Origin: Metallibacterium scheffleri | Lineage (GTDB): Bacteria; Pseudomonadota; Gammaproteobacteria; Xanthomonadales; Rhodanobacteraceae | Assembly (NCBI RefSeq): GCF_002077135.1 | Contig: NZ_LDOS01000005.1 | Span: forward strand, 248,001 to 312,000 | Reading direction: 5' to 3' | Length of the DNA: 64,000 nucleotides | Shown here: in pieces, positions 1 to 64,000 of the stretch | Layout: each line of letters begins with the position of its first letter | Position numbering within the stretch: position 1 is the first letter of the stretch | Program-made: the position numbers and the translations under genes | The notes under the pieces: model-generated | Database searches by the model: none | What the model saw: only the letters and a program-made list of their open reading frames with translations | What the model was told of the DNA's origin: nothing

Positions 1-106
1 GAGACCGCCGAGCTGTAACCGCGACTGAGAGATCAAGGCGGTTCGCAGCGCGGACCTGCCGGATGCCGGAGACACGTAGGCCAAACCGCACCATGTGCCG
101 CAGACT

Positions 107-1162
107 TCAGTGTCCGTGACGGTGATGCGAGTCTGGATAATGCGGATGGCTGTGGATGATCTGTTCGTGCACGTGTGGATGGGTGTGCGGCTCCTGACCA
201 TCCCACGGGAAGTCGTGTGCGTGGAAATGATGGACGTCATGGCGGTGACGGTGGTTGTGCGCCAACACCGCGTGCTCATGTTCGTGTACGTGCCGCTCGC
301 TCACGTGCAGCCATACGCCGATGGCCATCAATGCACCCGCCAGCAGAAAGGCGAGGCTGCCGTGTTCAGTGAAGAGTGCCATCGCGAGCGCGGCACCCAG
401 GAAAGGTGCGGTGGAAAAGTAGGCGCTGGTTCGCGCCGTACCCAGATGACGCAAGGCCAGCACGAACAGGACCAGGCTCAGGCCGTAGCCGATGAACCCG
501 AGCGCCCCGGCGGCCAGCACGGGCAGCAGGTGGGGGAAGCGATAACCCAAGGCAAGCGCGATGGCGATGTTGATCGTGCCCGCAACGCCCCCCTTGATCG
601 CCGCGATTTGCACCGGGTCGCTGCCGGCCACTGCGCGGGTCAGGTTGTTGTCCAGCGCCCAGCACAGGCAGGCGCCAGCGATCGCCAAGGCGCCCCAAGG
701 CACGCTGACCCCGCTCCGGCGCTGCCACGACAGCAACACCGCACCCGCAACAATCGCCAGCATGCCCAGCGCCACGCGCCGATCCACGTTCTCGCGAAAC
801 ACCGCCCATGCCAGCACGGCGGTGAGCACGCTTTCCAGGTTGAGCAACAAGGCTGCGGTCGAGGCCGTCGTGCGCGCAAGACCCAGCATCATCAGCACGG
901 GACCGAGCACGCCGCCGAACAGCACGGCGCCTGCCAGCCAAGGCGCATCGCGGCGCGTCAGCGAAGACTCGGCGGCAGAATGTCTGAGCCCGCGACGCAG
1001 CGCCATCCATGCCAACAGGCCGATGCCCGAACCGGCATAGAGCACGCCGGCCAGCAGCAGCGGTGACATGCTGCCGAGCAGCAGCTTTGCCAGCGGTGTG
1101 CTGATGCCGAACAGCGCGGCGGCCGCGAGTGCCTGGACAATGCCTTGCGGAAACGGTCTCAT
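107..1162 (-). CDS. EamA/DMT-family transporter with His-rich C-terminal tail
   Basis: Inner-membrane drug/metabolite transporter of about 351 residues with ten hydrophobic segments in two EamA repeats. The first repeat opens near residue 8 with the typical ALFGISTPLAK pattern. I place the start at the ATG at 1162, because the longer reading frame adds 36 residues with no hydrophobic or family character. The last 60 residues are extremely histidine-rich (HEHEH, HNHRHRHD, HTHPHVHE, HSHPHY, HHRHGH), which implies cytoplasmic binding of Zn, Ni, Co or Cu. EamA proteins move many substrates, and metal export is inferred only from the tail and from the adjoining copper genes. The gene stands alone, 400 bp from the copper ATPase gene. 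Confidence 0.85.
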   Translation of the reverse strand: MRPFPQGIVQALAAAALFGISTPLAKLLLGSMSPLLLAGVLYAGSGIGLLAWMALRRGLRHSAAESSLTRRDAPWLAGAVLFGGVLGPVLMMLGLARTTASTAALLLNLESVLTAVLAWAVFRENVDRRVALGMLAIVAGAVLLSWQRRSGVSVPWGALAIAGACLCWALDNNLTRAVAGSDPVQIAAIKGGVAGTINIAIALALGYRFPHLLPVLAAGALGFIGYGLSLVLFVLALRHLGTARTSAYFSTAPFLGAALAMALFTEHGSLAFLLAGALMAIGVWLHVSERHVHEHEHAVLAHNHRHRHDVHHFHAHDFPWDGQEPHTHPHVHEQIIHSHPHYPDSHHRHGH

Positions 1163-1566
1163 GGGATGCACGTGATTGGGTGGCGCTACTTGGCATATAC
1201 ACCAACTGGGCAATTCCTTGTTCCACTGCCACATGCCGAGGCGGGCTACCCGGCAGCGATTTCCACCCACACCCTTTCGCTCCGCTCCCGGCGGTCACCC
1301 ATGCTCCCCGGCCACCTCATTTCCCACACCCTGGCTGTGGCGCGATGAGGCGCTGAGTCTGGCGATTGCCCCTGCCGGTCAGGGTCGGGCTGTCCGACTC
1401 GCCAGCGTGATCGAGGGCAGCGACACTGGCCTCACAACTCAAGATCAGCGAGGAAAGCGCGGCCCACCTTATGGCGCAGCTCGCCAAAAAGGGCAAGGTG
1501 CACTTGAGCGCTCGAGCATCGGTGGCCACCCGTCGCACTCGTGCTTCAGCGCGCAGCGCAGGCTGT
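1163..1566. other. Intergenic stretch without a supported gene
   Basis: About 400 bases separate the EamA gene from the end of the copper ATPase gene. Open frames exist on both strands, but they have no family character and look like high-GC chance frames. No hairpin followed by a T-run or other clear signal was seen. The promoter of the EamA gene should lie at the 1163-1230 end. Confidence 0.5.
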
Positions 1567-4169
<2,603 letters not shown>

Positions 4170-4170
<1 letters not shown>

Positions 4171-4607
4171 CACGTCTCCTCGTGGCTCAGTGCGGCCAGG
4201 ATCGGGCAGCTTTCCAGCGCGCCATGACCCGGGCAGGTATCGATCAGGTGCTTGAGGCCGCGCTGCACGCGCTTGAGTTCGCGGATGCGCCGATCGATCT
4301 CGGCCAGGCGCGTCTCGGCGCGCTGCTTGACGCCACGCACGCCGCGTGCGCGATCGGCCGACAACGCCAGCAGTTCGCGAATCTCAGGCAGGGTGAAGCC
4401 CAGCTCCTTGGCGCGACGGATGAAGCGCAGCCGTGCCACCGCGTCAAGCGTGTAGTCGCGATAGCCCGACAGGCGCCGCTCGGGCTCGGGCAGCAGACCC
4501 TCGCACTCGTAAAACCGAATGGTGTCAATGCCGACGCCAGCGGCGCTCGCGACACGGCCAATGGTCAGATGCGGGGTTTCCACGGTGGCTTGAAGAAGGG
4601 TGTTCAT
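4170..4607 (-). CDS. cueR: MerR-family copper-responsive regulator (CueR-like)
   Basis: A 145-residue MerR-type activator. The winged helix-turn-helix is at residues 14-80 ([20 protein letters not shown]), followed by a dimerisation coiled coil. The C-terminal metal loop is [11 protein letters not shown], with eight residues between the cysteines; CueR proteins have seven, so the loop is one residue longer. The absence of further cysteines argues against ZntR- or PbrR-type sensing. It is the first gene of a two-gene unit with the copper ATPase and probably controls its own promoter. Confidence 0.88.
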
Positions 4608-4614
4608 GTGGCAA

Positions 4615-4645
4615 GCCTAAACCCTTGAGTAGGGTCCGGAGTCAA
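4615..4645 (-). promoter_or_regulatory. MerR-type promoter/operator ahead of the cueR-like gene
   Basis: On the minus strand a -35 box TTGACT (4640-4645) is followed by a 19-base spacer and a weak -10 TTAGGC (4615-4620). The spacer contains the perfect dyad ACCCT-N5-AGGGT (4621-4635). A long 19-base spacer with a central dyad is the signature of MerR-activated promoters. The -10 ends only about 7 bases before the ATG, so the transcript would be nearly leaderless. Confidence 0.75.
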
Positions 4646-4710
4646 GCATCTGCGCCCAAGTGCCGCATTTGCCCCCGGCACGGGCACGGATCGCAATCGG
4701 CCCGCGCCCG

Positions 4711-7700
4711 TCATGGCGACGCCGCGTGCGACGCCCGCATTGACGTCACCTCCGGCTCCGCGCCCAGCGGCCGCCCGGCGCGCAGGCGGCGACGCTCGAG
4801 CAGCCGGTAGCCCACCGGGATCACCAGCATCGACAGCAGCGGCGCGGTGATCATGCCGCCGACCATCGGTGCGGCGATGCTGCGCATCACCTCCGAGCCG
4901 GCGCCGTGGCCGAACATGATCGGCATCAGGCCAGCCAGGATCACCACCGCGGTCATGGCGATCGGCCGCACCCGCAGCACCGCGCCGGCGTCGATCGCTT
5001 CATCCAGCGCCAACTCATCGGCGCCGCCGGCCTCCACCCGTTGCCGCCACGCGTTGCGCAGATACAGCAACATCACCACGCCCAGCTCGGAGGTCACACC
5101 CGCCAGCGCGATGAACCCGACCATGGTCGCCACCGACACCGGGTGCCCGAGCAGCCACACCAGCCAGATGCCGCCGACTAACGCGAAAGGCAGCGTCAGC
5201 ATGATCAGCAAGGCCTCCGGCACGCGCCGGAACACGCTCCAGATCAGCACGAAAATGATCAGCAGCGTCAGCGGCACGATGGTCTTCAGCCGCTGCACGG
5301 CGCGCTCGAGGAAAGCGTACTGGCCGGCCCACTCCAGCGTGTAGCCCGGTGGCAACACGACCTGCCGGTGGATCGCATCCTGCAGGCGCGCCACCACGCC
5401 ACCCAGGTTGCTGCTCGAGTTATCGATGTAGACGTAGTTGGCCAGTTGTCCATCCTCGCTGGTCAGCATCGAGGGGCCGCCGATCACGGACACCGTCGCC
5501 ACCGCCTCCAGCGGCAATTGCGCGCCATCGGGCGCGACGATCAGCAGGTGGCGCAGCGCCGAGTCGCTCTGCCGCTGCGCACGCGGATAGCGCAGCACGA
5601 TCGGAAAGCGCTCGCGACCCTGCACGGTCTCGCCGATGGGATCGCCGCCGACCGCGGTGGCGATGATCGCCTGCAGGTCGGCCTGGGTCAGGCCGTAGCG
5701 CGCCGCCGCGTCGGGGCGGATGCGCACATCGAAGTAACGTCCGCCGTTGCTCTGATCGGCGGCGGCCGAACCGACCCCGCGCACGCGCTGCGCGACGCGC
5801 ACGATCGCGTTCGAGAGACGCTGCAGCACGGCGGGGTCCGGGCCCAGCACCTTGATGCCGATCGGGCTCTTGATGCCGGTCGACTGCATCGACACGCGGT
5901 TAGCGATCGGCGGCACGAACAGCGGCGTCAGTCCGGGGATGCCGCGTACCGCCTGTTGCAGCCGGTCCTGCACCTTGGCCATGGTCATGCCCGGCGGCCA
6001 CTGGCTGCGCGGCTTGAAGGTGATGGTGGTCTCGAACATGTTGATCGGCGCGGGATCGGTGGCGGTGTGCGCACGGCCGGCCTTGCCGAACACCGTCGCC
6101 ACCTCGGGCACGGTCTTCAGCAGGCGATCGGTCTGCTGCAGCAGTTGCGCGGCCTTGCCGTAAGACAGTCCCGGCAGCGCGGTCGGCATGTACAGCAGGG
6201 TGCCCTCGTTGAGCGGCGGCATGAACTCGCTGCCGAGGTGCAGCAGCGGCCAGGCGCTGGCCGCCAGTACCAGCGCCACGCCCAGCAGCACCGCCCAGGA
6301 GCGCCGCAAGGCGCCGTGCAGCAGCGGCCGGTAGCCGCGGATCAGTGCACGGTTGAGCGGATTCTCGCCCTCGGGACGGATACGGCCGCGGATCAGATAG
6401 CCCATCAGTACCGGGACCAGCGTCACCGCCAGCGCGGCGGCGGCGGCCATCGCGTAGGTCTTGGTGAAGGCCAGCGGCGAGAACAGCCGGCCTTCCTGCC
6501 CCTGCAGCGCGAATACCGGCACGAAGGACAGTGCGATCACCAGCAGGCTGACGAACAGCGCCGGCCCCACCTCGGCGGCCGCTTCGGCGATCACCTCCCA
6601 GCGTTCGGCGCCCTCGGGGGCGCACCCGTGCTGCTCGTGCCAGTGCTCCAGATGTTTGTGCGCGTTCTCGATCATCACCACCGCGGCATCGACCATCGCG
6701 CCGATGGCGATGGCGATGCCGCCCAGCGACATCAGGTTGGCGCTGACGCCCTGGTAATACATGACCAGAAACGCCGCCAGCACCCCCAGCGGCAGCGTGA
6801 TCACCGCCACCAGCGAGGAGCGCAGGTGCCAGAGGAACAGTCCACACACCAACGCCACCACCAGGAATTCCTCCAGCAGTTTCTCGCGCAGGTTGTGCGC
6901 GGCCTCCAGGATCAACTGCGAGCGATCGTAAGTGGGCACGATCGCGACGCCCTTGGGCAGGCTGCGCCGGAGTTGCGCGATGCGCGCCTTGACCGCCTCG
7001 ATTGTTTTCAGCGCGTTGGCGCCCTCGCGTTCGATGACCACGCCGCCGACGACCTCACCCTGACCATCGAGATCGGCAATGCCGTTGCGCAGCGTCGGCC
7101 CACGGCGCACCACGGCGACCTCGCCGAGCCGCACCGGCACACCGCCCGGTCCGGTCGTCAGCGGAATCCGGTCGAAGTCTTCGCGGGTATGCAGATAGCC
7201 GATGCTCTGCACCATCAGGTCGGCCTCGCCCTGCGAAATCACTGAGCCACCGGTGGCGCCATTAGCCGCGCGCACCGCGCTCGCGACCTGGGGCAAAGTC
7301 AGTCCGTACGCCGCAAGCTTGACCGGATCGACCACGATCTGCCAGGCGCGCTGCATGCCGCCGATGCTGGCCACCTCGGCCACGCCCGGCACGGTCTTGA
7401 GCTGGTAGCGCAGATACCAGTCCTGCAGCGCGCGCAACTGGCCGAGATCCATCGTGCCATCGCGGTCGACTAGTGCGTACTCGTAGACCCAGCCCAGGCC
7501 GGTGGCGTCGGGCCCGAGTTCCGGGTCGACGCCCTGCGGCAGCCGCGCGCGCGCCTGGCTGAGATACTCCAGCACCCGCGAGCGCGCCCAGTACAGATTG
7601 GTGCCGCTGTGGAAAATCACGTACACCAGCGAATAGCCGAACGAGGAATACGCGCGCACGGCTTTGACATCGGGCACGGAGAGCATCGTCGTCGCCAACG

Positions 7701-7902
7701 GATAGGTGAGCTGGTCCTCGACCACCTGCGGCGGCTGCCCGGTCCAACTCGTCTTCAGGATGACTTGCGTGTCGGAGAGGTCGGGCAAGGCATCGAGCGG
7801 GATGTGCAGCGCGGCCCATACCCCCCAGCCGGCGAGCAGCAACGCGCCCATCAGCACCATGAAGCGGTTGCGGATGGCGGCGCGGATGATGGCGACGATC
7901 AT
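4711..7902 (-). CDS. cusA: Heavy-metal RND efflux pump, CusA/CzcA family
   Basis: A 1063-residue inner-membrane RND protein, the usual length for the HME-RND family, that drives periplasm-to-outside metal export by proton antiport. It starts with the typical helix, then IPLDALPDLSDTQV, two large periplasmic loops and twelve membrane helices. GAMVDAAVVMIENAHK marks the conserved helix 4 proton-relay region. Methionines in the second periplasmic loop and the neighbouring copper genes favour Cu/Ag over Co/Zn/Cd. Its ATG overlaps the cusB stop by four bases. Confidence 0.94.
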   Translation of the reverse strand: MIVAIIRAAIRNRFMVLMGALLLAGWGVWAALHIPLDALPDLSDTQVILKTSWTGQPPQVVEDQLTYPLATTMLSVPDVKAVRAYSSFGYSLVYVIFHSGTNLYWARSRVLEYLSQARARLPQGVDPELGPDATGLGWVYEYALVDRDGTMDLGQLRALQDWYLRYQLKTVPGVAEVASIGGMQRAWQIVVDPVKLAAYGLTLPQVASAVRAANGATGGSVISQGEADLMVQSIGYLHTREDFDRIPLTTGPGGVPVRLGEVAVVRRGPTLRNGIADLDGQGEVVGGVVIEREGANALKTIEAVKARIAQLRRSLPKGVAIVPTYDRSQLILEAAHNLREKLLEEFLVVALVCGLFLWHLRSSLVAVITLPLGVLAAFLVMYYQGVSANLMSLGGIAIAIGAMVDAAVVMIENAHKHLEHWHEQHGCAPEGAERWEVIAEAAAEVGPALFVSLLVIALSFVPVFALQGQEGRLFSPLAFTKTYAMAAAAALAVTLVPVLMGYLIRGRIRPEGENPLNRALIRGYRPLLHGALRRSWAVLLGVALVLAASAWPLLHLGSEFMPPLNEGTLLYMPTALPGLSYGKAAQLLQQTDRLLKTVPEVATVFGKAGRAHTATDPAPINMFETTITFKPRSQWPPGMTMAKVQDRLQQAVRGIPGLTPLFVPPIANRVSMQSTGIKSPIGIKVLGPDPAVLQRLSNAIVRVAQRVRGVGSAAADQSNGGRYFDVRIRPDAAARYGLTQADLQAIIATAVGGDPIGETVQGRERFPIVLRYPRAQRQSDSALRHLLIVAPDGAQLPLEAVATVSVIGGPSMLTSEDGQLANYVYIDNSSSNLGGVVARLQDAIHRQVVLPPGYTLEWAGQYAFLERAVQRLKTIVPLTLLIIFVLIWSVFRRVPEALLIMLTLPFALVGGIWLVWLLGHPVSVATMVGFIALAGVTSELGVVMLLYLRNAWRQRVEAGGADELALDEAIDAGAVLRVRPIAMTAVVILAGLMPIMFGHGAGSEVMRSIAAPMVGGMITAPLLSMLVIPVGYRLLERRRLRAGRPLGAEPEVTSMRASHAASP

Positions 7903-9377
7903 GGCGTGTGTCCTCCCGTGGACGCCGGCATGGCCATGCCGGGCATGGACGAATGCTTTGCAGGCGCCGGACGCTCATCCGTGCTCCGATCCTTGGGTGG
8001 GAGAGGCGGGTTTGCCTTGCCTCCTGCTCCTGCGGAGTGCGCCGTGCTCCCTTCTCCCGTCGGGAGAAGGGTCGGGGATGAGGGTTCGGCTTCGACGTGG
8101 CGCTGCGCATGCGCCGGACCCTCACCCCTGCCCCTCTCCTGGGGGGAGAGGGGTTCGGGTGGCACGGTCAGGCGCTGCAGCGCGCCATCGAGATTGGCCT
8201 CGGAGTCGATCAGGAACTGGCCCGAGGTGACCACGCGCTCACCACCCTTGAGGCCTGCCAGCACCTCGGTATAGCCATCCGCCGAGCGGCCGATGCGCAC
8301 CGCGCGTGGCTGCATGCGGCCATCGCCGAGGTCGAGGATCACGCGATTCTGCACGCCGGTGCTGATCAAGGCCTCATCGGGTACCAGCGGATGCGGCGTG
8401 GTGCCTGCGATCGCCAGGCGCACCGTCGCGTACATGCCCGGTGCCAGCGTGCCGTGCGGATTGTCCAGCGCGATACGCGCGGTTTCGGTGCGCGTGCGCG
8501 CATCCACCTCGGGCAGCAAAGCCTCGACGTGACCGACAAAGATGCGCCCGGGAAACGCGTCGACTTCGATGGCGACCGGCGTGCCCGGGCCGATGCCGGC
8601 GACTTCGGCTTGCGGGATCGCGGCATCCAGCCATAGCCGGGCGAGATCGTCGATGCGCAACAACGTCGTGCCGGCCGCCACCTGCTGGCCTTGGCGCACG
8701 TCCAGCGCGCTGACCACGCCGGAGACCGGCGCGCGCAGCACGATGCCGCCGTCGGTCGAACGCGATGCGCCATCGATCTCCTGCGCGCTCAGGCCGAGCA
8801 CGCGCAGGCGCGCGCGCGCGGCGGCGCGCAGCGCGCGCGCATCGACCGACTGCGCATGGTCCAACACCTGGTATTCGGCCAGCGCCGAACGCCAGGCCGG
8901 CGCCAGCAGCTCCGCCAGCGGCTGGCCGGCACGCACGTGATCAAACGGTGCGCGCATGAACAGCCGAGACAGCACGCCGTCGGTGCGCGCGCTGACGACC
9001 ACCGAGCGACGACGATCCCAGGCCAGAACGCCTGGCACACGCAACTCCTGGTGCAACACGCCGACACGGATGACGCTGGTGCGCATGCCGAGGTTCTGCT
9101 CGACAACCGGGCTGATGCGCACCAAGCCCATACTCGTACCTGACCCGCCCGCATACTTCGGCACCAGTTGCATACCCGGCATCAGCGGCGATGGCCCGGG
9201 ATGGTTGAAGTGCGTGGCGGGCTGCATCGGGTCATACCAGTACAGCACTTTGCGTGCAGGCTGGGCGCCAGACGTTGGCGCGGCACTGCCGTGATCGCGC
9301 GTTCCGAGGACATAACCGGCGGCTGCAGTGACGCCCAGGGCCGCTGCCAGAAGAATAAAAACAGATGTGCGGCTCAT
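7899..9377 (-). CDS. cusB: RND periplasmic adaptor, CusB-like, with repeat-derived insert
   Basis: A 492-residue membrane-fusion protein that links CusA to CusC. It has an N-terminal signal anchor, then a segment YWYDPMQP...SPLMPGMQLVPKY resembling the heavy-metal-binding domain but without its cysteines. The hairpin, lipoyl (VSARTDGVLSRLF, APVSGVVSALDVRQGQ) and beta-barrel domains follow. After the barrel domain, about residues 405-475 are low-complexity (PLSPQERGRGEGP...). They are encoded by a hairpin-repeat doublet and are probably not an ancestral part of the protein. The C-terminus SMPGMAMP is methionine-rich and could bind Cu+. Four-base overlaps with both neighbours show one operon. 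Confidence 0.92.
   Translation of the reverse strand: MSRTSVFILLAAALGVTAAAGYVLGTRDHGSAAPTSGAQPARKVLYWYDPMQPATHFNHPGPSPLMPGMQLVPKYAGGSGTSMGLVRISPVVEQNLGMRTSVIRVGVLHQELRVPGVLAWDRRRSVVVSARTDGVLSRLFMRAPFDHVRAGQPLAELLAPAWRSALAEYQVLDHAQSVDARALRAAARARLRVLGLSAQEIDGASRSTDGGIVLRAPVSGVVSALDVRQGQQVAAGTTLLRIDDLARLWLDAAIPQAEVAGIGPGTPVAIEVDAFPGRIFVGHVEALLPEVDARTRTETARIALDNPHGTLAPGMYATVRLAIAGTTPHPLVPDEALISTGVQNRVILDLGDGRMQPRAVRIGRSADGYTEVLAGLKGGERVVTSGQFLIDSEANLDGALQRLTVPPEPLSPQERGRGEGPAHAQRHVEAEPSSPTLLPTGEGSTAHSAGAGGKANPPLPPKDRSTDERPAPAKHSSMPGMAMPASTGGHTP
8049..8153. repeat. Inverted doublet of REP-like hairpins inside cusB
   Basis: Two G+C hairpins lie head to head inside the cusB frame. The first has perfect 11-base arms (CCCTTCTCCCG at 8049-8059, CGGGAGAAGGG at 8061-8071). 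The second has 9-base arms (CCCCTCTCC at 8131-8139, GGAGAGGGG at 8145-8153). Each is flanked by a related GGGTxxGGGxTGAGGGT-type tail in opposite orientation. This is the form of widespread intergenic repeats in gamma-proteobacteria, here kept in frame in a coding sequence. Confidence 0.75.
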
Positions 9378-10654
9378 TGCGCGTACTCCGGTAACAGGTA
9401 GGCGAGTTCGGCCCAGCTCTCGCCCCAGGCCTTGAGCGCCTCGACATAGTCAAGACGGGTGGCGATTTCGTCGCGGCGCGCCTCCAGCCAGGGCTGCAGC
9501 GAGGCGCCGCCGCGGTAGGCCGCCAGCGCCGCCGCACTGCGGTCGGCCGCCAGGGCCAGCAGCGTGTCGCGATCGCGCCGTACCTGGCGGCCGTAGCCCT
9601 GCCAGGTCGCCAGCAGACGCTGCACCGCCTCGACCTGCGCGCGGCGGGCGTTTTCGCGCTCGGCGCGCACGGCCTCGAGGTCGGCGCGGCGGGCCAGGAT
9701 GTCCTGGTCCTCGCGATGGGCGGGGAACAACGGCAGACGCACGCCCACCAGCAGCGTAATCATATTCGGCAGGCCGGGTGCTCGCGCGCCATAGTCCAAG
9801 CCCACGCTCCAGCCTGGATGCTTGCTGGCGCGAGCGCTCTGCAGTGCGGCCTCCGCGCGGTCTTCGCGCGATTCCCAGTCGAGCAGGGGTGCCTGCTGGT
9901 CGGGAGTCTGCAGCAGGTGCGCGTCGGTGACCGGGAGCCGCGCGAAGTCGGGGGACGCGGCCAGATCCGCGCTTGCCGCTTCGCTTCCAATCCAGCGCGC
10001 CAGCGCGGCGCGCGCGGAGGCGACGCCGGCGCCGGCAAGGTCGAGCCGATTGGCCAGCTCGGCCTGCGCCGCTTGCGCCGCGAGGACGTCCGTCACGGAA
10101 CCGGTGCCGCCGGCCAAGCGCGCCTTGGCCACGACAATGGCCAGCGCGTTCTGCCGCTCCAGTCCCTCGATCTGGTCGCGTGCCTGCTCGGCGGCCCACA
10201 GGGAAACCCAAGCCGCAGCCGCCGCTTGTCGGGCATTCAGGCGTGCCTGCTCGGTTTCCGCATTGGCCGCGGCCTCGCCCGCACGCGCACCGGCACGTTC
10301 CGCGGCCAACTGGGTGCCGGAGGGGATCTCCTGACTGAGCCCCACCGTGCGCATGGTCATGGAATCGGCGGCGGTGCTGAAGGCGCCAGGCCCTTGCACC
10401 GTCAGGTTCTGCACCCCGAAGGTAAGGCGCGGATCGGGCCAGCGACCGGCGCGATTGCGGTCAGCGCGGGCGGCATCCTCGCGAGCACGGCCCGCCCGCA
10501 CCAGCGGCGCGCGCTCGACGGCCAGTATCACCGTCTGTTGCAGGGTCAGCGGCGACGCGGCCCATGCCGGAAATACCGTCAGCGCCAGCAGCGCGGTCGC
10601 GCATTGCAGGTGAAACACGACGCCACGGCGGCGCCGGCGATCGAACACGAACAT
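9374..10654 (-). CDS. cusC: Outer-membrane efflux protein, CusC/TolC family
   Basis: A 426-residue outer-membrane factor with two OEP repeats rich in coiled-coil helices (AERAGARAGEAAANAETEQ, RRADLEAVRAERENARRAQ). It completes the tripartite metal pump with CusB and CusA. The start at 10654 is chosen because GGAG lies seven bases ahead; an upstream start at 10681 would add nine residues. The signal peptide ends near AWA-ASP. There is no lipobox at the cleavage site, unlike CusC of enterobacteria. Confidence 0.9.
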   Translation of the reverse strand: MFVFDRRRRRGVVFHLQCATALLALTVFPAWAASPLTLQQTVILAVERAPLVRAGRAREDAARADRNRAGRWPDPRLTFGVQNLTVQGPGAFSTAADSMTMRTVGLSQEIPSGTQLAAERAGARAGEAAANAETEQARLNARQAAAAAWVSLWAAEQARDQIEGLERQNALAIVVAKARLAGGTGSVTDVLAAQAAQAELANRLDLAGAGVASARAALARWIGSEAASADLAASPDFARLPVTDAHLLQTPDQQAPLLDWESREDRAEAALQSARASKHPGWSVGLDYGARAPGLPNMITLLVGVRLPLFPAHREDQDILARRADLEAVRAERENARRAQVEAVQRLLATWQGYGRQVRRDRDTLLALAADRSAAALAAYRGGASLQPWLEARRDEIATRLDYVEALKAWGESWAELAYLLPEYAQ

Positions 10655-10726
10655 GGCAAGTCTCCATCGGGCGGAACGCATCCGGCACGCGCTCGGCGTG
10701 GCCGGTCACGACACACGAGGGAGGGT

Positions 10727-11131
10727 CTAGATCAGCAGGACGCAGCAGCGCGGCGGCGGCGATGCGCCGAGATCAACGGCCGCGCGATCGTCGAGACGCG
10801 TCGACGGCGGGACTGGAGTGATCGCCAGCACCGGCGGCTGCGGCGGCAACGCCAGCGCGGGCACCATGGGCGCGCGCGCGTCCTGCGGCGCCGGTGCCGG
10901 CTGTGCGCAATGCTGCACGCACAACGCGCGCGCATGCTGAATCATGCTCGTCATGCCGTCGCAACCAGGCATGCTCGCCATCGACTGCATCGCCGCCTGC
11001 ACGGGTACCGCGGCCTGCGGCAGCGAACAGGCGTACGCCACCAGCGCCAACTGCTGGAACAGCAGCGCGCACAGCGCCAGCAGTGCAATGCGCAGGCGCG
11101 TGCGGCGGGCGAAGTGCGGACGGTGACGCAT
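10727..11131 (-). CDS. Small secreted Cys/Met protein heading the cus operon
   Basis: A 134-residue protein with a clear signal peptide (RLRIALLALCALLFQQLALVAYA, residues 12-34). It then has scattered Cys, Met and His (MQSMASMPGCDGM, CVQHCAQ) and a proline-rich tail ending in CCVLLI. I do not recognise the family by sequence. Its position directly upstream of cusC and its soft-metal ligands suggest a periplasmic copper-binding accessory protein, which is inference. The stop is about 70 bases from the cusC start, so co-transcription is likely. Confidence 0.7.
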   Translation of the reverse strand: MRHRPHFARRTRLRIALLALCALLFQQLALVAYACSLPQAAVPVQAAMQSMASMPGCDGMTSMIQHARALCVQHCAQPAPAPQDARAPMVPALALPPQPPVLAITPVPPSTRLDDRAAVDLGASPPPRCCVLLI

Positions 11132-11157
11132 GTTTTGGATACTAACTCAAGACAAGA

Positions 11158-12612
11158 CTGTGGAGGTAGTTGCGAAACTCCCCTGAGCGCCTGAATTTCT
11201 TCGCTGCTGACGCGAAAAAAAGGAGTGCGGGTGGTGCCATTGAAGGCAAAATGTGGGGTATCGAATCTCACAGATCACCCGCCCATGAATCATAAGCTGC
11301 GCGCCCGTCTTTCTCAATTCCACACCCTGTTCCAACACGAGCTGGTGCCGCTCACCGAAGCGAGCCTGGGCGTGCGGCTGACGCCGAAGCTCGAGCAGTT
11401 GCTGCGCATCTGGGAGATGGTCCAGATCGAGCGTTTCGTGCCGGTGGGTCGCGGCTGGGTGGGACGGCCGGCGCGCGAACGCACGGCGCTGGCACGCGCG
11501 TTCGTGGCCAAGGCGGTGCTGGGCTTGCCGACCACGGTGGCCCTGATGGAGCGCCTGCGCGTGGATGGGTGCCTGCGGCGGCTGTGCGGTTTTGATGGGC
11601 GGCGCAAGCTGCCCGGCGCATGGCTGTTCTCGCGCGCCTTCGCCGCGTTGGCACAACAGGACGTGGCCGGTGCGGCGCATGCGGCGTTGATCAAGGCCCA
11701 GCTGGGCGATCAGCTGATCGGCCACATCGCGCGCGACGCCACCGAGATTCAAGCGCGCGAGAAACCGGCCAAAGCCCAGCCGCCCGTCGCCGCACCGCCA
11801 CCGCGTAAACGGGGACATCCGCGCCAGGGCGAGAAGCGCCCGCCGGTACTGACCCGCATCCAGCGCCAGATGCAAGGCATGAGCCTGAGCGCGATGCTGG
11901 CCGACTTGCCGCGTGCCTGCGACGTCGGCAGCAAGACCAATAGCAAGGGCTTCAAGTCCAGCTGGATCGGCTACAAGCTGCACCTGGATGTGGCCGATGG
12001 TCAGATTCCCATCAGTGCGCTGGTCACCGGCGCCAGCGTCCACGATTCGCAAGTCGCCATCCCGCTGGCCACGCTGACCGCCGCGCGCGTGACCAGCCTC
12101 TACGATCTGATGGATGCGGCGTATTGCAGCCCGCTCATCCGCCAGCACAGCCGCGATCTGAACCACATCCCGTTGATCGATCACGACCAACGGAAGTCCC
12201 CAAGGGACAACCCGCGTGGCGGGCAGAAGATCGACTTCGCCCCGCATGCCGCCGAACGCTTCAAGACCCGTACCCAGGTCGAGCGGGTCAATGCCCGCCT
12301 CAAGGACGAATTCGGCGCGCGCTGGCTGCGCGTGCGCGGCCACAGTAAGGTCACCGCGCACCTGATGCTGGCGGTGCTGGTGCTGGCGGCCGATCAACTG
12401 CTGCGCCTGGTCACCTAGCCGCTGGCGGCGCTGACGTGACGGCACCACGGGCCAGCGGCTCGGGCCTGCGCGTGTCCGCGGTACGCCGTTTTGCGCAAGA
12501 AACCGCCGCAAAACGCCGATCCGGGCACCACACCCGGCCCCTCGGCGCCCGCCGCTTCATCCGGCGACGTTCACCGCATGGCTTCGCGGGAATTTCGCAA
12601 CTTGCTCTACAG
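11158..12612 (+). mobile_element. IS5-like insertion sequence with terminal inverted repeats
   Basis: An element of about 1455 bases carrying one transposase. Imperfect inverted repeats of 25 bases with 21 matches lie at 11158-11182 and 12588-12612. They share the core AGTTGCGAAAxTCCC (11168-11182; complement at 12588-12602). No clear target duplication was found at these ends, so the exact termini may be off by a few bases. It sits immediately upstream of the secreted copper protein gene and may have replaced or supplied its promoter. Confidence 0.85.
11285..12418 (+). CDS. IS5-family DDE transposase
   Basis: A 377-residue transposase. The DDE fold can be followed: HIARDATEIQAR (first Asp), YKLHLDVADGQIPISALVTGASVHDS in the middle with YDLMDAAYCS (second Asp), and RTQVERVNARLKDEFGARWLRVRG (the Glu with the downstream R/K helix). 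The ATG at 11285 is preferred, since upstream codons lie within the terminal region. The gene appears intact and the element may be active. Confidence 0.9.
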   Translation: MNHKLRARLSQFHTLFQHELVPLTEASLGVRLTPKLEQLLRIWEMVQIERFVPVGRGWVGRPARERTALARAFVAKAVLGLPTTVALMERLRVDGCLRRLCGFDGRRKLPGAWLFSRAFAALAQQDVAGAAHAALIKAQLGDQLIGHIARDATEIQAREKPAKAQPPVAAPPPRKRGHPRQGEKRPPVLTRIQRQMQGMSLSAMLADLPRACDVGSKTNSKGFKSSWIGYKLHLDVADGQIPISALVTGASVHDSQVAIPLATLTAARVTSLYDLMDAAYCSPLIRQHSRDLNHIPLIDHDQRKSPRDNPRGGQKIDFAPHAAERFKTRTQVERVNARLKDEFGARWLRVRGHSKVTAHLMLAVLVLAADQLLRLVT

Positions 12613-12771
12613 AGAAGGCGTAGGTTGCATTCAGCACGCCTGACGGCTTCGTTCCTACCATGACAGGAAGCGCGCCGGTGGCCTTGTCATCCATGAACGT
12701 CCGGTACTGCGCGAGCGAAACCTGTACGCCATAGGCGTGAGCGGCCGTAAGCAATGGGATGGACGCCCCCA
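12613..12771. other. Unrecognised remnant between IS relics
   Basis: The minus strand holds an open frame across 12557-12793 with protein-like composition (AQYRTFMDDKATGALPV). Its 3' part lies inside the right end of the IS5-like element, so it is truncated. I cannot assign it to a family. Confidence 0.3.
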
Positions 12772-12927
12772 CCCACCCGGTTGTCGCACACACAACTTGT
12801 CGATGTCACGATCACATACGCCGACGTGGCCCAGGACCTGGACCTCGCCCAGACCGACCGAGTACGCCGCCACGATGCTGTCCTTGTGCACATCCAGACC
12901 GACAAACAAAGTGCTATCGTTTTTCAT
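12772..12927 (-). pseudogene. N-terminal fragment of an IS110-family transposase
   Basis: The start at 12927 reads MKNDSTLFVGLDVHKDSI and continues for about 50 residues to DRDIDKLC. This is the RuvC-like N-terminus (first catalytic Asp in GLDVHK) of IS110/IS116/IS902 transposases. The remaining 250 or more residues are missing, so this is a relic. Confidence 0.8.
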
Positions 12928-13067
12928 GCTGACCTCCGCGGTGAAAACCGTTGATGGGCATAGCGTCACCTCGCTCCTGCGGCTCTGGCTTCTGGCTAAC
13001 CCCGCTGGCATGCACACGCGGTTAGACTCCCGGCATCGCATGAATGCAGGTGCAGGAGGAGGTCAGG

Positions 13068-13206
13068 ATGCGTCTATCTGTCGCCATGCGGGGTCTGTTG
13101 GCGGCCCTGCTGCTGTGTTTGCTGCCGGCAGCCGCGTCGCGTGCGGCGACGGTGCTGCGCGTGGCCTATGCCGGCTCGATGGGCGTGGTGATGGATCGCT
13201 ATCGGT
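13068..13206 (+). pseudogene. 5' fragment of a periplasmic solute-binding protein gene
   Basis: After AGGAGG, the ATG at 13068 starts a good signal peptide (MRLSVAMRGLLAALLLCLLP, then AASRAATVLRVAYAGSM) followed by GVVMDRY and a stop. The mature start resembles molybdate/tungstate-type (ModA/WtpA) binding proteins. The gene is cut at about 13206, where Tn3-family transposase sequence begins on the other strand. Confidence 0.65.
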
Positions 13207-13768
13207 GATTTGAAGCTGACCAAGGAATCGACCTTCGTACGCAGATCGCGGTAGCGCGGCGCGAAGCGATAACCGAACGCGTGCAGCACCCAGAAATTCA
13301 CCTGATTGGTGCCATGGGTGTCGGTCGAATGCTGTTCGGGCTTGATCTCGGAAGTATTGTTGAACAACAAGTCGAACACGTAATGACTCTCGTGCTCGTG
13401 GGCACCGATGACCTGTCCGTTGATCGGCACATGGTTGGCCACCACCGTGCAAACGCTGACACCTTTTTTCATGCCGAAATACTTCGGTGAGTGCCGCGCG
13501 TTGATCGTGTCGATTTGGGTTTCGATCCGCTGACCGTCGCTGCTCGAATGCAAGTGGTTGCCGATGTTGAAAAGATGGAACGCCGACAACTGTGCCGTTG
13601 CATTGCTGATGGCGTCGTTGGCGCCGCGTATGGTTTCTTGCCGCAGGAAGCTGCGGGCAGTGGCCAACAAGGAGGCGTGGCTGAGACCGGAGACTTCGGC
13701 CATCTTCCACAATCCCATATTGGTACCCATGGCGACGATGCAGGCGAGAATCTCGCGGGGGTCCGGTG
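13204..13768 (-). pseudogene. tnpA: Tn3-family transposase tnpA, C-proximal fragment
   Basis: This is the continuation of the gene whose 5' part lies at 15108-16993. It reads PDPREILACIVAMGTNMG, then GMKKGVSVCTVVANHVPING, HEHESHYVFDLLFNNTSEI and STDTHGTNQVNFWVLHAFG, the conserved catalytic core of Tn3 transposases including a catalytic Asp. The frame ends at SLVSFKSP, where it runs into the solute-binding-protein fragment. About 170 C-terminal residues with the catalytic Glu are therefore missing, and the gene is dead independently of the IS insertion. Confidence 0.9.
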
Positions 13769-15107
13769 CTGAGGTTTCCCCACATCTTTCCTCTAGCCAT
13801 CAATGAGTTGGCTTGCTGAAGGTGTTGGAGTGCGCGCATCGACACTGCGAGACTGGCGAGTGTCGAGATCACCAGAGGCAGGCCGATGCGCGCGAGCGAA
13901 GTGTTGCACAAGATGTTGGCACCGACCGAGCTGCGGCTGGATGCGCGGCTGTGGCGGCGCCTGTGTGGCGCGGTCGAGGCGCTGGTGCGCAGCCGGCAGG
14001 TGGTGCTGATGGAGCTGGCGCGCCAGTATCCGGGTGCAGCGCGTGTGGCGGCGCCGCTGAAAGCGCTGGACCGGCTGCTGTCGAACCGGCGCCTGCAGCA
14101 GGCACGCGGTGCCTTGTATGGCGCGGCGCTGCAGCGACTGTGGCCGCGTTGCCGGACGGTGATCGTGGTGGACTGGTGTGTGCTGAAGGCGGACGAGTCG
14201 CTGCACTTGTTGCGCGCGGCGCTGCCGGTGGGCGGTCGCGCGCTGCCGGTGTGGGATGAGGTGCACGGGCAATCGCAGCTGGGCCAGGCCACGGTGCACA
14301 CGGCCTTTCTGGCGCACCTGCGGCGCTTGGTGCCCGTGGACAGTCGGCCGATCGTGGTGACCGATGCCGGCTTCCGGATGCCGTGGTTTCGCAGTGCCGA
14401 GGCGCTGGGGTTTGCCTGCATCGGCCGCGTGCGCGGGCTGACTCAGGTGCGTCCCGTGGGCGAGCAGGAGTGGATGCCCGTGCAGGCCTTCGTCGAGATG
14501 GAGGATGGCCAGTTGCTGGACTTGGGGCTGTGCGAGATCAGCAAGACGCAGCCGCAGCGGGCGCGGCTGGTGGTGTGCAAGCGGCCGCCGCGTGGACGCA
14601 AGAACCTGGGTGTGCATGGCCGGTCGCGGCGCAGCAGCGCAGCGCGGGCGCATGCGCGTGGCGCGCGTGAGCCCTGGGTGCTGGCGGTTTCGCCAGCGCT
14701 TGCGGATCTCAGCGCCGAGGAGGTTGTGCGCGACTATGCCCGGCGCATGCAGATCGAGGAAAGTTTCCGCGATCTCAAAGACCCTCGGCATGGGGCGGCC
14801 TTGCGCCATTCGCTCACGCGCAAGGCACCGCGCATGGAAATCCTGATCCTGCTGCATGCGCTGGCCAGTGTGCTGGCGTGGTGGCGGGGTCTGCTGGCAC
14901 GGCAGCACCAGCAGGACCAGCGGCTGTTGGCGCATGGTCAGGCCATCCGTCGTGCAGCGACACGTGCCACCTTGAGCCTGTGGCGTATCGGTTGGGAGCT
15001 GCTGCGGCGCGGCTGGCCGCCCGACAGCGGTGACCGCGGCGCACCGGCGAACCCCTGGAGGCCGCGACTGGCATGAATGCGGCCATCAAAGATGTGGGGA
15101 AACCTCA
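13769..15107 (+). mobile_element. IS4-family insertion sequence inside tnpA
   Basis: A 1339-base element. Its ends are perfect inverted repeats TGAGGTTTCCCCACATCTTT (13770-13789) and the complement (15088-15107). A direct duplication GGGTCCGGTG flanks it (13759-13768 and 15108-15117). Removing the element and one duplicate restores the transposase frame exactly (KQPPDP-REILAC). The 10-base duplication fits the IS4 family. Confidence 0.93.
13886..15076 (+). CDS. IS4-family transposase
   Basis: A 396-residue DDE transposase. Visible blocks are VIVVDWCVLKAD (first Asp), PIVVTDAGFRMPWF (second Asp) and the YREK-like motif RRMQIEESFRDLKDPRHG with the catalytic Glu. The gene occupies nearly the whole element and ends 12 bases before the right inverted repeat. 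It appears intact and inserted recently, because the target duplication is perfect. Confidence 0.92.
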   Translation: MRASEVLHKMLAPTELRLDARLWRRLCGAVEALVRSRQVVLMELARQYPGAARVAAPLKALDRLLSNRRLQQARGALYGAALQRLWPRCRTVIVVDWCVLKADESLHLLRAALPVGGRALPVWDEVHGQSQLGQATVHTAFLAHLRRLVPVDSRPIVVTDAGFRMPWFRSAEALGFACIGRVRGLTQVRPVGEQEWMPVQAFVEMEDGQLLDLGLCEISKTQPQRARLVVCKRPPRGRKNLGVHGRSRRSSAARAHARGAREPWVLAVSPALADLSAEEVVRDYARRMQIEESFRDLKDPRHGAALRHSLTRKAPRMEILILLHALASVLAWWRGLLARQHQQDQRLLAHGQAIRRAATRATLSLWRIGWELLRRGWPPDSGDRGAPANPWRPRLA

Positions 15108-16993
15108 GGGTCCGGTGGCTGTTTGACGTAGCGTTCCAGCACATGCGTGAACGCTCCCAGAAACCCCGTGTTTCCGGCTACAAACCACAACAGATCGGCA
15201 ATGCCAATGCCGGGAATTTGCGCGTAGAACGGGCTGTTGAGAGACTCGTCCAGAGCAGGATAGATCAGGTTCCAGCGTCGTTTGTCGCCCTTGCCGCGGA
15301 CCGTGATGTGTGCATTGTCGCCATCGGCGATGTGGGCGTTCACCGTTTGAAACTTCGCGTCCAGCTGAGTGCGTAGCGCGGCCAAAGTGTCCTCAATAGG
15401 GGCCTGCAGGATCGGGGCATCGAGGTCGCGCAGTACCGCCTCTTTGTCGATCCAGCGCTCATCACTGATCAGATCATCCTCGAAGCGCCGGTATTCGTTG
15501 CTGTCCTTGACGAATACATCACCGGCCTCCATCGCGTCGCACAACAATCGATAGACCAGAAATTCGTACCGATCAACGTCGAGCCGCTTGGCTCGTCCTT
15601 TTCCTTCCGCGGTGGTGAACAGATAGCCACGCAACCGCTTGGGGATAAGGTCGACCGGAAACGTGGTCGGATCGATCTGGCGTGGGGTATGCCCCAGTCG
15701 CAGATGGCCTTGCAGGAAGTCGACGGCAGCCATGAGGGGCGCATGCTCGACCCTGCCGGCGAAATCCAGATCAGTGAATAGGTGACGCAGATTTCGTTTG
15801 AAGGTCGGCGAGAGCGTGGTGTAGTACGCCCACTGGAAGCCGACCTTGTCGAAGGCGATGTTGCGCATGTAGTCGGCCACCAGCGGAATGCGCTCGGGAC
15901 CAAGGTAGCTAAACGCTTTGGCTTTCACCGTCGCGAACGCGGCATCATCAGGAATCGTTTCGTCGACAAACAGTTGAAGTACCTCACCGGCGGCCTGCAG
16001 ATGCTCACTCGCGTCGGTCAGTGCTTGCCGCATCGCTTCTTCACTGGCCAGCTTGGCCTGCTTGCCGTAACCCTCCACGCGAACCATGAACGCTTCGATC
16101 AAATGGTCGTTTATCTGCCGGTAGCGATGGTAGGCGAAACACAGCAGGTACAGCCGTGTGGTGGCCGGCGCCATGCGCTGCAGCTTGTAGACGGTGTAGT
16201 ACATCACCAGGGAAGCGAAATATTTGCCACTCTCCTGCGAGATACCTGCCGCTGCCAAAAATTGCTGAGCGAACGCATGCAACGGTTGGAAGAGCTGGCG
16301 TCGTTCGACTTCTTGCTTCAGCGCCTTGTAACTGAAATCGTTCGGCTCGTGTTTGAGCGCGCTGATTCGATACATGGATTCATCGGCTTGCAGCAATGCG
16401 TCGAGCTGGCTGCGGATATCGGGCGTCAGCGCCTGTTCCAGCAAACTCGCCAACCGCACGCGCTCGTTGGTGACCACCAAACCGATGATGTCTTGGAACG
16501 TGCTGTACGCCGGTGTGACGAGGCGTTCTCGCTCGACGTAGTGGAGCGCTTCGCGCAGCAGGTAGCGCGGTTGAGTCGAGCGCATGGCGATATGCTGGAT
16601 GCGCTCAACCAGTGCTCCCCGTGCGGAACGGTTCCACGGGCGAACATCGAGTAGTTGCAGAACGAGCTTCTGCAGTGCGACACGCGTCGGTTGGGTGGGG
16701 GACCGAATGGCCTTCCAGGGAATATCCGGGAAATGCCGCGCGAGGATGTGATTCACATCCTCGCGCACGGCTTCCGGTTCGATGTCGAAGAACTGCCGTT
16801 TGGCTTTGAAATAACCCAGCTGCAGCACCAGATACACACCAGTCGTACCTCGACGCGCTGCTACCACCGCGTGTTCGGCTGCACTTAGATCGAAGTACAG
16901 CGCTCGCTCGTCGTCAGTGAAGCGTGGCAGACCGTACAGGTCATCGATTTCTTCGCCGGCCAGGATCGCCAGGCGGTGCGGGTTAGCCGTCAT
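15108..16993 (-). pseudogene. tnpA: Tn3-family transposase tnpA, N-terminal fragment
   Basis: About 628 residues from MTANPHRLAILAGEEIDDLYGLP to VLERYVKQPPDP. It includes the DUF4158-type DNA-binding region (FDLSAAEHAVVAARRG, LQLGYFKAKRQFF) found at the N-terminus of many Tn3 transposases. It is interrupted by the IS4-family element at the 10-base duplication and continues at 13768. The start overlaps the recombinase gene by 11 bases. Together the two parts give about 815 of the usual 980-1000 residues. Confidence 0.92.
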
Positions 16994-17969
16994 CGTGCCC
17001 CACGTGCAACGTGATCTTGTCGGCTAGCCCGCGTTCGATGCGAGCTTGCGCAAACGGGTCGTTCCCGTCGAGATAGCGCATGGCCGAGTGCACATCTTTC
17101 CAGCCGACGTATTCCATCAACGCTTTCACATCCCAGCCGTTGGTGTTGGCCCAGCCGGCAAAGCCACGGCGCAGCGAGTGACCGCTGTAGAGGTCCGGGG
17201 TGGACAGGCCGGCCAGAGTGAACAAGCGGCGCAACAGGGGAATGATGCTATTGGCGTGCAGCGGACGTTCCGGTACGTGTCCCCAGCGATCGACCTGGCG
17301 AAATAACGGCCCCTGAGTGAGCTGCGCGGCGGCGATCCAGTCCATCGTGGCCGTGACCGGGCACCAGCGCGACAGCGCCGGAACGCGAAACGTGGTGCCC
17401 TCGTGCTGACGATCGCCCTTCGTGCGTGGAAGGAAGCAGGTCATGCCCTGACCCGGCACGAGCTGAAGATGCTCAACCTGCAGGCCAATCAACTCGTCGC
17501 TGCGAAAGCCTCGCCAGAAGCCGAGCAGAATCAGGGCGCGGTCGCGCCGGTACCGAAGAGCTGCGGCACCGTCGTTACGTCCTTGCGCATGGTCGATGGC
17601 CAAGTCGAGCCAATCGACCACCATGGCCAGTTGGGTCAGTTGCAAAGGCTCGGCCCGCTTTTCCATCGCCGGATGCAGGGCCTGGATTCCCTTGAGCACC
17701 TGTTTGACGACGGATGCGCCGGTCGGATCGACAAAGCCCTGCGCAGTGTGCCATTGCGCAAGTGCAGCGAGGCGCTGTTTGAGTGTATTGATCGACAGCG
17801 TGCCGGCATAGGTGACGAGATAGCGCGCCACACTGTCTGCGGTGGCCGGCAAGTGACCACCCCAAGTGACTTCGAAATGACGTACGGCGGAGGCGTAGCT
17901 GCGCCGAGTATTGGCGCGTGTCGCGGCGGCGAGGTACCGATCGATCGATGGCGGCGGCGAATCACTCAT
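16983..17969 (-). CDS. tnpI: TnpI-like tyrosine recombinase (transposon resolvase)
   Basis: A 328-residue tyrosine recombinase. The N-terminal SAM-like core-binding domain starts at residue 10 (YLAAATRANTRRSYASAVRHF). The catalytic residues are seen as R in FWRGFRSDEL, HSLRRGFA (H-x-x-R) and Y in SAMRYLDGNDPF, with GWK before it. Its tight linkage to a Tn3-family tnpA suggests that it resolves cointegrates, as TnpI does. It starts two bases after the merR stop and overlaps tnpA. No res-like site can sit between tnpI and merR, because there is no room. Confidence 0.88.
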   Translation of the reverse strand: MSDSPPPSIDRYLAAATRANTRRSYASAVRHFEVTWGGHLPATADSVARYLVTYAGTLSINTLKQRLAALAQWHTAQGFVDPTGASVVKQVLKGIQALHPAMEKRAEPLQLTQLAMVVDWLDLAIDHAQGRNDGAAALRYRRDRALILLGFWRGFRSDELIGLQVEHLQLVPGQGMTCFLPRTKGDRQHEGTTFRVPALSRWCPVTATMDWIAAAQLTQGPLFRQVDRWGHVPERPLHANSIIPLLRRLFTLAGLSTPDLYSGHSLRRGFAGWANTNGWDVKALMEYVGWKDVHSAMRYLDGNDPFAQARIERGLADKITLHVGHDDG

Positions 17970-17970
17970 C

Positions 17971-18378
17971 TCAACGGCTGCGCAACGAGGCGATCAGCGG
18001 GCAGGCAATCGTGCCCTGGTGCGAACTGCACTGAGCCACCAGACGAGACAGAACGGTCTCCATGCGCTTGAGGTCTTTCAGGCGCGCGCGCACGTCAGCC
18101 AGATGCCGCGCGGCGAAGGCCGCCGCCTCGCTGCAATGGGTTCCGTCCTCCAACGTGAGCAGTTGCGCGACTTCGTCGAGACTGAAACCCAGTCGCTGCG
18201 CAGACTTGATGAACTTCACCCGCTCCACGTCCGCGCGGCCATAACGGCGTATGCCGCCGGGCGGGCGTTGCGGTTCGGGCAACAGCCGCTTGCGCTGGTA
18301 GAAGCGAATCGTCTCCACGCCGATTCCGGCGGCCTTGGCGAAGGCGCCGATGGAGATGTTGTCCAGATCGGTATTCAT
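17971..18378 (-). CDS. merR: Mercuric resistance regulator MerR
   Basis: A 135-residue Hg(II) sensor. The helix-turn-helix ([23 protein letters not shown]) is at residues 8-30. The three Hg-binding cysteines are recognisable in GTHCSEAA (about 80), VAQCSSHQ (about 115) and IACPLI (about 124). It is divergent from merT across a 70-base operator region. The downstream recombinase gene begins two bases after its stop, so merR is the first gene of the transposition unit. Confidence 0.95.
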
Positions 18379-18382
18379 CGGC

Positions 18383-18413
18383 TTGACTCCGTACTTGACT
18401 ACGGGAATACGAT
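18383..18413 (+). promoter_or_regulatory. mer operator/promoter
   Basis: The -35 TTGACT (18383-18388) and -10 TACGAT (18408-18413) are separated by 19 bases. The spacer holds the MerR dyad CCGTA-N6-TACGG (18389-18404). This matches the Tn501-type merOP layout. The MerR dimer would repress and, with Hg(II), untwist this promoter to drive merTPCA. merR itself is read the other way from the same region. Confidence 0.92.
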
Positions 18414-18448
18414 AGCTTATCGACAGTTAGCGTGAAACAGGAGTTGCC

Positions 18449-18799
18449 ATGTCTGAATCTTCCGGCCGCAAAGGTGCGCTGGCCCTTGGCGGGCTTGCCG
18501 CCATCCTTGCCTCCACTTGTTGCCTCGGTCCACTGGTACTGGTTTTGCTGGGGTTTTCAGGCGCGTGGATCGGCAATTTGACCGTGCTGGAGCCGTATCG
18601 GCCGATCTTCATCGTGGTGGCGGTGGCGCTGCTGTGGTTTGCGTACCGCCGGATCTTTCGCCCCGTTGACGCCTGTCGGCCGGGAGAATTGTGTGCCATC
18701 CCGCAGGTGCGAACGACCTACAAGATCATTTTCTGGGTTGTGCTGGCGCTGGTGCTGGTCGCGCTGGCGTTTCCCTATGTTCTGCCACTGTTCTACTGA
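18449..18799 (+). CDS. merT: Mercuric ion transporter MerT
   Basis: A 116-residue inner-membrane protein with three membrane segments. Helix 1 carries the vicinal cysteines (LASTCCLGPLVLV, about residues 23-25) and the second pair of cysteines is in DACRPGELCAI (about 73-81). It takes Hg(II) from MerP and passes it to MerA. AGGAG lies six bases before the ATG. It is the first gene of the structural mer operon. Confidence 0.95.
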   Translation: MSESSGRKGALALGGLAAILASTCCLGPLVLVLLGFSGAWIGNLTVLEPYRPIFIVVAVALLWFAYRRIFRPVDACRPGELCAIPQVRTTYKIIFWVVLALVLVALAFPYVLPLFY

Positions 18800-18811
18800 A
18801 GGAGACCTGTC

Positions 18812-19090
18812 ATGAAAAAGCTTTCTCTGCTCATTGTCCTTGCCGCCGCCGTCAGTGCACCGGCCTGGGCCGCCACCAAAACCGCTACCTTGTCGGTGCC
18901 TGGCATGACCTGCGCTGCCTGCCCGATCACGGTCAAGACGGCGTTGTCCAAGGTTCCTGGTGTCGAAAAGACCCAGATTCTGTTCAACCAGCGCAAGGCC
19001 ATCGTCACTTATGACGACAGCAAGACCAGCGTGGCCGGATTGACCAAGGCGACGACGGACGCCGGCTACCCATCGACGCCGGTGCGCTGA
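18812..19090 (+). CDS. merP: Periplasmic mercury-binding protein MerP
   Basis: A 92-residue protein with a signal peptide (MKKLSLLIVLAAAVSAPAWA) and one HMA fold carrying GMTCAACP. The two cysteines scavenge periplasmic Hg(II) for MerT. It has a strong ribosome site (AAGGAG) ahead. Its stop overlaps the merC start (TGATG). Confidence 0.95.
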   Translation: MKKLSLLIVLAAAVSAPAWAATKTATLSVPGMTCAACPITVKTALSKVPGVEKTQILFNQRKAIVTYDDSKTSVAGLTKATTDAGYPSTPVR

Positions 19091-19503
19091 TGGCCGTGCT
19101 CGCACGAGTCGCCGACAAGGCCGGCCTGGTTGGCAGCATCGTCTCCGCGGCGGCCTGCGTGAATTGCTTTCCCGCCTTGGCCAGCCTGGGTGCGGCGATC
19201 GGGCTGGGTGTGCTCAGTCCGTTCGAAGGCGTGTTCATTCGCATCGTGCTGCCGCTGTTTGCCGGCATCGCGTTGCTCGCCAATGCGCTGGGCTGGATCA
19301 ACCATCGCCAGTGGTGGCGCACCGTACTCGGAGTGCTCGGGCCCATCGTGGTGTTGACCGCGGTGTTCCTGATGCGGTGGTCGGGCCACCGGACAGGCTG
19401 GCTGCTGTATCCGGGGCTGGTACTGATGGTGGTGGTATCGATCCGGGATCTGATCTCGCCGGCGCCAAAGGTCTGTGCGACACGCGAATCGAACCACGGC
19501 TGA
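19090..19503 (+). CDS. merC: Mercury transporter MerC
   Basis: A 137-residue, four-helix inner-membrane protein. The Hg-binding cysteines lie in AAACVNCFPALASLGAAIGLG in the first helix; further cysteines are near the C-terminus (KVCATRE). Length and motif match MerC, an alternative Hg(II) importer often found beside MerT. It is translationally coupled to merP. Confidence 0.88.
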   Translation: MAVLARVADKAGLVGSIVSAAACVNCFPALASLGAAIGLGVLSPFEGVFIRIVLPLFAGIALLANALGWINHRQWWRTVLGVLGPIVVLTAVFLMRWSGHRTGWLLYPGLVLMVVVSIRDLISPAPKVCATRESNHG

Positions 19504-21291
<1,788 letters not shown>

Positions 21292-21304
21292 GGGAGACCA
21301 TTGC

Positions 21305-21667
21305 ATGAAAGATCTTTTCAAGCAGCTTGGCAGCCTGCTCGGCGCGCTGTTCGCAGCCGCCTGCTGCCTGGGTTTGCCGCTGCTGCTGAGCGCGCTGTCG
21401 GCGGCCGGGCTGGGCTTTCTGATCCATGACGCGATCTTGATCCCGCTGCTGCTAGCGTTCGTGGGCTTGAATCTGTGGCTGTTGTGGCGTGCCACCGGCG
21501 GTCACGCGGATCGACGCCCGTTCAGGCTGGGCGTGATCGGCGGTGTGCTGGCCGTGGTCGGCCTGTACATCCATCCGCTGGTCGCCACGCTGGGCCTGCT
21601 GTTGCTGGTCGTCGCCAGCGGCTGGGATTTTTTCAACGGACGGCGTGCGCGGAGCTGCGTCACCTGA
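21305..21667 (+). CDS. Additional small membrane protein of the mer operon
   Basis: A 120-residue protein with four hydrophobic segments. The first contains the vicinal pair AAACCLGLPLLLSALSAAG, as in MerT/MerF helix 1, and a cysteine lies at the C-terminus (RSCVT). AGGGAGA lies upstream of the ATG at 21305. The position between merA and a second oxidoreductase suggests a Hg(II) or other thiophilic transporter. The exact family (MerF-, MerC- or MerT-related) cannot be settled by eye. Confidence 0.72.
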   Translation: MKDLFKQLGSLLGALFAAACCLGLPLLLSALSAAGLGFLIHDAILIPLLLAFVGLNLWLLWRATGGHADRRPFRLGVIGGVLAVVGLYIHPLVATLGLLLLVVASGWDFFNGRRARSCVT

Positions 21668-21695
21668 GCACGCTGCCGTTCGACAGGAGACTTGC

Positions 21696-23048
21696 ATGAC
21701 CTCATCAAGCTACGACCTCATCGTCATCGGCAGCGGCACTGCCGCCAACGTCACCGCCTTCAACTGCCGCAAGGCCGGCTGGTCGGTGGCGGTGATCGAC
21801 CACCGACCGTTCGGCGGCACCTGTGCACTGCGCGGCTGCGACCCCAAGAAGATGCTGATCGCCGCCACCGAGGTGATCGACGGCGCGCAGCGCATGGCCA
21901 GCAAGGGCGTGCTCGGCAGCGTCTCGATCGACTGGGCCGCGTTGCAAAAGCACAAGCGCAGCTTCACCGATCCGGTGCCCGGGCATCGCGAACAGGCCTA
22001 TGCCAAACAAGGCATTGAGGCATTCCACGGCCGTGCGCGATTCAGCGGTCCCAACCGTGTCGAGGTCGAGGGCAGAACGCTTGCGGCAAAGCACATCGTC
22101 ATCGCTGCCGGAGCCGAACCGGTTACGCTGCCGATCGAGGGTTTCGAGCATCTGGCGCTGAGCGACGACTTCCTTGCGCTGGAGACACTGCCCGAGCGGC
22201 TGGTGCTGGTCGGCGGCGGCTACATCGGCTTCGAGTTCGCGCACATCGCTGCGCGCGCCGGCGTGAACGTCACCCTGATCAACCGCGGCGAGCAGCCACT
22301 GGCCGGCTTCGATCCGGATCTGGTCACGCTGTTGGTCGAACGCACCCGCGCGTTGGGGGTGGACATCAAGCTCGGCCACGAGGTCAAGGCGGTGCGCAAG
22401 AGCCCCAACGGCTTCGAGGTGATCGCCGAAGGCCCGCACGGCCACGTGGTGATCGACACCGATCTGGCCATCCACAGCGGCGGCCGGAAGCCGGCGCTGC
22501 AAGCACTGGACCTCGATGCCGCGGGCATCGCGCATGACAAGGGCCGACTCACGCTGGACCCGCACTTTCACAGCACCACCAACCCGTCGGTGTACGCCGC
22601 TGGCGATGCCGCCGGTGGCCCGTTGCCGTTGACTCCGGTAGCCGCGATGGAAGCCCACGCCGTGGTCGACAACCTGCTGCATGACAAGCACGCGACGGTG
22701 GATTACACCGGCATCCCCAGCGCCGTGTTCACCCTGCCGGTGCTGGCCCGCGTCGGCCTGCTGGAGGCCGAAGCCAGGGCACGTGGCCTGCGCTTCAAGG
22801 TCGGCCACGCCAGCGTGCCGGGCTGGTTTACCGCCCGCCGCGTCAACGAGCCGTGCTACGGCTACAAGGTGCTGGTGGAAGAAGGCAGCGGGCGCATTCT
22901 CGGCGCCCACCTGATCGGTCCGGATGCCGCCGAGGTGATCAATCTGTTCGGCTTTGCCATGCGCAGCGGGCTCGGTGCGGATGCGATCCGCCACGCCACC
23001 TTTGCCTACCCCACCGCGGCATCGGATATTGAATCCATGCTGCCGTGA
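21696..23048 (+). CDS. Second FAD/NAD(P)-dependent disulfide oxidoreductase of the mer operon
   Basis: A 450-residue class I pyridine-nucleotide disulfide oxidoreductase. The FAD motif is VIGSGTAANVTAFNCRKAG, the active disulfide is GGTCALRGCDPKK, and the NAD(P) motif is VLVGGGYIGFEFAHIA. It lacks both the NmerA domain and the C-terminal CC of MerA, so it is not a canonical mercuric reductase. It may reduce a glutathione- or thioredoxin-like carrier or another metal. It has AGGAG ahead and is the last clear gene of the operon. Confidence 0.85.
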   Translation: MTSSSYDLIVIGSGTAANVTAFNCRKAGWSVAVIDHRPFGGTCALRGCDPKKMLIAATEVIDGAQRMASKGVLGSVSIDWAALQKHKRSFTDPVPGHREQAYAKQGIEAFHGRARFSGPNRVEVEGRTLAAKHIVIAAGAEPVTLPIEGFEHLALSDDFLALETLPERLVLVGGGYIGFEFAHIAARAGVNVTLINRGEQPLAGFDPDLVTLLVERTRALGVDIKLGHEVKAVRKSPNGFEVIAEGPHGHVVIDTDLAIHSGGRKPALQALDLDAAGIAHDKGRLTLDPHFHSTTNPSVYAAGDAAGGPLPLTPVAAMEAHAVVDNLLHDKHATVDYTGIPSAVFTLPVLARVGLLEAEARARGLRFKVGHASVPGWFTARRVNEPCYGYKVLVEEGSGRILGAHLIGPDAAEVINLFGFAMRSGLGADAIRHATFAYPTAASDIESMLP

Positions 23049-23161
23049 AAACCCAGCACAGCTGTGCCTGGCTCGCACAAGCGCACACGCCCGATAAGGA
23101 GAGTGCCAAGTTACCCGTTACGCGAGAACACCTTCGACTTGCGGGCGGCCATGTCTGAGGA

Positions 23162-23674
23162 TCAGTCGATCCGACAACTCGGCCCCTGCATCGCGCGACG
23201 GGCATTCTGATACAACGCCAGCAACATCAATATCAGCGCCGTCAGCAGAAACATCGTCTCGTGCCGGGAAATAAAACCCTGCAGCGGGCCAGGCAAGGCA
23301 GTGGCCATCGCGGGCCAAACCGATGCCATCAAACCGAACAGGATCGGTAGGATGGGGCTACAACACAGCAAGGGCGTCAACAGGCCCAGCAGTGCACCGC
23401 CGGTCGCCAGCGTGCCGCGTGCGCGCTGGCCCTCGCGCAACACGAACACCATCAGCAACACGGTGAGCCCCAGCGAAAGACTCATGGCCAACGCGAACAA
23501 TCCCGTTTCCACGCTCAGGAATCGCAGGTTCATCCAGCCAAGGTGTCCACCCGTCAACGAGGCCGGCAGCGCGATTGCGTACACCGGCGCAAAGATGAGG
23601 AACGCCACGATCGCCGACCATCGCGCCGCCCTGTCGCGGGCGGCGCGTCGAAGCGCACCGAAGATGATCGTCAC
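23162..23674 (-). CDS. Four-helix membrane protein with CC motif
   Basis: A 170-residue integral membrane protein. A helix in the C-terminal half contains LLTPLLCCSPILPILFGLMA, similar in style to the vicinal-cysteine helix of MerT-type transporters. Another cysteine lies at the end (GPSCRID). I do not recognise a named family. Its start overlaps the stop of the thioredoxin-like gene by four bases; it is the last gene of an ArsR-headed operon. Confidence 0.65.
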   Translation of the reverse strand: MTIIFGALRRAARDRAARWSAIVAFLIFAPVYAIALPASLTGGHLGWMNLRFLSVETGLFALAMSLSLGLTVLLMVFVLREGQRARGTLATGGALLGLLTPLLCCSPILPILFGLMASVWPAMATALPGPLQGFISRHETMFLLTALILMLLALYQNARRAMQGPSCRID

Positions 23675-24240
23675 GGCCGAGACTCTCCAGCGTGGGCCTT
23701 GGCGAAGTCGAGAATCTTGTTCAGGGTGATCGAGGGCGCCGTATCAACGGTTTGGATCCGCCCGTTCGCATCAATCAGATAATAAATATCGGGGTAATGC
23801 CTCGGGTTGTAGACCCGCTCCAGACCTTGCGTGGCTTCGCCTAGCGACACGTTCGCCTTCATCAGCGCGGGGGCGTTTTGGGCGACGAAGCTCGCGATGT
23901 CCGGCCCCGTGACGCCCCCGTTCTGGTAGGTGCGCAGAATCACCACGTGCAGGCCACTGGCGCGTAGCTGATCCACGTGGGCGTTAAGACTGGACAGGCC
24001 AGCGGAACAACTGCGACACCATGTGGACAGCAACCAGACCATGCTGGCGTGGCCCTTGAGCGTGGCGGTGCTTACCGTCTGGCCGTGGGTGTCCGTATAG
24101 GTCGCCGTGGGCGCGATCGGCGTGTTTGTCGCTGTCGCCGATGCGCTGATGATCATGAAAATACCGAGCAGCAGCCACGGCAGCAGGATGCGTCGCGGGC
24201 CGGTACGTTGATTCTTGAAGGTGTTGACGCTCGTGAACAT
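23671..24240 (-). CDS. Thioredoxin-like/TlpA-type thiol protein
   Basis: A 189-residue protein anchored by an N-terminal hydrophobic segment (RRILLPWLLLGIFMIISASA). A thioredoxin fold follows, with TWCRSCSAGL as the CxxC site (about residues 75-84). The fold is probably periplasmic. The ATG at 24240 is chosen because it overlaps the previous stop (TGATG); a longer start at 24285 would lie in that gene. With two CC-motif membrane proteins on either side, a thiol-based metal or redox relay is plausible. Confidence 0.78.
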   Translation of the reverse strand: MFTSVNTFKNQRTGPRRILLPWLLLGIFMIISASATATNTPIAPTATYTDTHGQTVSTATLKGHASMVWLLSTWCRSCSAGLSSLNAHVDQLRASGLHVVILRTYQNGGVTGPDIASFVAQNAPALMKANVSLGEATQGLERVYNPRHYPDIYYLIDANGRIQTVDTAPSITLNKILDFAKAHAGESRP

Positions 24241-24503
24241 CAGGCATTGTCTCCCGTGGGGGTGCAGCATCCGCGTTGATGGCATCCTGATTTTGATTTA
24301 CGCCGGATCCCTGCCAGTGCACCAAGCGCGCCCAGTCCCACCAGAAGCGCTGCCAACACAACCGGCCAATGGGCACCAACGCCGTGAAGCAGGGCCAGGC
24401 CCACGCCCAGCCCACCGGCGAGGGTCAATGCTGGCAGCGCGCAGCAGAGCACGGCCAGCACACCACCCACCAGACCTACCGCAACAACTTTGCTTTCTTT
24501 CAT
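24240..24503 (-). CDS. Small Cys-rich two-helix membrane protein (MerF-like layout)
   Basis: An 87-residue protein with two membrane helices. The first carries GGVLAVLCCALPALTLAGGL. The C-terminal tail is GCHQRGCC. The layout recalls MerF-type mini-transporters (vicinal cysteines in helix 1, Cys pair in the cytosolic tail), but the sequence is not clearly MerF. It is translationally coupled to the thioredoxin-like gene. Confidence 0.68.
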   Translation of the reverse strand: MKESKVVAVGLVGGVLAVLCCALPALTLAGGLGVGLALLHGVGAHWPVVLAALLVGLGALGALAGIRRKSKSGCHQRGCCTPTGDNA

Positions 24504-24598
24504 GGGGTTTCCTCCGTAGGAACATTGCGCCGCGTGATGCGTACCAGCAGCACCATGGTGGGCTTGATGAATGTTTTTATTCAGTCGCTCTGGCGGCG

Positions 24599-25291
24599 TC
24601 ACACGGAGCCCGCCGTCGACCCGTTGTGTGCCAGCAGGATGCCTTCATCCGTATCGGGCTCGGCACGGGCATCCTTGGACCGGACCGGCGTGTCCAGCAT
24701 GGCAAAGCCGCGACTCACCGCAGGCCGCGCCATCAGTCGCTGATACCACGCAGAAACATTCGGGTAGTCCGTCAACGACAGGTCCCAACGCTGCAAAGCG
24801 CGCAGCCATGGCACCAGGGCGATATCAGCAATCGAGTAATCTCCGCCCATGAAATCCCGATCCTTCAGCGCATCGTTCATGACGCCGAGAAGGCGCAGCA
24901 CCTCATCCCGGTACCGTCCGAACGCATACTCATCGCGCGGTTCGTGACGTCGAAAATGGTTGTACTGCCCCGCCATCGGCCCGACGCTGCCGACCTGAAA
25001 CAGCAACCATTGCAGCACCGCCATGCGTGAGGCCGGGTCAGCCGGCAACAACGCGCCGGCTTTCTCCGCCAGATGAATGAGAATGGCACCCGATTCGGCG
25101 ATCGTCTGCCCCGTATCGGTATCGACGATCACCGGAATCTTGCCATTGGGGTTGAGCTGGCGAAATGCCGGGGTGTGCTGGTCGCCGGCACTCAGATCCA
25201 GTGTATGCAGCCGATAGGGCAAGCCGGTTTCTTCCAGCATGATCGTGGCTTTGCGCCCGTTCGGCGTACTGGCGGCGTAGAGCTCGATCAC
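24599..25291 (-). CDS. Glutathione S-transferase-like protein (YfcG/Nu-class type)
   Basis: A 230-residue GST. The N-terminal thioredoxin-like domain starts MIELYAASTPNGRKATIMLEE, with STPN as the Nu-class active-site loop. NPNGKIPVIVD and the AESGAILIHL glutathione-binding segment follow. The C-terminal helical domain includes DYSIADIALVPWL. The family includes disulfide-bond reductases that use glutathione. It overlaps the upstream membrane-protein gene by four bases. Confidence 0.88.
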   Translation of the reverse strand: MIELYAASTPNGRKATIMLEETGLPYRLHTLDLSAGDQHTPAFRQLNPNGKIPVIVDTDTGQTIAESGAILIHLAEKAGALLPADPASRMAVLQWLLFQVGSVGPMAGQYNHFRRHEPRDEYAFGRYRDEVLRLLGVMNDALKDRDFMGGDYSIADIALVPWLRALQRWDLSLTDYPNVSAWYQRLMARPAVSRGFAMLDTPVRSKDARAEPDTDEGILLAHNGSTAGSV

Positions 25292-25785
25292 GCCGAGGGC
25301 GCCTTCCCTTTCCCTGACGCCTCAGAGCGGAACAGCCAGCGGCAGCTCAACCACAGGAAGAAAACGAACAGAAGGTGTGCGACCAGCGTGGCCACGATGC
25401 CTTTGGGTCCCGCTACGGCGGTGGCGGCGATGCCCCAGCCGACCAGCGGCGTGATCACGAAGATGGCGAGCAGCCACAGCGCCAGGCCAAAACTCAGAAT
25501 CGGCCAGAACCGCAGCCAACGAGCGGGTGCCAGCATGATGAACAGTACTGACCAGCCGGTGACGTAGGCCAGATGAAACAGCATGCCTATCGGTAGCGGC
25601 AGTGCGCGACCGAGCACCCACTCCGCGAATGCCAGGCCCAGCGGTTTGGGCAGTGGCGACAAGCCGGTTTTCATACCGATAGCCATGATGGCGGCCGCAG
25701 CGATACTGGTGATCACTCCGGCGGCGACAGCTTTCCAGAAGCGCTTGAGCGTGACGGGGGGCTTCGATGAGTGCAAGGCAATCAT
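25288..25785 (-). CDS. Four-helix membrane protein of unknown function
   Basis: A 165-residue integral membrane protein with helices near residues 15-35, 60-80, 85-105 and 125-150, and a basic tail. The start at 25785 overlaps the stop of the ArsR gene; the longer frame adds non-conserved residues. No catalytic or metal motif is visible. It belongs to the ArsR operon. Confidence 0.65.
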   Translation of the reverse strand: MIALHSSKPPVTLKRFWKAVAAGVITSIAAAAIMAIGMKTGLSPLPKPLGLAFAEWVLGRALPLPIGMLFHLAYVTGWSVLFIMLAPARWLRFWPILSFGLALWLLAIFVITPLVGWGIAATAVAGPKGIVATLVAHLLFVFFLWLSCRWLFRSEASGKGKAPSA

Positions 25786-26195
25786 GGTGGTGTTTCCTTG
25801 ATTTTGGGGGTGGCGATCGTTGCCAGTCGGATGGGTGTTTGCTTCGGCGGACACTGCGGGCCGCAACCCGTCGCCACATCCCGACAACAGGTGTCATCGA
25901 GGTAGACGATCAACTCGCGCATGGTGTTCAGGCGCGCTCGGTAGATGGTTTGTTGGCCCGCGCGCTGTGCCGTCACCAAGCCTGCCTGCTTGAGACGGTT
26001 GAGGTGAAAGCTCAACGCGTTGGGTGCCAGGTTCACCGCAAGACCCAAGGTACCGGCCGGCGCGCCGGCCGGCCCGTACGCCATCAGCTCACGAAAGACC
26101 GCCAGCCGGACTGGATGGCCGAGGGCCGTCAGAAGGTCGCAGGCATGTTGGCTTTCCATTGCCGAAGAAGTTTGTTGGGGCATCGGAGGCATCAC
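25782..26195 (-). CDS. ArsR-family repressor
   Basis: A 137-residue winged-helix repressor. DLLTALGHPVRLAVFRELMA and the recognition helix ALSFHLNRLKQAGLV are typical, followed by IYRARLNTM. The cysteine-rich tail (DDTCCRDVATGCGPQC) looks like a thiophilic metal site (As, Cd, Hg or Cu type). It heads a six-gene minus-strand operon (25785 to 23162) and probably represses it from the 26244-26295 region. Confidence 0.88.
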   Translation of the reverse strand: MMPPMPQQTSSAMESQHACDLLTALGHPVRLAVFRELMAYGPAGAPAGTLGLAVNLAPNALSFHLNRLKQAGLVTAQRAGQQTIYRARLNTMRELIVYLDDTCCRDVATGCGPQCPPKQTPIRLATIATPKIKETPP

Positions 26196-26243
26196 TTGGT
26201 GGGTTGCAGGTTGCTTGTCGAAACCTATGGGTGAATCTATTAG

Positions 26244-26295
26244 AGATCAATATTACAACTATTATTGACTAGTAGCAATAGATCAAATATTGTTG
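26244..26295. promoter_or_regulatory. Candidate ArsR operator region, AT-rich repeats
   Basis: Within an AT-rich island two similar blocks occur: AGATCAATATTACAAC (26244-26259) and AGATCAAATATTGTTG (26280-26295). They lie between the divergent ArsR operon and the outer-membrane barrel gene. Repeats of this kind in the only AT-rich part of the region suggest the ArsR operator and the two promoters. The binding is inferred. Confidence 0.5.
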
Positions 26296-26405
26296 AACAA
26301 CTGATCGCTACTTTCGCCCCGGCTACCTTGTCCGCCGCCAGCCACCTCGATCAGCGAAGGCCTCAGAGGGCCGCCGTATTTTTAACGTCTATCAGGAGAT
26401 CACTC

Positions 26406-26966
26406 ATGAAAAATCGCACCCTAACGATCGTCGCTGCAGGCCTGCTCGCACTCGCGGGCACAGCAAGCGCACAGACGCCGCAAACCTCCTTTCAGGGTTG
26501 GTACAACGGCGCCAAGACCGGTTACAGCCAGACCTCCGGCGACGCCGTCAACAGCACCGGCTCATGGACGCTCGGCTATGAGCTGGGCTACAACTGGCAA
26601 AGCCAAGGCGGGTTCGTATTTGGCCTGGACGGTTACTATGACTACAACGCCGCCACCGACCATGATGTGAGCGGGACAACAGGTCGCCTCAGCATCGGTA
26701 GTCAGGCCTACGGGATGGACACGAAGTACGGCTGGGCCAGCGGACCGGTGCTGTATTACGCCAAGGTCGGCTACGGTGGTCTGAGTGGCATGGGCGACGC
26801 CAGCGGTAGCGGCTCGGGATTCCACGGCGGTCTCGGGATCGAGTACAAGTTCACGCCGAAATGGAGCGTGACCGGCGAATGGCTTTACGAGGCCGGCAAT
26901 ACCGGTCCGGCCAATGCGTCCCTCACGAACAACAACTTCACCGTCGGCATGAATTACTACTTCTGA
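26406..26966 (+). CDS. Small outer-membrane beta-barrel protein
   Basis: A 186-residue protein with a signal peptide ending TASAQ (about residue 23). Alternating aromatic strands follow (WTLGYELGYNW, GFVFGLDGYYDYN, GLGIEYKFTPKWSVTGEWLY), with the C-terminal signature TVGMNYYF. It matches the eight-stranded OmpA/OmpX-type barrel. AGGAG precedes the ATG. The gene diverges from the ArsR operon and may share its regulation. Confidence 0.82.
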   Translation: MKNRTLTIVAAGLLALAGTASAQTPQTSFQGWYNGAKTGYSQTSGDAVNSTGSWTLGYELGYNWQSQGGFVFGLDGYYDYNAATDHDVSGTTGRLSIGSQAYGMDTKYGWASGPVLYYAKVGYGGLSGMGDASGSGSGFHGGLGIEYKFTPKWSVTGEWLYEAGNTGPANASLTNNNFTVGMNYYF

Positions 26967-27048
26967 CGAAAGTTGTTACTATGGCTCCTCCCGCGGAGGC
27001 TCCATTGCTCGTGAGCTGGCGCCTCCGCTGAGCGGTTAACCTGAAAGC

Positions 27049-27381
27049 ATGCGTATTCTTTTATCTTCTTTGTGGTTTCTTCTTGCCGGCCTGACCGAGA
27101 TTGGCGGCGGCTATCTGGTATGGCTATGGCTGCGCGAAGGCAAGAGCGCCTGGCTGGGCCTGCTCGGCGCATTGGCATTGGCGCTTTACGGCGTCATTCC
27201 GACCCTGCAACCCGCCGGCTTTGGCCGGGTCTACGCGGCGTACGGTGGCGTCTTCATCGTGCTGTCGCTGGCTTGGGGCTGGGGCGTGGACCGCGCCGTT
27301 CCGGATCGATGGGATGTCATCGGCGGGCTGCTGGCGTTGCTCGGTGCCGGGATCATAATCTATGGGCCGCGGGGCGCATGA
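27049..27381 (+). CDS. ynfA: YnfA/UPF0060 small multidrug-resistance-like protein
   Basis: A 110-residue, four-helix inner-membrane protein with the family signatures [31 protein letters not shown] and [18 protein letters not shown]. The length is exactly that of YnfA. The family is related to SMR efflux proteins; the substrate is unknown. Confidence 0.95.
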
Positions 27382-27763
27382 GTTGCGGGGAAAAGTGGAC
27401 GCTTCGTCCATCCTTGACGGGTGATAGCGGCCCTTCGTTCGTAAAGCAACATTGCTCACAGGCTGCCGCGTAGCTGGCTGATCCAGAGCATCGGTCACAG
27501 CAGTCAGAACAGCCTCATCCCTCATGCCATTTCTTGGTGTCGTAGCACATCCAGATGATGCGACACGCAATCGGGGCCGCGGTTCGCGGCCGAGGCCATG
27601 ACCACGATGGATTTGCGCTCGCGCCCGCTCAGTGGACACGGCGCAAACGTGAGAGGGTACACAGGCCGAGATGATGCTGCAGCGCAGGTAAGTCGAGGCC
27701 GTGCACGCTCATGGGTCCTATCTCATGATGGGGCGAGTCATCCAAAGATGATTCGACTATCCA
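27382..27763. other. Intergenic region without a supported gene
   Basis: About 380 bases between the convergent ynfA gene and the outer-membrane protein gene. Short frames exist but lack family character and ribosome sites. No convincing terminator hairpin with a T-run was seen. Confidence 0.5.
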
Positions 27764-28537
27764 TCAGAAGAACTCGTACTCCACCTGAGCCAGCCACGTT
27801 CGGCGGGGTGCCGCCGCATTGAGACCAAGCACCACGCCAAATCGGTATTCGAGACTGCTGGTGGTGCCGGGGACATGCCATTCGCCAGCAACGATGGGAC
27901 CGGCCTGATAAGCATGGTCAGCGGGACGCCCATACGCTTCAATGCCGGGACGGAAGGCGGCAGACACCGCGTAGGTGCCCGAGTAGCTGTAACGAAACTC
28001 GTATTTGCCACTGGCGCCCGCACCGACCTGTTTCTCCCAAATGGCATTGAACCGGTGGGTGAACCGACCAACCGTCTTCTCGACCAGCGGTCCGAATTCG
28101 AAGGCATCCTGTTTGTCAGCGACAATCTGGTGTTCGTACGAGGCCAGAAATCCGAAGTCAGCCCAATATTCACCCGGCTGGGTGAACTGGAACGTGTTCT
28201 CGAACTCGTAGCCCAACAGGCGCCCAGAGCCTCCCGGTTCCTTCTCATAGCGTGTGAGATAAATTTCCGGCTTCCACCAATCGGTGAACGCGTGGGAAAT
28301 CGAGAGTTCGGCCGCGCGGCCGCCGTTGAAGTCAGCGCGCGGATCACTGTAGCTATAACCGCGCAGCTCGATCTCCGACTGGGTGGCGAGAACGTGCGGC
28401 GAATAAACGATGAAATCGTCTGCCTGGACCACGCCGGTAGCGAGTAGCAGGATCGCGCCTATCGTCAGAGTGCGCGAACGCCGGCCGCGGTCGTGGGGTC
28501 GTAGAGCCGGAGATTTTCGAGAGAAGGATGGGGACAC
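27764..28537 (-). CDS. Outer-membrane protein of the iron-uptake cluster
   Basis: A 257-residue protein from a GTG start at 28537, chosen because AGGAG lies seven bases ahead. The signal segment is LTIGAILLLATGVVQA. The rest has beta-barrel character (YEFENTFQFTQPGEYWADFGF, YEFRYSYSGTYAVSAAFRP) and ends in the aromatic signature VEYEFF. It is the third gene after the cupredoxin and FTR1 genes on the same strand and may be an outer-membrane component of that uptake system. Its exact family is not recognised. Confidence 0.7.
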   Translation of the reverse strand: MSPSFSRKSPALRPHDRGRRSRTLTIGAILLLATGVVQADDFIVYSPHVLATQSEIELRGYSYSDPRADFNGGRAAELSISHAFTDWWKPEIYLTRYEKEPGGSGRLLGYEFENTFQFTQPGEYWADFGFLASYEHQIVADKQDAFEFGPLVEKTVGRFTHRFNAIWEKQVGAGASGKYEFRYSYSGTYAVSAAFRPGIEAYGRPADHAYQAGPIVAGEWHVPGTTSSLEYRFGVVLGLNAAAPRRTWLAQVEYEFF

Positions 28538-28626
28538 GAGGTGGCTCCTGGGATGACGATTCAAGACACACGCTCCCGTCCGGCGGCACCTGCCGGGGAT
28601 ACGAGCGAGCAACAAAAGGGGATGGG

Positions 28627-29490
28627 TTAACGCAAGGACTCGGAAGCTGGATCCGCAAGTGGCGAGCGCATCCTTGGTGAGGGCGACGGCGAGGTTCGGC
28701 TTAGTCGCTGCATGCCGACGACCAACAGCAGCAATGTAGTGGCGTAAAAGACCAGCTGAATCCCCGACGGGTGGGCGTCATAGCCGATGAGGATGCCCAG
28801 CGTCTGACCGGCCAGCGAACCGTTCGACAGCAGCCCGGAGGTATCCCACACCTGAGTTCCCCAAGACGGCAGCAAATCGCCTTGCACCAGAAAGCGTGCC
28901 GCGGTGGACGCCAGTCCTGATGCCAACAACACCAGCATCCCGTTGGTGACGGTGAAGAAATGCTTCATCGGGATCCGCAGCAGGCCGAAATACAGCGCGA
29001 AGCCAAGCAGTGCCCCACTGCCCACGCCCAAGGCGATCCCGCCCGCCAGTCCGACTGCGCCGATACCACCGATGACCATGCCGTAGAGGAACAACACGAT
29101 CTCGGAGCCTTCGCGCAGCACGGCAATCGCCACTACCGCCAGCAACAGCGTCAGTGAGCTGGAGCCTGCCCTGACCGCGCTGCCGACGGCTCCCATGTGC
29201 TGCGCCAGTTCGCGGCCATGTCGGGACATCCACACCACGTGCCAGCCGATCATCAGAACGGCAGACAGCAACACGCACGCGTTGAAGATTTCCTGGCCGG
29301 AACCACTGGCCAGACGAGCGATAAGCGAGGCCCCCATGGCCACCAGCAGGGCGCCGGCGATGCCCAATCCAATGCCTGCGGTGACAAACCATCCCCGTCG
29401 CGCCACACCACGGGTGGCAGCACAGACGATGGAGACGATCAAGGCCGCCTCCATCACCTCACGAAATACCAGTAGCGCTACGCCAAGCAT
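28627..29490 (-). CDS. FTR1-family high-affinity iron permease
   Basis: A 287-residue inner-membrane permease with seven helices. The two family motifs REVMEA (residue 10, REGLE-type) and REGSEIVLFLYG (about 126) are intact. FTR1/EfeU proteins import iron together with periplasmic partners. The neighbouring cupredoxin starts 334 bases upstream and ends five bases before this gene, so the two are co-transcribed. Confidence 0.92.
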   Translation of the reverse strand: MLGVALLVFREVMEAALIVSIVCAATRGVARRGWFVTAGIGLGIAGALLVAMGASLIARLASGSGQEIFNACVLLSAVLMIGWHVVWMSRHGRELAQHMGAVGSAVRAGSSSLTLLLAVVAIAVLREGSEIVLFLYGMVIGGIGAVGLAGGIALGVGSGALLGFALYFGLLRIPMKHFFTVTNGMLVLLASGLASTAARFLVQGDLLPSWGTQVWDTSGLLSNGSLAGQTLGILIGYDAHPSGIQLVFYATTLLLLVVGMQRLSRTSPSPSPRMRSPLADPASESLR

Positions 29491-29494
29491 GCGA

Positions 29495-29824
29495 TTACTC
29501 CGCGATCAGCCGGCCTTGAGCCGTGGCTTGATGGAAGTCGCCGAAGAATCCGTAACTACCGGCACGCAACGGCCCAACGTACACAGTGATGCTGCTGTTC
29601 GGCAGCACGATTTTCTCGCGATTGAAGTCCGTGCTCTCGAACTCTTCTGGAGTGGGATCCTCGTTGCGTACGATGAGCTTGAACTTGGTTCCAGCGGGAA
29701 CCTTCAATTCGTCGGGTTGATAGACGTGGTTCTTCACGACCAGCGTGAAGGTCGACAAGTCCCGGGCGACCGCCGTACCCGTCATGCTCAGCAGCAAGGT
29801 TGCAGCTATAAGGGAGAGCTTCAT
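29495..29824 (-). CDS. Periplasmic cupredoxin-domain protein linked to FTR1
   Basis: A 109-residue protein with a signal peptide (MKLSLIAATLLLSMTGTAVA). The domain contains FTLVVKNHVYQPDELKVPAG, EFESTDFNREKIVLPNSS and the end GSYGFFGDFHQATAQG, typical of small cupredoxin (EfeO-N-like) partners of FTR1. It may oxidise or deliver iron, or bind copper. The internal ATG at 29824 is preferred to an earlier start, because it begins the signal peptide. Confidence 0.85.
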   Translation of the reverse strand: MKLSLIAATLLLSMTGTAVARDLSTFTLVVKNHVYQPDELKVPAGTKFKLIVRNEDPTPEEFESTDFNREKIVLPNSSITVYVGPLRAGSYGFFGDFHQATAQGRLIAE

Positions 29825-29850
29825 CGAATTCGTTTCATCGTGCGGAGTTG

Positions 29851-29879
29851 TTGCAAACAATAACCGTTCGTATTTGCAA
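29851..29879. promoter_or_regulatory. Dyad upstream of the iron-uptake operon
   Basis: Perfect 7-base arms TTGCAAA (29851-29857) and TTTGCAA (29873-29879) are separated by 15 bases just upstream of the cupredoxin start. It is placed like an operator. It does not match the classical Fur box well, so the regulator is unknown. Confidence 0.45.
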
Positions 29880-30065
29880 CGTCAACACCCGTATTGACTC
29901 TCGCTCACCACCGGCTCCTAGTGAAATCGACCAAGCCGCTATCGTGGTGTCAGTGCCTCAAGGCGAAGCGTCCCCGTAGGAAAGTATTCGGCGCGGACTC
30001 GCCGCCGTAGGCCGCCAGATGATGGGCGACCTTGCCGCCGCCCGCCAAGTGGCAGGGACGTCCTA

Positions 30066-30299
30066 TTACTTTTGCTGCGCAAAGACCAGCAACTGCGACT
30101 CGATCTTGCCAACCCCTGGCGCATGCTGATGATGGTTTTGGGGCGGCAAGGTATGGCCTTTGGCGATACCGATCTCGTCGCCACAGGAGACGCAGCGATA
30201 GATCCCTGCATTCCCTGCCGGAGATCCCGGTGCATGTCTAGTGTCATACGCTGAGTGGTCGGAATGGTGCAGATAGTCGCCGTACTTGTACTGAGCCAT
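30066..30299 (-). CDS. Small zinc-ribbon-like protein
   Basis: A 77-residue soluble protein starting MAQYKYGDYLHHSDHSAYD. It carries GIYRCVSCGDEIGIAKG, one half of a zinc ribbon. The second half, LPPQNHHQHAPG, has histidines instead of cysteines, so metal binding may use two Cys and two His. The family is widespread but uncharacterised to my knowledge. Confidence 0.62.
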   Translation of the reverse strand: MAQYKYGDYLHHSDHSAYDTRHAPGSPAGNAGIYRCVSCGDEIGIAKGHTLPPQNHHQHAPGVGKIESQLLVFAQQK

Positions 30300-30326
30300 G
30301 CTGCTCCCTCCTGCGCGTTTCGGCGC

Positions 30327-30569
30327 TTACTTCGTGGCTTTTTGCGTCAACACGCTGCCGGCCATCGATTTCGTCGAGGTGCTAGCACGGCCATCGTTCA
30401 AGGCTTTGGCTGCCGTACGCGCCGTGGTGGCCGACGACTGCTTGGTCGTGTGCGCCTGGGATAGGGTGCTACCCGCTAGCGATTTCGCGATCTTGCTCGC
30501 GCCGGGATCGCGCAGCACGGATGAGGCGGTCTTGGTCACTTTGGATCCGGATGATTCGTTCTTCGCCAT
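30327..30569 (-). CDS. Small Ser/Thr/Ala/Lys-rich protein
   Basis: An 80-residue, highly basic, low-complexity protein (MAKNESSGSKVTKTASSVLR). Internal similar segments SKIAKSLAGSTLSQ and TKSMAGSVLTQK look like a degenerate duplication. It is probably disordered or nucleic-acid associated. The function is unknown; the regular composition and good start support a real gene. Confidence 0.55.
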   Translation of the reverse strand: MAKNESSGSKVTKTASSVLRDPGASKIAKSLAGSTLSQAHTTKQSSATTARTAAKALNDGRASTSTKSMAGSVLTQKATK

Positions 30570-30642
30570 GCCATGTCTCCGCCAGTGAATCGGAAAGATC
30601 GCCCCAAGCCTCCACTGGTGCCAGGGACGGAGGGCTACGAGG

Positions 30643-31122
30643 TCAGGCGACCTTACGTGGCAACTGCTGCAACTCCATCACATCCAGCGTAAAGTCGAGT
30701 GGGATCTGGATCGGCACGGTAGGGCAACGCTTGTCGTTGTAGACGTCGACGTCGGTCGCCAGTTGCACGCAGTCGCCAACGATCTGAAGGCGGCGCTGCG
30801 CGAACGATTTGACGAAGTGGGTGTGGGGCGCGTTCGGATCGTCGAGGTCCGCCCAAAGCGACAGCATCTGAGTGCCGCGTTTCTGGGTCGCCGCATGTTT
30901 GGCGCGATAGCGGCGCCCGAGGCGATCGACTCGGTATTCCTCGCGAAAGACTTGGGCGATGTCGGTGGCGATCGCGTCGATGACGGTCTTGACGCTGGGC
31001 TTGTGAAGACCGTTGCGGAAGGCCCATTCGGCGACTGCGTGCGGATCGAGCAACGCATCGGACCCGACTTCGGCCTTGTAGCGCTCGACGTACTCTTTGA
31101 CGGCATTCGTATAACCAGACAT
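30643..31122 (-). CDS. Unrecognised protein coupled to the HigA-ImmA gene
   Basis: A 159-residue protein from the ATG at 31122, twelve bases after the stop of the HigA-ImmA/IrrE gene. It starts MSGYTNAVKEYVERYKAEVG and contains a basic region (VDRLGRRYRAKHAATQKRGT). I see no known domain. The operon position suggests a role with the toxin-antitoxin/peptidase pair. Confidence 0.62.
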   Translation of the reverse strand: MSGYTNAVKEYVERYKAEVGSDALLDPHAVAEWAFRNGLHKPSVKTVIDAIATDIAQVFREEYRVDRLGRRYRAKHAATQKRGTQMLSLWADLDDPNAPHTHFVKSFAQRRLQIVGDCVQLATDVDVYNDKRCPTVPIQIPLDFTLDVMELQQLPRKVA

Positions 31123-31133
31123 GTTCCGCTCCT

Positions 31134-32249
31134 CTATACCGTATGAACCATACCCCAGCCATCGGTCAGCGCCGACGATGTCACCGCGTGCCGCACTTTG
31201 ACCTGGAACTTGCGAAACAGGTCGTAGCGGCCGAGTCGCCGCTGCAATTGGCCAACCACCAGGCCGGGATGCACGTTGAGACGCTGCGCAAAGAGCACGA
31301 CCCGTTCTCCGGCGAAAATCGGTGCCACGCGGGCCACAAACCCGGCCATCTCGTCCTGCGCCACGCAAAACTCGGCCGCCTCGGCGTTCGCCACCACTTC
31401 CTCGTCATTGATCTGGTCGGTTGCCGTGCCTTCCATGTCTTGGTCCAGGATGTATCCGCGTTCCCGACCATGGCGGCGCAGCACGTGCTCCAGCTCATGA
31501 CGCAGTACGAACCAGAAGTTGTCGATGCGATCCAGTCGCAACGACATCGCCACTACGGGCTGCAGGTCGGTGAGCCAGAAGCAGGCGCCGTCGATCTTGG
31601 AACCCAGAATGGGCTCCACAATCACAAAGCGTACGCCGCACTCGGCCAGCACCCGAGCGACATGACGTGTTTCCTCGGGCGCCGACAAGAGCGCCGATAG
31701 CCGCGGCAAGGCCTGCCGCAACGCGACTTCGGTGTACGGGGCGATCACCAGCTCAGACGCAATGTGGCGAGCCCGGCACAGCCAAGCCAGCTGCAACATG
31801 CTGGGCAGGTCGTGGGCCTCGGTTTTTTTGGCGGCGTGGCAGAACGGGATGTCATCGTCCAAATTCTTCACGTCAAAAAACGTGAGGAACTGCTGTTCGA
31901 GCACGTCAATGCTTTTGGTCGCTTCAATCCAGCCGCGCTTGATCATCTCGCGTACCGGAAACCGCTCGTAAAGCTTGGCGCGCCGAGCGATCAGGCCGTC
32001 GGTCGAGCGGACCCTGGACAGCTGATACTGGCTTTCCAGATTCATCCACAACTCCGGGCCGGTACCCAGCGAGTCGCCCAGCTGGATGGCCGTTTCCGGC
32101 GTAATCGCCTTCTTGCCGGCGATCAGCTCATTGATCAGCCGCACCGGACGGCCGATGATCTCTGCCAGCTCGGTCTGCGACCAGCCGCGAGCCTCCAGTT
32201 CGTCGCGGAGAAACTCACCCGGTGGGAAGATTTCAGCAACAGTGTTCAT
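31134..32249 (-). CDS. higA: HigA-type antitoxin fused to an ImmA/IrrE metallopeptidase
   Basis: A 371-residue fusion. Residues 1-95 are an XRE helix-turn-helix of the HigA/VapI type (PGEFLRDELEARGWSQTELA, GPELWMNLESQYQLSR). The C-terminal part is an ImmA/IrrE-like zinc peptidase with FVLRHELEHVLRRHG (HExxH) and a downstream NAEAAEFC segment. The order with an upstream HigB-like toxin (32270-32590) makes a toxin-antitoxin unit, with the peptidase perhaps controlling antitoxin or repressor levels. Confidence 0.88.
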   Translation of the reverse strand: MNTVAEIFPPGEFLRDELEARGWSQTELAEIIGRPVRLINELIAGKKAITPETAIQLGDSLGTGPELWMNLESQYQLSRVRSTDGLIARRAKLYERFPVREMIKRGWIEATKSIDVLEQQFLTFFDVKNLDDDIPFCHAAKKTEAHDLPSMLQLAWLCRARHIASELVIAPYTEVALRQALPRLSALLSAPEETRHVARVLAECGVRFVIVEPILGSKIDGACFWLTDLQPVVAMSLRLDRIDNFWFVLRHELEHVLRRHGRERGYILDQDMEGTATDQINDEEVVANAEAAEFCVAQDEMAGFVARVAPIFAGERVVLFAQRLNVHPGLVVGQLQRRLGRYDLFRKFQVKVRHAVTSSALTDGWGMVHTV

Positions 32250-32269
32250 GGGGTCATCCTCGGGAAAGG

Positions 32270-32590
32270 TTAGTGATAATCGATGATAGAAATGATCACG
32301 ACCGTTTTACCGTCCTCGTCTTGCCGCACACGCAAGAGCAGTCGCCATTGATCGTTCAATCGCATCGAACATTGACCGTCCCGGCCTCCTTTCAGCTTTT
32401 CATAATGTAGGGACTTCATGGCATAAAAAGCGCGCTCGTCGACTGACGCACGGATGAGTTGCATCCGCTTTCGGAACGCCTTGACGATGGCAGCCTCGTA
32501 GCCGGCCGTGAATCCCGGGTCTGCCTCAAGCCTCTTGAGCGAGGCGTCTTCAAAATCCACATCCATGGTCAGACAGACTAGCGACTTCAT
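32270..32590 (-). CDS. higB: HigB/RelE-type toxin
   Basis: A 106-residue mRNA-interferase-like protein. The C-terminal RelE fold signature is LHYEKLKGGRDGQCSMRLNDQWRLLLRV followed by VVIISIIDYH, as in HigB. It precedes the antitoxin gene by 20 bases, the usual HigBA order with the toxin first. Confidence 0.88.
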   Translation of the reverse strand: MKSLVCLTMDVDFEDASLKRLEADPGFTAGYEAAIVKAFRKRMQLIRASVDERAFYAMKSLHYEKLKGGRDGQCSMRLNDQWRLLLRVRQDEDGKTVVIISIIDYH

Positions 32591-32776
32591 TTACGCACGT
32601 CAATGACCTTATGAGACTAAGTGTAATAGCTGACGTATACGTGTTCGAGATGAGCAACGCCAAGCGATTCCTAGGCTGCGGCGCGGGCTCAGTCTGGAAC
32701 GGGCGCCAACCCGCCGTCGCTCGGAAACGCCGTTTACGTACTGCCGACAGCGCCAAATTCGCCTCCAGACTAGCTA

Positions 32777-32803
32777 AGGCGGGATAATCCAGTATTATCC
32801 CGC
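32777..32803. promoter_or_regulatory. Perfect 11-base dyad ahead of the KfrA-like gene
   Basis: GGCGGGATAAT (32777-32787) and ATTATCCCGCC (32793-32803) are separated by CCAGT. The dyad lies about 95 bases upstream of the KfrA-like start. Nearer the gene, a TATGTAATNAC-type block is repeated (about 32849-32877). KfrA proteins repress their own promoters from such sites. The large dyad could alternatively be a terminator for an upstream transcript, but only three T residues follow. Confidence 0.55.
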
Positions 32804-32898
32804 CTGAGTTTTAGCGTTTCTCGTGGTCACGCCTTCATCTTGAATAGTATGTAATTACGTGGTATGTAATACATTACGAAATAACACGGAGACGTGCC

Positions 32899-33939
32899 AT
32901 GGCGCGCGGTGGCTTGTACAAGACCGACATCGAGAAGGCTCGTAACAGCTTATTGGCTCAGGGAAAGCACCCGTCCGTGGACGCGGTGCGGGTGGCGCTG
33001 GGCAACACGGGCTCCAAGAGCACGATCCATCGCTACCTCAAGGAACTGGAGACCGAAGATGCGCAAGGCGTGGGCGCCAAAGTGGCCGTCAGCGATGCGC
33101 TGCAGGACTTGGTCAGCCGGCTCGCCGGCCGGCTGCACGAGGAGGCCGAGGCCCTGATCACGGAGGCCCGAGAGCGTTTTGATGCCCAGATCAAAGAACG
33201 CGACGCCGGGCTCGAGCGCCTGAAACAGGAGGCGGCAGCGCTCAGCGCCCAGTTGCAGCGCACCGAGGTGGCCCTCCAGGCGGAGAGCCAGCAGCGAGCC
33301 CAGGCCGAACAAGCGCTGCAGGCGAACTCGGTGCTGATCAGCCAACTGGAGGAACGGATTGCCGGCTTGACGGCCTGGCTCGACGAGCGGGATCGCCACA
33401 TCGAATCGCTGGAGGAGAAACACACGCACGCCCGAGAAGCCCTGGAACACTACCGCACGTCAGTGAAGGAACAGCGCGACCAAGAACAGCGCCGGCACGA
33501 GCATCAGGTCCAGGCGTTACAGGTCGAGCTGCGGCAAGCCAACGAAGCGCTGACGAGCAAGAATCACGAGCTGATGCAGCTCAACCGCGAGAACGCGCGG
33601 ATGACGGAACAACTGGGGCAACAGGGGAAAGAGCTTCAGCAGGCCCACAGCGACTTGCGGCGGCTGGCTCTGCAACTCGATGAGCACAAGGCCTTGGCGC
33701 AGGAACATCACGCCTTGCAGGCCCAGTGGGCACAGGCGCTGCAGACCGGCGAGCAGCTGCGCACGGAACTCGCGGCCGTCCGGAGGGACCTTGAGAGCGA
33801 ACGCGAGCATCGGCGCCAGGCGGAGTCGAACGCCATTGGCCTCACCGCGCGCATCCAGGTTCTGGACGAGATGCTTGTGAGGATCCAACCGGCGCCCGCA
33901 ACGACTGCGGATAGCCGCGGCAAGGCCATGAAATCATAG
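32899..33939 (+). CDS. kfrA: KfrA-like DNA-binding coiled-coil protein
   Basis: A 346-residue protein. The N-terminal domain (residues 1-60, YKTDIEKARNSLLAQGKHPSV, GNTGSKSTIHRYLKEL) is the KfrA DNA-binding module. Residues 75-335 form one long Gln/Glu/Ala-rich coiled coil. KfrA proteins of plasmids and integrative elements act as autorepressors and in segregation. It marks the start of an element-like gene set. Confidence 0.88.
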   Translation: MARGGLYKTDIEKARNSLLAQGKHPSVDAVRVALGNTGSKSTIHRYLKELETEDAQGVGAKVAVSDALQDLVSRLAGRLHEEAEALITEARERFDAQIKERDAGLERLKQEAAALSAQLQRTEVALQAESQQRAQAEQALQANSVLISQLEERIAGLTAWLDERDRHIESLEEKHTHAREALEHYRTSVKEQRDQEQRRHEHQVQALQVELRQANEALTSKNHELMQLNRENARMTEQLGQQGKELQQAHSDLRRLALQLDEHKALAQEHHALQAQWAQALQTGEQLRTELAAVRRDLESEREHRRQAESNAIGLTARIQVLDEMLVRIQPAPATTADSRGKAMKS

Positions 33940-34174
33940 GCAAGCGCGGAAGGCGCGCTTCACATAAATTGTTTTTGAATACAATGGATTAAATGAAATT
34001 TGGCCGTAGATTGCAGCTTCCCGGTCACTGGGCCAACATGCCTTCTGGCCGTGATCCGTCCACGATCGACGTGAGTTCTGCACAACCACTGCCTGTGCCT
34101 TGGTTGAGTTCACGCCAAAGAAGCGTTCGAGCCTTGCTCGGCGCCTATACCTGACCAGGTTTTCCATTCGAGGC

Positions 34175-34212
34175 CTCGCGCGAGCGCGTGCAAATGCGCG
34201 TGCTCGCGCGAG
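34175..34212. repeat. Inverted copy of a self-complementary 10-mer
   Basis: CTCGCGCGAG occurs at 34175-34184 and 34203-34212 around GCGCG...GCGCG flanks. Each copy is itself a palindrome, and together they can form a strong hairpin. It lies in the 350-base gap between the KfrA-like gene and the next gene. It could be a protein-binding site or a terminator without a T-run. Confidence 0.5.
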
Positions 34213-34291
34213 CCCCTGCTTGGCTCACCGGTATCGGCGCAATCGCGCCATACGCCAGCCGGAGCGATTCCGGCTTTTCAGGAGAGTGACC

Positions 34292-34663
34292 ATGAGCAAG
34301 TTCGTGGTTTCGTATGAATTGCCCTATGTCCACCATGTCCGTGTCGGCATCGAGGCAGAGGATGCAGAACGGGCGCGCGCTGCCGCCGAAGATCTGTTCA
34401 ACAGCGCTGACCTGTGGAATGACACACCCGACATGCCGTTACTGATGGACGAGTACGAAGAGGATGGCGATGCCGGCACCGTGCTCGAATTCGAAGCTGT
34501 CCATGTTGAGGAATGGCCGGACATCGACGGATCGGTCAAGGAGATCCACCGCCATGGTTCTGCGGATGCATTCGTTGCAGCATTCCTCGAGTGGGAGCAC
34601 AACGGCGCGCCGGTAGACGAATTGGACAGCTTGGTCGCCCTGGCCAAGCTGGCGAAGCGGTGA
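34292..34663 (+). CDS. Unrecognised acidic protein
   Basis: A 123-residue acidic protein starting MSKFVVSYELPYVHHVRVGI, with a predicted alpha/beta fold (FEAVHVEEWPDIDG). AGGAG lies ahead of the ATG. It is five bases from the next gene. No family was recognised; such genes are common in integrative elements. Confidence 0.6.
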   Translation: MSKFVVSYELPYVHHVRVGIEAEDAERARAAAEDLFNSADLWNDTPDMPLLMDEYEEDGDAGTVLEFEAVHVEEWPDIDGSVKEIHRHGSADAFVAAFLEWEHNGAPVDELDSLVALAKLAKR

Positions 34664-34668
34664 CGACC

Positions 34669-35676
34669 ATGGGAGCTACGGTCGCTGTTTCGCGCCGCGT
34701 GGGTGCTTTCAATTCACGCGGCGAAATCATCTACGCACTGTTCGAGTCGACCTACGAGTCGAATGTGCACCCACACACGGCGCACGAGAGCATCGTGGCG
34801 TTCGGCAACTTCGCCGAGGTGCTGCGGTGGGTTGTGATTGCTTGCGGTGTTACCTGTGGCGGCATGCTTCGCAGCCGCGGCGGGGACTTCACACCACACG
34901 GGTACTTCGGGCTCTGGATGAAAGCCTTCGATGATGCTCGCGAGCTTCTGGATCAGCCTCTGCATATTCGTGCACGGCTGAATCAGGCATTCGAGCCTGG
35001 ACGTGAGATCGAGCGGACTGCTGTGGTTTGCCGAGGGCTACGTGCATGTGGCATGTCCGAACAGGCAGATGCCTACGAGCGTGGCGAGGACGTCGATCTG
35101 CGTTTGTATCGCGATACGGATCTCCTAAGAGCGATTCTTTCCACGGGAAGCGGCGGTGAGGCCAAGCTGCCTGCCTGGCGATCCGGGATAGATCCGCTGC
35201 TAGGTGATTTCGATGCGCGCCTCAACCCCACGGCAAGAAGCGGGGCATCGCCAATTCCTGGCATGGCGGCATGCTGGGTCGATGGTGAGAACTACGTGGC
35301 TTTCGTGGATGGCCTCGGCCAGTTCTATGGGTGGCGTTACGCCATCATGGAGTCGCTGGTGAACGCCATCGTGTATGACGCTCACTTGATCAATGGTGAC
35401 GGCTACCGGGTGCTGAATGCGCTGGGCACTGCGCTGGATCGTGCTCTTGAACAGGCGCGTGAACGTTCAGCAGAATCGGGCGACCTCGAGATCGAGGTAT
35501 CCGCTCAATGCGATGAGCTTCCAGCATGGAAGCGCAGTCGATACGACAGCGTCGCAGAGCGGCTCGGAAGGCGCTTCACGCTCAGGGAGGCGCGGAGTGC
35601 AGGGCTGGTTCTCGACGCCTGCTCGATTCGGCCTGCCGCTCGTTTCATCCGGCCACGCAGTACGCTGTTCGCGTGA
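34669..35676 (+). CDS. Unrecognised protein of the element
   Basis: A 335-residue soluble protein starting MGATVAVSRRVGAFNSRGE. It has no clear membrane segment or catalytic motif. It follows the previous gene closely, and a strong terminator (35684-35718) lies eight bases after its stop, so the two genes form a short operon. Confidence 0.6.
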   Translation: MGATVAVSRRVGAFNSRGEIIYALFESTYESNVHPHTAHESIVAFGNFAEVLRWVVIACGVTCGGMLRSRGGDFTPHGYFGLWMKAFDDARELLDQPLHIRARLNQAFEPGREIERTAVVCRGLRACGMSEQADAYERGEDVDLRLYRDTDLLRAILSTGSGGEAKLPAWRSGIDPLLGDFDARLNPTARSGASPIPGMAACWVDGENYVAFVDGLGQFYGWRYAIMESLVNAIVYDAHLINGDGYRVLNALGTALDRALEQARERSAESGDLEIEVSAQCDELPAWKRSRYDSVAERLGRRFTLREARSAGLVLDACSIRPAARFIRPRSTLFA

Positions 35677-35683
35677 AGAAACT

Positions 35684-35718
35684 AACCCGCCAGGCGCTTG
35701 TGCTTGGCGGGTTTTTTT
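35684..35718 (+). terminator. Rho-independent terminator
   Basis: Stem AACCCGCCA-GCGC with loop TTGT and complement GTGC-TGGCGGGTT, followed by a run of seven T. It ends the two-gene unit 34292-35676. Confidence 0.9.
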
Positions 35719-36171
35719 GGTGTTCGCGGTAGGAATGCATGTTGCCACGCACCCCCGCACCCACGTCAGATCCTTCCTCTGACTGCGGCGCGAGAGCGCT
35801 CGCTGCAAAATTACCGTGGCATACGCGATTTATGACTCGTGCCTGTTGACTCCGCGTCGCCATGTGTCATCCAATAGATCGGTCATCGCGCCATTTGGGC
35901 GTCGATTAAGCATAGGGATGGGCTCTTCCATGTTCATCCGCACATCCACCGAAATGCCAAGGCACGTCGTGGCCAGACGCCGCTGCGCTTCTGCCTGCAC
36001 TCCGGTTATGCGGGCATGGCCGATTCGGCAGCAATCGAGTCTCATCGAAGCCCATGAATTTCGTCACACGCGCTCTTCCCGCCACCTCGAGGACCGCGCC
36101 GCAGGGCCACATCTTAGCAGTCTAGCAACGAGAGTAAACGTGGCGGAAGCTCTGGAGTAGATGCGAAGTTC
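35719..36171. other. Intergenic region upstream of the helicase-topoisomerase operon
   Basis: About 450 bases with no supported gene. It should hold the promoter of the four-gene operon. No strong -10/-35 pair or dyad was recognised. The GGAG nearest the ATG at 36172 is about 15 bases away, so translation initiation looks weak. Confidence 0.5.
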
Positions 36172-39100
36172 ATGGCACCTGAAAGCACATCTCCCCACAG
36201 AAAAGTCAGCAGCGGTGCGATTACGGCCAAAGCGATCAAGGATCTGGGACTTCCAGAGATTCATGGAGAGCCTCACGATGTCGTTCGCGGATATGGTCTT
36301 CTTGCCGAAGTCATCGGCCGCATTCGTGGTATGAAGCCAATTTCGGCTTTCCAAAAGCAGCGATTACCTGACGCGATCGCTACGTTGGTCGCCGCGTGGT
36401 CTGCGATCACTCCACCAGGAAACGCTTCAGAGCTCCTCGCGGCTGGTGTTGATGTCAGCCTTGCCGACGCATGGCTGTCATGGCTGCTTAGCCAACCGCC
36501 CGTGGCGTCTCGCATGGGGCCACAGGCAAGCGCAACGCATTCCGCCCTGTTGCGCTACCTGGCGAATGTTGAGCGCCTGACCAACTTGCGCGGGCTCGCC
36601 AGCGCGGACCTCAAAGGGGGTTCTCGCATCACCCTCGCGTTACTGCGCAACGGCGACTTTCGACCACTGCTGATCGCGCGCCCTCGTCGTCCTGTCGTGC
36701 TGCTGTCGATCCCATTGTCGAATAGCGCAAAGCGCAAGCGCATTGTCTTGGCATGCATTGATTGCCTTGTCGATGACGTTGGTGATGCCATCGCAGTACC
36801 AAAACCGCCCATTGTGGTGATGAATCATGAGGCGTTTTTCGACGATCAGCGAGAACCTTGCTTTGACTTCGACGTTGATGCTTGGGATGCGTTGCTCGGA
36901 TCGTGGAGCACGGATGAAACGATGTCATGGGCTGCATTCATCCAGACATTCGAGCACCGTTGGGTGGACGCGTTTGGCAAGACCATCGAAGAGGCCCCAA
37001 CACTGTTTGGTCGCTCCAGTCTGGCAGTTGAAGCCCATGTATTTGACATGGATGCAGTTCAGATTAGCGCAGTTGGCGAGATCTACTCTGCCCTCGCGCG
37101 CCAGCGCCACATTCCACCGCTGATTGCACAGGTGCTCACACCCGCCGCACCAGCGCGGGTTTGCCTCGAGACATCCCCGCGTGGTGAATTTCTTGGCCAC
37201 ATGGACACGCGCGGTGGCGGTGGTGCGCGGGTGTCGTTCCCGCTGGACCCGACACAACGGCTTGCAGCGGTCACGGCCGCTGCGCTTGGGCCTGCTTCGG
37301 AGCCGGCCATCGTGCCAGTCAACGGACCGCCGGGCACCGGTAAAACCAGTTTTCTACGCGCCGTGCTCGCGTCGTGGTGGGTCAGTGCAGCCTACGAAGG
37401 TCGCGCTTTCCCGCCCGTGGTTATCGCTACCGGCGCGACGAACAAAGCGATCTCGAACGTCATTGATGCGTTCGGTGATGTTGCAGATCCGACCCTCGGC
37501 GAATCGATCACGTCGCGCTGGCTGCCCGGGTTGCCGAGTTACGGATGGATCTGCCCATCGCAGACGGCGGCCACGAACTATCCGCAGCTCATGCACTTGA
37601 CGGTTACCGGATCGAACGCCACTGCATCGGGTGCGGCCGCTCCATTCGCCCGCATGGCCGCGATCGAACTCGATTCCCTGGTTGAAGGCTACGTCTGCGC
37701 GGCGCGATCGTTGTTTTCGGGAACCGACATCGAGTCCGTCAACCACGCGGTCACGCACCTGCATGCTCAGATCAAGAAACGCGTCGAGTCCATGCGGCAG
37801 GAGCAGCGTGGATTTTCAAGCATCGTCGAGCGGTTATGCGTCATCGCCGAGCACGTTCGTGCATGGCCGCCAACGGCGCGTCGCTGCATGTCGGCCGAAC
37901 ATCAATCCAGTGAAGCTGAGCTTGCGTCGGCCAAGTCGCGCATCGCGCATTTTCAGACCTCGGAGCGCGCGGTCCAGTCTTGGCTGGCATCCGATCCATC
38001 GGGCCGTCTTTCGGCGCTTGGATTCGCGCCTCGGTTACGCGCGTGGTTGCTCCGTCGCAGCACTGCGGCGCATGAGCAAGCAGAACGACACGCCATGACG
38101 GCCTTGGCGGCGCATGGGACTCCCATGCCATCGACGCGACAGGAAGGTCAGCGACTGTTGGCTACAATCATCGCGGATCGCGCCGGTTTTGCGGCACAGG
38201 TGACATCGCTTGAACAACGGCTTCTGCAGATCAGCAAACAGGCGGCCGCACGCGCGGCGTTACGCCATGATTTGAGCCGTGTCATTGAGATGCTCCCGAT
38301 CACACTGCGCTCGGGCTCCGGCCGCAGGTACGTCTGGCATGTGCTGCACGGCCGAGGCGGAGCCGTCCCGGCACTTTGGCAGGCATTCGACGAGTACCAG
38401 GATGGCACCTATCGGTTTGCCTTGTTCCACCTGTCCGCGCGCTATTGGGAGGGGCGGTGGCTGAGCCGGGCGCTGGCCTTGCGCGCTGATGAGCCAGTTG
38501 ACCATGGCTCCGACCTGCAGGTGTTCGCGATGCTCGGTGTGGTATTCGTCAGCACGCTCTTGAAACTGCCAGCGTTGCTGCGGGCAGGCAGTGCCGACAT
38601 CCTGGTGATGGATGAAACCGGGCAATGCCTGCCGCAATCCGCTCTTGGCTATCTGGCCGGCGTGCGGCATGCGCTGCTGGTTGGCGATGTCGAGCAGCTT
38701 CAACCAGTCTCCGAGATTTCAGAGCCGCAAAGCCTCGCCCTCGCTATGCGATCCGAGCTGGAGTGGCGCGCGCTACCGGATGCATTGTGCGCGAGTCGCG
38801 GTTCAATGATGCGCGCTGCCCAGCGTGCTGCATCGTTCACCGATGGGCGGTCGACGCCGGGTGTCAGCCTGCTGTACCACTATCGTTGCCACCCATGGAT
38901 CATCGGCTACTGCAACGCGCTTCTGTACGGCGGCGCGATCCACGCACAGCGCCACGTTTCTGCACGTGGGCCGCTCCCGCCACTGGCTTGGGTCGATGTT
39001 CGTGGTGCGCCTGCCAAATCAGGATCATCCTGGACGAACGAAAACGAAGCCCGCGAGATCGCGTCATGGTTGCGCGAGGCCTTGCCAGGATTGCAGCGCG

Positions 39101-40317
39101 CCTATGGCGGCAAAGATCCTTCTCAAATCGTGGCTGTGATCACGCCCTTGGGTGCCCAGGCCCAATTGCTGCGCCACGTCCTCAAGGATGTGCTCGGAGA
39201 CGCCGCCGACGGTATGACCATCGGTACGGTGCATGCCTTGCAGGGCGCGGAATGTCCTGTCGTCGCGTTCAGCATGGTGCAAAGCACCGCGGAAGGGAAC
39301 AGATCGCTCTTTGCAGACCGGGACGGCGGTCACTTGATGAATGTAGCGGTCTCGCGCGCAAAGGACAGCTTCATCCTGTTTGGTGACCGACGCAGTTGGA
39401 GTGCTGCGATGGAGACCACGCCACGATCTCCGATCGGTCAGCTCGGTGCCGCGATGACAAAGCCTGGCGAACGGCTCTACCCCAACACAATCGTCGTGAT
39501 TGAGGCGCCAGGCAAGGCACGCGCGGTACAGGCGGCCCTTGGATTCGATGCCAAGGTCATCGCTACCAAAGGAAGCCTTCAGGAGTTTCGCGGGATTGAC
39601 GCAGCCGGCCAGATGCTCTGGGCCGAGCCGTCGCGCGAGTGGACGACTGCGATGGCCGCGTTTGACGATGCGCGCGAAATTGTAGTCGCCACGGACGATG
39701 ATCTCGCCGGCGAGCTGATCGGCTGGCAAGCAGCGCGCTGGGTCATTGAACACTGGGGCCGTACCCCGTCCATTCGCCGCATGCGCTTCCACAGCGTAGA
39801 ACACCACGAGCTGCGCCAAGCTTTCGCGACGCGAGGTGACCGATTTGACGGGGCCATGCTCCGCGCAGCCTTGGTTCGGGCCTGCGCGTCCGGACTGGAC
39901 ATCGATGACTATCGAGCCAAGCTGCCCGGTGAGCCTTACGTGCGTCCGCACGGTCGCGCCATTCTTGCGTTGGTGCGAGCGATGCAACTCGATCCTGCAT
40001 GGATCGTCATGGCGCACCACAAAGATGAGGCAACAGGGAGGATCACCGAAGGTTTTTTGGCCAGCGCGCCGTCTTCGTTGGCGCCACCGCGCCGTTTTGC
40101 TTCCGAAGCGGATGCATTGACTGCGATTCGTGAGAGCAAGCAGATGAATCTTGCCGAGCAGCCGCTGCGAGCGCTTACGCCCGTCAACCAAGTGCCGGCG
40201 CTATATCCAGCCAACACGACATTGCGCGTGCTGTCGGTTGCCGCGCAAGAATTGCGCCTCGCGCCCTGGGAAACGCAGGATGAACTCAACGCCTTATACC
40301 AAGAAGGTGCGCGGTGA
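36172..40317 (+). CDS. SF1 helicase fused to a type IA topoisomerase Toprim module
   Basis: A 1381-residue fusion. The N-terminal 330 residues are unrecognised. An Upf1/DNA2-like superfamily-1 helicase follows: Walker A NGPPGTGKTS (about 384), a long helical insert (about 520-720), Walker B LVMDETGQ (about 810), GDVEQLQPV, a YRCHP motif, GTVHALQGAE (about 1018) and VAVSRAKDSF (about 1058). From about 1105 the sequence is topoisomerase IA: VVIEAPGKAR (Toprim Glu), ATKGSLQEF, VVATDDDLAGELIGW (the DxDxE site, with the third acid changed to Ala), RMRFHSVEHHELRQAF, and at the very end LRVLSVAAQELRL...LNALYQEGAR. Canonical enzymes continue from LYE into ITYxR(T/S)D, which is absent here. The stop overlaps the next start (TGATG). 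Confidence 0.85.
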   Translation: MAPESTSPHRKVSSGAITAKAIKDLGLPEIHGEPHDVVRGYGLLAEVIGRIRGMKPISAFQKQRLPDAIATLVAAWSAITPPGNASELLAAGVDVSLADAWLSWLLSQPPVASRMGPQASATHSALLRYLANVERLTNLRGLASADLKGGSRITLALLRNGDFRPLLIARPRRPVVLLSIPLSNSAKRKRIVLACIDCLVDDVGDAIAVPKPPIVVMNHEAFFDDQREPCFDFDVDAWDALLGSWSTDETMSWAAFIQTFEHRWVDAFGKTIEEAPTLFGRSSLAVEAHVFDMDAVQISAVGEIYSALARQRHIPPLIAQVLTPAAPARVCLETSPRGEFLGHMDTRGGGGARVSFPLDPTQRLAAVTAAALGPASEPAIVPVNGPPGTGKTSFLRAVLASWWVSAAYEGRAFPPVVIATGATNKAISNVIDAFGDVADPTLGESITSRWLPGLPSYGWICPSQTAATNYPQLMHLTVTGSNATASGAAAPFARMAAIELDSLVEGYVCAARSLFSGTDIESVNHAVTHLHAQIKKRVESMRQEQRGFSSIVERLCVIAEHVRAWPPTARRCMSAEHQSSEAELASAKSRIAHFQTSERAVQSWLASDPSGRLSALGFAPRLRAWLLRRSTAAHEQAERHAMTALAAHGTPMPSTRQEGQRLLATIIADRAGFAAQVTSLEQRLLQISKQAAARAALRHDLSRVIEMLPITLRSGSGRRYVWHVLHGRGGAVPALWQAFDEYQDGTYRFALFHLSARYWEGRWLSRALALRADEPVDHGSDLQVFAMLGVVFVSTLLKLPALLRAGSADILVMDETGQCLPQSALGYLAGVRHALLVGDVEQLQPVSEISEPQSLALAMRSELEWRALPDALCASRGSMMRAAQRAASFTDGRSTPGVSLLYHYRCHPWIIGYCNALLYGGAIHAQRHVSARGPLPPLAWVDVRGAPAKSGSSWTNENEAREIASWLREALPGLQRAYGGKDPSQIVAVITPLGAQAQLLRHVLKDVLGDAADGMTIGTVHALQGAECPVVAFSMVQSTAEGNRSLFADRDGGHLMNVAVSRAKDSFILFGDRRSWSAAMETTPRSPIGQLGAAMTKPGERLYPNTIVVIEAPGKARAVQAALGFDAKVIATKGSLQEFRGIDAAGQMLWAEPSREWTTAMAAFDDAREIVVATDDDLAGELIGWQAARWVIEHWGRTPSIRRMRFHSVEHHELRQAFATRGDRFDGAMLRAALVRACASGLDIDDYRAKLPGEPYVRPHGRAILALVRAMQLDPAWIVMAHHKDEATGRITEGFLASAPSSLAPPRRFASEADALTAIRESKQMNLAEQPLRALTPVNQVPALYPANTTLRVLSVAAQELRLAPWETQDELNALYQEGAR

Positions 40318-40805
40318 TGGCGGCACCGATGTTCGCGTATCCATTCACGCGCGCTGAGGCTGAGCGGGCGCTACGCGATGTGCCGATGAACAGTCTGTGT
40401 TCACGCTGTGGCGCTGTGGGTCACCGCCTCGCGGCAACGCTGCGTGGACCCTGTAGCGAGGAGGCGCGCGCCTTGCTCCGAGACGGATTCAAGGTGTCGG
40501 CGCCGGCGACGCTCGAAATGATCGCAGCGCGGATTTACCCGACAATGCCGATCGAGCATCCGGTGGACCGTCTGTACCCTGATGCCCCCTTCGTCCGGCT
40601 GCTGGCTGTGGGCACGGCGATCGAGCAGCTACCCAACGTGGTCGATCTATCGTGGTCAATGGCCTGGTCCGCGGCGATGCTGGATCGCGAGGTCAACACG
40701 GTGCTGGCGCTCGCTGCGGTTGCCCTCTGGTTGACTCGACAAGGCGCGGATGGAGAGCGCTGGATCCGCGATGCCATCGCCAGCGACATCCGGGCGTCCT
40801 TGTAA
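40317..40805 (+). CDS. Unrecognised small protein inside the split-topoisomerase operon
   Basis: A 162-residue protein starting MAAPMFAYPFTRAEAERAL. It has a Cys cluster (NSLCSRCGAVGHR...RGPC), which might bind zinc, and a helical C-terminal half. It lies between the Toprim-bearing gene and the gene that starts with the tyrosine motif, overlapping both (TGATG and TAATG). No homology to known families is visible. Its FAYPFT segment resembles the topoisomerase tyrosine motif superficially, but lacks the Arg. Confidence 0.68.
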   Translation: MAAPMFAYPFTRAEAERALRDVPMNSLCSRCGAVGHRLAATLRGPCSEEARALLRDGFKVSAPATLEMIAARIYPTMPIEHPVDRLYPDAPFVRLLAVGTAIEQLPNVVDLSWSMAWSAAMLDREVNTVLALAAVALWLTRQGADGERWIRDAIASDIRASL

Positions 40806-41674
40806 TGGCTGGCACGACCTACTCGCGCAGCGGTGGTCGGCGGATTCTTCCGGGAAGCTGGGCCTATGTTCGATCGCGAGGAACGATTCCACCTGGCCAA
40901 ATCCTTGCCCCTGAAGATCGGTTTGCCTACGACGCTGCTGATGCTGAAACACGCTCCGCATTCGACACGCTGGCGCTCCAGCCGGCGACTCGACCGCCCG
41001 AGTTCCTTGTTTTCGCGCTGGCGCGTGGCGCCGATGCTTTGCCCGACTATCCAGGTGCTTCGGATGGATTGGACGGCAAGGCATCATACCCGCCGAATGC
41101 GCGTCTCCCGGAAGGTGTCACTGAGGAACGTTTTGAAGAGGAATTGCGCCTTCGGCCCGGCGAACTCGAGCAGCGTGTTCTTCCGGCTTTTCATGGCATG
41201 ATCGACCGCACCATGCTTGATGTTGGCGCGATCCTCTATCGCACGGTCGGGCTGTTGGTCGACGCCAAGAACCTCCATGATGGCGTGACCACCCATGATG
41301 GCGTGATCACCAATCGGCTGATTGGCGATGGGCTGTACTTTGAACGAAGGTCACCCAACAGCTATACGAGCGAGTCGGAATGGCGCGCATCGATGGCGGT
41401 ACTGAAGGAATGGAACGGCGACTTCGGATACATCATGGTGCGGCTGAAACACACCACGCCAGCCATCACTGGTCAGGTTTCACTTCAAAGACTCCCGCGC
41501 ATGGGACCGCGCATGGTGCTTCCTGGCGGCGGATCGCAGGTCTACATCCCGCATCTATGTCTTGAAGATGTCGAGGTGGTGCTCTCGGATGGATCAGTTG
41601 GCGCACTGGCAGCGCATAGCCTGTCAGACATAATCCATGAGACGCGATTTGGGTCCGATGGTGCTTCACTGTGA
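40805..41674 (+). CDS. Protein beginning with a topoisomerase IA tyrosine motif
   Basis: A 289-residue protein. It starts MAGTTYSRSGGRRILPGSWAY. The segment TTYSRSGGRRILP aligns with the active-site block ITYPRSDCRYLP of topoisomerase III-type enzymes, so Tyr6 would be the DNA-attacking tyrosine and Arg8 its partner. The remaining 260 residues (RLIGDGLYFERRSP, LPGGGSQVYIPHLCLEDVEV) are not recognised. Upstream it overlaps the 162-residue gene (TAATG), downstream the next gene (GTGA). The role as a trans-acting active-site subunit is inferred from motif order across the operon. Confidence 0.72.
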   Translation: MAGTTYSRSGGRRILPGSWAYVRSRGTIPPGQILAPEDRFAYDAADAETRSAFDTLALQPATRPPEFLVFALARGADALPDYPGASDGLDGKASYPPNARLPEGVTEERFEEELRLRPGELEQRVLPAFHGMIDRTMLDVGAILYRTVGLLVDAKNLHDGVTTHDGVITNRLIGDGLYFERRSPNSYTSESEWRASMAVLKEWNGDFGYIMVRLKHTTPAITGQVSLQRLPRMGPRMVLPGGGSQVYIPHLCLEDVEVVLSDGSVGALAAHSLSDIIHETRFGSDGASL

Positions 41675-42750
41675 GTGATGCCCACCCGATGCTGCAACCG
41701 ACGGACTGGTCCGTCACGCCCGAGTCCTTGCTCGGCGAGATCCCTGCGCGCCGACAACAGGTCTATGCACTGATCTGGGACATGACGGTAGCGTGCATGA
41801 TGCGCCCGCCGCGACTTATCCATCAGCGCGCAGTGCTCGAACTCGATGGTGCGGCGCTCGGATTCGCAACGCTGGCGGCAGACCCGACGATGTTGGGCTA
41901 CTGGCAGACTCGCCAGGATTGGCCGCACCGCACGTGGCCTCTGTGCGGTGCACTGCCGGGGCGCGATGGCCGCGTGGTACTCGACATGCTGCCGGTGAAT
42001 GCGAGCGCGTGCACGATGGCGACCCTGCTTGCGCGCATGGAGCAACACCGCGTTGGAACGCCAGCATCCACGGCACCACTGCTGCAAACGCTATGCGGTG
42101 CTGATGATGATGCGCATGCCTCGCGTGGCGGCCGGCCGCCTCTGTTGCACCTTGAGTACGACGCTGATGGTCTACCTGTCGCGTTGACCGAATCCGGGAG
42201 CGTGTTGCTGGGCCGCATCGAGGCGGCTGGTATCAGCACCGACGCAGATTGTGAAGCGGCGCGTGCCGCGCTGCTCGATCGTGTTGAAGCCGGCCAGCTT
42301 GGAACACGGCAAGCCATGGAGTCACTCGGCTTCGCCGGGGAGCCACGGCTTGATGGGCTGTGCGCCGAGATTGATGCCGCAATCGCCGAGTGGGAAGGGA
42401 CGCGCCGGCCGACCCTCAAGGAACTTGAAACGGAGCAGGCCGAGCCGCCGCGGACACCGGGCTTCCCCGCAGGGATGGACCCCGAAGCCCTACTGCCCGC
42501 CGAGCATCCGCTGCGGGCGTACCGCATGGCGATGGAGAAAGCACTCGCAGCCTCTCACCCGCACTGGGCGACACGCCGGGTACGTGATCAGGCCGCGTTG
42601 CGATATGCATGGATCGTTGCGCACCCGCCCGAGGGCATTCCGCACGACGTGCTTTCGCCGGCCGCCGCTCCCTACAGCGCGATGACTCGATGGCTGGTGG
42701 GACTTGATCCAACACAGCTTTGGTTGCCCGTAACAGGAGGATTCAAGTAG
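41671..42750 (+). CDS. Topoisomerase IA C-terminal half as a separate protein
   Basis: A 359-residue protein from a GTG at 41671. The N-terminus SDAHPMLQPTDW aligns with the conserved AHEAIRPT block of type IA topoisomerases. RRQQVYALIWDMTVACMMRP then corresponds to the LYELIxxRxxASxM helix. LPVALTESGSVLLGRI and LLDRVEAGQLGTRQAMESL resemble later topoisomerase segments. It completes the set of topoisomerase blocks begun in the first and third genes. The stop is nine bases from the end of a TnpB relic on the other strand. Confidence 0.75.
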   Translation: MSDAHPMLQPTDWSVTPESLLGEIPARRQQVYALIWDMTVACMMRPPRLIHQRAVLELDGAALGFATLAADPTMLGYWQTRQDWPHRTWPLCGALPGRDGRVVLDMLPVNASACTMATLLARMEQHRVGTPASTAPLLQTLCGADDDAHASRGGRPPLLHLEYDADGLPVALTESGSVLLGRIEAAGISTDADCEAARAALLDRVEAGQLGTRQAMESLGFAGEPRLDGLCAEIDAAIAEWEGTRRPTLKELETEQAEPPRTPGFPAGMDPEALLPAEHPLRAYRMAMEKALAASHPHWATRRVRDQAALRYAWIVAHPPEGIPHDVLSPAAAPYSAMTRWLVGLDPTQLWLPVTGGFK

Positions 42751-42758
42751 TCTGAGTC

Positions 42759-43375
42759 TCACGCCCCGCCCTTGCCGTCGGTTCCAGACCGGCGCTTCGG
42801 GCGGTTCGGCGCACAGCGCCTGGCGACACGTTCGCGGTTCAGCGACCGGCGGTGCTGCGGCAGCGCGATGACCTGCGCTTCCGCCACCGCGCCGAGATCT
42901 CCCCGCGCGTTGATTCCCCCGCTCATCGGGGTATTTGAAGCGATCAAGCGCAGACCTTCGCGCTCGATATTGATGGCCGCGTTGTCGTCGCGGTCGTGCT
43001 CAATGTCGCAGGCTGGACAGGTCCAGCGGCGCTGGTGGAGCTGCAGCGCGTTGTTGACCGCTCCGCACACCGAGCAGGTCTTGCTCGATGGGTACCAGCG
43101 ATCGACCACACTGAGCTGGCGCCCGGCCCAGCGGGCCTTGTCCCCCAAGGGGACTTCCTTCGGGGCGTAGTCGATCTGGCGCCTGAGTTCTCCGGGCGCG
43201 GCGTTGGCCACGGAGCGCCTGAAGCCGCGGCGCCCCATGCCGCGCGCCATGGCCTTCACCGCCAGATCCTCGATGGCGATGACCTGCGCGCTGCGCACGA
43301 TGGTGGTGGTGGCGCGGTGCAGCGCCTCGCGGCGCACGGCGCCGATGCGTGCATGCAGCGTACGCCTGGCGGTGC
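42759..43375 (-). pseudogene. tnpB: C-terminal fragment of a TnpB RNA-guided nuclease (IS200/IS605 or IS607)
   Basis: About 200 residues corresponding to the C-terminal half of TnpB. The RuvC-II Glu is in [12 protein letters not shown], the zinc finger is [11 protein letters not shown]...[11 protein letters not shown], and the RuvC-III Asp is in DRDDNAAINI. The N-terminal half, including the first catalytic Asp, is missing; the frame runs into the Fic gene. The 3' end, where a guide RNA is normally encoded, abuts the split-topoisomerase operon. Confidence 0.85.
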
Positions 43376-44139
43376 CGTTTGAAGAAGTGCGACAGGTACA
43401 GCACCGGCTTGTGCAGCACGCCGCGCTCGGTGAGCAGGAAAGTGATCAGCAGCCGGCCGACGCGCCCGTTGCCGTCGAGGAACGGGTGAATCGTCTCGAA
43501 CTGCACGTGGGCGAGCGCGATCTTCACCAGCGGCTGCAGCTCGTCGTGCGCGTGCAGGAACTTTTCCAGGTCCCCCAGCACCTCCGGTATCGCGTGATGC
43601 GGCGGCGGCACGAAGGTCGCGGTGGTGAGCGTGCAGCCGGCCGGGCCGATCCAGTTCTGGCTGGTGCGCAGCTCGCCGGGCTGCAACCGGCCGCCACGCA
43701 CGCCGCGCATCAGTTCGGCGTGGATCTCGCGAATCAGGCGCACCGACACCGGCAGCTCGCCCAGCCGCGCCAGGCCGTGCTTCATCGCCCGCACGTAGTT
43801 GACCACCTCGTCCACGTCGCGCGGCAGGTTCTGATCGAACAGTTGCGCCTCGGCCGCCAGCAGGTCCTGCAGCGAGCTCTGTGTCCCCTCGATCTGGCTG
43901 GAGAGCACCGCCTCCTTGCGCACATACATGAAAACAAAGAGGTCAGGGTTCGGCAGCGTCAGCACCGACCCGTCGAGGCGACCCGGCGCGCGGTCGGCGG
44001 CCGACAGCAGCGCGTGAAGCTCGCCGCCGAGCGCCAAAGGCGGCTGCGGCGGCAGTGGCGCCGGCATGAAGGCCCGATAACCCGTCGGTTGGGTAACGTA
44101 GCGGCCCGAACGCGTGGAGACCTCGGCGGTGGACGGCAT
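43370..44139 (-). pseudogene. Fic-family protein truncated by TnpB sequence
   Basis: About 255 residues of a Fic AMP-transferase. The N-terminal Fic domain has the inhibitory helix ([16 protein letters not shown]/TxxxEG type). The active site is [12 protein letters not shown]. The protein breaks off at [10 protein letters not shown], where a family member would continue for 100 or more residues, and then reads TnpB DNA in the wrong frame. The start [14 protein letters not shown] is intact. AMPylation might survive, because the Fic core is complete. Confidence 0.85.
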
Positions 44140-44159
44140 ACCGGGACTTCAGATTTTGG

Positions 44160-44260
44160 TACCCGTCTGCTGATGGCCGCAGCGCGCTGCAAAGCATGGC
44201 CAGAGTGGCGTTTGCGTACCATGACGGCCACCCTTGCCGGCCAAACATCAGCGCGAATCT
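44160..44260 (+). pseudogene. 3' fragment of an IS1595-like transposase
   Basis: The plus strand reads RLLMAAARCKAWPEWRLRT, nearly the same as RLLVAAARCKAWPERRLRA read from 44640-44700 on the minus strand. Both match the C-terminal end of IS1595-type transposases. The copies face each other around the AT-rich insert 44260-44530. Confidence 0.6.
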
Positions 44261-44439
44261 GGTGTGAGGTTACGCGATTTATTTTTCTCAATGAAATATA
44301 TAAAATTCATAGTTACAGTACCAAATATCATCCCAGCAATGAAAGAAGTAAAATCTTTCTTAGCCACTAGGGTTATTAGAGATCCAACTGCAACCAGTAA
44401 AACTGTAAAAATATATGCCCAAAACAGTGTCTTTTTCAT
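44248..44439 (-). CDS. Small two-helix membrane protein, AT-rich
   Basis: A 63-residue protein starting MKKTLFWAYIFTVLLVAVGS, with two membrane helices (residues 5-25 and 32-52) and a charged tail. The DNA is strikingly AT-rich compared with the neighbourhood, which suggests recent import. The tail runs into the flanking transposase relic, so the natural stop may be lost. No family recognised. Confidence 0.5.
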   Translation of the reverse strand: MKKTLFWAYIFTVLLVAVGSLITLVAKKDFTSFIAGMIFGTVTMNFIYFIEKNKSRNLTPDSR

Positions 44440-44497
44440 AACATCCACCCATTCGAGTTAATTACGTGATTTTAGCCCGAGCACACCCAGGAAACCT

Positions 44498-44572
44498 CCG
44501 CAACAAGCATTTACGAGCTTGTTGCGGATGCAAGCCATCCTTGGCTTGCGGACGATCTGAACTTGTTCAGAT
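44498..44572. repeat. Three tandem hairpins at the end of the transposase relic
   Basis: Hairpin 1: CCGCAACAAGC (44498-44508) with GCTTGTTGCGG (44517-44527). Hairpin 2: GCAAGCCA (44530-44537) with TGGCTTGC (44542-44549). Hairpin 3: ATCTGAAC (44555-44562) with GTTCAGAT (44565-44572). They follow directly after the transposase 3' end and may be its terminator or subterminal region. Confidence 0.7.
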
Positions 44573-44830
44573 GGTTAGGCATCGCCCGACCTGATTCGCG
44601 TTGAAGTTCAGCCGGCGGGGGTGGCAGGCATGGCGCGCAAACGCCGCTCGGGCCAGGCTTTGCAGCGCGCTGCGGCCACCAGCAAGCGAGGCACCAGAAT
44701 CTTGAGGTCGAAACGGCGGTTGAAACGCCAGGCGGCCTCGGCGAGGTAACGATGCGCATAGGCTGCCCACGTGCACACGCTGTACGCGCGCGGCACCAGC
44801 GCAGTGGCATGGCTTGGGCAGTTTGCTGGC
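44567..44830 (-). pseudogene. C-terminal fragment of an IS1595-like transposase
   Basis: The minus strand from about 44796 reads RAYSVCTWAAYAHRYLAEAA, then WRFNRRFDLKILVPRLLVAA, the YLAExxWRFNRR signature at the end of IS1595-type transposases. Only the last 60-70 residues remain. The fragment joins the truncated methyltransferase gene at about 44825. Confidence 0.7.
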
Positions 44831-45976
44831 GTGCAGCTCGCGGTAAGCGATGACTAGGAAATTGCCGCACCCGGCGGCGGTGTCCAACCAGGTCAGCGTC
44901 GGCAGGCGATCGTAGAGCGCCCGCAGCGTGGCCTTGGTGCGCTTGGGCGCATGCAGCTCGGCGCGCAAGTCATCCAGGCACAGCGGATTGATGACGCGCA
45001 GGATGTTGCGCTCGCTGGTGTAGTGCGCGCCCAGCTCGCGCCGGGTCGCCTGCCGCTTGTCATGCGGGTGGTGTTGCTCCAGCACGCCTTGGAACATCGC
45101 GCCGAAGATGGCCGGGGAGATGCCGCTCCAGTCCAGTTCCGCGCATTCCAGCAGCAGGGCGCGCAGGTCATGGTCGAAGGCCGGGATGCGTGCCGACTCG
45201 GCGAACAGGCTGCCGTTGATGTACTCGAAGGCGGCCAGGTCTTCGTCCAGCGTCGATTGGCGTTTATCGCGCGGCTGATCCAGCACCTGAAACAACTGCG
45301 TCAGCAGGGCGCCCAGGTCCTTGCCATCGGCGCGGCTGCGCTGCACCAGCCGGGTGAACTGGCGGTTTTCACCAAAGATGCCGGTGGCGTCGGCGAAGAA
45401 ACAAAACAGCAGCCGGGTCATGAACACTTCAAGGTCATGGCCGGTGAAGCGCGCGTCCAGCAGGGCTTGGTGCAAGCGCGAAACCTGATAGGCCGCCTTG
45501 CGGTCGATCTTCGATTCTTCGGCGATCTCGGCGGGTTCACCTTCCAGCAGAAAGCCGAACCAGTCGGCCCGCTTGGAAAGCTGCGCCAGCGCGCATTCGT
45601 GCGTGGTGTCGTTGCGCAGGTCGGTCAGCCGGAAGCGCGCGAAGTCGGACGTGATGATGTAGCGCGGGCGCTCGGCTTCGGGCAGCGCGGTGAAGTAATC
45701 GGCGGCCTGATTGAAGGCGGCGTCCAGGCTCTTGCCCCTGCTCTTGTGTTCGACGATCAGCTTGCCGGGAATGAAGCTGTCGATGAAGCCGTGGCCGCCG
45801 CCAATCTTCGCCACCTGCTTTTCGTAGATGGTGGCGGATTCGGGCCGGATGCCGAAGCATTCATAGAACCGCGCCCAGAACAGCTTGGCGTCGGCATTCT
45901 CGCGCGTCGCATCCTGCCATTGCTTGGCAAAGGCTGCGAGATTACTGCGCGCCTGGTTACGCGTGATCTTGCTCAT
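44821..45976 (-). pseudogene. MmeI-like (type IIG/IIL) restriction-modification enzyme, truncated
   Basis: About 385 N-terminal residues of a combined nuclease-methyltransferase. The PD-(D/E)xK nuclease is visible as IDSFIPGKLIVEHKSRGK (about 68-85, D...ExK). A helical spacer follows, then LGAHYTSERNILRVINPL and the SAM-binding motif I WLDTAAGCGNFLVIAYREL (about 365). The rest of the methyltransferase, including NPPY and the target-recognition domain, is gone, replaced by transposase relic sequence. The start overlaps the stop of the upstream KfrA-like gene by four bases. Confidence 0.85.
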
Positions 45977-47127
45977 GGCGCCGGATCCATCATCCGTCGA
46001 ATCAGCTGGCTCTGCATGGTGGCAAGCTCCTGTCCAAGGCGGTCGTTTTGTTCACGCAGTGCTTTCAGTTCGCCCTGGATGCGTGCCACGTCGAGCGTGG
46101 TGGCCCGTGCTGTATCCAGGTCCGCCTGTATTTGCATGATGCGATCATTCGCGGCCTGCAGGCGGGTTTCCGAGATGCTGGCGCGCTGCTCTGCCTTGGC
46201 AGCACTCTCGTACGCGGCGTCACGTTCCGCGGACGCTGAGGCCGTGAGTGCTTCGATCTGCTGGTTTTCCCGGCGCAAATCATCGATTTGCCCGTTCGCA
46301 GTGGCCAGCGCGCCACGCAGATCGTGCTCGAGCGCCTGCTGGGTCGCTGCGCGCGCCAGCTGCTCGGTCAGCCTGCTTTCTGCGTGTTCCTGTGCCTTGG
46401 ACAGCACGGCTGCTTCCAGGCGGGCCTCTTCCGCCTGCGCGCGCCAACGGTCGCGTTCTTTCGCGAGGGTGGTGCGCTCGGCGGAGGCCTGCGCCTGCAG
46501 CGTCTTGTGCGCCTCGCGCTGTGCCTTGATCTCGGCCTGGGCGCTGACCAACGATGATTCGGCTGCGTGCGCGCGTTCCACGGCGGTGGCCTGGGCCTTC
46601 TCGGCGCGATCAAGCCGTCGTGACAGATCTACCGCCTGCTCCTTGATGGCCACCAGCTCGGCGCGCTGCTGCTCGGCCGTGGCCTCGACCTCGGTGGCGC
46701 GCTGCTCGATGGCCACCCGCAGACGGGCCAGTTCCGCCCGTGGTGCTTCCAGCGTCGAATCGGCCGCGCGCTGGGCGTCCCGCACGCACTGACCCCAGAG
46801 CTCCACCAACGCCGGCGGGACGCCGGGGACCTCGGGCGGCGGCGTGCCGCCCCAACGCCGGCGCAGATCCGCACGGAAAAACTGGCGCACGGCGGGGTGG
46901 ATCACATTCGGTGAGCCCTGGCCGCCGTTGACGTAGCGGATCGCGTCGACGGTCGGCTGCAGGCCGGCCTCGACCAGCCGGTAGGCGATCTCGGCCACGA
47001 CCGCGGCCTCGAGGCGGACGGCCTCGCCGCCGTGTTCCGTCAGCCAGAGGCGGCGGATCGCATCCTTGCGGGCCTGATCGGTCCCTTCGTCCGGGGGCGC
47101 GGCGGTGGCTTCATGGGCGTCGCTCAC
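45973..47127 (-). CDS. Second KfrA-like coiled-coil protein
   Basis: A 384-residue protein from a GTG at 47127, which overlaps the upstream stop (GTGA). Residues 20-125 form a putative DNA-binding domain (EIAYRLVEAGLQPTVDAIRY, GSPNVIHPAVRQFF), as in KfrA-N. The rest is a continuous Ala/Glu/Gln-rich coiled coil. It is transcribed together with the small upstream gene and the restriction enzyme relic. Confidence 0.82.
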   Translation of the reverse strand: MSDAHEATAAPPDEGTDQARKDAIRRLWLTEHGGEAVRLEAAVVAEIAYRLVEAGLQPTVDAIRYVNGGQGSPNVIHPAVRQFFRADLRRRWGGTPPPEVPGVPPALVELWGQCVRDAQRAADSTLEAPRAELARLRVAIEQRATEVEATAEQQRAELVAIKEQAVDLSRRLDRAEKAQATAVERAHAAESSLVSAQAEIKAQREAHKTLQAQASAERTTLAKERDRWRAQAEEARLEAAVLSKAQEHAESRLTEQLARAATQQALEHDLRGALATANGQIDDLRRENQQIEALTASASAERDAAYESAAKAEQRASISETRLQAANDRIMQIQADLDTARATTLDVARIQGELKALREQNDRLGQELATMQSQLIRRMMDPAP

Positions 47128-47537
47128 GGCGCGGTGGCCTCGGGCTCCGGCACTGGCACCGGTTCGGCGTGGGCCGATGCTGGCGTCAAGGTCGCGGCTT
47201 GGGCGATCAGGTAGCCGACGCCGGCGATCTTGTGATCGTGCTTTGACTCGCATGAGGCCAAATGGCTGCGCACGATGCGCCGCAGGCGCTGGGCATCGAA
47301 TCCAGGTTTGAACTCGATCAGCAGCGGCGGCAATGCGGATCCATAGAACAAGGCCTCGGCCAGCTGCGTGTACGCATTGCCACGCCAGAACGCCTCGGGA
47401 ATGGCTTCCGGCGGCAGCAGGAGGCGCGTGGTGCCGAAAGCCATCTCGACATCGGTGATGAGTGCGGCATCGGCGGCAAGTGCTGGCGTCTTCGAATGGG
47501 TCTGCACGGCGGCGGCCTCGAGGTTAAAGGTAGACAT
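47124..47537 (-). CDS. Unrecognised small protein upstream of the second KfrA-like gene
   Basis: A 137-residue protein starting MSTFNLEAAAVQTHSKTPAL. The middle (IPEAFWRGNAYTQLAEALFYG, FDAQRLRRIVRSHLAS) is helical and may bind DNA. The tail is Pro/Glu/Ala-rich. It overlaps the KfrA-like gene by four bases. Family not recognised. Confidence 0.6.
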   Translation of the reverse strand: MSTFNLEAAAVQTHSKTPALAADAALITDVEMAFGTTRLLLPPEAIPEAFWRGNAYTQLAEALFYGSALPPLLIEFKPGFDAQRLRRIVRSHLASCESKHDHKIAGVGYLIAQAATLTPASAHAEPVPVPEPEATAP

Positions 47538-47757
47538 TTAGTGCGCCGAAAGATCGATATTTGGTGACATGATGATGTTAGCACGGAGTTTAGGCTATTG
47601 CTAGCGCATTGCTACGCCATATCCATAGATAGCCAATAATTAAACTTATGGCGGAATATATATATTGCATTCCTTGCATCATGCGCCCATTTGCGCGACG
47701 ATCAGACCCACCGCCGACCTGCATCTGCGGTGACCGATTACATGAAGGAGAGCTGCC

Positions 47758-48849
47758 ATGACCACCCCGCATTTCGCGATGGTCGACCTGCCGTTCGAAG
47801 GCGAGCTGCGCTGGGGCACCCGCACGGCGGCCGCGCTGCGCGACGAAAGCACCGCCGATCCTGCCGGCGGCGTGCGCGTGTTCTATGGCGCGGCCAGCCG
47901 TGACATCGAGGAACCCACGCGCCAGGACCTCGCGGCCGGCGCCTACACGTTGCTGCAGATGCCCTCGTTCAAACGCCACGTGCACGTGTTCGCGAGAGCG
48001 TCGTCGTCGCGCAAGCATTACTGGCTGCTGTGGGAGGGAAAGAACCAGCTGCGTGAGGTGGAGCACGCCCAGCTGGCCCAAACCTTTACCGCGATCCACG
48101 CCTTCCAGGGCACGTCGAAGACGTCTTTCCGCAAGGCGCTGATCGAGGTCAGTCCCACGCGAGCCGGTACCGATCCGACGCCATTCTTGGATCAACTGAT
48201 CAAGCGTCTGAACGTCCTGGTTGTTGGCGGCACCTCGATCAGTCACGTCGTGCACCTGCCCGCTACGCTGGTGATCGGTCGCGCCTCCGACCCCCAGGAT
48301 GATGCCGGGGTACAGAGCTTCCGCGAATCCCTGCTCGAGCTGGACTGGCCTGATTCCCAGGCCGTCGGTCGTCAACTCGGCAGCACCGGCTCAGGTGCCG
48401 AGTCGCGGGTCAGCCGCGAGCGGACGGCCGGCACGCTGTTCGGCGTCTGGGCGGGTCGTACACGCGGGGGGCACCGCCATCCGTCGTTCCAGTTCCTGCC
48501 CAGTGGATCCGTCAACCCGCGCCTTCCGGAGTTGCTCGATGCGCTCGCGCGCCAGCCCGGCTTGACGCCAGCGGTCGATAAAACCGGTTGGGAGCGTGCG
48601 TTCTGGCTGTACCAGCCGCGCGGACGGCTGAGCGCCCAGGCGTTGGCGCTGCGCGCGGCCGCCCCCGCCCAGGTGCGCGCCGACCCGGCGCGCTTCGCCG
48701 CCCTGGACACCGCCGCCCGGACGCCGGCGGAGGTGTTTGCGTCGGATCCGCAGGCGGTCATCGACCTAGCGCGCGACGATGCCGCCGCGCTGGTGCCACC
48801 GGATGCGTCACCTGACGCGTCGGCGGAGGTGGCGGTGGCGCATGGCTGA
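47758..48849 (+). CDS. Probable Xre/MbcA/ParS-like antitoxin partner of a RES protein
   Basis: A 363-residue protein. The N-terminal half is unrecognised. The C-terminal part (HPSFQFLPSGSVNPRLPELL, WERAFWLYQPRGRLSAQAL) resembles the toxin-binding domain of antitoxins paired with RES toxins (Qf...G.v.p....l..L...w....WL..P...L.g). AGGAG lies just ahead of the ATG at 47758. The next gene overlaps by eight bases. It is larger than typical antitoxins of this type. Confidence 0.5.
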   Translation: MTTPHFAMVDLPFEGELRWGTRTAAALRDESTADPAGGVRVFYGAASRDIEEPTRQDLAAGAYTLLQMPSFKRHVHVFARASSSRKHYWLLWEGKNQLREVEHAQLAQTFTAIHAFQGTSKTSFRKALIEVSPTRAGTDPTPFLDQLIKRLNVLVVGGTSISHVVHLPATLVIGRASDPQDDAGVQSFRESLLELDWPDSQAVGRQLGSTGSGAESRVSRERTAGTLFGVWAGRTRGGHRHPSFQFLPSGSVNPRLPELLDALARQPGLTPAVDKTGWERAFWLYQPRGRLSAQALALRAAAPAQVRADPARFAALDTAARTPAEVFASDPQAVIDLARDDAAALVPPDASPDASAEVAVAHG

Positions 48850-49549
48850 GGGCGATCTCGTCGACCAGCTGAGGACCTACGCGCTCACCGCCGGGTCGAC
48901 GGGTTGGCGCATCTACTGGGACGTCTACGGGCCGCGAACCCCGCACCCGCACCCGGATGGACGCATGGCGCTGATGCAGGACGTGCCCCCGGGAAACGTC
49001 GGGCGAGGCGGTTTGTTTCTGGCCACGACGACCGATGGGGCGGCCTGGGAAACCTTGCTGCGCGACCTGCAACCAAGGAACGGGCAGATCTACCTGCCCC
49101 GTGCCGCGCTCATCGGCCGCTCCCTGGTCCAGCTGCGCGCGCGGGTCGACGTGCCGCTGGTCGATCTGACCTGGCCGGCCCGCCGCAACCTGTTCGTCGA
49201 TCGCGACGCGACGTCGCAGGCCGACGTCAACGCACTGTGGAAGTTGATTCTGGAATCCCCCGATCACACGCAATCGCACCATGCCGCCGCCGAACTCGCG
49301 GTCCTGGCCACCGATCTCGGGCTCTCGTTTGCGGGCGCGACCTGGCTGTCGGCGCAGGACCAGGGCGCCAAGGTCCACCTGCTCTACGCGCCCCCGTACG
49401 ACCCGGCCGGCTGGGACGTGGTCGGTGATCCGATCGCGCTGCCCTCCCCCGCCGGCGTCGCGGCGATGCGCCATGCGGCCGAGGCCGCGCACATGACCCT
49501 GGTGCTCACCGGCAGCACGCGCTTGCCCAGCGAGGACGATGACCCGTGA
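48842..49549 (+). CDS. RES-domain-like toxin (putative)
   Basis: A 235-residue protein. GNVGRGGLFLATTTDGAAWE resembles the RES block GGRWNxxGxxxxYxA...A.xE, and LGLSFAGATWLSAQDQGAKVHLLY resembles the later G-[IL]-xYxSxx...VxLF strand. RES toxins degrade NAD+. Because the motifs are divergent, the call rests also on the adjacent antitoxin-like gene. Confidence 0.5.
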   Translation: MAEGDLVDQLRTYALTAGSTGWRIYWDVYGPRTPHPHPDGRMALMQDVPPGNVGRGGLFLATTTDGAAWETLLRDLQPRNGQIYLPRAALIGRSLVQLRARVDVPLVDLTWPARRNLFVDRDATSQADVNALWKLILESPDHTQSHHAAAELAVLATDLGLSFAGATWLSAQDQGAKVHLLYAPPYDPAGWDVVGDPIALPSPAGVAAMRHAAEAAHMTLVLTGSTRLPSEDDDP

Positions 49550-50637
49550 ACGGTAACGAATTGCTGGTGGTCGACAGTCTCAACGGCCTCATCGGCTGCG
49601 AACCTGTGGCCGTGCACGCCCTCGCCGAGGCGCCACGCGCGCTGTCGGCCACTGAGGCGCTCGAGCGCCTGAGCGTCTGGCAGGCAGACTTCGAGGCCGC
49701 TCAGGCACCGGCCACGGTCAAGGCGGTACGCGCGGACTGGGGCCAGTACCTGGACTGGTGCGAAAGCGCCGGGCACGCCCCCCTGCCGGCGTCGGTGGAG
49801 CAGCTGGCCGCCTTTCTCACCAACGCGATCGACCGCGGTCGCAAGCGGACCACGATCAACCGCTACCTCTACACGGTCTCGCTGATCCATGACGCCGCGG
49901 GCCTGGCCAATCCGGCCAAGGATCGGCGCTGGAAGCTTACCTGGAAGGCGCTGGCCAAACGCCTCAAGGCCAGCGGCGGTGGCTTCCGCAAGCAGGCCGG
50001 CGCGCTGGTGGAGAAGGATGTGGCGAGGATACTGGCCACGATGGGGGACGATCCGCGCAGCTTGCGGGACGCCGCCCTACTCAGCCTCGCCTCTGACTCC
50101 CTGCTGCGCGAGGCCGAGCTGGTCGCGATCAAGGTCGAACACCTGCAGCCCGACGCGCACCGCGAGACCTGGAGCGTGTGGGTACCTTTCTCCAAGACCG
50201 ACCAAGAGGGCCAAGGCGACGACTATCGCCATGTATCTGCCGCCACCCTCACCCGCATACGCCGCTGGCTCGCTGCGGCCGACATCACCGAAGGCTACGT
50301 GTTCCGGCCGATCGGCGGTCGCAAACGCGCGGAAGTTGTCCAGGCCGAGGCCGAATGTCGCGAACCACCGGTGCTTGGCCTGACCGCGAAAGAAGTCGCC
50401 CGGATCTTCAGGCAACGCGCCGCCGCCGCCGGCCTCGATCACGCCTGGACCATCAGTGGGCACTCGACCCGTATTGGCACCGCCAACGATCTGATGCGCG
50501 ACGGCGCCTCGACCGGCGAAATCCAGCTCGCCGGTGGCTGGAAGGGGGCGGAGATGGTGATCGCCTACACGCGCAAGTCGCGCGCCGGCAACAACGCCGT
50601 GGCCAGGCTGCGACGGTCCAATGCGGCCGGTGACTAA
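49546..50637 (+). CDS. Tyrosine recombinase/integrase
   Basis: A 363-residue site-specific recombinase from a GTG at 49546 that overlaps the previous stop. The core-binding domain is at 45-135 (VWQADFEAAQAPATVKAVRA). Catalytic residues are R in DSLLREAELVAIK, HSTRIGTA (H-x-x-R), GGWKGAEMVIAYTRK (W and Tyr). It could mobilise the RES operon or the wider island. No attachment site was recognised nearby. Confidence 0.88.
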   Translation: MNGNELLVVDSLNGLIGCEPVAVHALAEAPRALSATEALERLSVWQADFEAAQAPATVKAVRADWGQYLDWCESAGHAPLPASVEQLAAFLTNAIDRGRKRTTINRYLYTVSLIHDAAGLANPAKDRRWKLTWKALAKRLKASGGGFRKQAGALVEKDVARILATMGDDPRSLRDAALLSLASDSLLREAELVAIKVEHLQPDAHRETWSVWVPFSKTDQEGQGDDYRHVSAATLTRIRRWLAAADITEGYVFRPIGGRKRAEVVQAEAECREPPVLGLTAKEVARIFRQRAAAAGLDHAWTISGHSTRIGTANDLMRDGASTGEIQLAGGWKGAEMVIAYTRKSRAGNNAVARLRRSNAAGD

Positions 50638-50659
50638 GGCCCCGCGCGGGTACGCCGGG

Positions 50660-51090
50660 TCAAACCATCACTCTGCGTCGATACGGCGCCAGCGCTTTCA
50701 CAACTGGCTGCAACAACAGTCTCCACGCCGGGTCGTAGATCCGCGTGTCCAGAAAATGTAGGCGACGGTTCCTGGGCAATCCTTCACGCCGCACCAGACG
50801 CCCAATGCCCTGTCTGAACATGAGGGACGTGGCGCCAACTTCCGCGACCATGCCCATGCGCTCCTTGCGCCAGGCTTGAGTCAGGCTTCGATTGGTCCCA
50901 ATCGGCGCAGTCGGAATGATCAGATCTGTCACCACTTGGTCTTCGCTCTCCGCAACATGGCGCCCAGTGATGGCCGCCAGCCCATCACCGGACAGATACA
51001 GCCCCGTCCACTCTGACCCAACCCCGAGCAAGCACGGCCTGCGCCCGTCGGCTCCACAGGAAACGACGAGGGGTATCCGGATTTGAGTGT
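50660..51090 (-). pseudogene. C-terminal fragment of a DinG-type superfamily-2 helicase
   Basis: The minus strand encodes about 140 residues: VSCGADGRRPCLLGVGSEWT, GDGLAAITGRHV, VVTDLIIPTAPIGTNRSLTQ and MFRQGIGRLVRREGLPRN (motif VI, QGxGRxxR), ending LLQPVVKALAPYRRRV. This matches the end of DinG-family helicases. The 5' part is missing and replaced by an ISL3 relic. The extended ITGRH/TDLIIP segment recalls the helicases of type IV CRISPR systems, but no other CRISPR component is present. Confidence 0.62.
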
Positions 51091-51207
51091 AGGATAGGTC
51101 GATTCCGTCAGGTTGCCTGAGGGGATCGCCCAGTGTTGGAAACACAACATCAAGCAGGTGTTTCCTGCGCGGCGATGTGGGAACCGGGTGTTTAGCGCGA
51201 CACCAGC

Positions 51208-51418
51208 CGCGAGGACATGGCAGGCGCTGCACATCGCAGGCCACCTGAAAGTGGATGGCGGTTTCCTGTGGGCGGAAGTCTGCATCGCTGAAACACCACG
51301 GCGTGGTCAGGTCCAGAATTTGCGAAAAGGGGGCGTTGTCCATCGCTGCAGCGTGCCCAACGTTGCGGTCGAACTCAACCCTCAGCGCGCCGGTTCTACA
51401 AGAAGCGACAAGGAGCCC
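51208..51418 (-). pseudogene. 5' end of an ISL3-family element
   Basis: From an ATG at 51343 the sequence MDNAPFSQILDLTTPWCFSD to RLPCPRG matches the zinc-binding N-terminus of the ISL3 transposase at 53517. Upstream, GGGCTCCTTGTCGCTTCTTG (complement of 51399-51418) is the corresponding terminal repeat. The rest of the element is lost. The end lies four bases from the Fic gene stop. Confidence 0.75.
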
Positions 51419-51421
51419 ACA

Positions 51422-52258
51422 TCACATGGCAGCAGGCTGCAGTTCGGGGCGAATCAGGTTCGGAGTAGTACCGGCCACGCTTGATAATATTGTGCAAAAA
51501 TATCTTATTATTTCGTCCCACTCATTGAAGATCCCGGCCATTCTCATTCTAATCACATACCCGCCCCAAGATCGTTCCATAATTTCTTTCCAAGGAACAA
51601 AGGGTTGATCCGTAAGACTTCCCAAGACATAATTCATCGCAACACGCGCGGTGCGACCATTGCCATCTATAAATGGGTGCAAGTAGATTACAGCTACATA
51701 TAGCAGTATGGATCTCATAATAGCCGATTCAACTCGATTTAGAACAAAATACAACTCTCTAAGGCCTATAATGCTTTCCGATGGCGTTGGATAGACAAAA
51801 GAACTTCCCGTAGTGCTAAATTCATAAACCGTTTCGTGAGTCCTTAATCTTGATTGCTCGTCCGTGAGAGAAGCATTAATGTGAGTAAGCCAGCACAAGA
51901 ATGCATCCAACCCATTCATGTAGTTACCATCGATAAACAAATCTTGCAATATTGTTGCTTCCTTCTTAGATGCTGTCGATAGTTCAATAGATTCTGTAGG
52001 CTTTGAAAAGTAGCGGTCTAGTTTGTGACGAAAGTTACCAAAGTCAATTTGGCTGATATACTGACTGAAATGAAGGTTATTTATAGAGTGATTTTTATCT
52101 TTAACAAGACTATCAGCCTTACGAATTGATAACTGCGTGCCTGCACATAGCGAATTCAGTTTGGCAAGTTTGAGGCGCCGCAAAAACAAATATATTGTCC
52201 CATTAATATCTTTTATGTTTTTCACATTTGTTTTGCATGTATTACGGTAATGCGTCAT
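51422..52258 (-). CDS. Fic-family AMP-transferase, low-GC
   Basis: A 278-residue Fic protein. The active site is YLHPFIDGNGRTARVAMNY (about residues 196-214), with the flap/beta-hairpin region SSFVYPTPSESI. It is small, without a helix-turn-helix. The low GC and AT-rich codons contrast with neighbours and point to recent acquisition. An ISL3 relic abuts the 3' end, but the frame still has a stop at 51422. Confidence 0.85.
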   Translation of the reverse strand: MTHYRNTCKTNVKNIKDINGTIYLFLRRLKLAKLNSLCAGTQLSIRKADSLVKDKNHSINNLHFSQYISQIDFGNFRHKLDRYFSKPTESIELSTASKKEATILQDLFIDGNYMNGLDAFLCWLTHINASLTDEQSRLRTHETVYEFSTTGSSFVYPTPSESIIGLRELYFVLNRVESAIMRSILLYVAVIYLHPFIDGNGRTARVAMNYVLGSLTDQPFVPWKEIMERSWGGYVIRMRMAGIFNEWDEIIRYFCTILSSVAGTTPNLIRPELQPAAM

Positions 52259-52317
52259 GACGCACCCTATCACAGTAAAGATTTTCCAGCATTTTAATTA
52301 AATTGATTGTAGCTATA

Positions 52318-52635
52318 TCAAAAAACATGAGCATTAAGCTCAATGAAGAAAAATAGTGCGTTGAGGGCAAGGGCACAGAGACGCAAGAATCTTGCATCGC
52401 GTTCACGCCGAGTCAAAATCCGGTTCCTATTAAGCCAGAAAAGTTGTTTAACTGTCATCTTCATAAAGCTTGAATCTAGGTAGATACTCCACCAGCCTAA
52501 TGTTACTCCTATAAACAATACGGTCCACGAAATAACCTCGCCGAGGTTGTATATTGGGATATCGTAAAAAACTAGTATTAAAAATAATACATTAATACCT
52601 ACCCAGAAAAAAAGTTTTAGCGGTTTACTATGCAT
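52318..52635 (-). CDS. Low-GC membrane protein of unknown function
   Basis: A 105-residue protein starting MHSKPLKLFFWVGINVLFLI, with three hydrophobic segments and a basic loop (WLNRNRILTRRERDARFL). It lies between the Fic gene and the double-glycine peptide gene on the same strand. It could be an immunity protein for the peptide (small, several helices, next to the exporter genes). That is inference only. Confidence 0.55.
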   Translation of the reverse strand: MHSKPLKLFFWVGINVLFLILVFYDIPIYNLGEVISWTVLFIGVTLGWWSIYLDSSFMKMTVKQLFWLNRNRILTRRERDARFLRLCALALNALFFFIELNAHVF

Positions 52636-52746
52636 CGTGCCACCTTAATTATGCACTATTAAAGGATCTGCGAATTTGGTAGTCGATTGAATCTCTATAG
52701 GGTCGCCAGCAACGCATCTGCCGCTGGCGACCAAGCGTGCGATCAG

Positions 52747-53310
52747 CTAAACGAAATGCAACCAAACATCTGACTCAAAAAGATTTGTCTGGCTAGAGTT
52801 GGTGTATGGGTCAGAGCCGGTAAACAACGCGTTCAATCCATTGATGATTTGGCCGTTACTGAAATCTGTTAAGGCCGAATTAATATCACTCAACATGTTG
52901 GCTTCTGTACCACCGAGGGCTTGCTCCAACCCAGGGTCATAGGTTTGAATGAGATCACTCAGTCCCGTCCCTACTGCGGTGCCAGCTGTCGCGGCTATTG
53001 CTGCATCGCTGAGTGCCGCGGAGAAGGTTTCTGAAATCGCTCCGGTAACTGACCATCCTTGACCCCGTAAGTAATCGAATATTTCCATCGGAGTCATTTC
53101 TGAATTTGGAAGCGGATTAAGTGGGACGGTTCGCCCACCTACTACCGAGATTGGGACCGGGGCTAGCCCTGCAAGAGTACCATTAATCCCACTTAGAGAA
53201 CCTCCTGATTGGGCAGTAGCTACTACAGTGATTGTCGATAGAGTCTTCGTAGATAAGAGCTGAGTACCACCAGACACAAGCAGCAATTCTTTATCGTTCA
53301 GATCTCGCAT
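52747..53310 (-). CDS. Double-glycine-leader secreted peptide/protein (bacteriocin-like)
   Basis: A 187-residue precursor. MRDLNDKELLLVSGG is a classical double-glycine leader (ELxxVSGG), cut by C39-peptidase ABC exporters. AGGAG lies eight bases ahead of the ATG at 53310. The mature part is Gly/Ser/Thr/Ala-rich with a hydrophobic, glycine-containing helix (AAIAATAGTAVGTGLSDLI). It is longer than typical microcins. The start overlaps the 3' end of the exporter gene (53291), so the peptide belongs to that export operon. Confidence 0.8.
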   Translation of the reverse strand: MRDLNDKELLLVSGGTQLLSTKTLSTITVVATAQSGGSLSGINGTLAGLAPVPISVVGGRTVPLNPLPNSEMTPMEIFDYLRGQGWSVTGAISETFSAALSDAAIAATAGTAVGTGLSDLIQTYDPGLEQALGGTEANMLSDINSALTDFSNGQIINGLNALFTGSDPYTNSSQTNLFESDVWLHFV

Positions 53311-53450
53311 TTGAGTTCTCCTCGTTGAGCCTTGCGTCAGGGCCGCAAGGCGTTTCACGTTGTCCTGCCGACGGTGTGCCGGCCGGTTCCCTGAGTGTTG
53401 AAAGGTCGATCACGCGCTGCGCGCTGGCGAGGGTCTCGGGCCGGTGCGCG

Positions 53451-54790
53451 GGCTCTGTCGCGTTTCGTGTGGATTTGATCTTGCCGTAGCGTAGCCAATC
53501 CTGCACGCTTTGCGGCATGGAAAAGCTCTTCACTCAAGCCTTGGGCCTGACGTCTCCGTGGTCGGTGACGTCGGTGGATTTCTCGCCTACGGACGGTCGT
53601 ATCGACTTCGTGGTCGCTTGTGACGAGCAGCGTTTGCCGTGCCCGAAGTGCGGCTCGGCAGAACAGCCGATACACGATCGATTGGAGCGCACGTGGCAGC
53701 ACCTGAATTTTTTTCAGTTCAAGGCCTTCATTCGTGCCGGTTTGCCACGCGTAGCGTGTTCCTCATGCGGCAAGATCACGCAAGTGGAAGCCCCATGGAC
53801 CCGCCAAGGCTCGGGCTTCACGCTGCTGATGGAGGCCTTCATCGTGGCGCTGTGCCGAGAGATGCCGATGGCTGCGGTGGCACGCATGCTCGGGACGACC
53901 GGGGATCGTATCGCCCGCGTGCTGGACTACCACGTTGCGCAGGCGCGCGCCCAGGAAGTCCACGCCGAAGTGACGCAACTGGCGGTGGATGAGCGCAGCG
54001 CCCGACGCGGCCAGCGCTTTGTCACTTTGTTTCACGACCCGGCCGAGCGTCGCTTGCTGTTTGCCACACCGGGTCGCAAGGCCGCCACGTTTGCGGCCTT
54101 CACCGAAGACTTCAGCGCCCACGGCGGTGATCCAGGGGCCATTGAGACCGTCAGCATGGACATGTCCAAGGCCTATCAGGCCGGTGCGCGCAAGCACTGC
54201 CCGAACGCCACGTTGTGCTTCGATCCGTTTCACGTTGTGGCGCTGGCCAACGAGGCGTTGCAGCAGGTCCGCCGGGCCGAGGTCAAGGAAGTTCCCGACC
54301 TCAAGGGCAGTCGCTGGGCGCTGCTGAAGGATGCCAAAGGCTGGACGATGAATCAGATCACGCTGATGCATCACCTGCAGCGCACTACCTTGAAGACGGC
54401 ACGGGCCTGGCGGCTGAAGGAAGCCTTGCGTGACATCTTCGCCACGGCCACCGATGCAGTCGACGCGCAGACCCGACTGACTGCCTGGGTTAGCTGGGCA
54501 CGCCGCTCCCGACTGCCGGCGTTCAAGCGTCTGGGCGCGACGATTCTCAATCATCTGGAAGGCATCGTCGAACACTTCCGCACCGGCCTATCCAACGGCT
54601 TTGTCGAAGCGATGAACGGCTTGATCCAAGCCGCCAAGGCTCGTGCTCGCGGCTACGCCACTGACCACCGCCTTATTACCATGTGCTACCTGATCTGCGG
54701 CAAACTCAAACACCTGCCCACCAACCCTTGGATGAACCCATACATTCAGACGGCCAAATAACCGGATTCCACACAAATCGCGAGAGAGCC
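53451..54790 (+). mobile_element. ISL3-family insertion sequence in the ABC exporter gene
   Basis: About 1340 bases. The ends GGCTCTGTCGCGTTTCGTGT and, inverted, GGCTCTCTCGCGATTTGTGT are imperfect terminal repeats of about 25 bases. CGGTGCGCG flanks both sides (53442-53450 and 54791-54799). ISL3 elements make 8-base duplications, so one matching base is probably chance. Confidence 0.9.
53517..54761 (+). CDS. ISL3-family transposase
   Basis: A 414-residue transposase. The N-terminal zinc finger has LPCPKCGS...CSSCGKI. The catalytic core shows LAVDERSARRGQRFVTL, VSMDMSKAYQAGARKHCPNA, FDPFHVVALANEAL and the end GFVEAMNGLIQAAKARARGY (catalytic Glu region). Complete frame; the element looks recent, because the duplication is perfect. 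Confidence 0.93.
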   Translation: MEKLFTQALGLTSPWSVTSVDFSPTDGRIDFVVACDEQRLPCPKCGSAEQPIHDRLERTWQHLNFFQFKAFIRAGLPRVACSSCGKITQVEAPWTRQGSGFTLLMEAFIVALCREMPMAAVARMLGTTGDRIARVLDYHVAQARAQEVHAEVTQLAVDERSARRGQRFVTLFHDPAERRLLFATPGRKAATFAAFTEDFSAHGGDPGAIETVSMDMSKAYQAGARKHCPNATLCFDPFHVVALANEALQQVRRAEVKEVPDLKGSRWALLKDAKGWTMNQITLMHHLQRTTLKTARAWRLKEALRDIFATATDAVDAQTRLTAWVSWARRSRLPAFKRLGATILNHLEGIVEHFRTGLSNGFVEAMNGLIQAAKARARGYATDHRLITMCYLICGKLKHLPTNPWMNPYIQTAK

Positions 54791-56918
54791 CGGTGCGCGA
54801 GCACGATGCGCGTGATCCGCAGGCGCTGGATGGCGGCATTCACCGCGCGCTCGGTGGCGATGTCCAGATGGCTGGTGGCCTCGTCCAGCACCAGGATCTT
54901 CGGGCGCCGGTACAGGGCGCGCGCCAGGATCACGCGCTGGCGCTGGCCGCCGGACAGGGTCGAGCCCATGTCGCCGACCAGACTGTGATAGCCCATCGGC
55001 ATCGCCACGATGTCATCGTGGATCTGCGCCAGCCGCGCGGCGGCCTCGATGCGCAGCGGCGTGGCCTCGGGATCGAAGAAGCCGATGTTGTCGGCGATGC
55101 TGCCGGCAAACAGCGTGTCGTCCTGCAGCACCGCGCCCAGCATCGCGCGGTAGGCGCGCTTGCCCAATCGCTTGAGTTCGATACCGCCGATCCGGATCTC
55201 GCCTTCCTGCGGTTCCAGCAGACCCAGCAGCAGCTTGGCCAGCGTGGTCTTGCCCAAGCCGGAGGGACCAGCGATCGCCACCGACTCGCCGGCCGCGATG
55301 TCCAGGTCGAGGTGGCGAATGACCCAGCGCTCGCCCTCGGCATAGCGGAAGCCCAGATTGCGCACCGCAATCGATGCCGCGGGCAGCGGTCCGGCGTAGT
55401 TCGTCTCGACATGCCGCTCGGGTGGGGTCAGCACAATGTCGGCCAGGCGCTGGCCCTGCAGGCGCAGCATCTTCACCTGCACGGCATAGTCCACCAGGCT
55501 GGACGCGCGGCTGGTGAACATGCCGCAGTACATGGTGAAGGCGATCAGCATGCCGGCGCTGAAGCTGCCGCTGAGCGCCAGCAGCGCGCCCACCCAGTAC
55601 ACGGCGGTGTTCTCCAGGCCGAAGATCAACTGGCTGCAGGAGCCAAAGATCAGATTGAGGCGCTGCACCACGAGGCCGCGGTTGAGCGTGTCGGTGGTGG
55701 CGTTCATGTAGCGCGCCGACTGCGCCGCCGACTGGTTGTGCAGGCGGATCGTGGTGGAACCGCGCACCGCCTCCAGAAACCGCGACTGCTGCTTGGCCGA
55801 TGACACCACTTGCTGGCTGGTGGCCTCGAACTGCACCCGGTACGACAAGGCGCGGATCAGCACGTACAGCAGAAAGGCGGCCAGCACGATGCCGGTCAAC
55901 TTGAAGCTGTAGACCAGCATCACCCCCAGCGTCAGCGTCGCCATCAGGCCATCGAGCAGCACCTCGACCACACGCGTGGTCAGCGTGTGCTGGATGGCGT
56001 GCACCGCGCTGAAGCGCGACACGATATCGCCCAGGTGACGCTTGCCGAAGTACTCCTCGGGCAGGCGCAGCAGGTGACTGAACACGTTGCCGGCCCAGGA
56101 CAGATGCAGGCTGGTGCCAAAGCGCATCACCGTCCAACTGCGCAGGGCGCTGACCGCCGTCTGCACCAGCAGCATCAGCACGAAACCGATGCCCAGCACG
56201 GTCAGCAAGTCGTGATCGCCATCGGCCAGCACCTGATCGATGATGGTCTGCGTGAACAGCGGGCTGAGCAGCGCCAGGATCTCCAGCAGCAGCGCCAGCA
56301 CCATGACCTCGCTCAGTGCCGACTTGAGGCCGTGGACGCGCCCCATCAGCGCGCGCCAGTTGAACGGATCCACCTCGCGCGCCTTGCGGAAGTTGGGCGT
56401 CGGGCTCAGCTCCAGCGCTACGCCGGTGAACTGGCGGCTGGCTTCCTCGCGTGACACCGTGCGCTCGCCCTGCGCCGGGTCGTGGATCACCAGCACCCTG
56501 CCGCGCACTGCCTTCAGCACCACGAAGTGGTTCAAGCCCCAGTGCAGGATGCACGGGCGCTTGAGCTGATCGAGTTCGTCCAGTTCCAGGCGCAGTGGCC
56601 GGCCCTGCAAGCCCAGCGCTTGCGCCATCTCGATCAGGCGGCTCAGGGTGGCGCCCTTCAGCGACAGCGAGAAGCGCCGGCGCAGGGACGCCAGATCGGT
56701 CTCGAAGCCGTGGTAGCAAGCGACCATCGCCAGACACGCCAGGCCGCACTCGGCGGCCTCGCTCTGCAGGATCACCGGCAGGCGCCGACTGCTCCAACTG
56801 AAGTTCAGCGGCGTGCGCGGAATTTCGTAGCGCGGGGCCGCGCCGAAGGTGCCGGCATCGCCCCCCACCACGGCGCCAACATCGGGGCGCGAGCACTGCG
56901 GCGTCACCGGCACGGCGC

Positions 56919-58241
56919 TCACGCCTTGCCCTCGGCGTCGATGCGCTGCTTCATGCCCAACAAGGGCTCGAAGATCCAGTCGATCAGCGGGCGCTTGTCC
57001 AGTAACACGTTGGCGGTCAGCACCATGCCGGCCTTGAGCGGTTCGAGGTGACCATAAGCGCGCACGCGCTGCCGGCGCAGCGCCACCAGCACGCGGTAGA
57101 ACGAGGCTTTCACCGGCTGGCCGAGCAGGGCCGCAGCTTCGGTGGGGTCCAGCGCGCTGCGTGAGACCTCGGTCACGCGCCCGTGGCGCAGACCATACTT
57201 CTGGTAGGGGAACGCCTGATAGCGCAGCAGCACGGTCTCGCCGCGATGCACGAAGCCCACGGCCGAACTGGGCACCAGCAACTGCGCCAGCAGGTGCGCA
57301 CCCTGGGGCACGATGCTGAGCAGCGTTTCGCCGCTGGCCACCGACATGCCCGGCTTGATCACCAGCGCCGAGACCACGCCGGCCTCGGGCGCGCGCAGCA
57401 CCAGCGCTTGCTGGGTTTCGGCCTGGGCCAGCGTGGCGCGGTTCTGCGCCAGTTGGTTCTGCGTCGCGTGGCGCTGGCTGGCGGCCTGCAGCGGCAGTTG
57501 CGCCAACTGCGCGCCGGCATCGCCGCTCTGCTCGCCCAGCGCTTCGCGCTGGCTGATCAGCGATTTCAGTTGCGAGCGCGCATTGAGATCGGCCAGTTGC
57601 TGCTGCTGGATCTCCAGCGCCGAGACGTAGCCCTCCTTGCCCAGCGGCCGGATCTTGGCCAGCAGGGTACCGAGGCTGTGTACCGATTCCCGCTCCAGCG
57701 CGATCTCGCCGATGATCTCGCTGCGCTGCGCGCCCAGCGCAGCGATGCGGCTGCGCAGCGCGTCGGTCTGATCCAGCAGCAAACCCTGCTGATCGATGAG
57801 GTCGGCTTGCAGCTTGAGCTGCTGCGCCTGCAACTGTGCGATCTCGACCGCCGCCTCGGAACCCATGGCGGTGCTGCCGAGCGCGCCGTCGATGTCCAGC
57901 AAGGGCTGCCCGGCCTGCACGTGCTGGCCAAGGTGCACCGCGAGCTTGCGCACCACGCCGCTCTGCAAGGCGGTGACGTTGAGCAAGCCGGAAGTCGGCA
58001 CCAAGGTGCCGGGCACCGTGGCGCGGCGCGTGTACTGACCCAGAAATAGATACGCGACGATGGCGCCGGTCAGGATCAGCGCGGTGCCGACGACCAGCCA
58101 GCGCCGCGGCGGCGTGGCCAGGTGGATGTCGCCCAGCCACGCATCCTGATGCGCGCGCACCGCCTCGGCCCGGAACAGGCTGCCGGTCCCCTCCATTCCA
58201 GCGGCGTTGGCTGCTGCACCCATCCCCATACCCCTGCGCAT
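56919..58241 (-). CDS. HlyD-family secretion adaptor (CvaA-like)
   Basis: A 440-residue membrane-fusion protein with one N-terminal membrane helix (RRWLVVGTALILTGAIVAYL, about 46-65). A biotinyl-lipoyl half (GVVRKLAVHLGQHVQAGQPLLDI), a long coiled coil (about 125-270) and the second lipoyl half (LRAPEAGVVSALVIKPGMSV) follow. It connects the ABC exporter to an outer-membrane channel. Its stop overlaps the exporter GTG start (GTGA), so both are one operon. No outer-membrane factor is present in the window next to it. Confidence 0.9.
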   Translation of the reverse strand: MRRGMGMGAAANAAGMEGTGSLFRAEAVRAHQDAWLGDIHLATPPRRWLVVGTALILTGAIVAYLFLGQYTRRATVPGTLVPTSGLLNVTALQSGVVRKLAVHLGQHVQAGQPLLDIDGALGSTAMGSEAAVEIAQLQAQQLKLQADLIDQQGLLLDQTDALRSRIAALGAQRSEIIGEIALERESVHSLGTLLAKIRPLGKEGYVSALEIQQQQLADLNARSQLKSLISQREALGEQSGDAGAQLAQLPLQAASQRHATQNQLAQNRATLAQAETQQALVLRAPEAGVVSALVIKPGMSVASGETLLSIVPQGAHLLAQLLVPSSAVGFVHRGETVLLRYQAFPYQKYGLRHGRVTEVSRSALDPTEAAALLGQPVKASFYRVLVALRRQRVRAYGHLEPLKAGMVLTANVLLDKRPLIDWIFEPLLGMKQRIDAEGKA

Positions 58242-58544
58242 GCTGCGTGGCGCGCGGACCGGACAGATACAGTGGGTGCGAAGTCCGTGTCTATACCTAA
58301 TGGGCTGATGGGCTTATACGATTTCGCAAGCATAGCAAGCGTTTCGAGCGCGTAGCGCACAACGCATTGAATGTGCAGCACTTCAACGGCGTTCGGTGCG
58401 CGGATCGGCGTGTCGGCGCAAGGATCGCCGCGCGTCAGTCCCGGACTACAGCGCGTGGGGGAAGTCCTACACATGGGGCGGGATCGGAAGATTTCGCGTC
58501 AACGCGTGTTGCTGTTGCGGGTTGGTTGCCAAGGTCACCCGGTG
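58242..58544. other. Intergenic region between the exporter operon and an ISL3-type gene
   Basis: About 300 bases upstream of the HlyD gene. They should contain its promoter; no strong signal was recognised. The terminal repeat of the neighbouring ISL3-type element is expected at 58500-58545 but could not be defined. Confidence 0.4.
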
Positions 58545-59876
58545 CTACTCGAAATCGCCCGCTTCGAGCTGCCGGACCAGCACTTCGATGGACGGGCCGT
58601 ACTCGATGATCCGGCGCTCCGCTACCCGGCTTCTCGCAGTGGCCCGGGTGAAGTAGGCCATGCCCACGGTGTCCTCGCGCCGTGCGGCAGTTTCGAGGAT
58701 CCGCCGTGTCGCCTGGCGCGCCCGCTCGTCGTACAACATTCGCGCGCGCAGGACCTCGAAGCTGTAGCCCCGCCCCATGCGATGCATCAGCCGGGTCAGG
58801 CTGTTGGCCGATTCCGTGTAGGCATTGGTGATCCGGTTATCGAAGTAGGAAAAGACCTCCTCGTACCAATTGCGCATGGCCGTGGTCAGCGCCTTGAAGC
58901 CCTCCTGCAACTCAGGATCGATGTGGCCCCGCCAAACCTTGAACCGGGCCTCGGCATCGGCGCGGCTGTGCGCGTCCCAGATCGACAGGAAGCCCTCCTT
59001 GAGCGCGTGCGCGCGGTTGAGCTGCGGAAACCGGTCGAACCATGCATCGAGTTGCTGCATCGGCAGGGGATCGAGATCGTGCTGGCGCTTGAGCAGCAGG
59101 AAGCGCTCATCCTTCAGCTTGAGCCGCTCGCGCTCCGGCAACGTCGTGCGCAAGTTCTTGCGCAGTTTCTCCAGCACCTCATTGGCCATGCGCTGGATAT
59201 GGAAGCGGTCCACCACGATCCGGGCCTGCGGCAAGGTTGCGCGCACGACCTGCCGATAGACGTCGTACATGTCCATCGTGACCCACTGGATCCTGTCCTT
59301 GTCTGGCAGGTTCTTGAAATAGGTCAGGAGATCGGCCTTGCTGCGACTGGCGCGCAGATCGAAGATCGACTTGTGCTCGACGTTGGTGATCATGGCGCGG
59401 TAGGCGCCGATGATCTTCAGCTCGTCGATGCCCAGAACGCGCGGTGTTTCAAAGCGGACCTGCTGCGACAACCGGGCGACGTGGTCGGCAAAGATCTGGC
59501 GGACGGTCTTCGCGTCCAGGGCGGCCTCACGGGCCACCGCCGCAAACGTCTGGCTGAAACTGCGCGCACAGACGAACGCGACCAGGCGCGTGGTGGCGCG
59601 GCGCTTGCCATCCAGATCCGGGATCGGATCGAATGCGGTCTGCTTGCAATCCAAGCACCGATAGCGCCTCCGCAGGATCTGGATCCGCACCGGTTTACCG
59701 TGTGAAGGCGCATCACGATAGGTCTGCGGTTGCGCCCCGTGCCGATACAGCCGCGCACCCTGGCATCCCGGACACTGCTGGAGCGACTGCGTGCTTTCGG
59801 CTTCGATCGTGTAGGCATCGCCCGAATCGGTCACGGAGAGCGTGCGCAGGCTGGGCAACTGAAGAAAGTCGGTCAT
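58545..59876 (-). CDS. Second ISL3-family transposase
   Basis: A 443-residue transposase. The N-terminus has two Cys pairs (CPGCQGA, YRCLDCKQTA). The core reads RVLGIDELKIIGAYRAMITN, WVTMDMYDVYRQVVRATLPQ, IVVDRFHIQRMANEVLEKLR and NRITNAYTESANSLTRLMHR. It is clearly different from the ISL3 transposase at 53517 (other subgroup). The frame is intact. Confidence 0.92.
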   Translation of the reverse strand: MTDFLQLPSLRTLSVTDSGDAYTIEAESTQSLQQCPGCQGARLYRHGAQPQTYRDAPSHGKPVRIQILRRRYRCLDCKQTAFDPIPDLDGKRRATTRLVAFVCARSFSQTFAAVAREAALDAKTVRQIFADHVARLSQQVRFETPRVLGIDELKIIGAYRAMITNVEHKSIFDLRASRSKADLLTYFKNLPDKDRIQWVTMDMYDVYRQVVRATLPQARIVVDRFHIQRMANEVLEKLRKNLRTTLPERERLKLKDERFLLLKRQHDLDPLPMQQLDAWFDRFPQLNRAHALKEGFLSIWDAHSRADAEARFKVWRGHIDPELQEGFKALTTAMRNWYEEVFSYFDNRITNAYTESANSLTRLMHRMGRGYSFEVLRARMLYDERARQATRRILETAARREDTVGMAYFTRATARSRVAERRIIEYGPSIEVLVRQLEAGDFE

Positions 59877-60455
59877 GCCGGTTCCACAGTGAAATCCGAC
59901 CTACAGGCTAGCACGACGACGGCCGAGGCAACAGTGGAATCCTGTTTACAGAAGCGAATGACGGGCGCAGGAGCACACCCGTTCCAACACTTAAATCCGG
60001 ATACCCAAAAAAACCTGACACGCCCACTGCTTCAGTAGTTGTTGGGGTGGGCGTCCCTGCCCGTCTCCATCATTGCTTCTGCAATGAGTCTGACTCGCCG
60101 CTTCACAGCGGTGAAGGATTGCCACCCAAATGGCAGATCCCCGTCCACACCACTCTTCAGCTTCCTTGCCAGGACATCCATGCCCTACGTAACACTCCAC
60201 GGCATTCGTTCCTTATGGCGTCCATTCCGGCGATCCTCGCCTGAATCATCTCTTCTGTTTCTCACTGCGCCGGCGGGCGGTTTCGTCCTTGATCCATGTG
60301 ACCTTCCAGGTCAACATGGCCGCCGCTTCCCAATCCGCCCGCGCTAAATCCTTATTTCCTTGTGACGTGTCAGCCGTCCTGGCTGCGGTCCTTGTCTCAC
60401 TCCCTGCGACACCATCAGATCAACACATCTTGCGATTCCTGCAAGAGGTGCGCAT
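59877..60455. other. Intergenic region without a supported gene
   Basis: About 580 bases. Open frames on both strands are without recognisable character. A short segment AAATCCGGATACCC (about 59994-60007) recurs, inverted, at about 51069-51080, so part of it may be relic DNA shared with the DinG-like fragment region. Confidence 0.4.
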
Positions 60456-61694
60456 TTACTGTGCGTTCAGCTTTGAAGCCTTCGCTACAGCTGCGCTGAG
60501 CTGCAGTTGTGCCAGCTTTTGTGACTTGCCTTTGAAGTACACGGGCTCTGGTAGATCACCCCATTCGCCCCTGTTGTGCACCGTCGGTGCATCGGCGTCG
60601 AAGTAGGTTTCGACCAAGCGTCCACTGGACGTTGAGATCACCGCATCGCCCGACACGCCTTCGTAAATTGGGAAGTCGACGGCAACGTTGCATTGCGTAC
60701 TCTTCCAGGTCTTCCAGAAAACGGCCTGTTCGAGCAACAGCCGCGCCGGCGCACGGTGTACTTCGCGCATCAGAGGAATGCCGGTGAGGCGATCCAGTGC
60801 TGGCAGAACGCTCGCTGTCAGTGCGCGCAAAGCGCGATCGGTCGGGCTCCTGTAGAGCGCCAGCGCCGCCCAGTACGGCCCTTTCGAGTTCAGCTCAGCA
60901 CCGGTGACTTGGCGCTCGACATAAACCACAAAGAGTTCGCCGCTGCGCCCACGCAAGCCAACCCCTGATGGTTTTCCGGATTCGCCACCGATCACCTCAT
61001 CGACCATGCCAATGGAGATCCCAACATAGCCGCCAGCGGTTCGCGCAAGGTTTCGGACAGTTTCCGTATGCGCAAACTTGGCAATGCTGTGCATGTGCAG
61101 CAGGCCGGCCTGCTCGTAGATCTGGCCGTCATCGATCTCGACATGCTGGATGGCATCGCCCATCAGCGCCGCAGGCTTCCCGTCAGCCCGGAGGTAGCGC
61201 CCACGAACCTCTCCGCGACTCAGGTCGCATGCATCGATGCGGCCGAGCCCGGCACGGGTTAGTGCAGCGCGCAGGATCTGATCGAGCCGCGCATTGAGCG
61301 GTTTCCCCGTGCCGATGTAGGGCCTGATGGTCCATGGGGGATCGAGCGGGCCGCTGAGGTGGTTTGCGTCATGCTGTGATTCATGCGCGCGATGTTCGAC
61401 GGCCCGCGCAAAACAGCAGCCTGCCGCATGCTGTACGCGCCCGAACTGGAACAGATGGATCTCGGCGTGCTCCGGTTCTCGTGGCGCCATGAGAGCGGGT
61501 TCCTGGCTCTCTCCTGGGCAGTCGCAGGCGATCCACTGCCGCGCCGTCCTGATCTGCTTGAGGAAAGCGTGCGCTGCATCATGCTGTGATCGGGTCGGCT
61601 GCCGGGTCGAGAAATAGGTGGCCTTCAGCGCGCCCGCAACGTCTGTTGGAACAGGCCCGAGAGCTCGCTTTCTATTGTGAACATGCAGCGCCAT
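60456..61694 (-). CDS. Unrecognised Cys-rich protein of the integrative element
   Basis: A 412-residue protein starting MALHVHNRKRALGPVPTDVA. An N-terminal module has RQWIACDCPG (CxC), then QFGRVQHAAGCCFARAVEH, which together could bind a metal. The C-terminal part (YVGISIGMVDEVIGGESGKP, GLRGRSGELFVVYVERQVTG) is alpha/beta. I cannot name the family. It is 15 bases downstream of the SprT-like gene and probably co-transcribed with it. Confidence 0.62.
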   Translation of the reverse strand: MALHVHNRKRALGPVPTDVAGALKATYFSTRQPTRSQHDAAHAFLKQIRTARQWIACDCPGESQEPALMAPREPEHAEIHLFQFGRVQHAAGCCFARAVEHRAHESQHDANHLSGPLDPPWTIRPYIGTGKPLNARLDQILRAALTRAGLGRIDACDLSRGEVRGRYLRADGKPAALMGDAIQHVEIDDGQIYEQAGLLHMHSIAKFAHTETVRNLARTAGGYVGISIGMVDEVIGGESGKPSGVGLRGRSGELFVVYVERQVTGAELNSKGPYWAALALYRSPTDRALRALTASVLPALDRLTGIPLMREVHRAPARLLLEQAVFWKTWKSTQCNVAVDFPIYEGVSGDAVISTSSGRLVETYFDADAPTVHNRGEWGDLPEPVYFKGKSQKLAQLQLSAAVAKASKLNAQ

Positions 61695-61708
61695 CGATCC
61701 CCAACCCT

Positions 61709-62740
61709 TCAGTCAGACTGAAACGCTGGGCTTTTCGATGCCTCGAGCAGTTCCATAGCAACCTGATGGTCACCACACATCAGTCGGGCCGTTTTCTTCG
61801 CCCACGCCTGCATGTCGCACTGTGGACACTTGAACTTGTTCTTCGAGATGGTTGTCTTTTCGCCCCTCGACGTCGCCCTGGACATGACGATCAGCGGCTC
61901 CGGCTCGGCGCCACTCGGCTTGCTTTCCCTGCCACTACCTGCGGTTGTCGACGCTCCCGATGGACTGTACTCACGCGGCGCATGCGAGGTTGGATCACCT
62001 GATTGATCAGGTAATGCGCCCTGCCCGTCCCCGATCGCATCGCCTGGCTGTCCAAACGGAGTCCATGCAGCTGGGGGTGGCGCTGCTCCCGCTGCGGCTT
62101 CCCCGTCGTCGTCGCCTTGGTCACCCTGCTCAGCGTCCGGGTCGACGCCGACATCGAGCTTGCTCTTCCGCATCAGCTCGGCGCCCATCACTTCGCCTTG
62201 ATCGTTCGCGACCGGCGCCACTGGATAGCGATCAAGCCAGGTGATCTCGAACCCCGACTCGACCAGCACCTTGGCTGCCGTTTCGAACGGTCCATCTTTG
62301 ACGATGACGTGCTTGAGTTTGACGCCCGTCTTTTTCCCGCCAAGCACGCCCGTGGTGGTCGGAATCAGGCCCACGGCCTCCATCGTGTCCGCCCAATGCT
62401 TGTTGTGGTATCCCTTCCTGCCGGCTTTCCCGGCGGTAAACGTGCTGACGTGGACCATCTCGCGAACCAGCGTGCCGAGCACGTGAATCAGACTGCGCGT
62501 GGCAAAGGTCGCAGGATTGAGCCCGATCTCGTGCGTTGTCGTTTCGTCCCTACGAATGAAACGCTGAGCGGAGAAATAGCCCTCGGTATTGGGGCGCCGG
62601 TTGAGCGTGATGACGGGCTCCGGCAACACATCGCCGAACAGCTCACGGTTAAAATAACGGTAGGCTCTGACGAGCTGCTGGACCAACTCTTCGGTCGGGG
62701 ACGTCACGACGACGCGGGTCTGGATACCTGGATCAGCCAT
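61709..62740 (-). CDS. SprT-like zinc metallopeptidase variant
   Basis: A 343-residue protein from the ATG at 62740. The SprT-like domain contains LVQQLVRAYRYFNRELFGDV and LGTLVREMVHVSTFTAGKAG; the usual HExxH is here RExxH, so the first zinc ligand is lost. GYHNKHWADTMEAVGL is the following conserved block. The middle (about 220-290) is disordered. The C-terminus has a zinc ribbon (KFKCPQCDMQAWAKKTARLMCGDH region). The start overlaps the previous gene by eight bases. A catalytically weakened or inactive relative is likely. Confidence 0.78.
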   Translation of the reverse strand: MADPGIQTRVVVTSPTEELVQQLVRAYRYFNRELFGDVLPEPVITLNRRPNTEGYFSAQRFIRRDETTTHEIGLNPATFATRSLIHVLGTLVREMVHVSTFTAGKAGRKGYHNKHWADTMEAVGLIPTTTGVLGGKKTGVKLKHVIVKDGPFETAAKVLVESGFEITWLDRYPVAPVANDQGEVMGAELMRKSKLDVGVDPDAEQGDQGDDDGEAAAGAAPPPAAWTPFGQPGDAIGDGQGALPDQSGDPTSHAPREYSPSGASTTAGSGRESKPSGAEPEPLIVMSRATSRGEKTTISKNKFKCPQCDMQAWAKKTARLMCGDHQVAMELLEASKSPAFQSD

Positions 62741-63998
62741 GCCCGCGCTCCACGGCCGGTTTTGCCGCGGGAAGTTCAATCTGCACCCGGGCATTGAGAT
62801 CTTCTCGAACTGACCGCGCCAAGCTCCAGAGCGCCCTCTGTTGCTTTGGGTCGCAACGTGATGGATTTGCAGTCAGATCGAGAGTTCGATCGACATACAG
62901 CACGTGTCCGTGATCACCGACCTGATAGGTTGCTGTGTATCGGCCGACTCCGCCTGGCGCGATGACTTCGATGTCGTGCGGAGCCCGAATGGATCGGGCG
63001 CCGATCACGTTGATCTTGGTCTGCTCCTCGCGCAGGGTGCTTTGACAAAGGCCCGGCCCTGTTTGCGACAGGAAGTCCGCCATGGGGTGCAGGCTGACAG
63101 CTGGGCGCGGAATGCTGATCGAGAACCTCGAACCCGGCACAACATAGCTCGGATCGTTGATGCCAGCGCCATATACAAAGCGGACGTTTGGTGTGTTGAG
63201 ATCGCTGCTCGTGTGAATGGCCACATCGGTAGCCAGGACGCCGGCATAGCGAGTTATCCGATCGCGGAGACTCCGCAACGGACGCGTGAGGAACGCAAGC
63301 CGGCTCGCCTCTCCGAGTGCGCCGTAGTCGGCGATGACTGCAGTGCCAGAAAGATCGCCGTTTGGGCTGATGGTCAAACTGGTGCGCACGGCATCGGCCA
63401 TGGAGTCGATGGGATGAAATGGAATGCGGAGCAAGTCCACCCCACCATTCGGACCCACGCTGTAGCCGAACTTGCCGGCATCGCCCGGAGCGACTTCACC
63501 GATCGATATGAAGGGCGATCCGATGTCGAGCGGATTGCTGTTGTTGTTCGCGGCCAGCATGACCTTCCCCAGAAAGGCCGGCATCGGCTGCACCACCGGA
63601 TGCCAAAACAACGGCAGTCGTGGGACCATGACCAAACTGGTCGAAATGGCTTTGGCGCGCATGAGCGCCTGCAGCAGGATGACTCGATCCTGCGGGCTGC
63701 CATAGCGCGACAGGAGTATCTGCTGTGCGGACCGTGGCGTGGTGTTTTCCAGATCGAGCGGCAGATCGACCAGTCGGATGTGATCGTTGATCCAGGCGTA
63801 GTAGCGACGCATCAGGCTTGCGGGGTCGATGTCTCCTTGGCCCAGGGTGTCGGCCAGGTGTTGCAGTTCCAGGGTCATGCGCTCGGCCTTTTGAAGCTTG
63901 GCTGCGTAGGCCTTGATTTCCCTGTGTACCGATGGATAGATGCTGATCGCGAGGTACGGGCTCTTTTGCATCCGTTCGGACGGCGATGCAACGTCCAC
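62733..63998 (-). CDS. Transglutaminase-like domain protein, 5' end cut by the window
   Basis: 421 residues are visible; the frame is open to the window edge, so the N-terminus may lie outside. YYAWINDHIRLVDLPLDLEN followed by AQQILLSRYGSPQDRVILLQ and ALMRAKAISTSLVMV matches the transglutaminase-like domain of DUF3857-type proteins. The catalytic Cys of the GDCKD motif is replaced (GSPQD), so it is probably not an active enzyme. The rest is beta-rich. It overlaps the SprT-like gene. Confidence 0.62.
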   Translation of the reverse strand: MDVASPSERMQKSPYLAISIYPSVHREIKAYAAKLQKAERMTLELQHLADTLGQGDIDPASLMRRYYAWINDHIRLVDLPLDLENTTPRSAQQILLSRYGSPQDRVILLQALMRAKAISTSLVMVPRLPLFWHPVVQPMPAFLGKVMLAANNNSNPLDIGSPFISIGEVAPGDAGKFGYSVGPNGGVDLLRIPFHPIDSMADAVRTSLTISPNGDLSGTAVIADYGALGEASRLAFLTRPLRSLRDRITRYAGVLATDVAIHTSSDLNTPNVRFVYGAGINDPSYVVPGSRFSISIPRPAVSLHPMADFLSQTGPGLCQSTLREEQTKINVIGARSIRAPHDIEVIAPGGVGRYTATYQVGDHGHVLYVDRTLDLTANPSRCDPKQQRALWSLARSVREDLNARVQIELPAAKPAVERGHG

Positions 63999-64000
63999 CA

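Follow-up and report, generated by a model that had tools for sequence, protein, structure and literature searches.

The window, the whole 64,000-nucleotide stretch of DNA analysed here, contains a cluster of four genes encoded on one strand (+), with overlaps of 1-4 bases at all three junctions and with all four reading frames open. Gene 1 (36172..40317, 1381 aa) encodes an MkoC-like SF1 helicase that runs on into half of a type IA topoisomerase (the N-terminal one); gene 2 (40317..40805, 162 aa) encodes a probable immunity protein; gene 3 (40805..41674, 289 aa) encodes a tyrosine-tagged, toxin-like protein; and gene 4 (41671..42750) encodes the C-terminal half of the topoisomerase, from AHPMLQPTDW on, followed by conserved C-terminal sequence that no Pfam family matches. 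The start of gene 2 was placed at ATG 40317, with GTG at 40314 as a possible alternative, and relatives favour ATG 40805 as the start of gene 3 over the ORF finder's GTG at 40652. Broken genes are also present in the neighbourhood of the cluster.

Gene 1 matches the PADLOC MkoC profile (3.8e-141; profile positions 143-959 of 1136), and the same profile matches four relatives (2.5e-140 to 1.1e-164). Pfam searches identify two helicase domain matches within residues 374-1073 (37291..39390, +), with the best stretch of AAA_11 at 374-432 and AAA_12 at 894-1073, as well as a Toprim domain (PF01751, 7.9e-7) at residues 1106-1189 (39487..39738, +). A profile built from gene 1 C-termini aligns with residues 4-316 of E. 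coli topoisomerase I (E 3.1e-37), and alignment to that enzyme shows that the Toprim motifs VIEAPGK and TDDDLAGE retain E, K, and DxD. The DxDxE triad is nonetheless incomplete in the window, with Ala in gene 1 where TopA (DREGE) has its third acidic residue. All 12 proteins examined (those of 11 loci, plus P0042) keep E, K, and DxD, while the third acid is E or D in five cores and lost in seven.

The gene 1 alignment runs out at residue 316 of E. coli topoisomerase I, where the protein itself breaks off at LNALYQEGAR-stop (40285..40317, +), directly ahead of the block that in complete enzymes contains the catalytic tyrosine. Relatives end at the same point: 39 of the best 43 gene 1 rows, the window's own row included, share it, and the break recurs in relatives that are 31-50% identical (rows P0002-P0030) and in members of two named phyla. 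The missing half continues in gene 4, which matches Topoisom_bac (PF01131, 1.4e-7) from profile position 213 with a score under the Pfam gathering score, and whose family profile aligns with residues 362-576 of E. coli topoisomerase I (2.3e-22) and 331-538 of the T. maritima enzyme (7.3e-23). The gene 4 profile detects the C-terminal half in all 11 loci, three of which (L055, L056, and L067) were left out of its building. The catalytic tyrosine of the E. coli enzyme is Tyr319; because the aligned ranges 4-316 and 362-576 both miss it, the tyrosine is absent from genes 1 and 4. These mappings bear out the sequence-only reading of this DNA, which had described an SF1 helicase fused to a type IA topoisomerase that is split at its active site.

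The block missing between genes 1 and 4 instead opens gene 3, which begins MAGTTYSRS (tag TTYSRS, 40814..40831, +; Tyr6 codon 40820-40822, Arg8 codon 40826-40828). A refuting outcome named earlier, profile searches without topoisomerase similarity in genes 3 and 4, did not arise for gene 4, while in gene 3 the similarity is confined to the tag. Of the Tyr region, the tagged proteins retain just some 10 residues. A second such outcome, loss of the TTYSRS motif in homologous operons, did not arise either: the motif is kept as [STA]YxR[ST], and in 11/11 helicase-Toprim loci one neighbouring gene carries it among its first 20 residues, with the Tyr at residue 6-8 in ten of them and at residue 17 in L005. 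The Tyr and Arg of the tag are conserved in all loci inspected, and all 17 full-length gene 3 family members carry the tag. Past residue 20, the same pattern appears seven times in 117,639 positions (ORFs of the 11 loci); two of these seven background occurrences are the window's and L005's own tags, in over-long ORF calls. Of 1297 ORFs of at least 100 aa, 14 have a related pattern, [ST]YxR[ST], among residues 1-14, and all of these are tagged proteins, some of them counted twice. The chance of finding the tag in 11/11 loci is 6e-34 if the loci are independent and the gene is named beforehand, and near 2e-10 by a hand calculation from the same rate that allows for a choice among four genes in each locus and four kinds of toxin. 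By these counts from sequence, the position of the tag in neighbouring genes is beyond chance.

Several relatives combine these parts differently. P0043, L055, and L067 carry both topoisomerase halves in one chain, with no tyrosine block between them. In 32/32 TopA proteins, chosen for having both motifs, the Tyr lies 46 aa before AHEA; in these three relatives the whole distance from LYxG to the AHEA-like block is 38 aa (P0043), 27 aa (L055), and 23 aa (L067). In P0042, the tyrosine block is joined to HNH. Single-gene homologues, which had been named as a possible sign of a local frameshift in the window, therefore do exist, yet do not indicate one, since their halves lack the tyrosine block or the block is joined to HNH.

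Apart from its tag, gene 3 appears to be a toxin rather than a piece of the enzyme. Its structure model predicts a fold at residues about 98-283 (41096..41653, +) that resembles the T6SS NADase effectors Tne2 and Tse6, and we predict from this model that gene 3 combines a short tyrosine tag with an NADase-like fold and acts as an NAD-destroying toxin. Neither gene 2 nor gene 3 has a Pfam family match, no NADase was among the PDB sequence search matches of the gene 3 family profile, and a viral fold library gave no match at E up to 0.001. As candidate catalytic residues, R146, D206, Q228, and Q245 do not vary across the 17 rows of the family alignment. Residues 1-13, which include the tag, have pLDDT under 50 in the model.

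Gene 2 has relatives only in the four NADase-type loci, located 5' or 3' of the toxin gene, and this distribution suggests that it is probably the immunity protein of the NADase-type toxin. Its structure model (pLDDT 43) was too poor for use. Both genes had earlier been counted among four that make up one split topoisomerase; in gene 3 this holds for the tag, while the rest of gene 3 is toxin-like with a predicted NADase-like fold and gene 2 is a probable immunity protein. The Cys cluster noted earlier in gene 2 (CSRC), and with it a zinc cluster, was rejected, as neither Cys is conserved throughout the relatives: two of the three have a Cys aligned with one of them, whereas L061 has a Cys at neither position.

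Sequence comparison also places the tag at the head of several toxin-like kinds: the NADase-like kind of the window, an HNH kind, an Endonuclea_NS_2 kind (match of one tagged protein, 1.5e-8), and two unnamed kinds. Each toxin-kind profile retrieves its own kind only. The HNH kind is identified by RefSeq name and a weak Pfam match, and its partner gene matches SUKH/YrhA, a match restricted to this kind; SUKH proteins are typical immunity proteins. An assignment of the L005 toxin to the L055/L067 kind, drawn from an alignment, was not supported by profile search, and L005 was counted apart. The partner gene co-varies with toxin type across loci. Elsewhere, by sequence, a core of this kind is accompanied by another toxin and another partner gene. 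Trees inferred from the helicase-Toprim region have an unresolved backbone and give two toxin changes for NADase and three for HNH; toxin swapping between lineages is suggested, though the starred branches are also compatible with one origin each.

The helicase-Toprim profile A4 was applied at E 1e-120, a strict cut-off that may miss distant members, and with centre genomes included in the counts it matched 4/398 genomes in the host order (three after removal of G027, whose match ends before Toprim), 2/337 in the class of G810 (one without G1077, which likewise ends before Toprim), 3/349 in the order of G811, 1/194 in the phylum of G809, and 1/29 in the family of G808. The broader A3 profile also matches ordinary TopA (at least 328/398 genomes) and does not provide a census; similarly, the A1 profile matched 145/148 genomes, mostly through ordinary TopA, with two real members (G000 and G146). 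Five genome-contig loci were found, of which L007 was excluded as a single-chain topoisomerase without helicase. One relative copy lies on a plasmid typed conjugative. When other gene 1 proteins were compared with plasmid and phage records, the matches listed (30, 12, 12, and 8 rows) comprised the already known Polaromonas copy and otherwise helicase-only or topoisomerase matches; gene 3 had no match in plasmid and phage records, and its alignment had none in viral contigs. Viral contigs gave one locus with A1 and six with A3; the former (L008) was rejected as a member because it reads as an ordinary TopA-like chain, and loci L045-L050 were kept outside every count.

Taken together, these comparisons suggest that exchangeable toxins likely dock on the topoisomerase and are triggered by it, and that the cluster probably acts against viruses or plasmids; a defence or mobile-element module, as first suggested, is plausible. 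In our preferred reading, which we hold with about as much belief as doubt, the toxin likely docks via its tag in a helicase-topoisomerase that lacks the tyrosine segment, and would be held there with gene 2 until foreign nucleic acid is engaged. The tag of gene 3 would complete the topoisomerase active site in trans; once the helicase had brought nucleic acid of a phage or plasmid into the cleft, the tag tyrosine would attack a strand, and this cleavage would be what frees the toxin from inhibition, perhaps with the strand end still attached to it. The freed toxin would then destroy NAD+ (in the window) or nucleic acid (in relatives) and stop the infected cell. A more specific version, which we put forward only tentatively, is that the toxin itself supplies the nucleophile: cutting the DNA or RNA of the invader would weld the toxin to the strand by a phosphotyrosine bond and so release it from its immunity protein. 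Cleavage would then be both sensor and delivery step, with the payload (NADase, HNH, or other nucleases) swapped behind a 10-residue tag.

The closest rival, about half as probable as the preferred reading, is that the tag is for docking only: the peptide would sit in the old active-site groove without cutting, and an idle topoisomerase scaffold would open on sensing. The loss of the third acidic residue in 7/12 cores would fit such a scaffold, as would the retention of about 10 residues of the Tyr region and the low confidence of the tag alone in the gene 3 model. However, the Y and R of the tag and the E, K, and DxD of Toprim are kept in all loci inspected, and a mere groove would need neither metal ligands nor nucleophile.

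Alternatively, the chains may form a working split topoisomerase or remodeller with the toxin as hostage, such that the complex neutralises the toxin and its loss or damage frees it, as an addiction system or integrity guard. The main catalytic blocks are all present when the chains are combined, and the tagged gene overlaps the preceding gene in 7/10 loci computed, which suggests coupled translation. However, separate immunity-type genes exist that would be superfluous in a hostage design, and the third Toprim acid is replaced in the window; we consider this reading improbable. Less probable again, and in our view quite unlikely, is an interbacterial weapon, in which the tagged toxin would be delivered into rival cells (one route being conjugated DNA, with the toxin joined to a strand end like a relaxase), while the immunity gene protects kin. 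Though the toxin and immunity families resemble polymorphic-toxin cassettes and one copy lies on the plasmid typed conjugative, no secretion or trafficking domain was recognised in Pfam scans of the cluster and relatives, and the helicase belongs to a defence family. Finally, though split genes can come from decay and broken genes lie nearby, a decayed or frameshifted fusion gene is very nearly excluded, because the break arrangement is conserved at 31-50% identity and in two named phyla while the frames of the window are open, in agreement with the sequence-only reading, which had judged the arrangement intact (39 of the best 43 rows share the break, and 11/11 loci are tagged).

If the dock-and-trigger reading is correct, an active-site tyrosine serving as a portable N-terminal tag of interchangeable toxins would represent a novel mode of effector loading and triggering, and a single system would combine a defence-family helicase, the chemistry of a topoisomerase, and polymorphic toxins. 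The pattern [STA]YxR[ST] in the first 20 residues beside a Toprim half-topoisomerase also offers a simple means of searching for further toxins and immunity proteins.

Among known systems, Mokosh type II shares with gene 1 its MkoC-type SF1 helicase region. Whereas MkoC has a C-terminal PLD nuclease, gene 1 has no PLD match and carries the Toprim half-topoisomerase instead, with further genes following; a PLD-type relative, P0044, matches the MkoC profile to position 1133 and has PLDc_2. With TopA, both halves are alignable (E. coli and T. maritima enzymes) and the Toprim E, K, and DxD are kept, but TopA has a third Toprim acid where the window has Ala, and carries YxR in its own chain, while here YxR lies on the separate toxin-like protein of gene 3 (Tyr6, Arg8). 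The cluster was rejected as the ordinary host topoisomerase, the genome having a separate TopA-like match (G000:C1:647414-647788, in an 863-residue frame). Reverse gyrase likewise combines a helicase with a type IA topoisomerase, but the likeness noted earlier is a loose analogy only. The helicase-like part of reverse gyrase is of the SF2 type, and the enzyme is one chain with its own tyrosine; the cluster has an SF1 helicase, split chains, and the tyrosine on another protein, and identity with reverse gyrase was rejected, the best stretch of TIGR01054 in gene 1 covering only positions 717-784 of 1172.

No precedent for the arrangement was found in the literature searched, which covered few subscription papers and no bioRxiv collection; it is not described in the consulted portions of PMC10952713, PMC11291487, PMC12839542, PMC3482391, PMC7824862, PMC5512222, and PMC12458937. 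The consulted portions of the 2012 polymorphic toxin catalogue do not mention topoisomerase or Toprim (PMC3482391). Polymorphic toxin systems likewise join a constant N-terminal element to differing toxin domains, and their paired immunity genes may correspond to the partner genes seen here; however, where polymorphic toxins use a secretion or trafficking domain, the constant element here is a topoisomerase active-site peptide.

The cluster comprises four genes (36172–42750) on the same strand, overlapping by 1–4 bases. Gene 1 (36172–40317) encodes 1381 aa, with a helicase part recognized by the PADLOC model for MkoC, the helicase–PLD protein of Mokosh type II (3.8e-141, profile positions 143–959 of 1136 only). 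The PADLOC model search left the PLD part of that profile unmatched in gene 1; a Toprim domain and further topoisomerase sequence replace it, up to the C-terminal end LNALYQEGAR. No match was found for gene 2 (40317–40805, 162 aa). The start codon of gene 3 is ATG 40805, and its product opens MAGTTYSRSGG; the product of gene 4 (41671–42750) reads SDAHPMLQPTDW from residue 2 onward, and its match to Topoisom_bac begins at profile position 213.

The sequence-only reading had proposed a topoisomerase split at its active site, and profile comparisons bear this out. A profile of gene 1 C-termini, built from 13 sequences, covers E. coli topoisomerase I residues 4–316 (1mw8, 3.1e-37), while a gene 4 profile built from eight relatives aligns with residues 362–576 of the same enzyme and 331–538 of T. 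maritima topoisomerase I. Neither spans the region of about 317–361 (E. coli numbering), the site of the catalytic tyrosine; this residue lies 46 residues upstream of AHEA in all 32 bacterial topoisomerase I (TopA) proteins taken from the genomes analyzed and selected for the presence of both motifs. Nine of 11 loci encode the C-terminal half as a gene of its own; L055 and L067 have it fused to gene 1. In these two fusions, and in search row P0043, LYxG is followed by the AHEA-like block after 27, 23, and 38 residues, respectively, and the gap holds no tyrosine block; measured in the same manner, three TopA proteins have 59 residues there. A TYRR in L067 sits further on, in the C-terminal half, outside this gap. 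A conserved C-terminal region of gene 4 (residues about 265–350; LPAxMDPExLLP...YSALRYWLTG), present in six of eight aligned relatives, has no Pfam family and could be a contact for the toxin or partner.

The same break recurs among relatives, so that the split is conserved rather than decayed; a lack of decay had been argued from the window. A search with the gene 1 protein returned 211 relatives, of which 120 were listed; among the best 43 of these, the window's own protein included, 39 chains end 4–30 residues past the LxxLY-type motif without a tyrosine block (P0030, missed by the motif script, was scored by eye). The exceptions end within the helicase (P0031), continue to SYPRT and then end (P0034), continue to TYPRV and an HNH domain (P0042), or run into the C-terminal half (P0043). 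A Boseongicola MAG (L007, 7250–9460) encodes a single-chain topoisomerase without helicase, whose tyrosine block, SYPRTDG, resembles the toxin tags; it is possibly a relative of an ancestral unsplit form.

Eleven helicase–Toprim loci were read: the window, L003 (Acidithiobacillus marinus), L004 (Spartobacteria MAG), L005 (Gluconobacter albidus), L006 and L061 (both in one Oxalobacteraceae MAG), L009 (Polaromonas sp. JS666 plasmid 2), L055, L056 (to which L011 belongs, and is not counted separately), L066, and L067. The two Oxalobacteraceae loci carry different toxins, Endonuclea_NS_2 and NADase type, respectively. All 11 loci have [STA]YxR[ST] near the start of one neighboring gene, with the tyrosine at residue 6–8 in ten and at 17 in L005 (start taken as ATG at 9855). 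Past residue 20, the motif occurs seven times in 117,639 positions in the ORFs of these loci; over-long ORF calls account for two of these hits, which are the L005 and window tags themselves. A survey of 1297 ORFs (100 aa or longer) for the narrower pattern [ST]YxR[ST], which excludes the L005 and L056 tags, found it among residues 1–14 in 14 cases, all of them tagged toxin-like proteins; this check counts some loci twice and missed the window's gene 3, for which the ORF finder start lies upstream. At the level of sequence, the tyrosine segment is absent from the topoisomerase chains and is present, and conserved, on the toxin-like proteins. The predicted fold of gene 3 is NADase-like; an additional stretch, HDGVTTHDGVIT (about 41276–41311), is absent from its aligned relatives.

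Partner genes vary with the toxin. Relatives of gene 2 were found only in the four NADase loci (12 sources searched), preceding the toxin gene in three and following it in L061. The HNH loci encode a SUKH protein (SMI1_KNR4, 7.8e-5 in L009 and 3.6e-5 in L066, both slightly under the gathering score; YrhA family NF038335, above cut-off, in L009), to which the L056 partner is related, and L055 and L067 share a 267–280 aa partner. SUKH proteins typically serve as immunity proteins for polymorphic toxins; by this precedent and from the pairing, an immunity role is probable for gene 2, whose structure model was too poor in quality to be of any help.

All 12 proteins inspected, from the 11 loci plus P0042, retain Glu and Lys of the Toprim domain (E-x-x-x-K) together with DxD, and the tags of the 11 loci and of P0042 retain Tyr and Arg. 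At the third acidic position of DREGE, five of the 12 have E or D; the other seven, including the window's protein, have A, M, or V. This pattern speaks for some chemistry having been retained, but not for a normal topoisomerase. The third acid of the Toprim motif (39691–39714 in the window for the motif) differs by clade (A, D, E, M, V) beside an invariant DxD, a variation that may mark differing chemistry. We propose that the toxin would dock in trans on the topoisomerase halves, that the helicase engaging foreign nucleic acid would lead to its activation, and that the outcome would be NAD+ loss. The main rival is docking without chemistry; a trigger using the tag tyrosine is favored because loci whose toxins are otherwise unrelated retain the nucleophile along with the metal ligands.

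The module is flanked by two oppositely oriented KfrA_N genes (32899–33939, plus strand; 45973–47253, minus strand), an arrangement that recalls plasmids or integrating elements. Between them, on the minus strand, lie a Fic gene (Fic_N and Fic domains, 42759–44139), whose frame extends into unrelated sequence where an adjoining TnpB-like TNB domain lies in a different frame, probably reflecting a transposon end inside the gene, and a shortened MmeI-type restriction–modification gene (44567–45976) with N-terminal and spacer domains and a methyltransferase model matched only at positions 5–43 of 259. To the left are transposase-like, integrase, and metal efflux genes, including a DUF4158 gene, Tn3-like, with an integrase (15086–17969) and a metal-type P-type ATPase with an RND efflux set (ACR_tran, CusB/HlyD, OEP; 1567–10681, minus strand). 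To the right are a peptidase C39 ABC exporter (54706–58140, minus strand), of the kind exporting bacteriocin-like peptides, and an ISL3 transposase (58545–59876). This mobile, defense-like neighborhood is consistent with a defense role but is no proof of one.

No description of a helicase, half-topoisomerase, and tyrosine-tagged toxin arrangement was found in searches of open-access papers. By its composition the cluster does not qualify as a bona fide topoisomerase I, because all the blocks of that enzyme never occur on one chain here, nor is it Mokosh type II, because the PLD nuclease is absent; the helicase may well be used as in Mokosh. The working mode is likened to that of polymorphic toxin systems, from which the cluster differs in its constant element, which is new.
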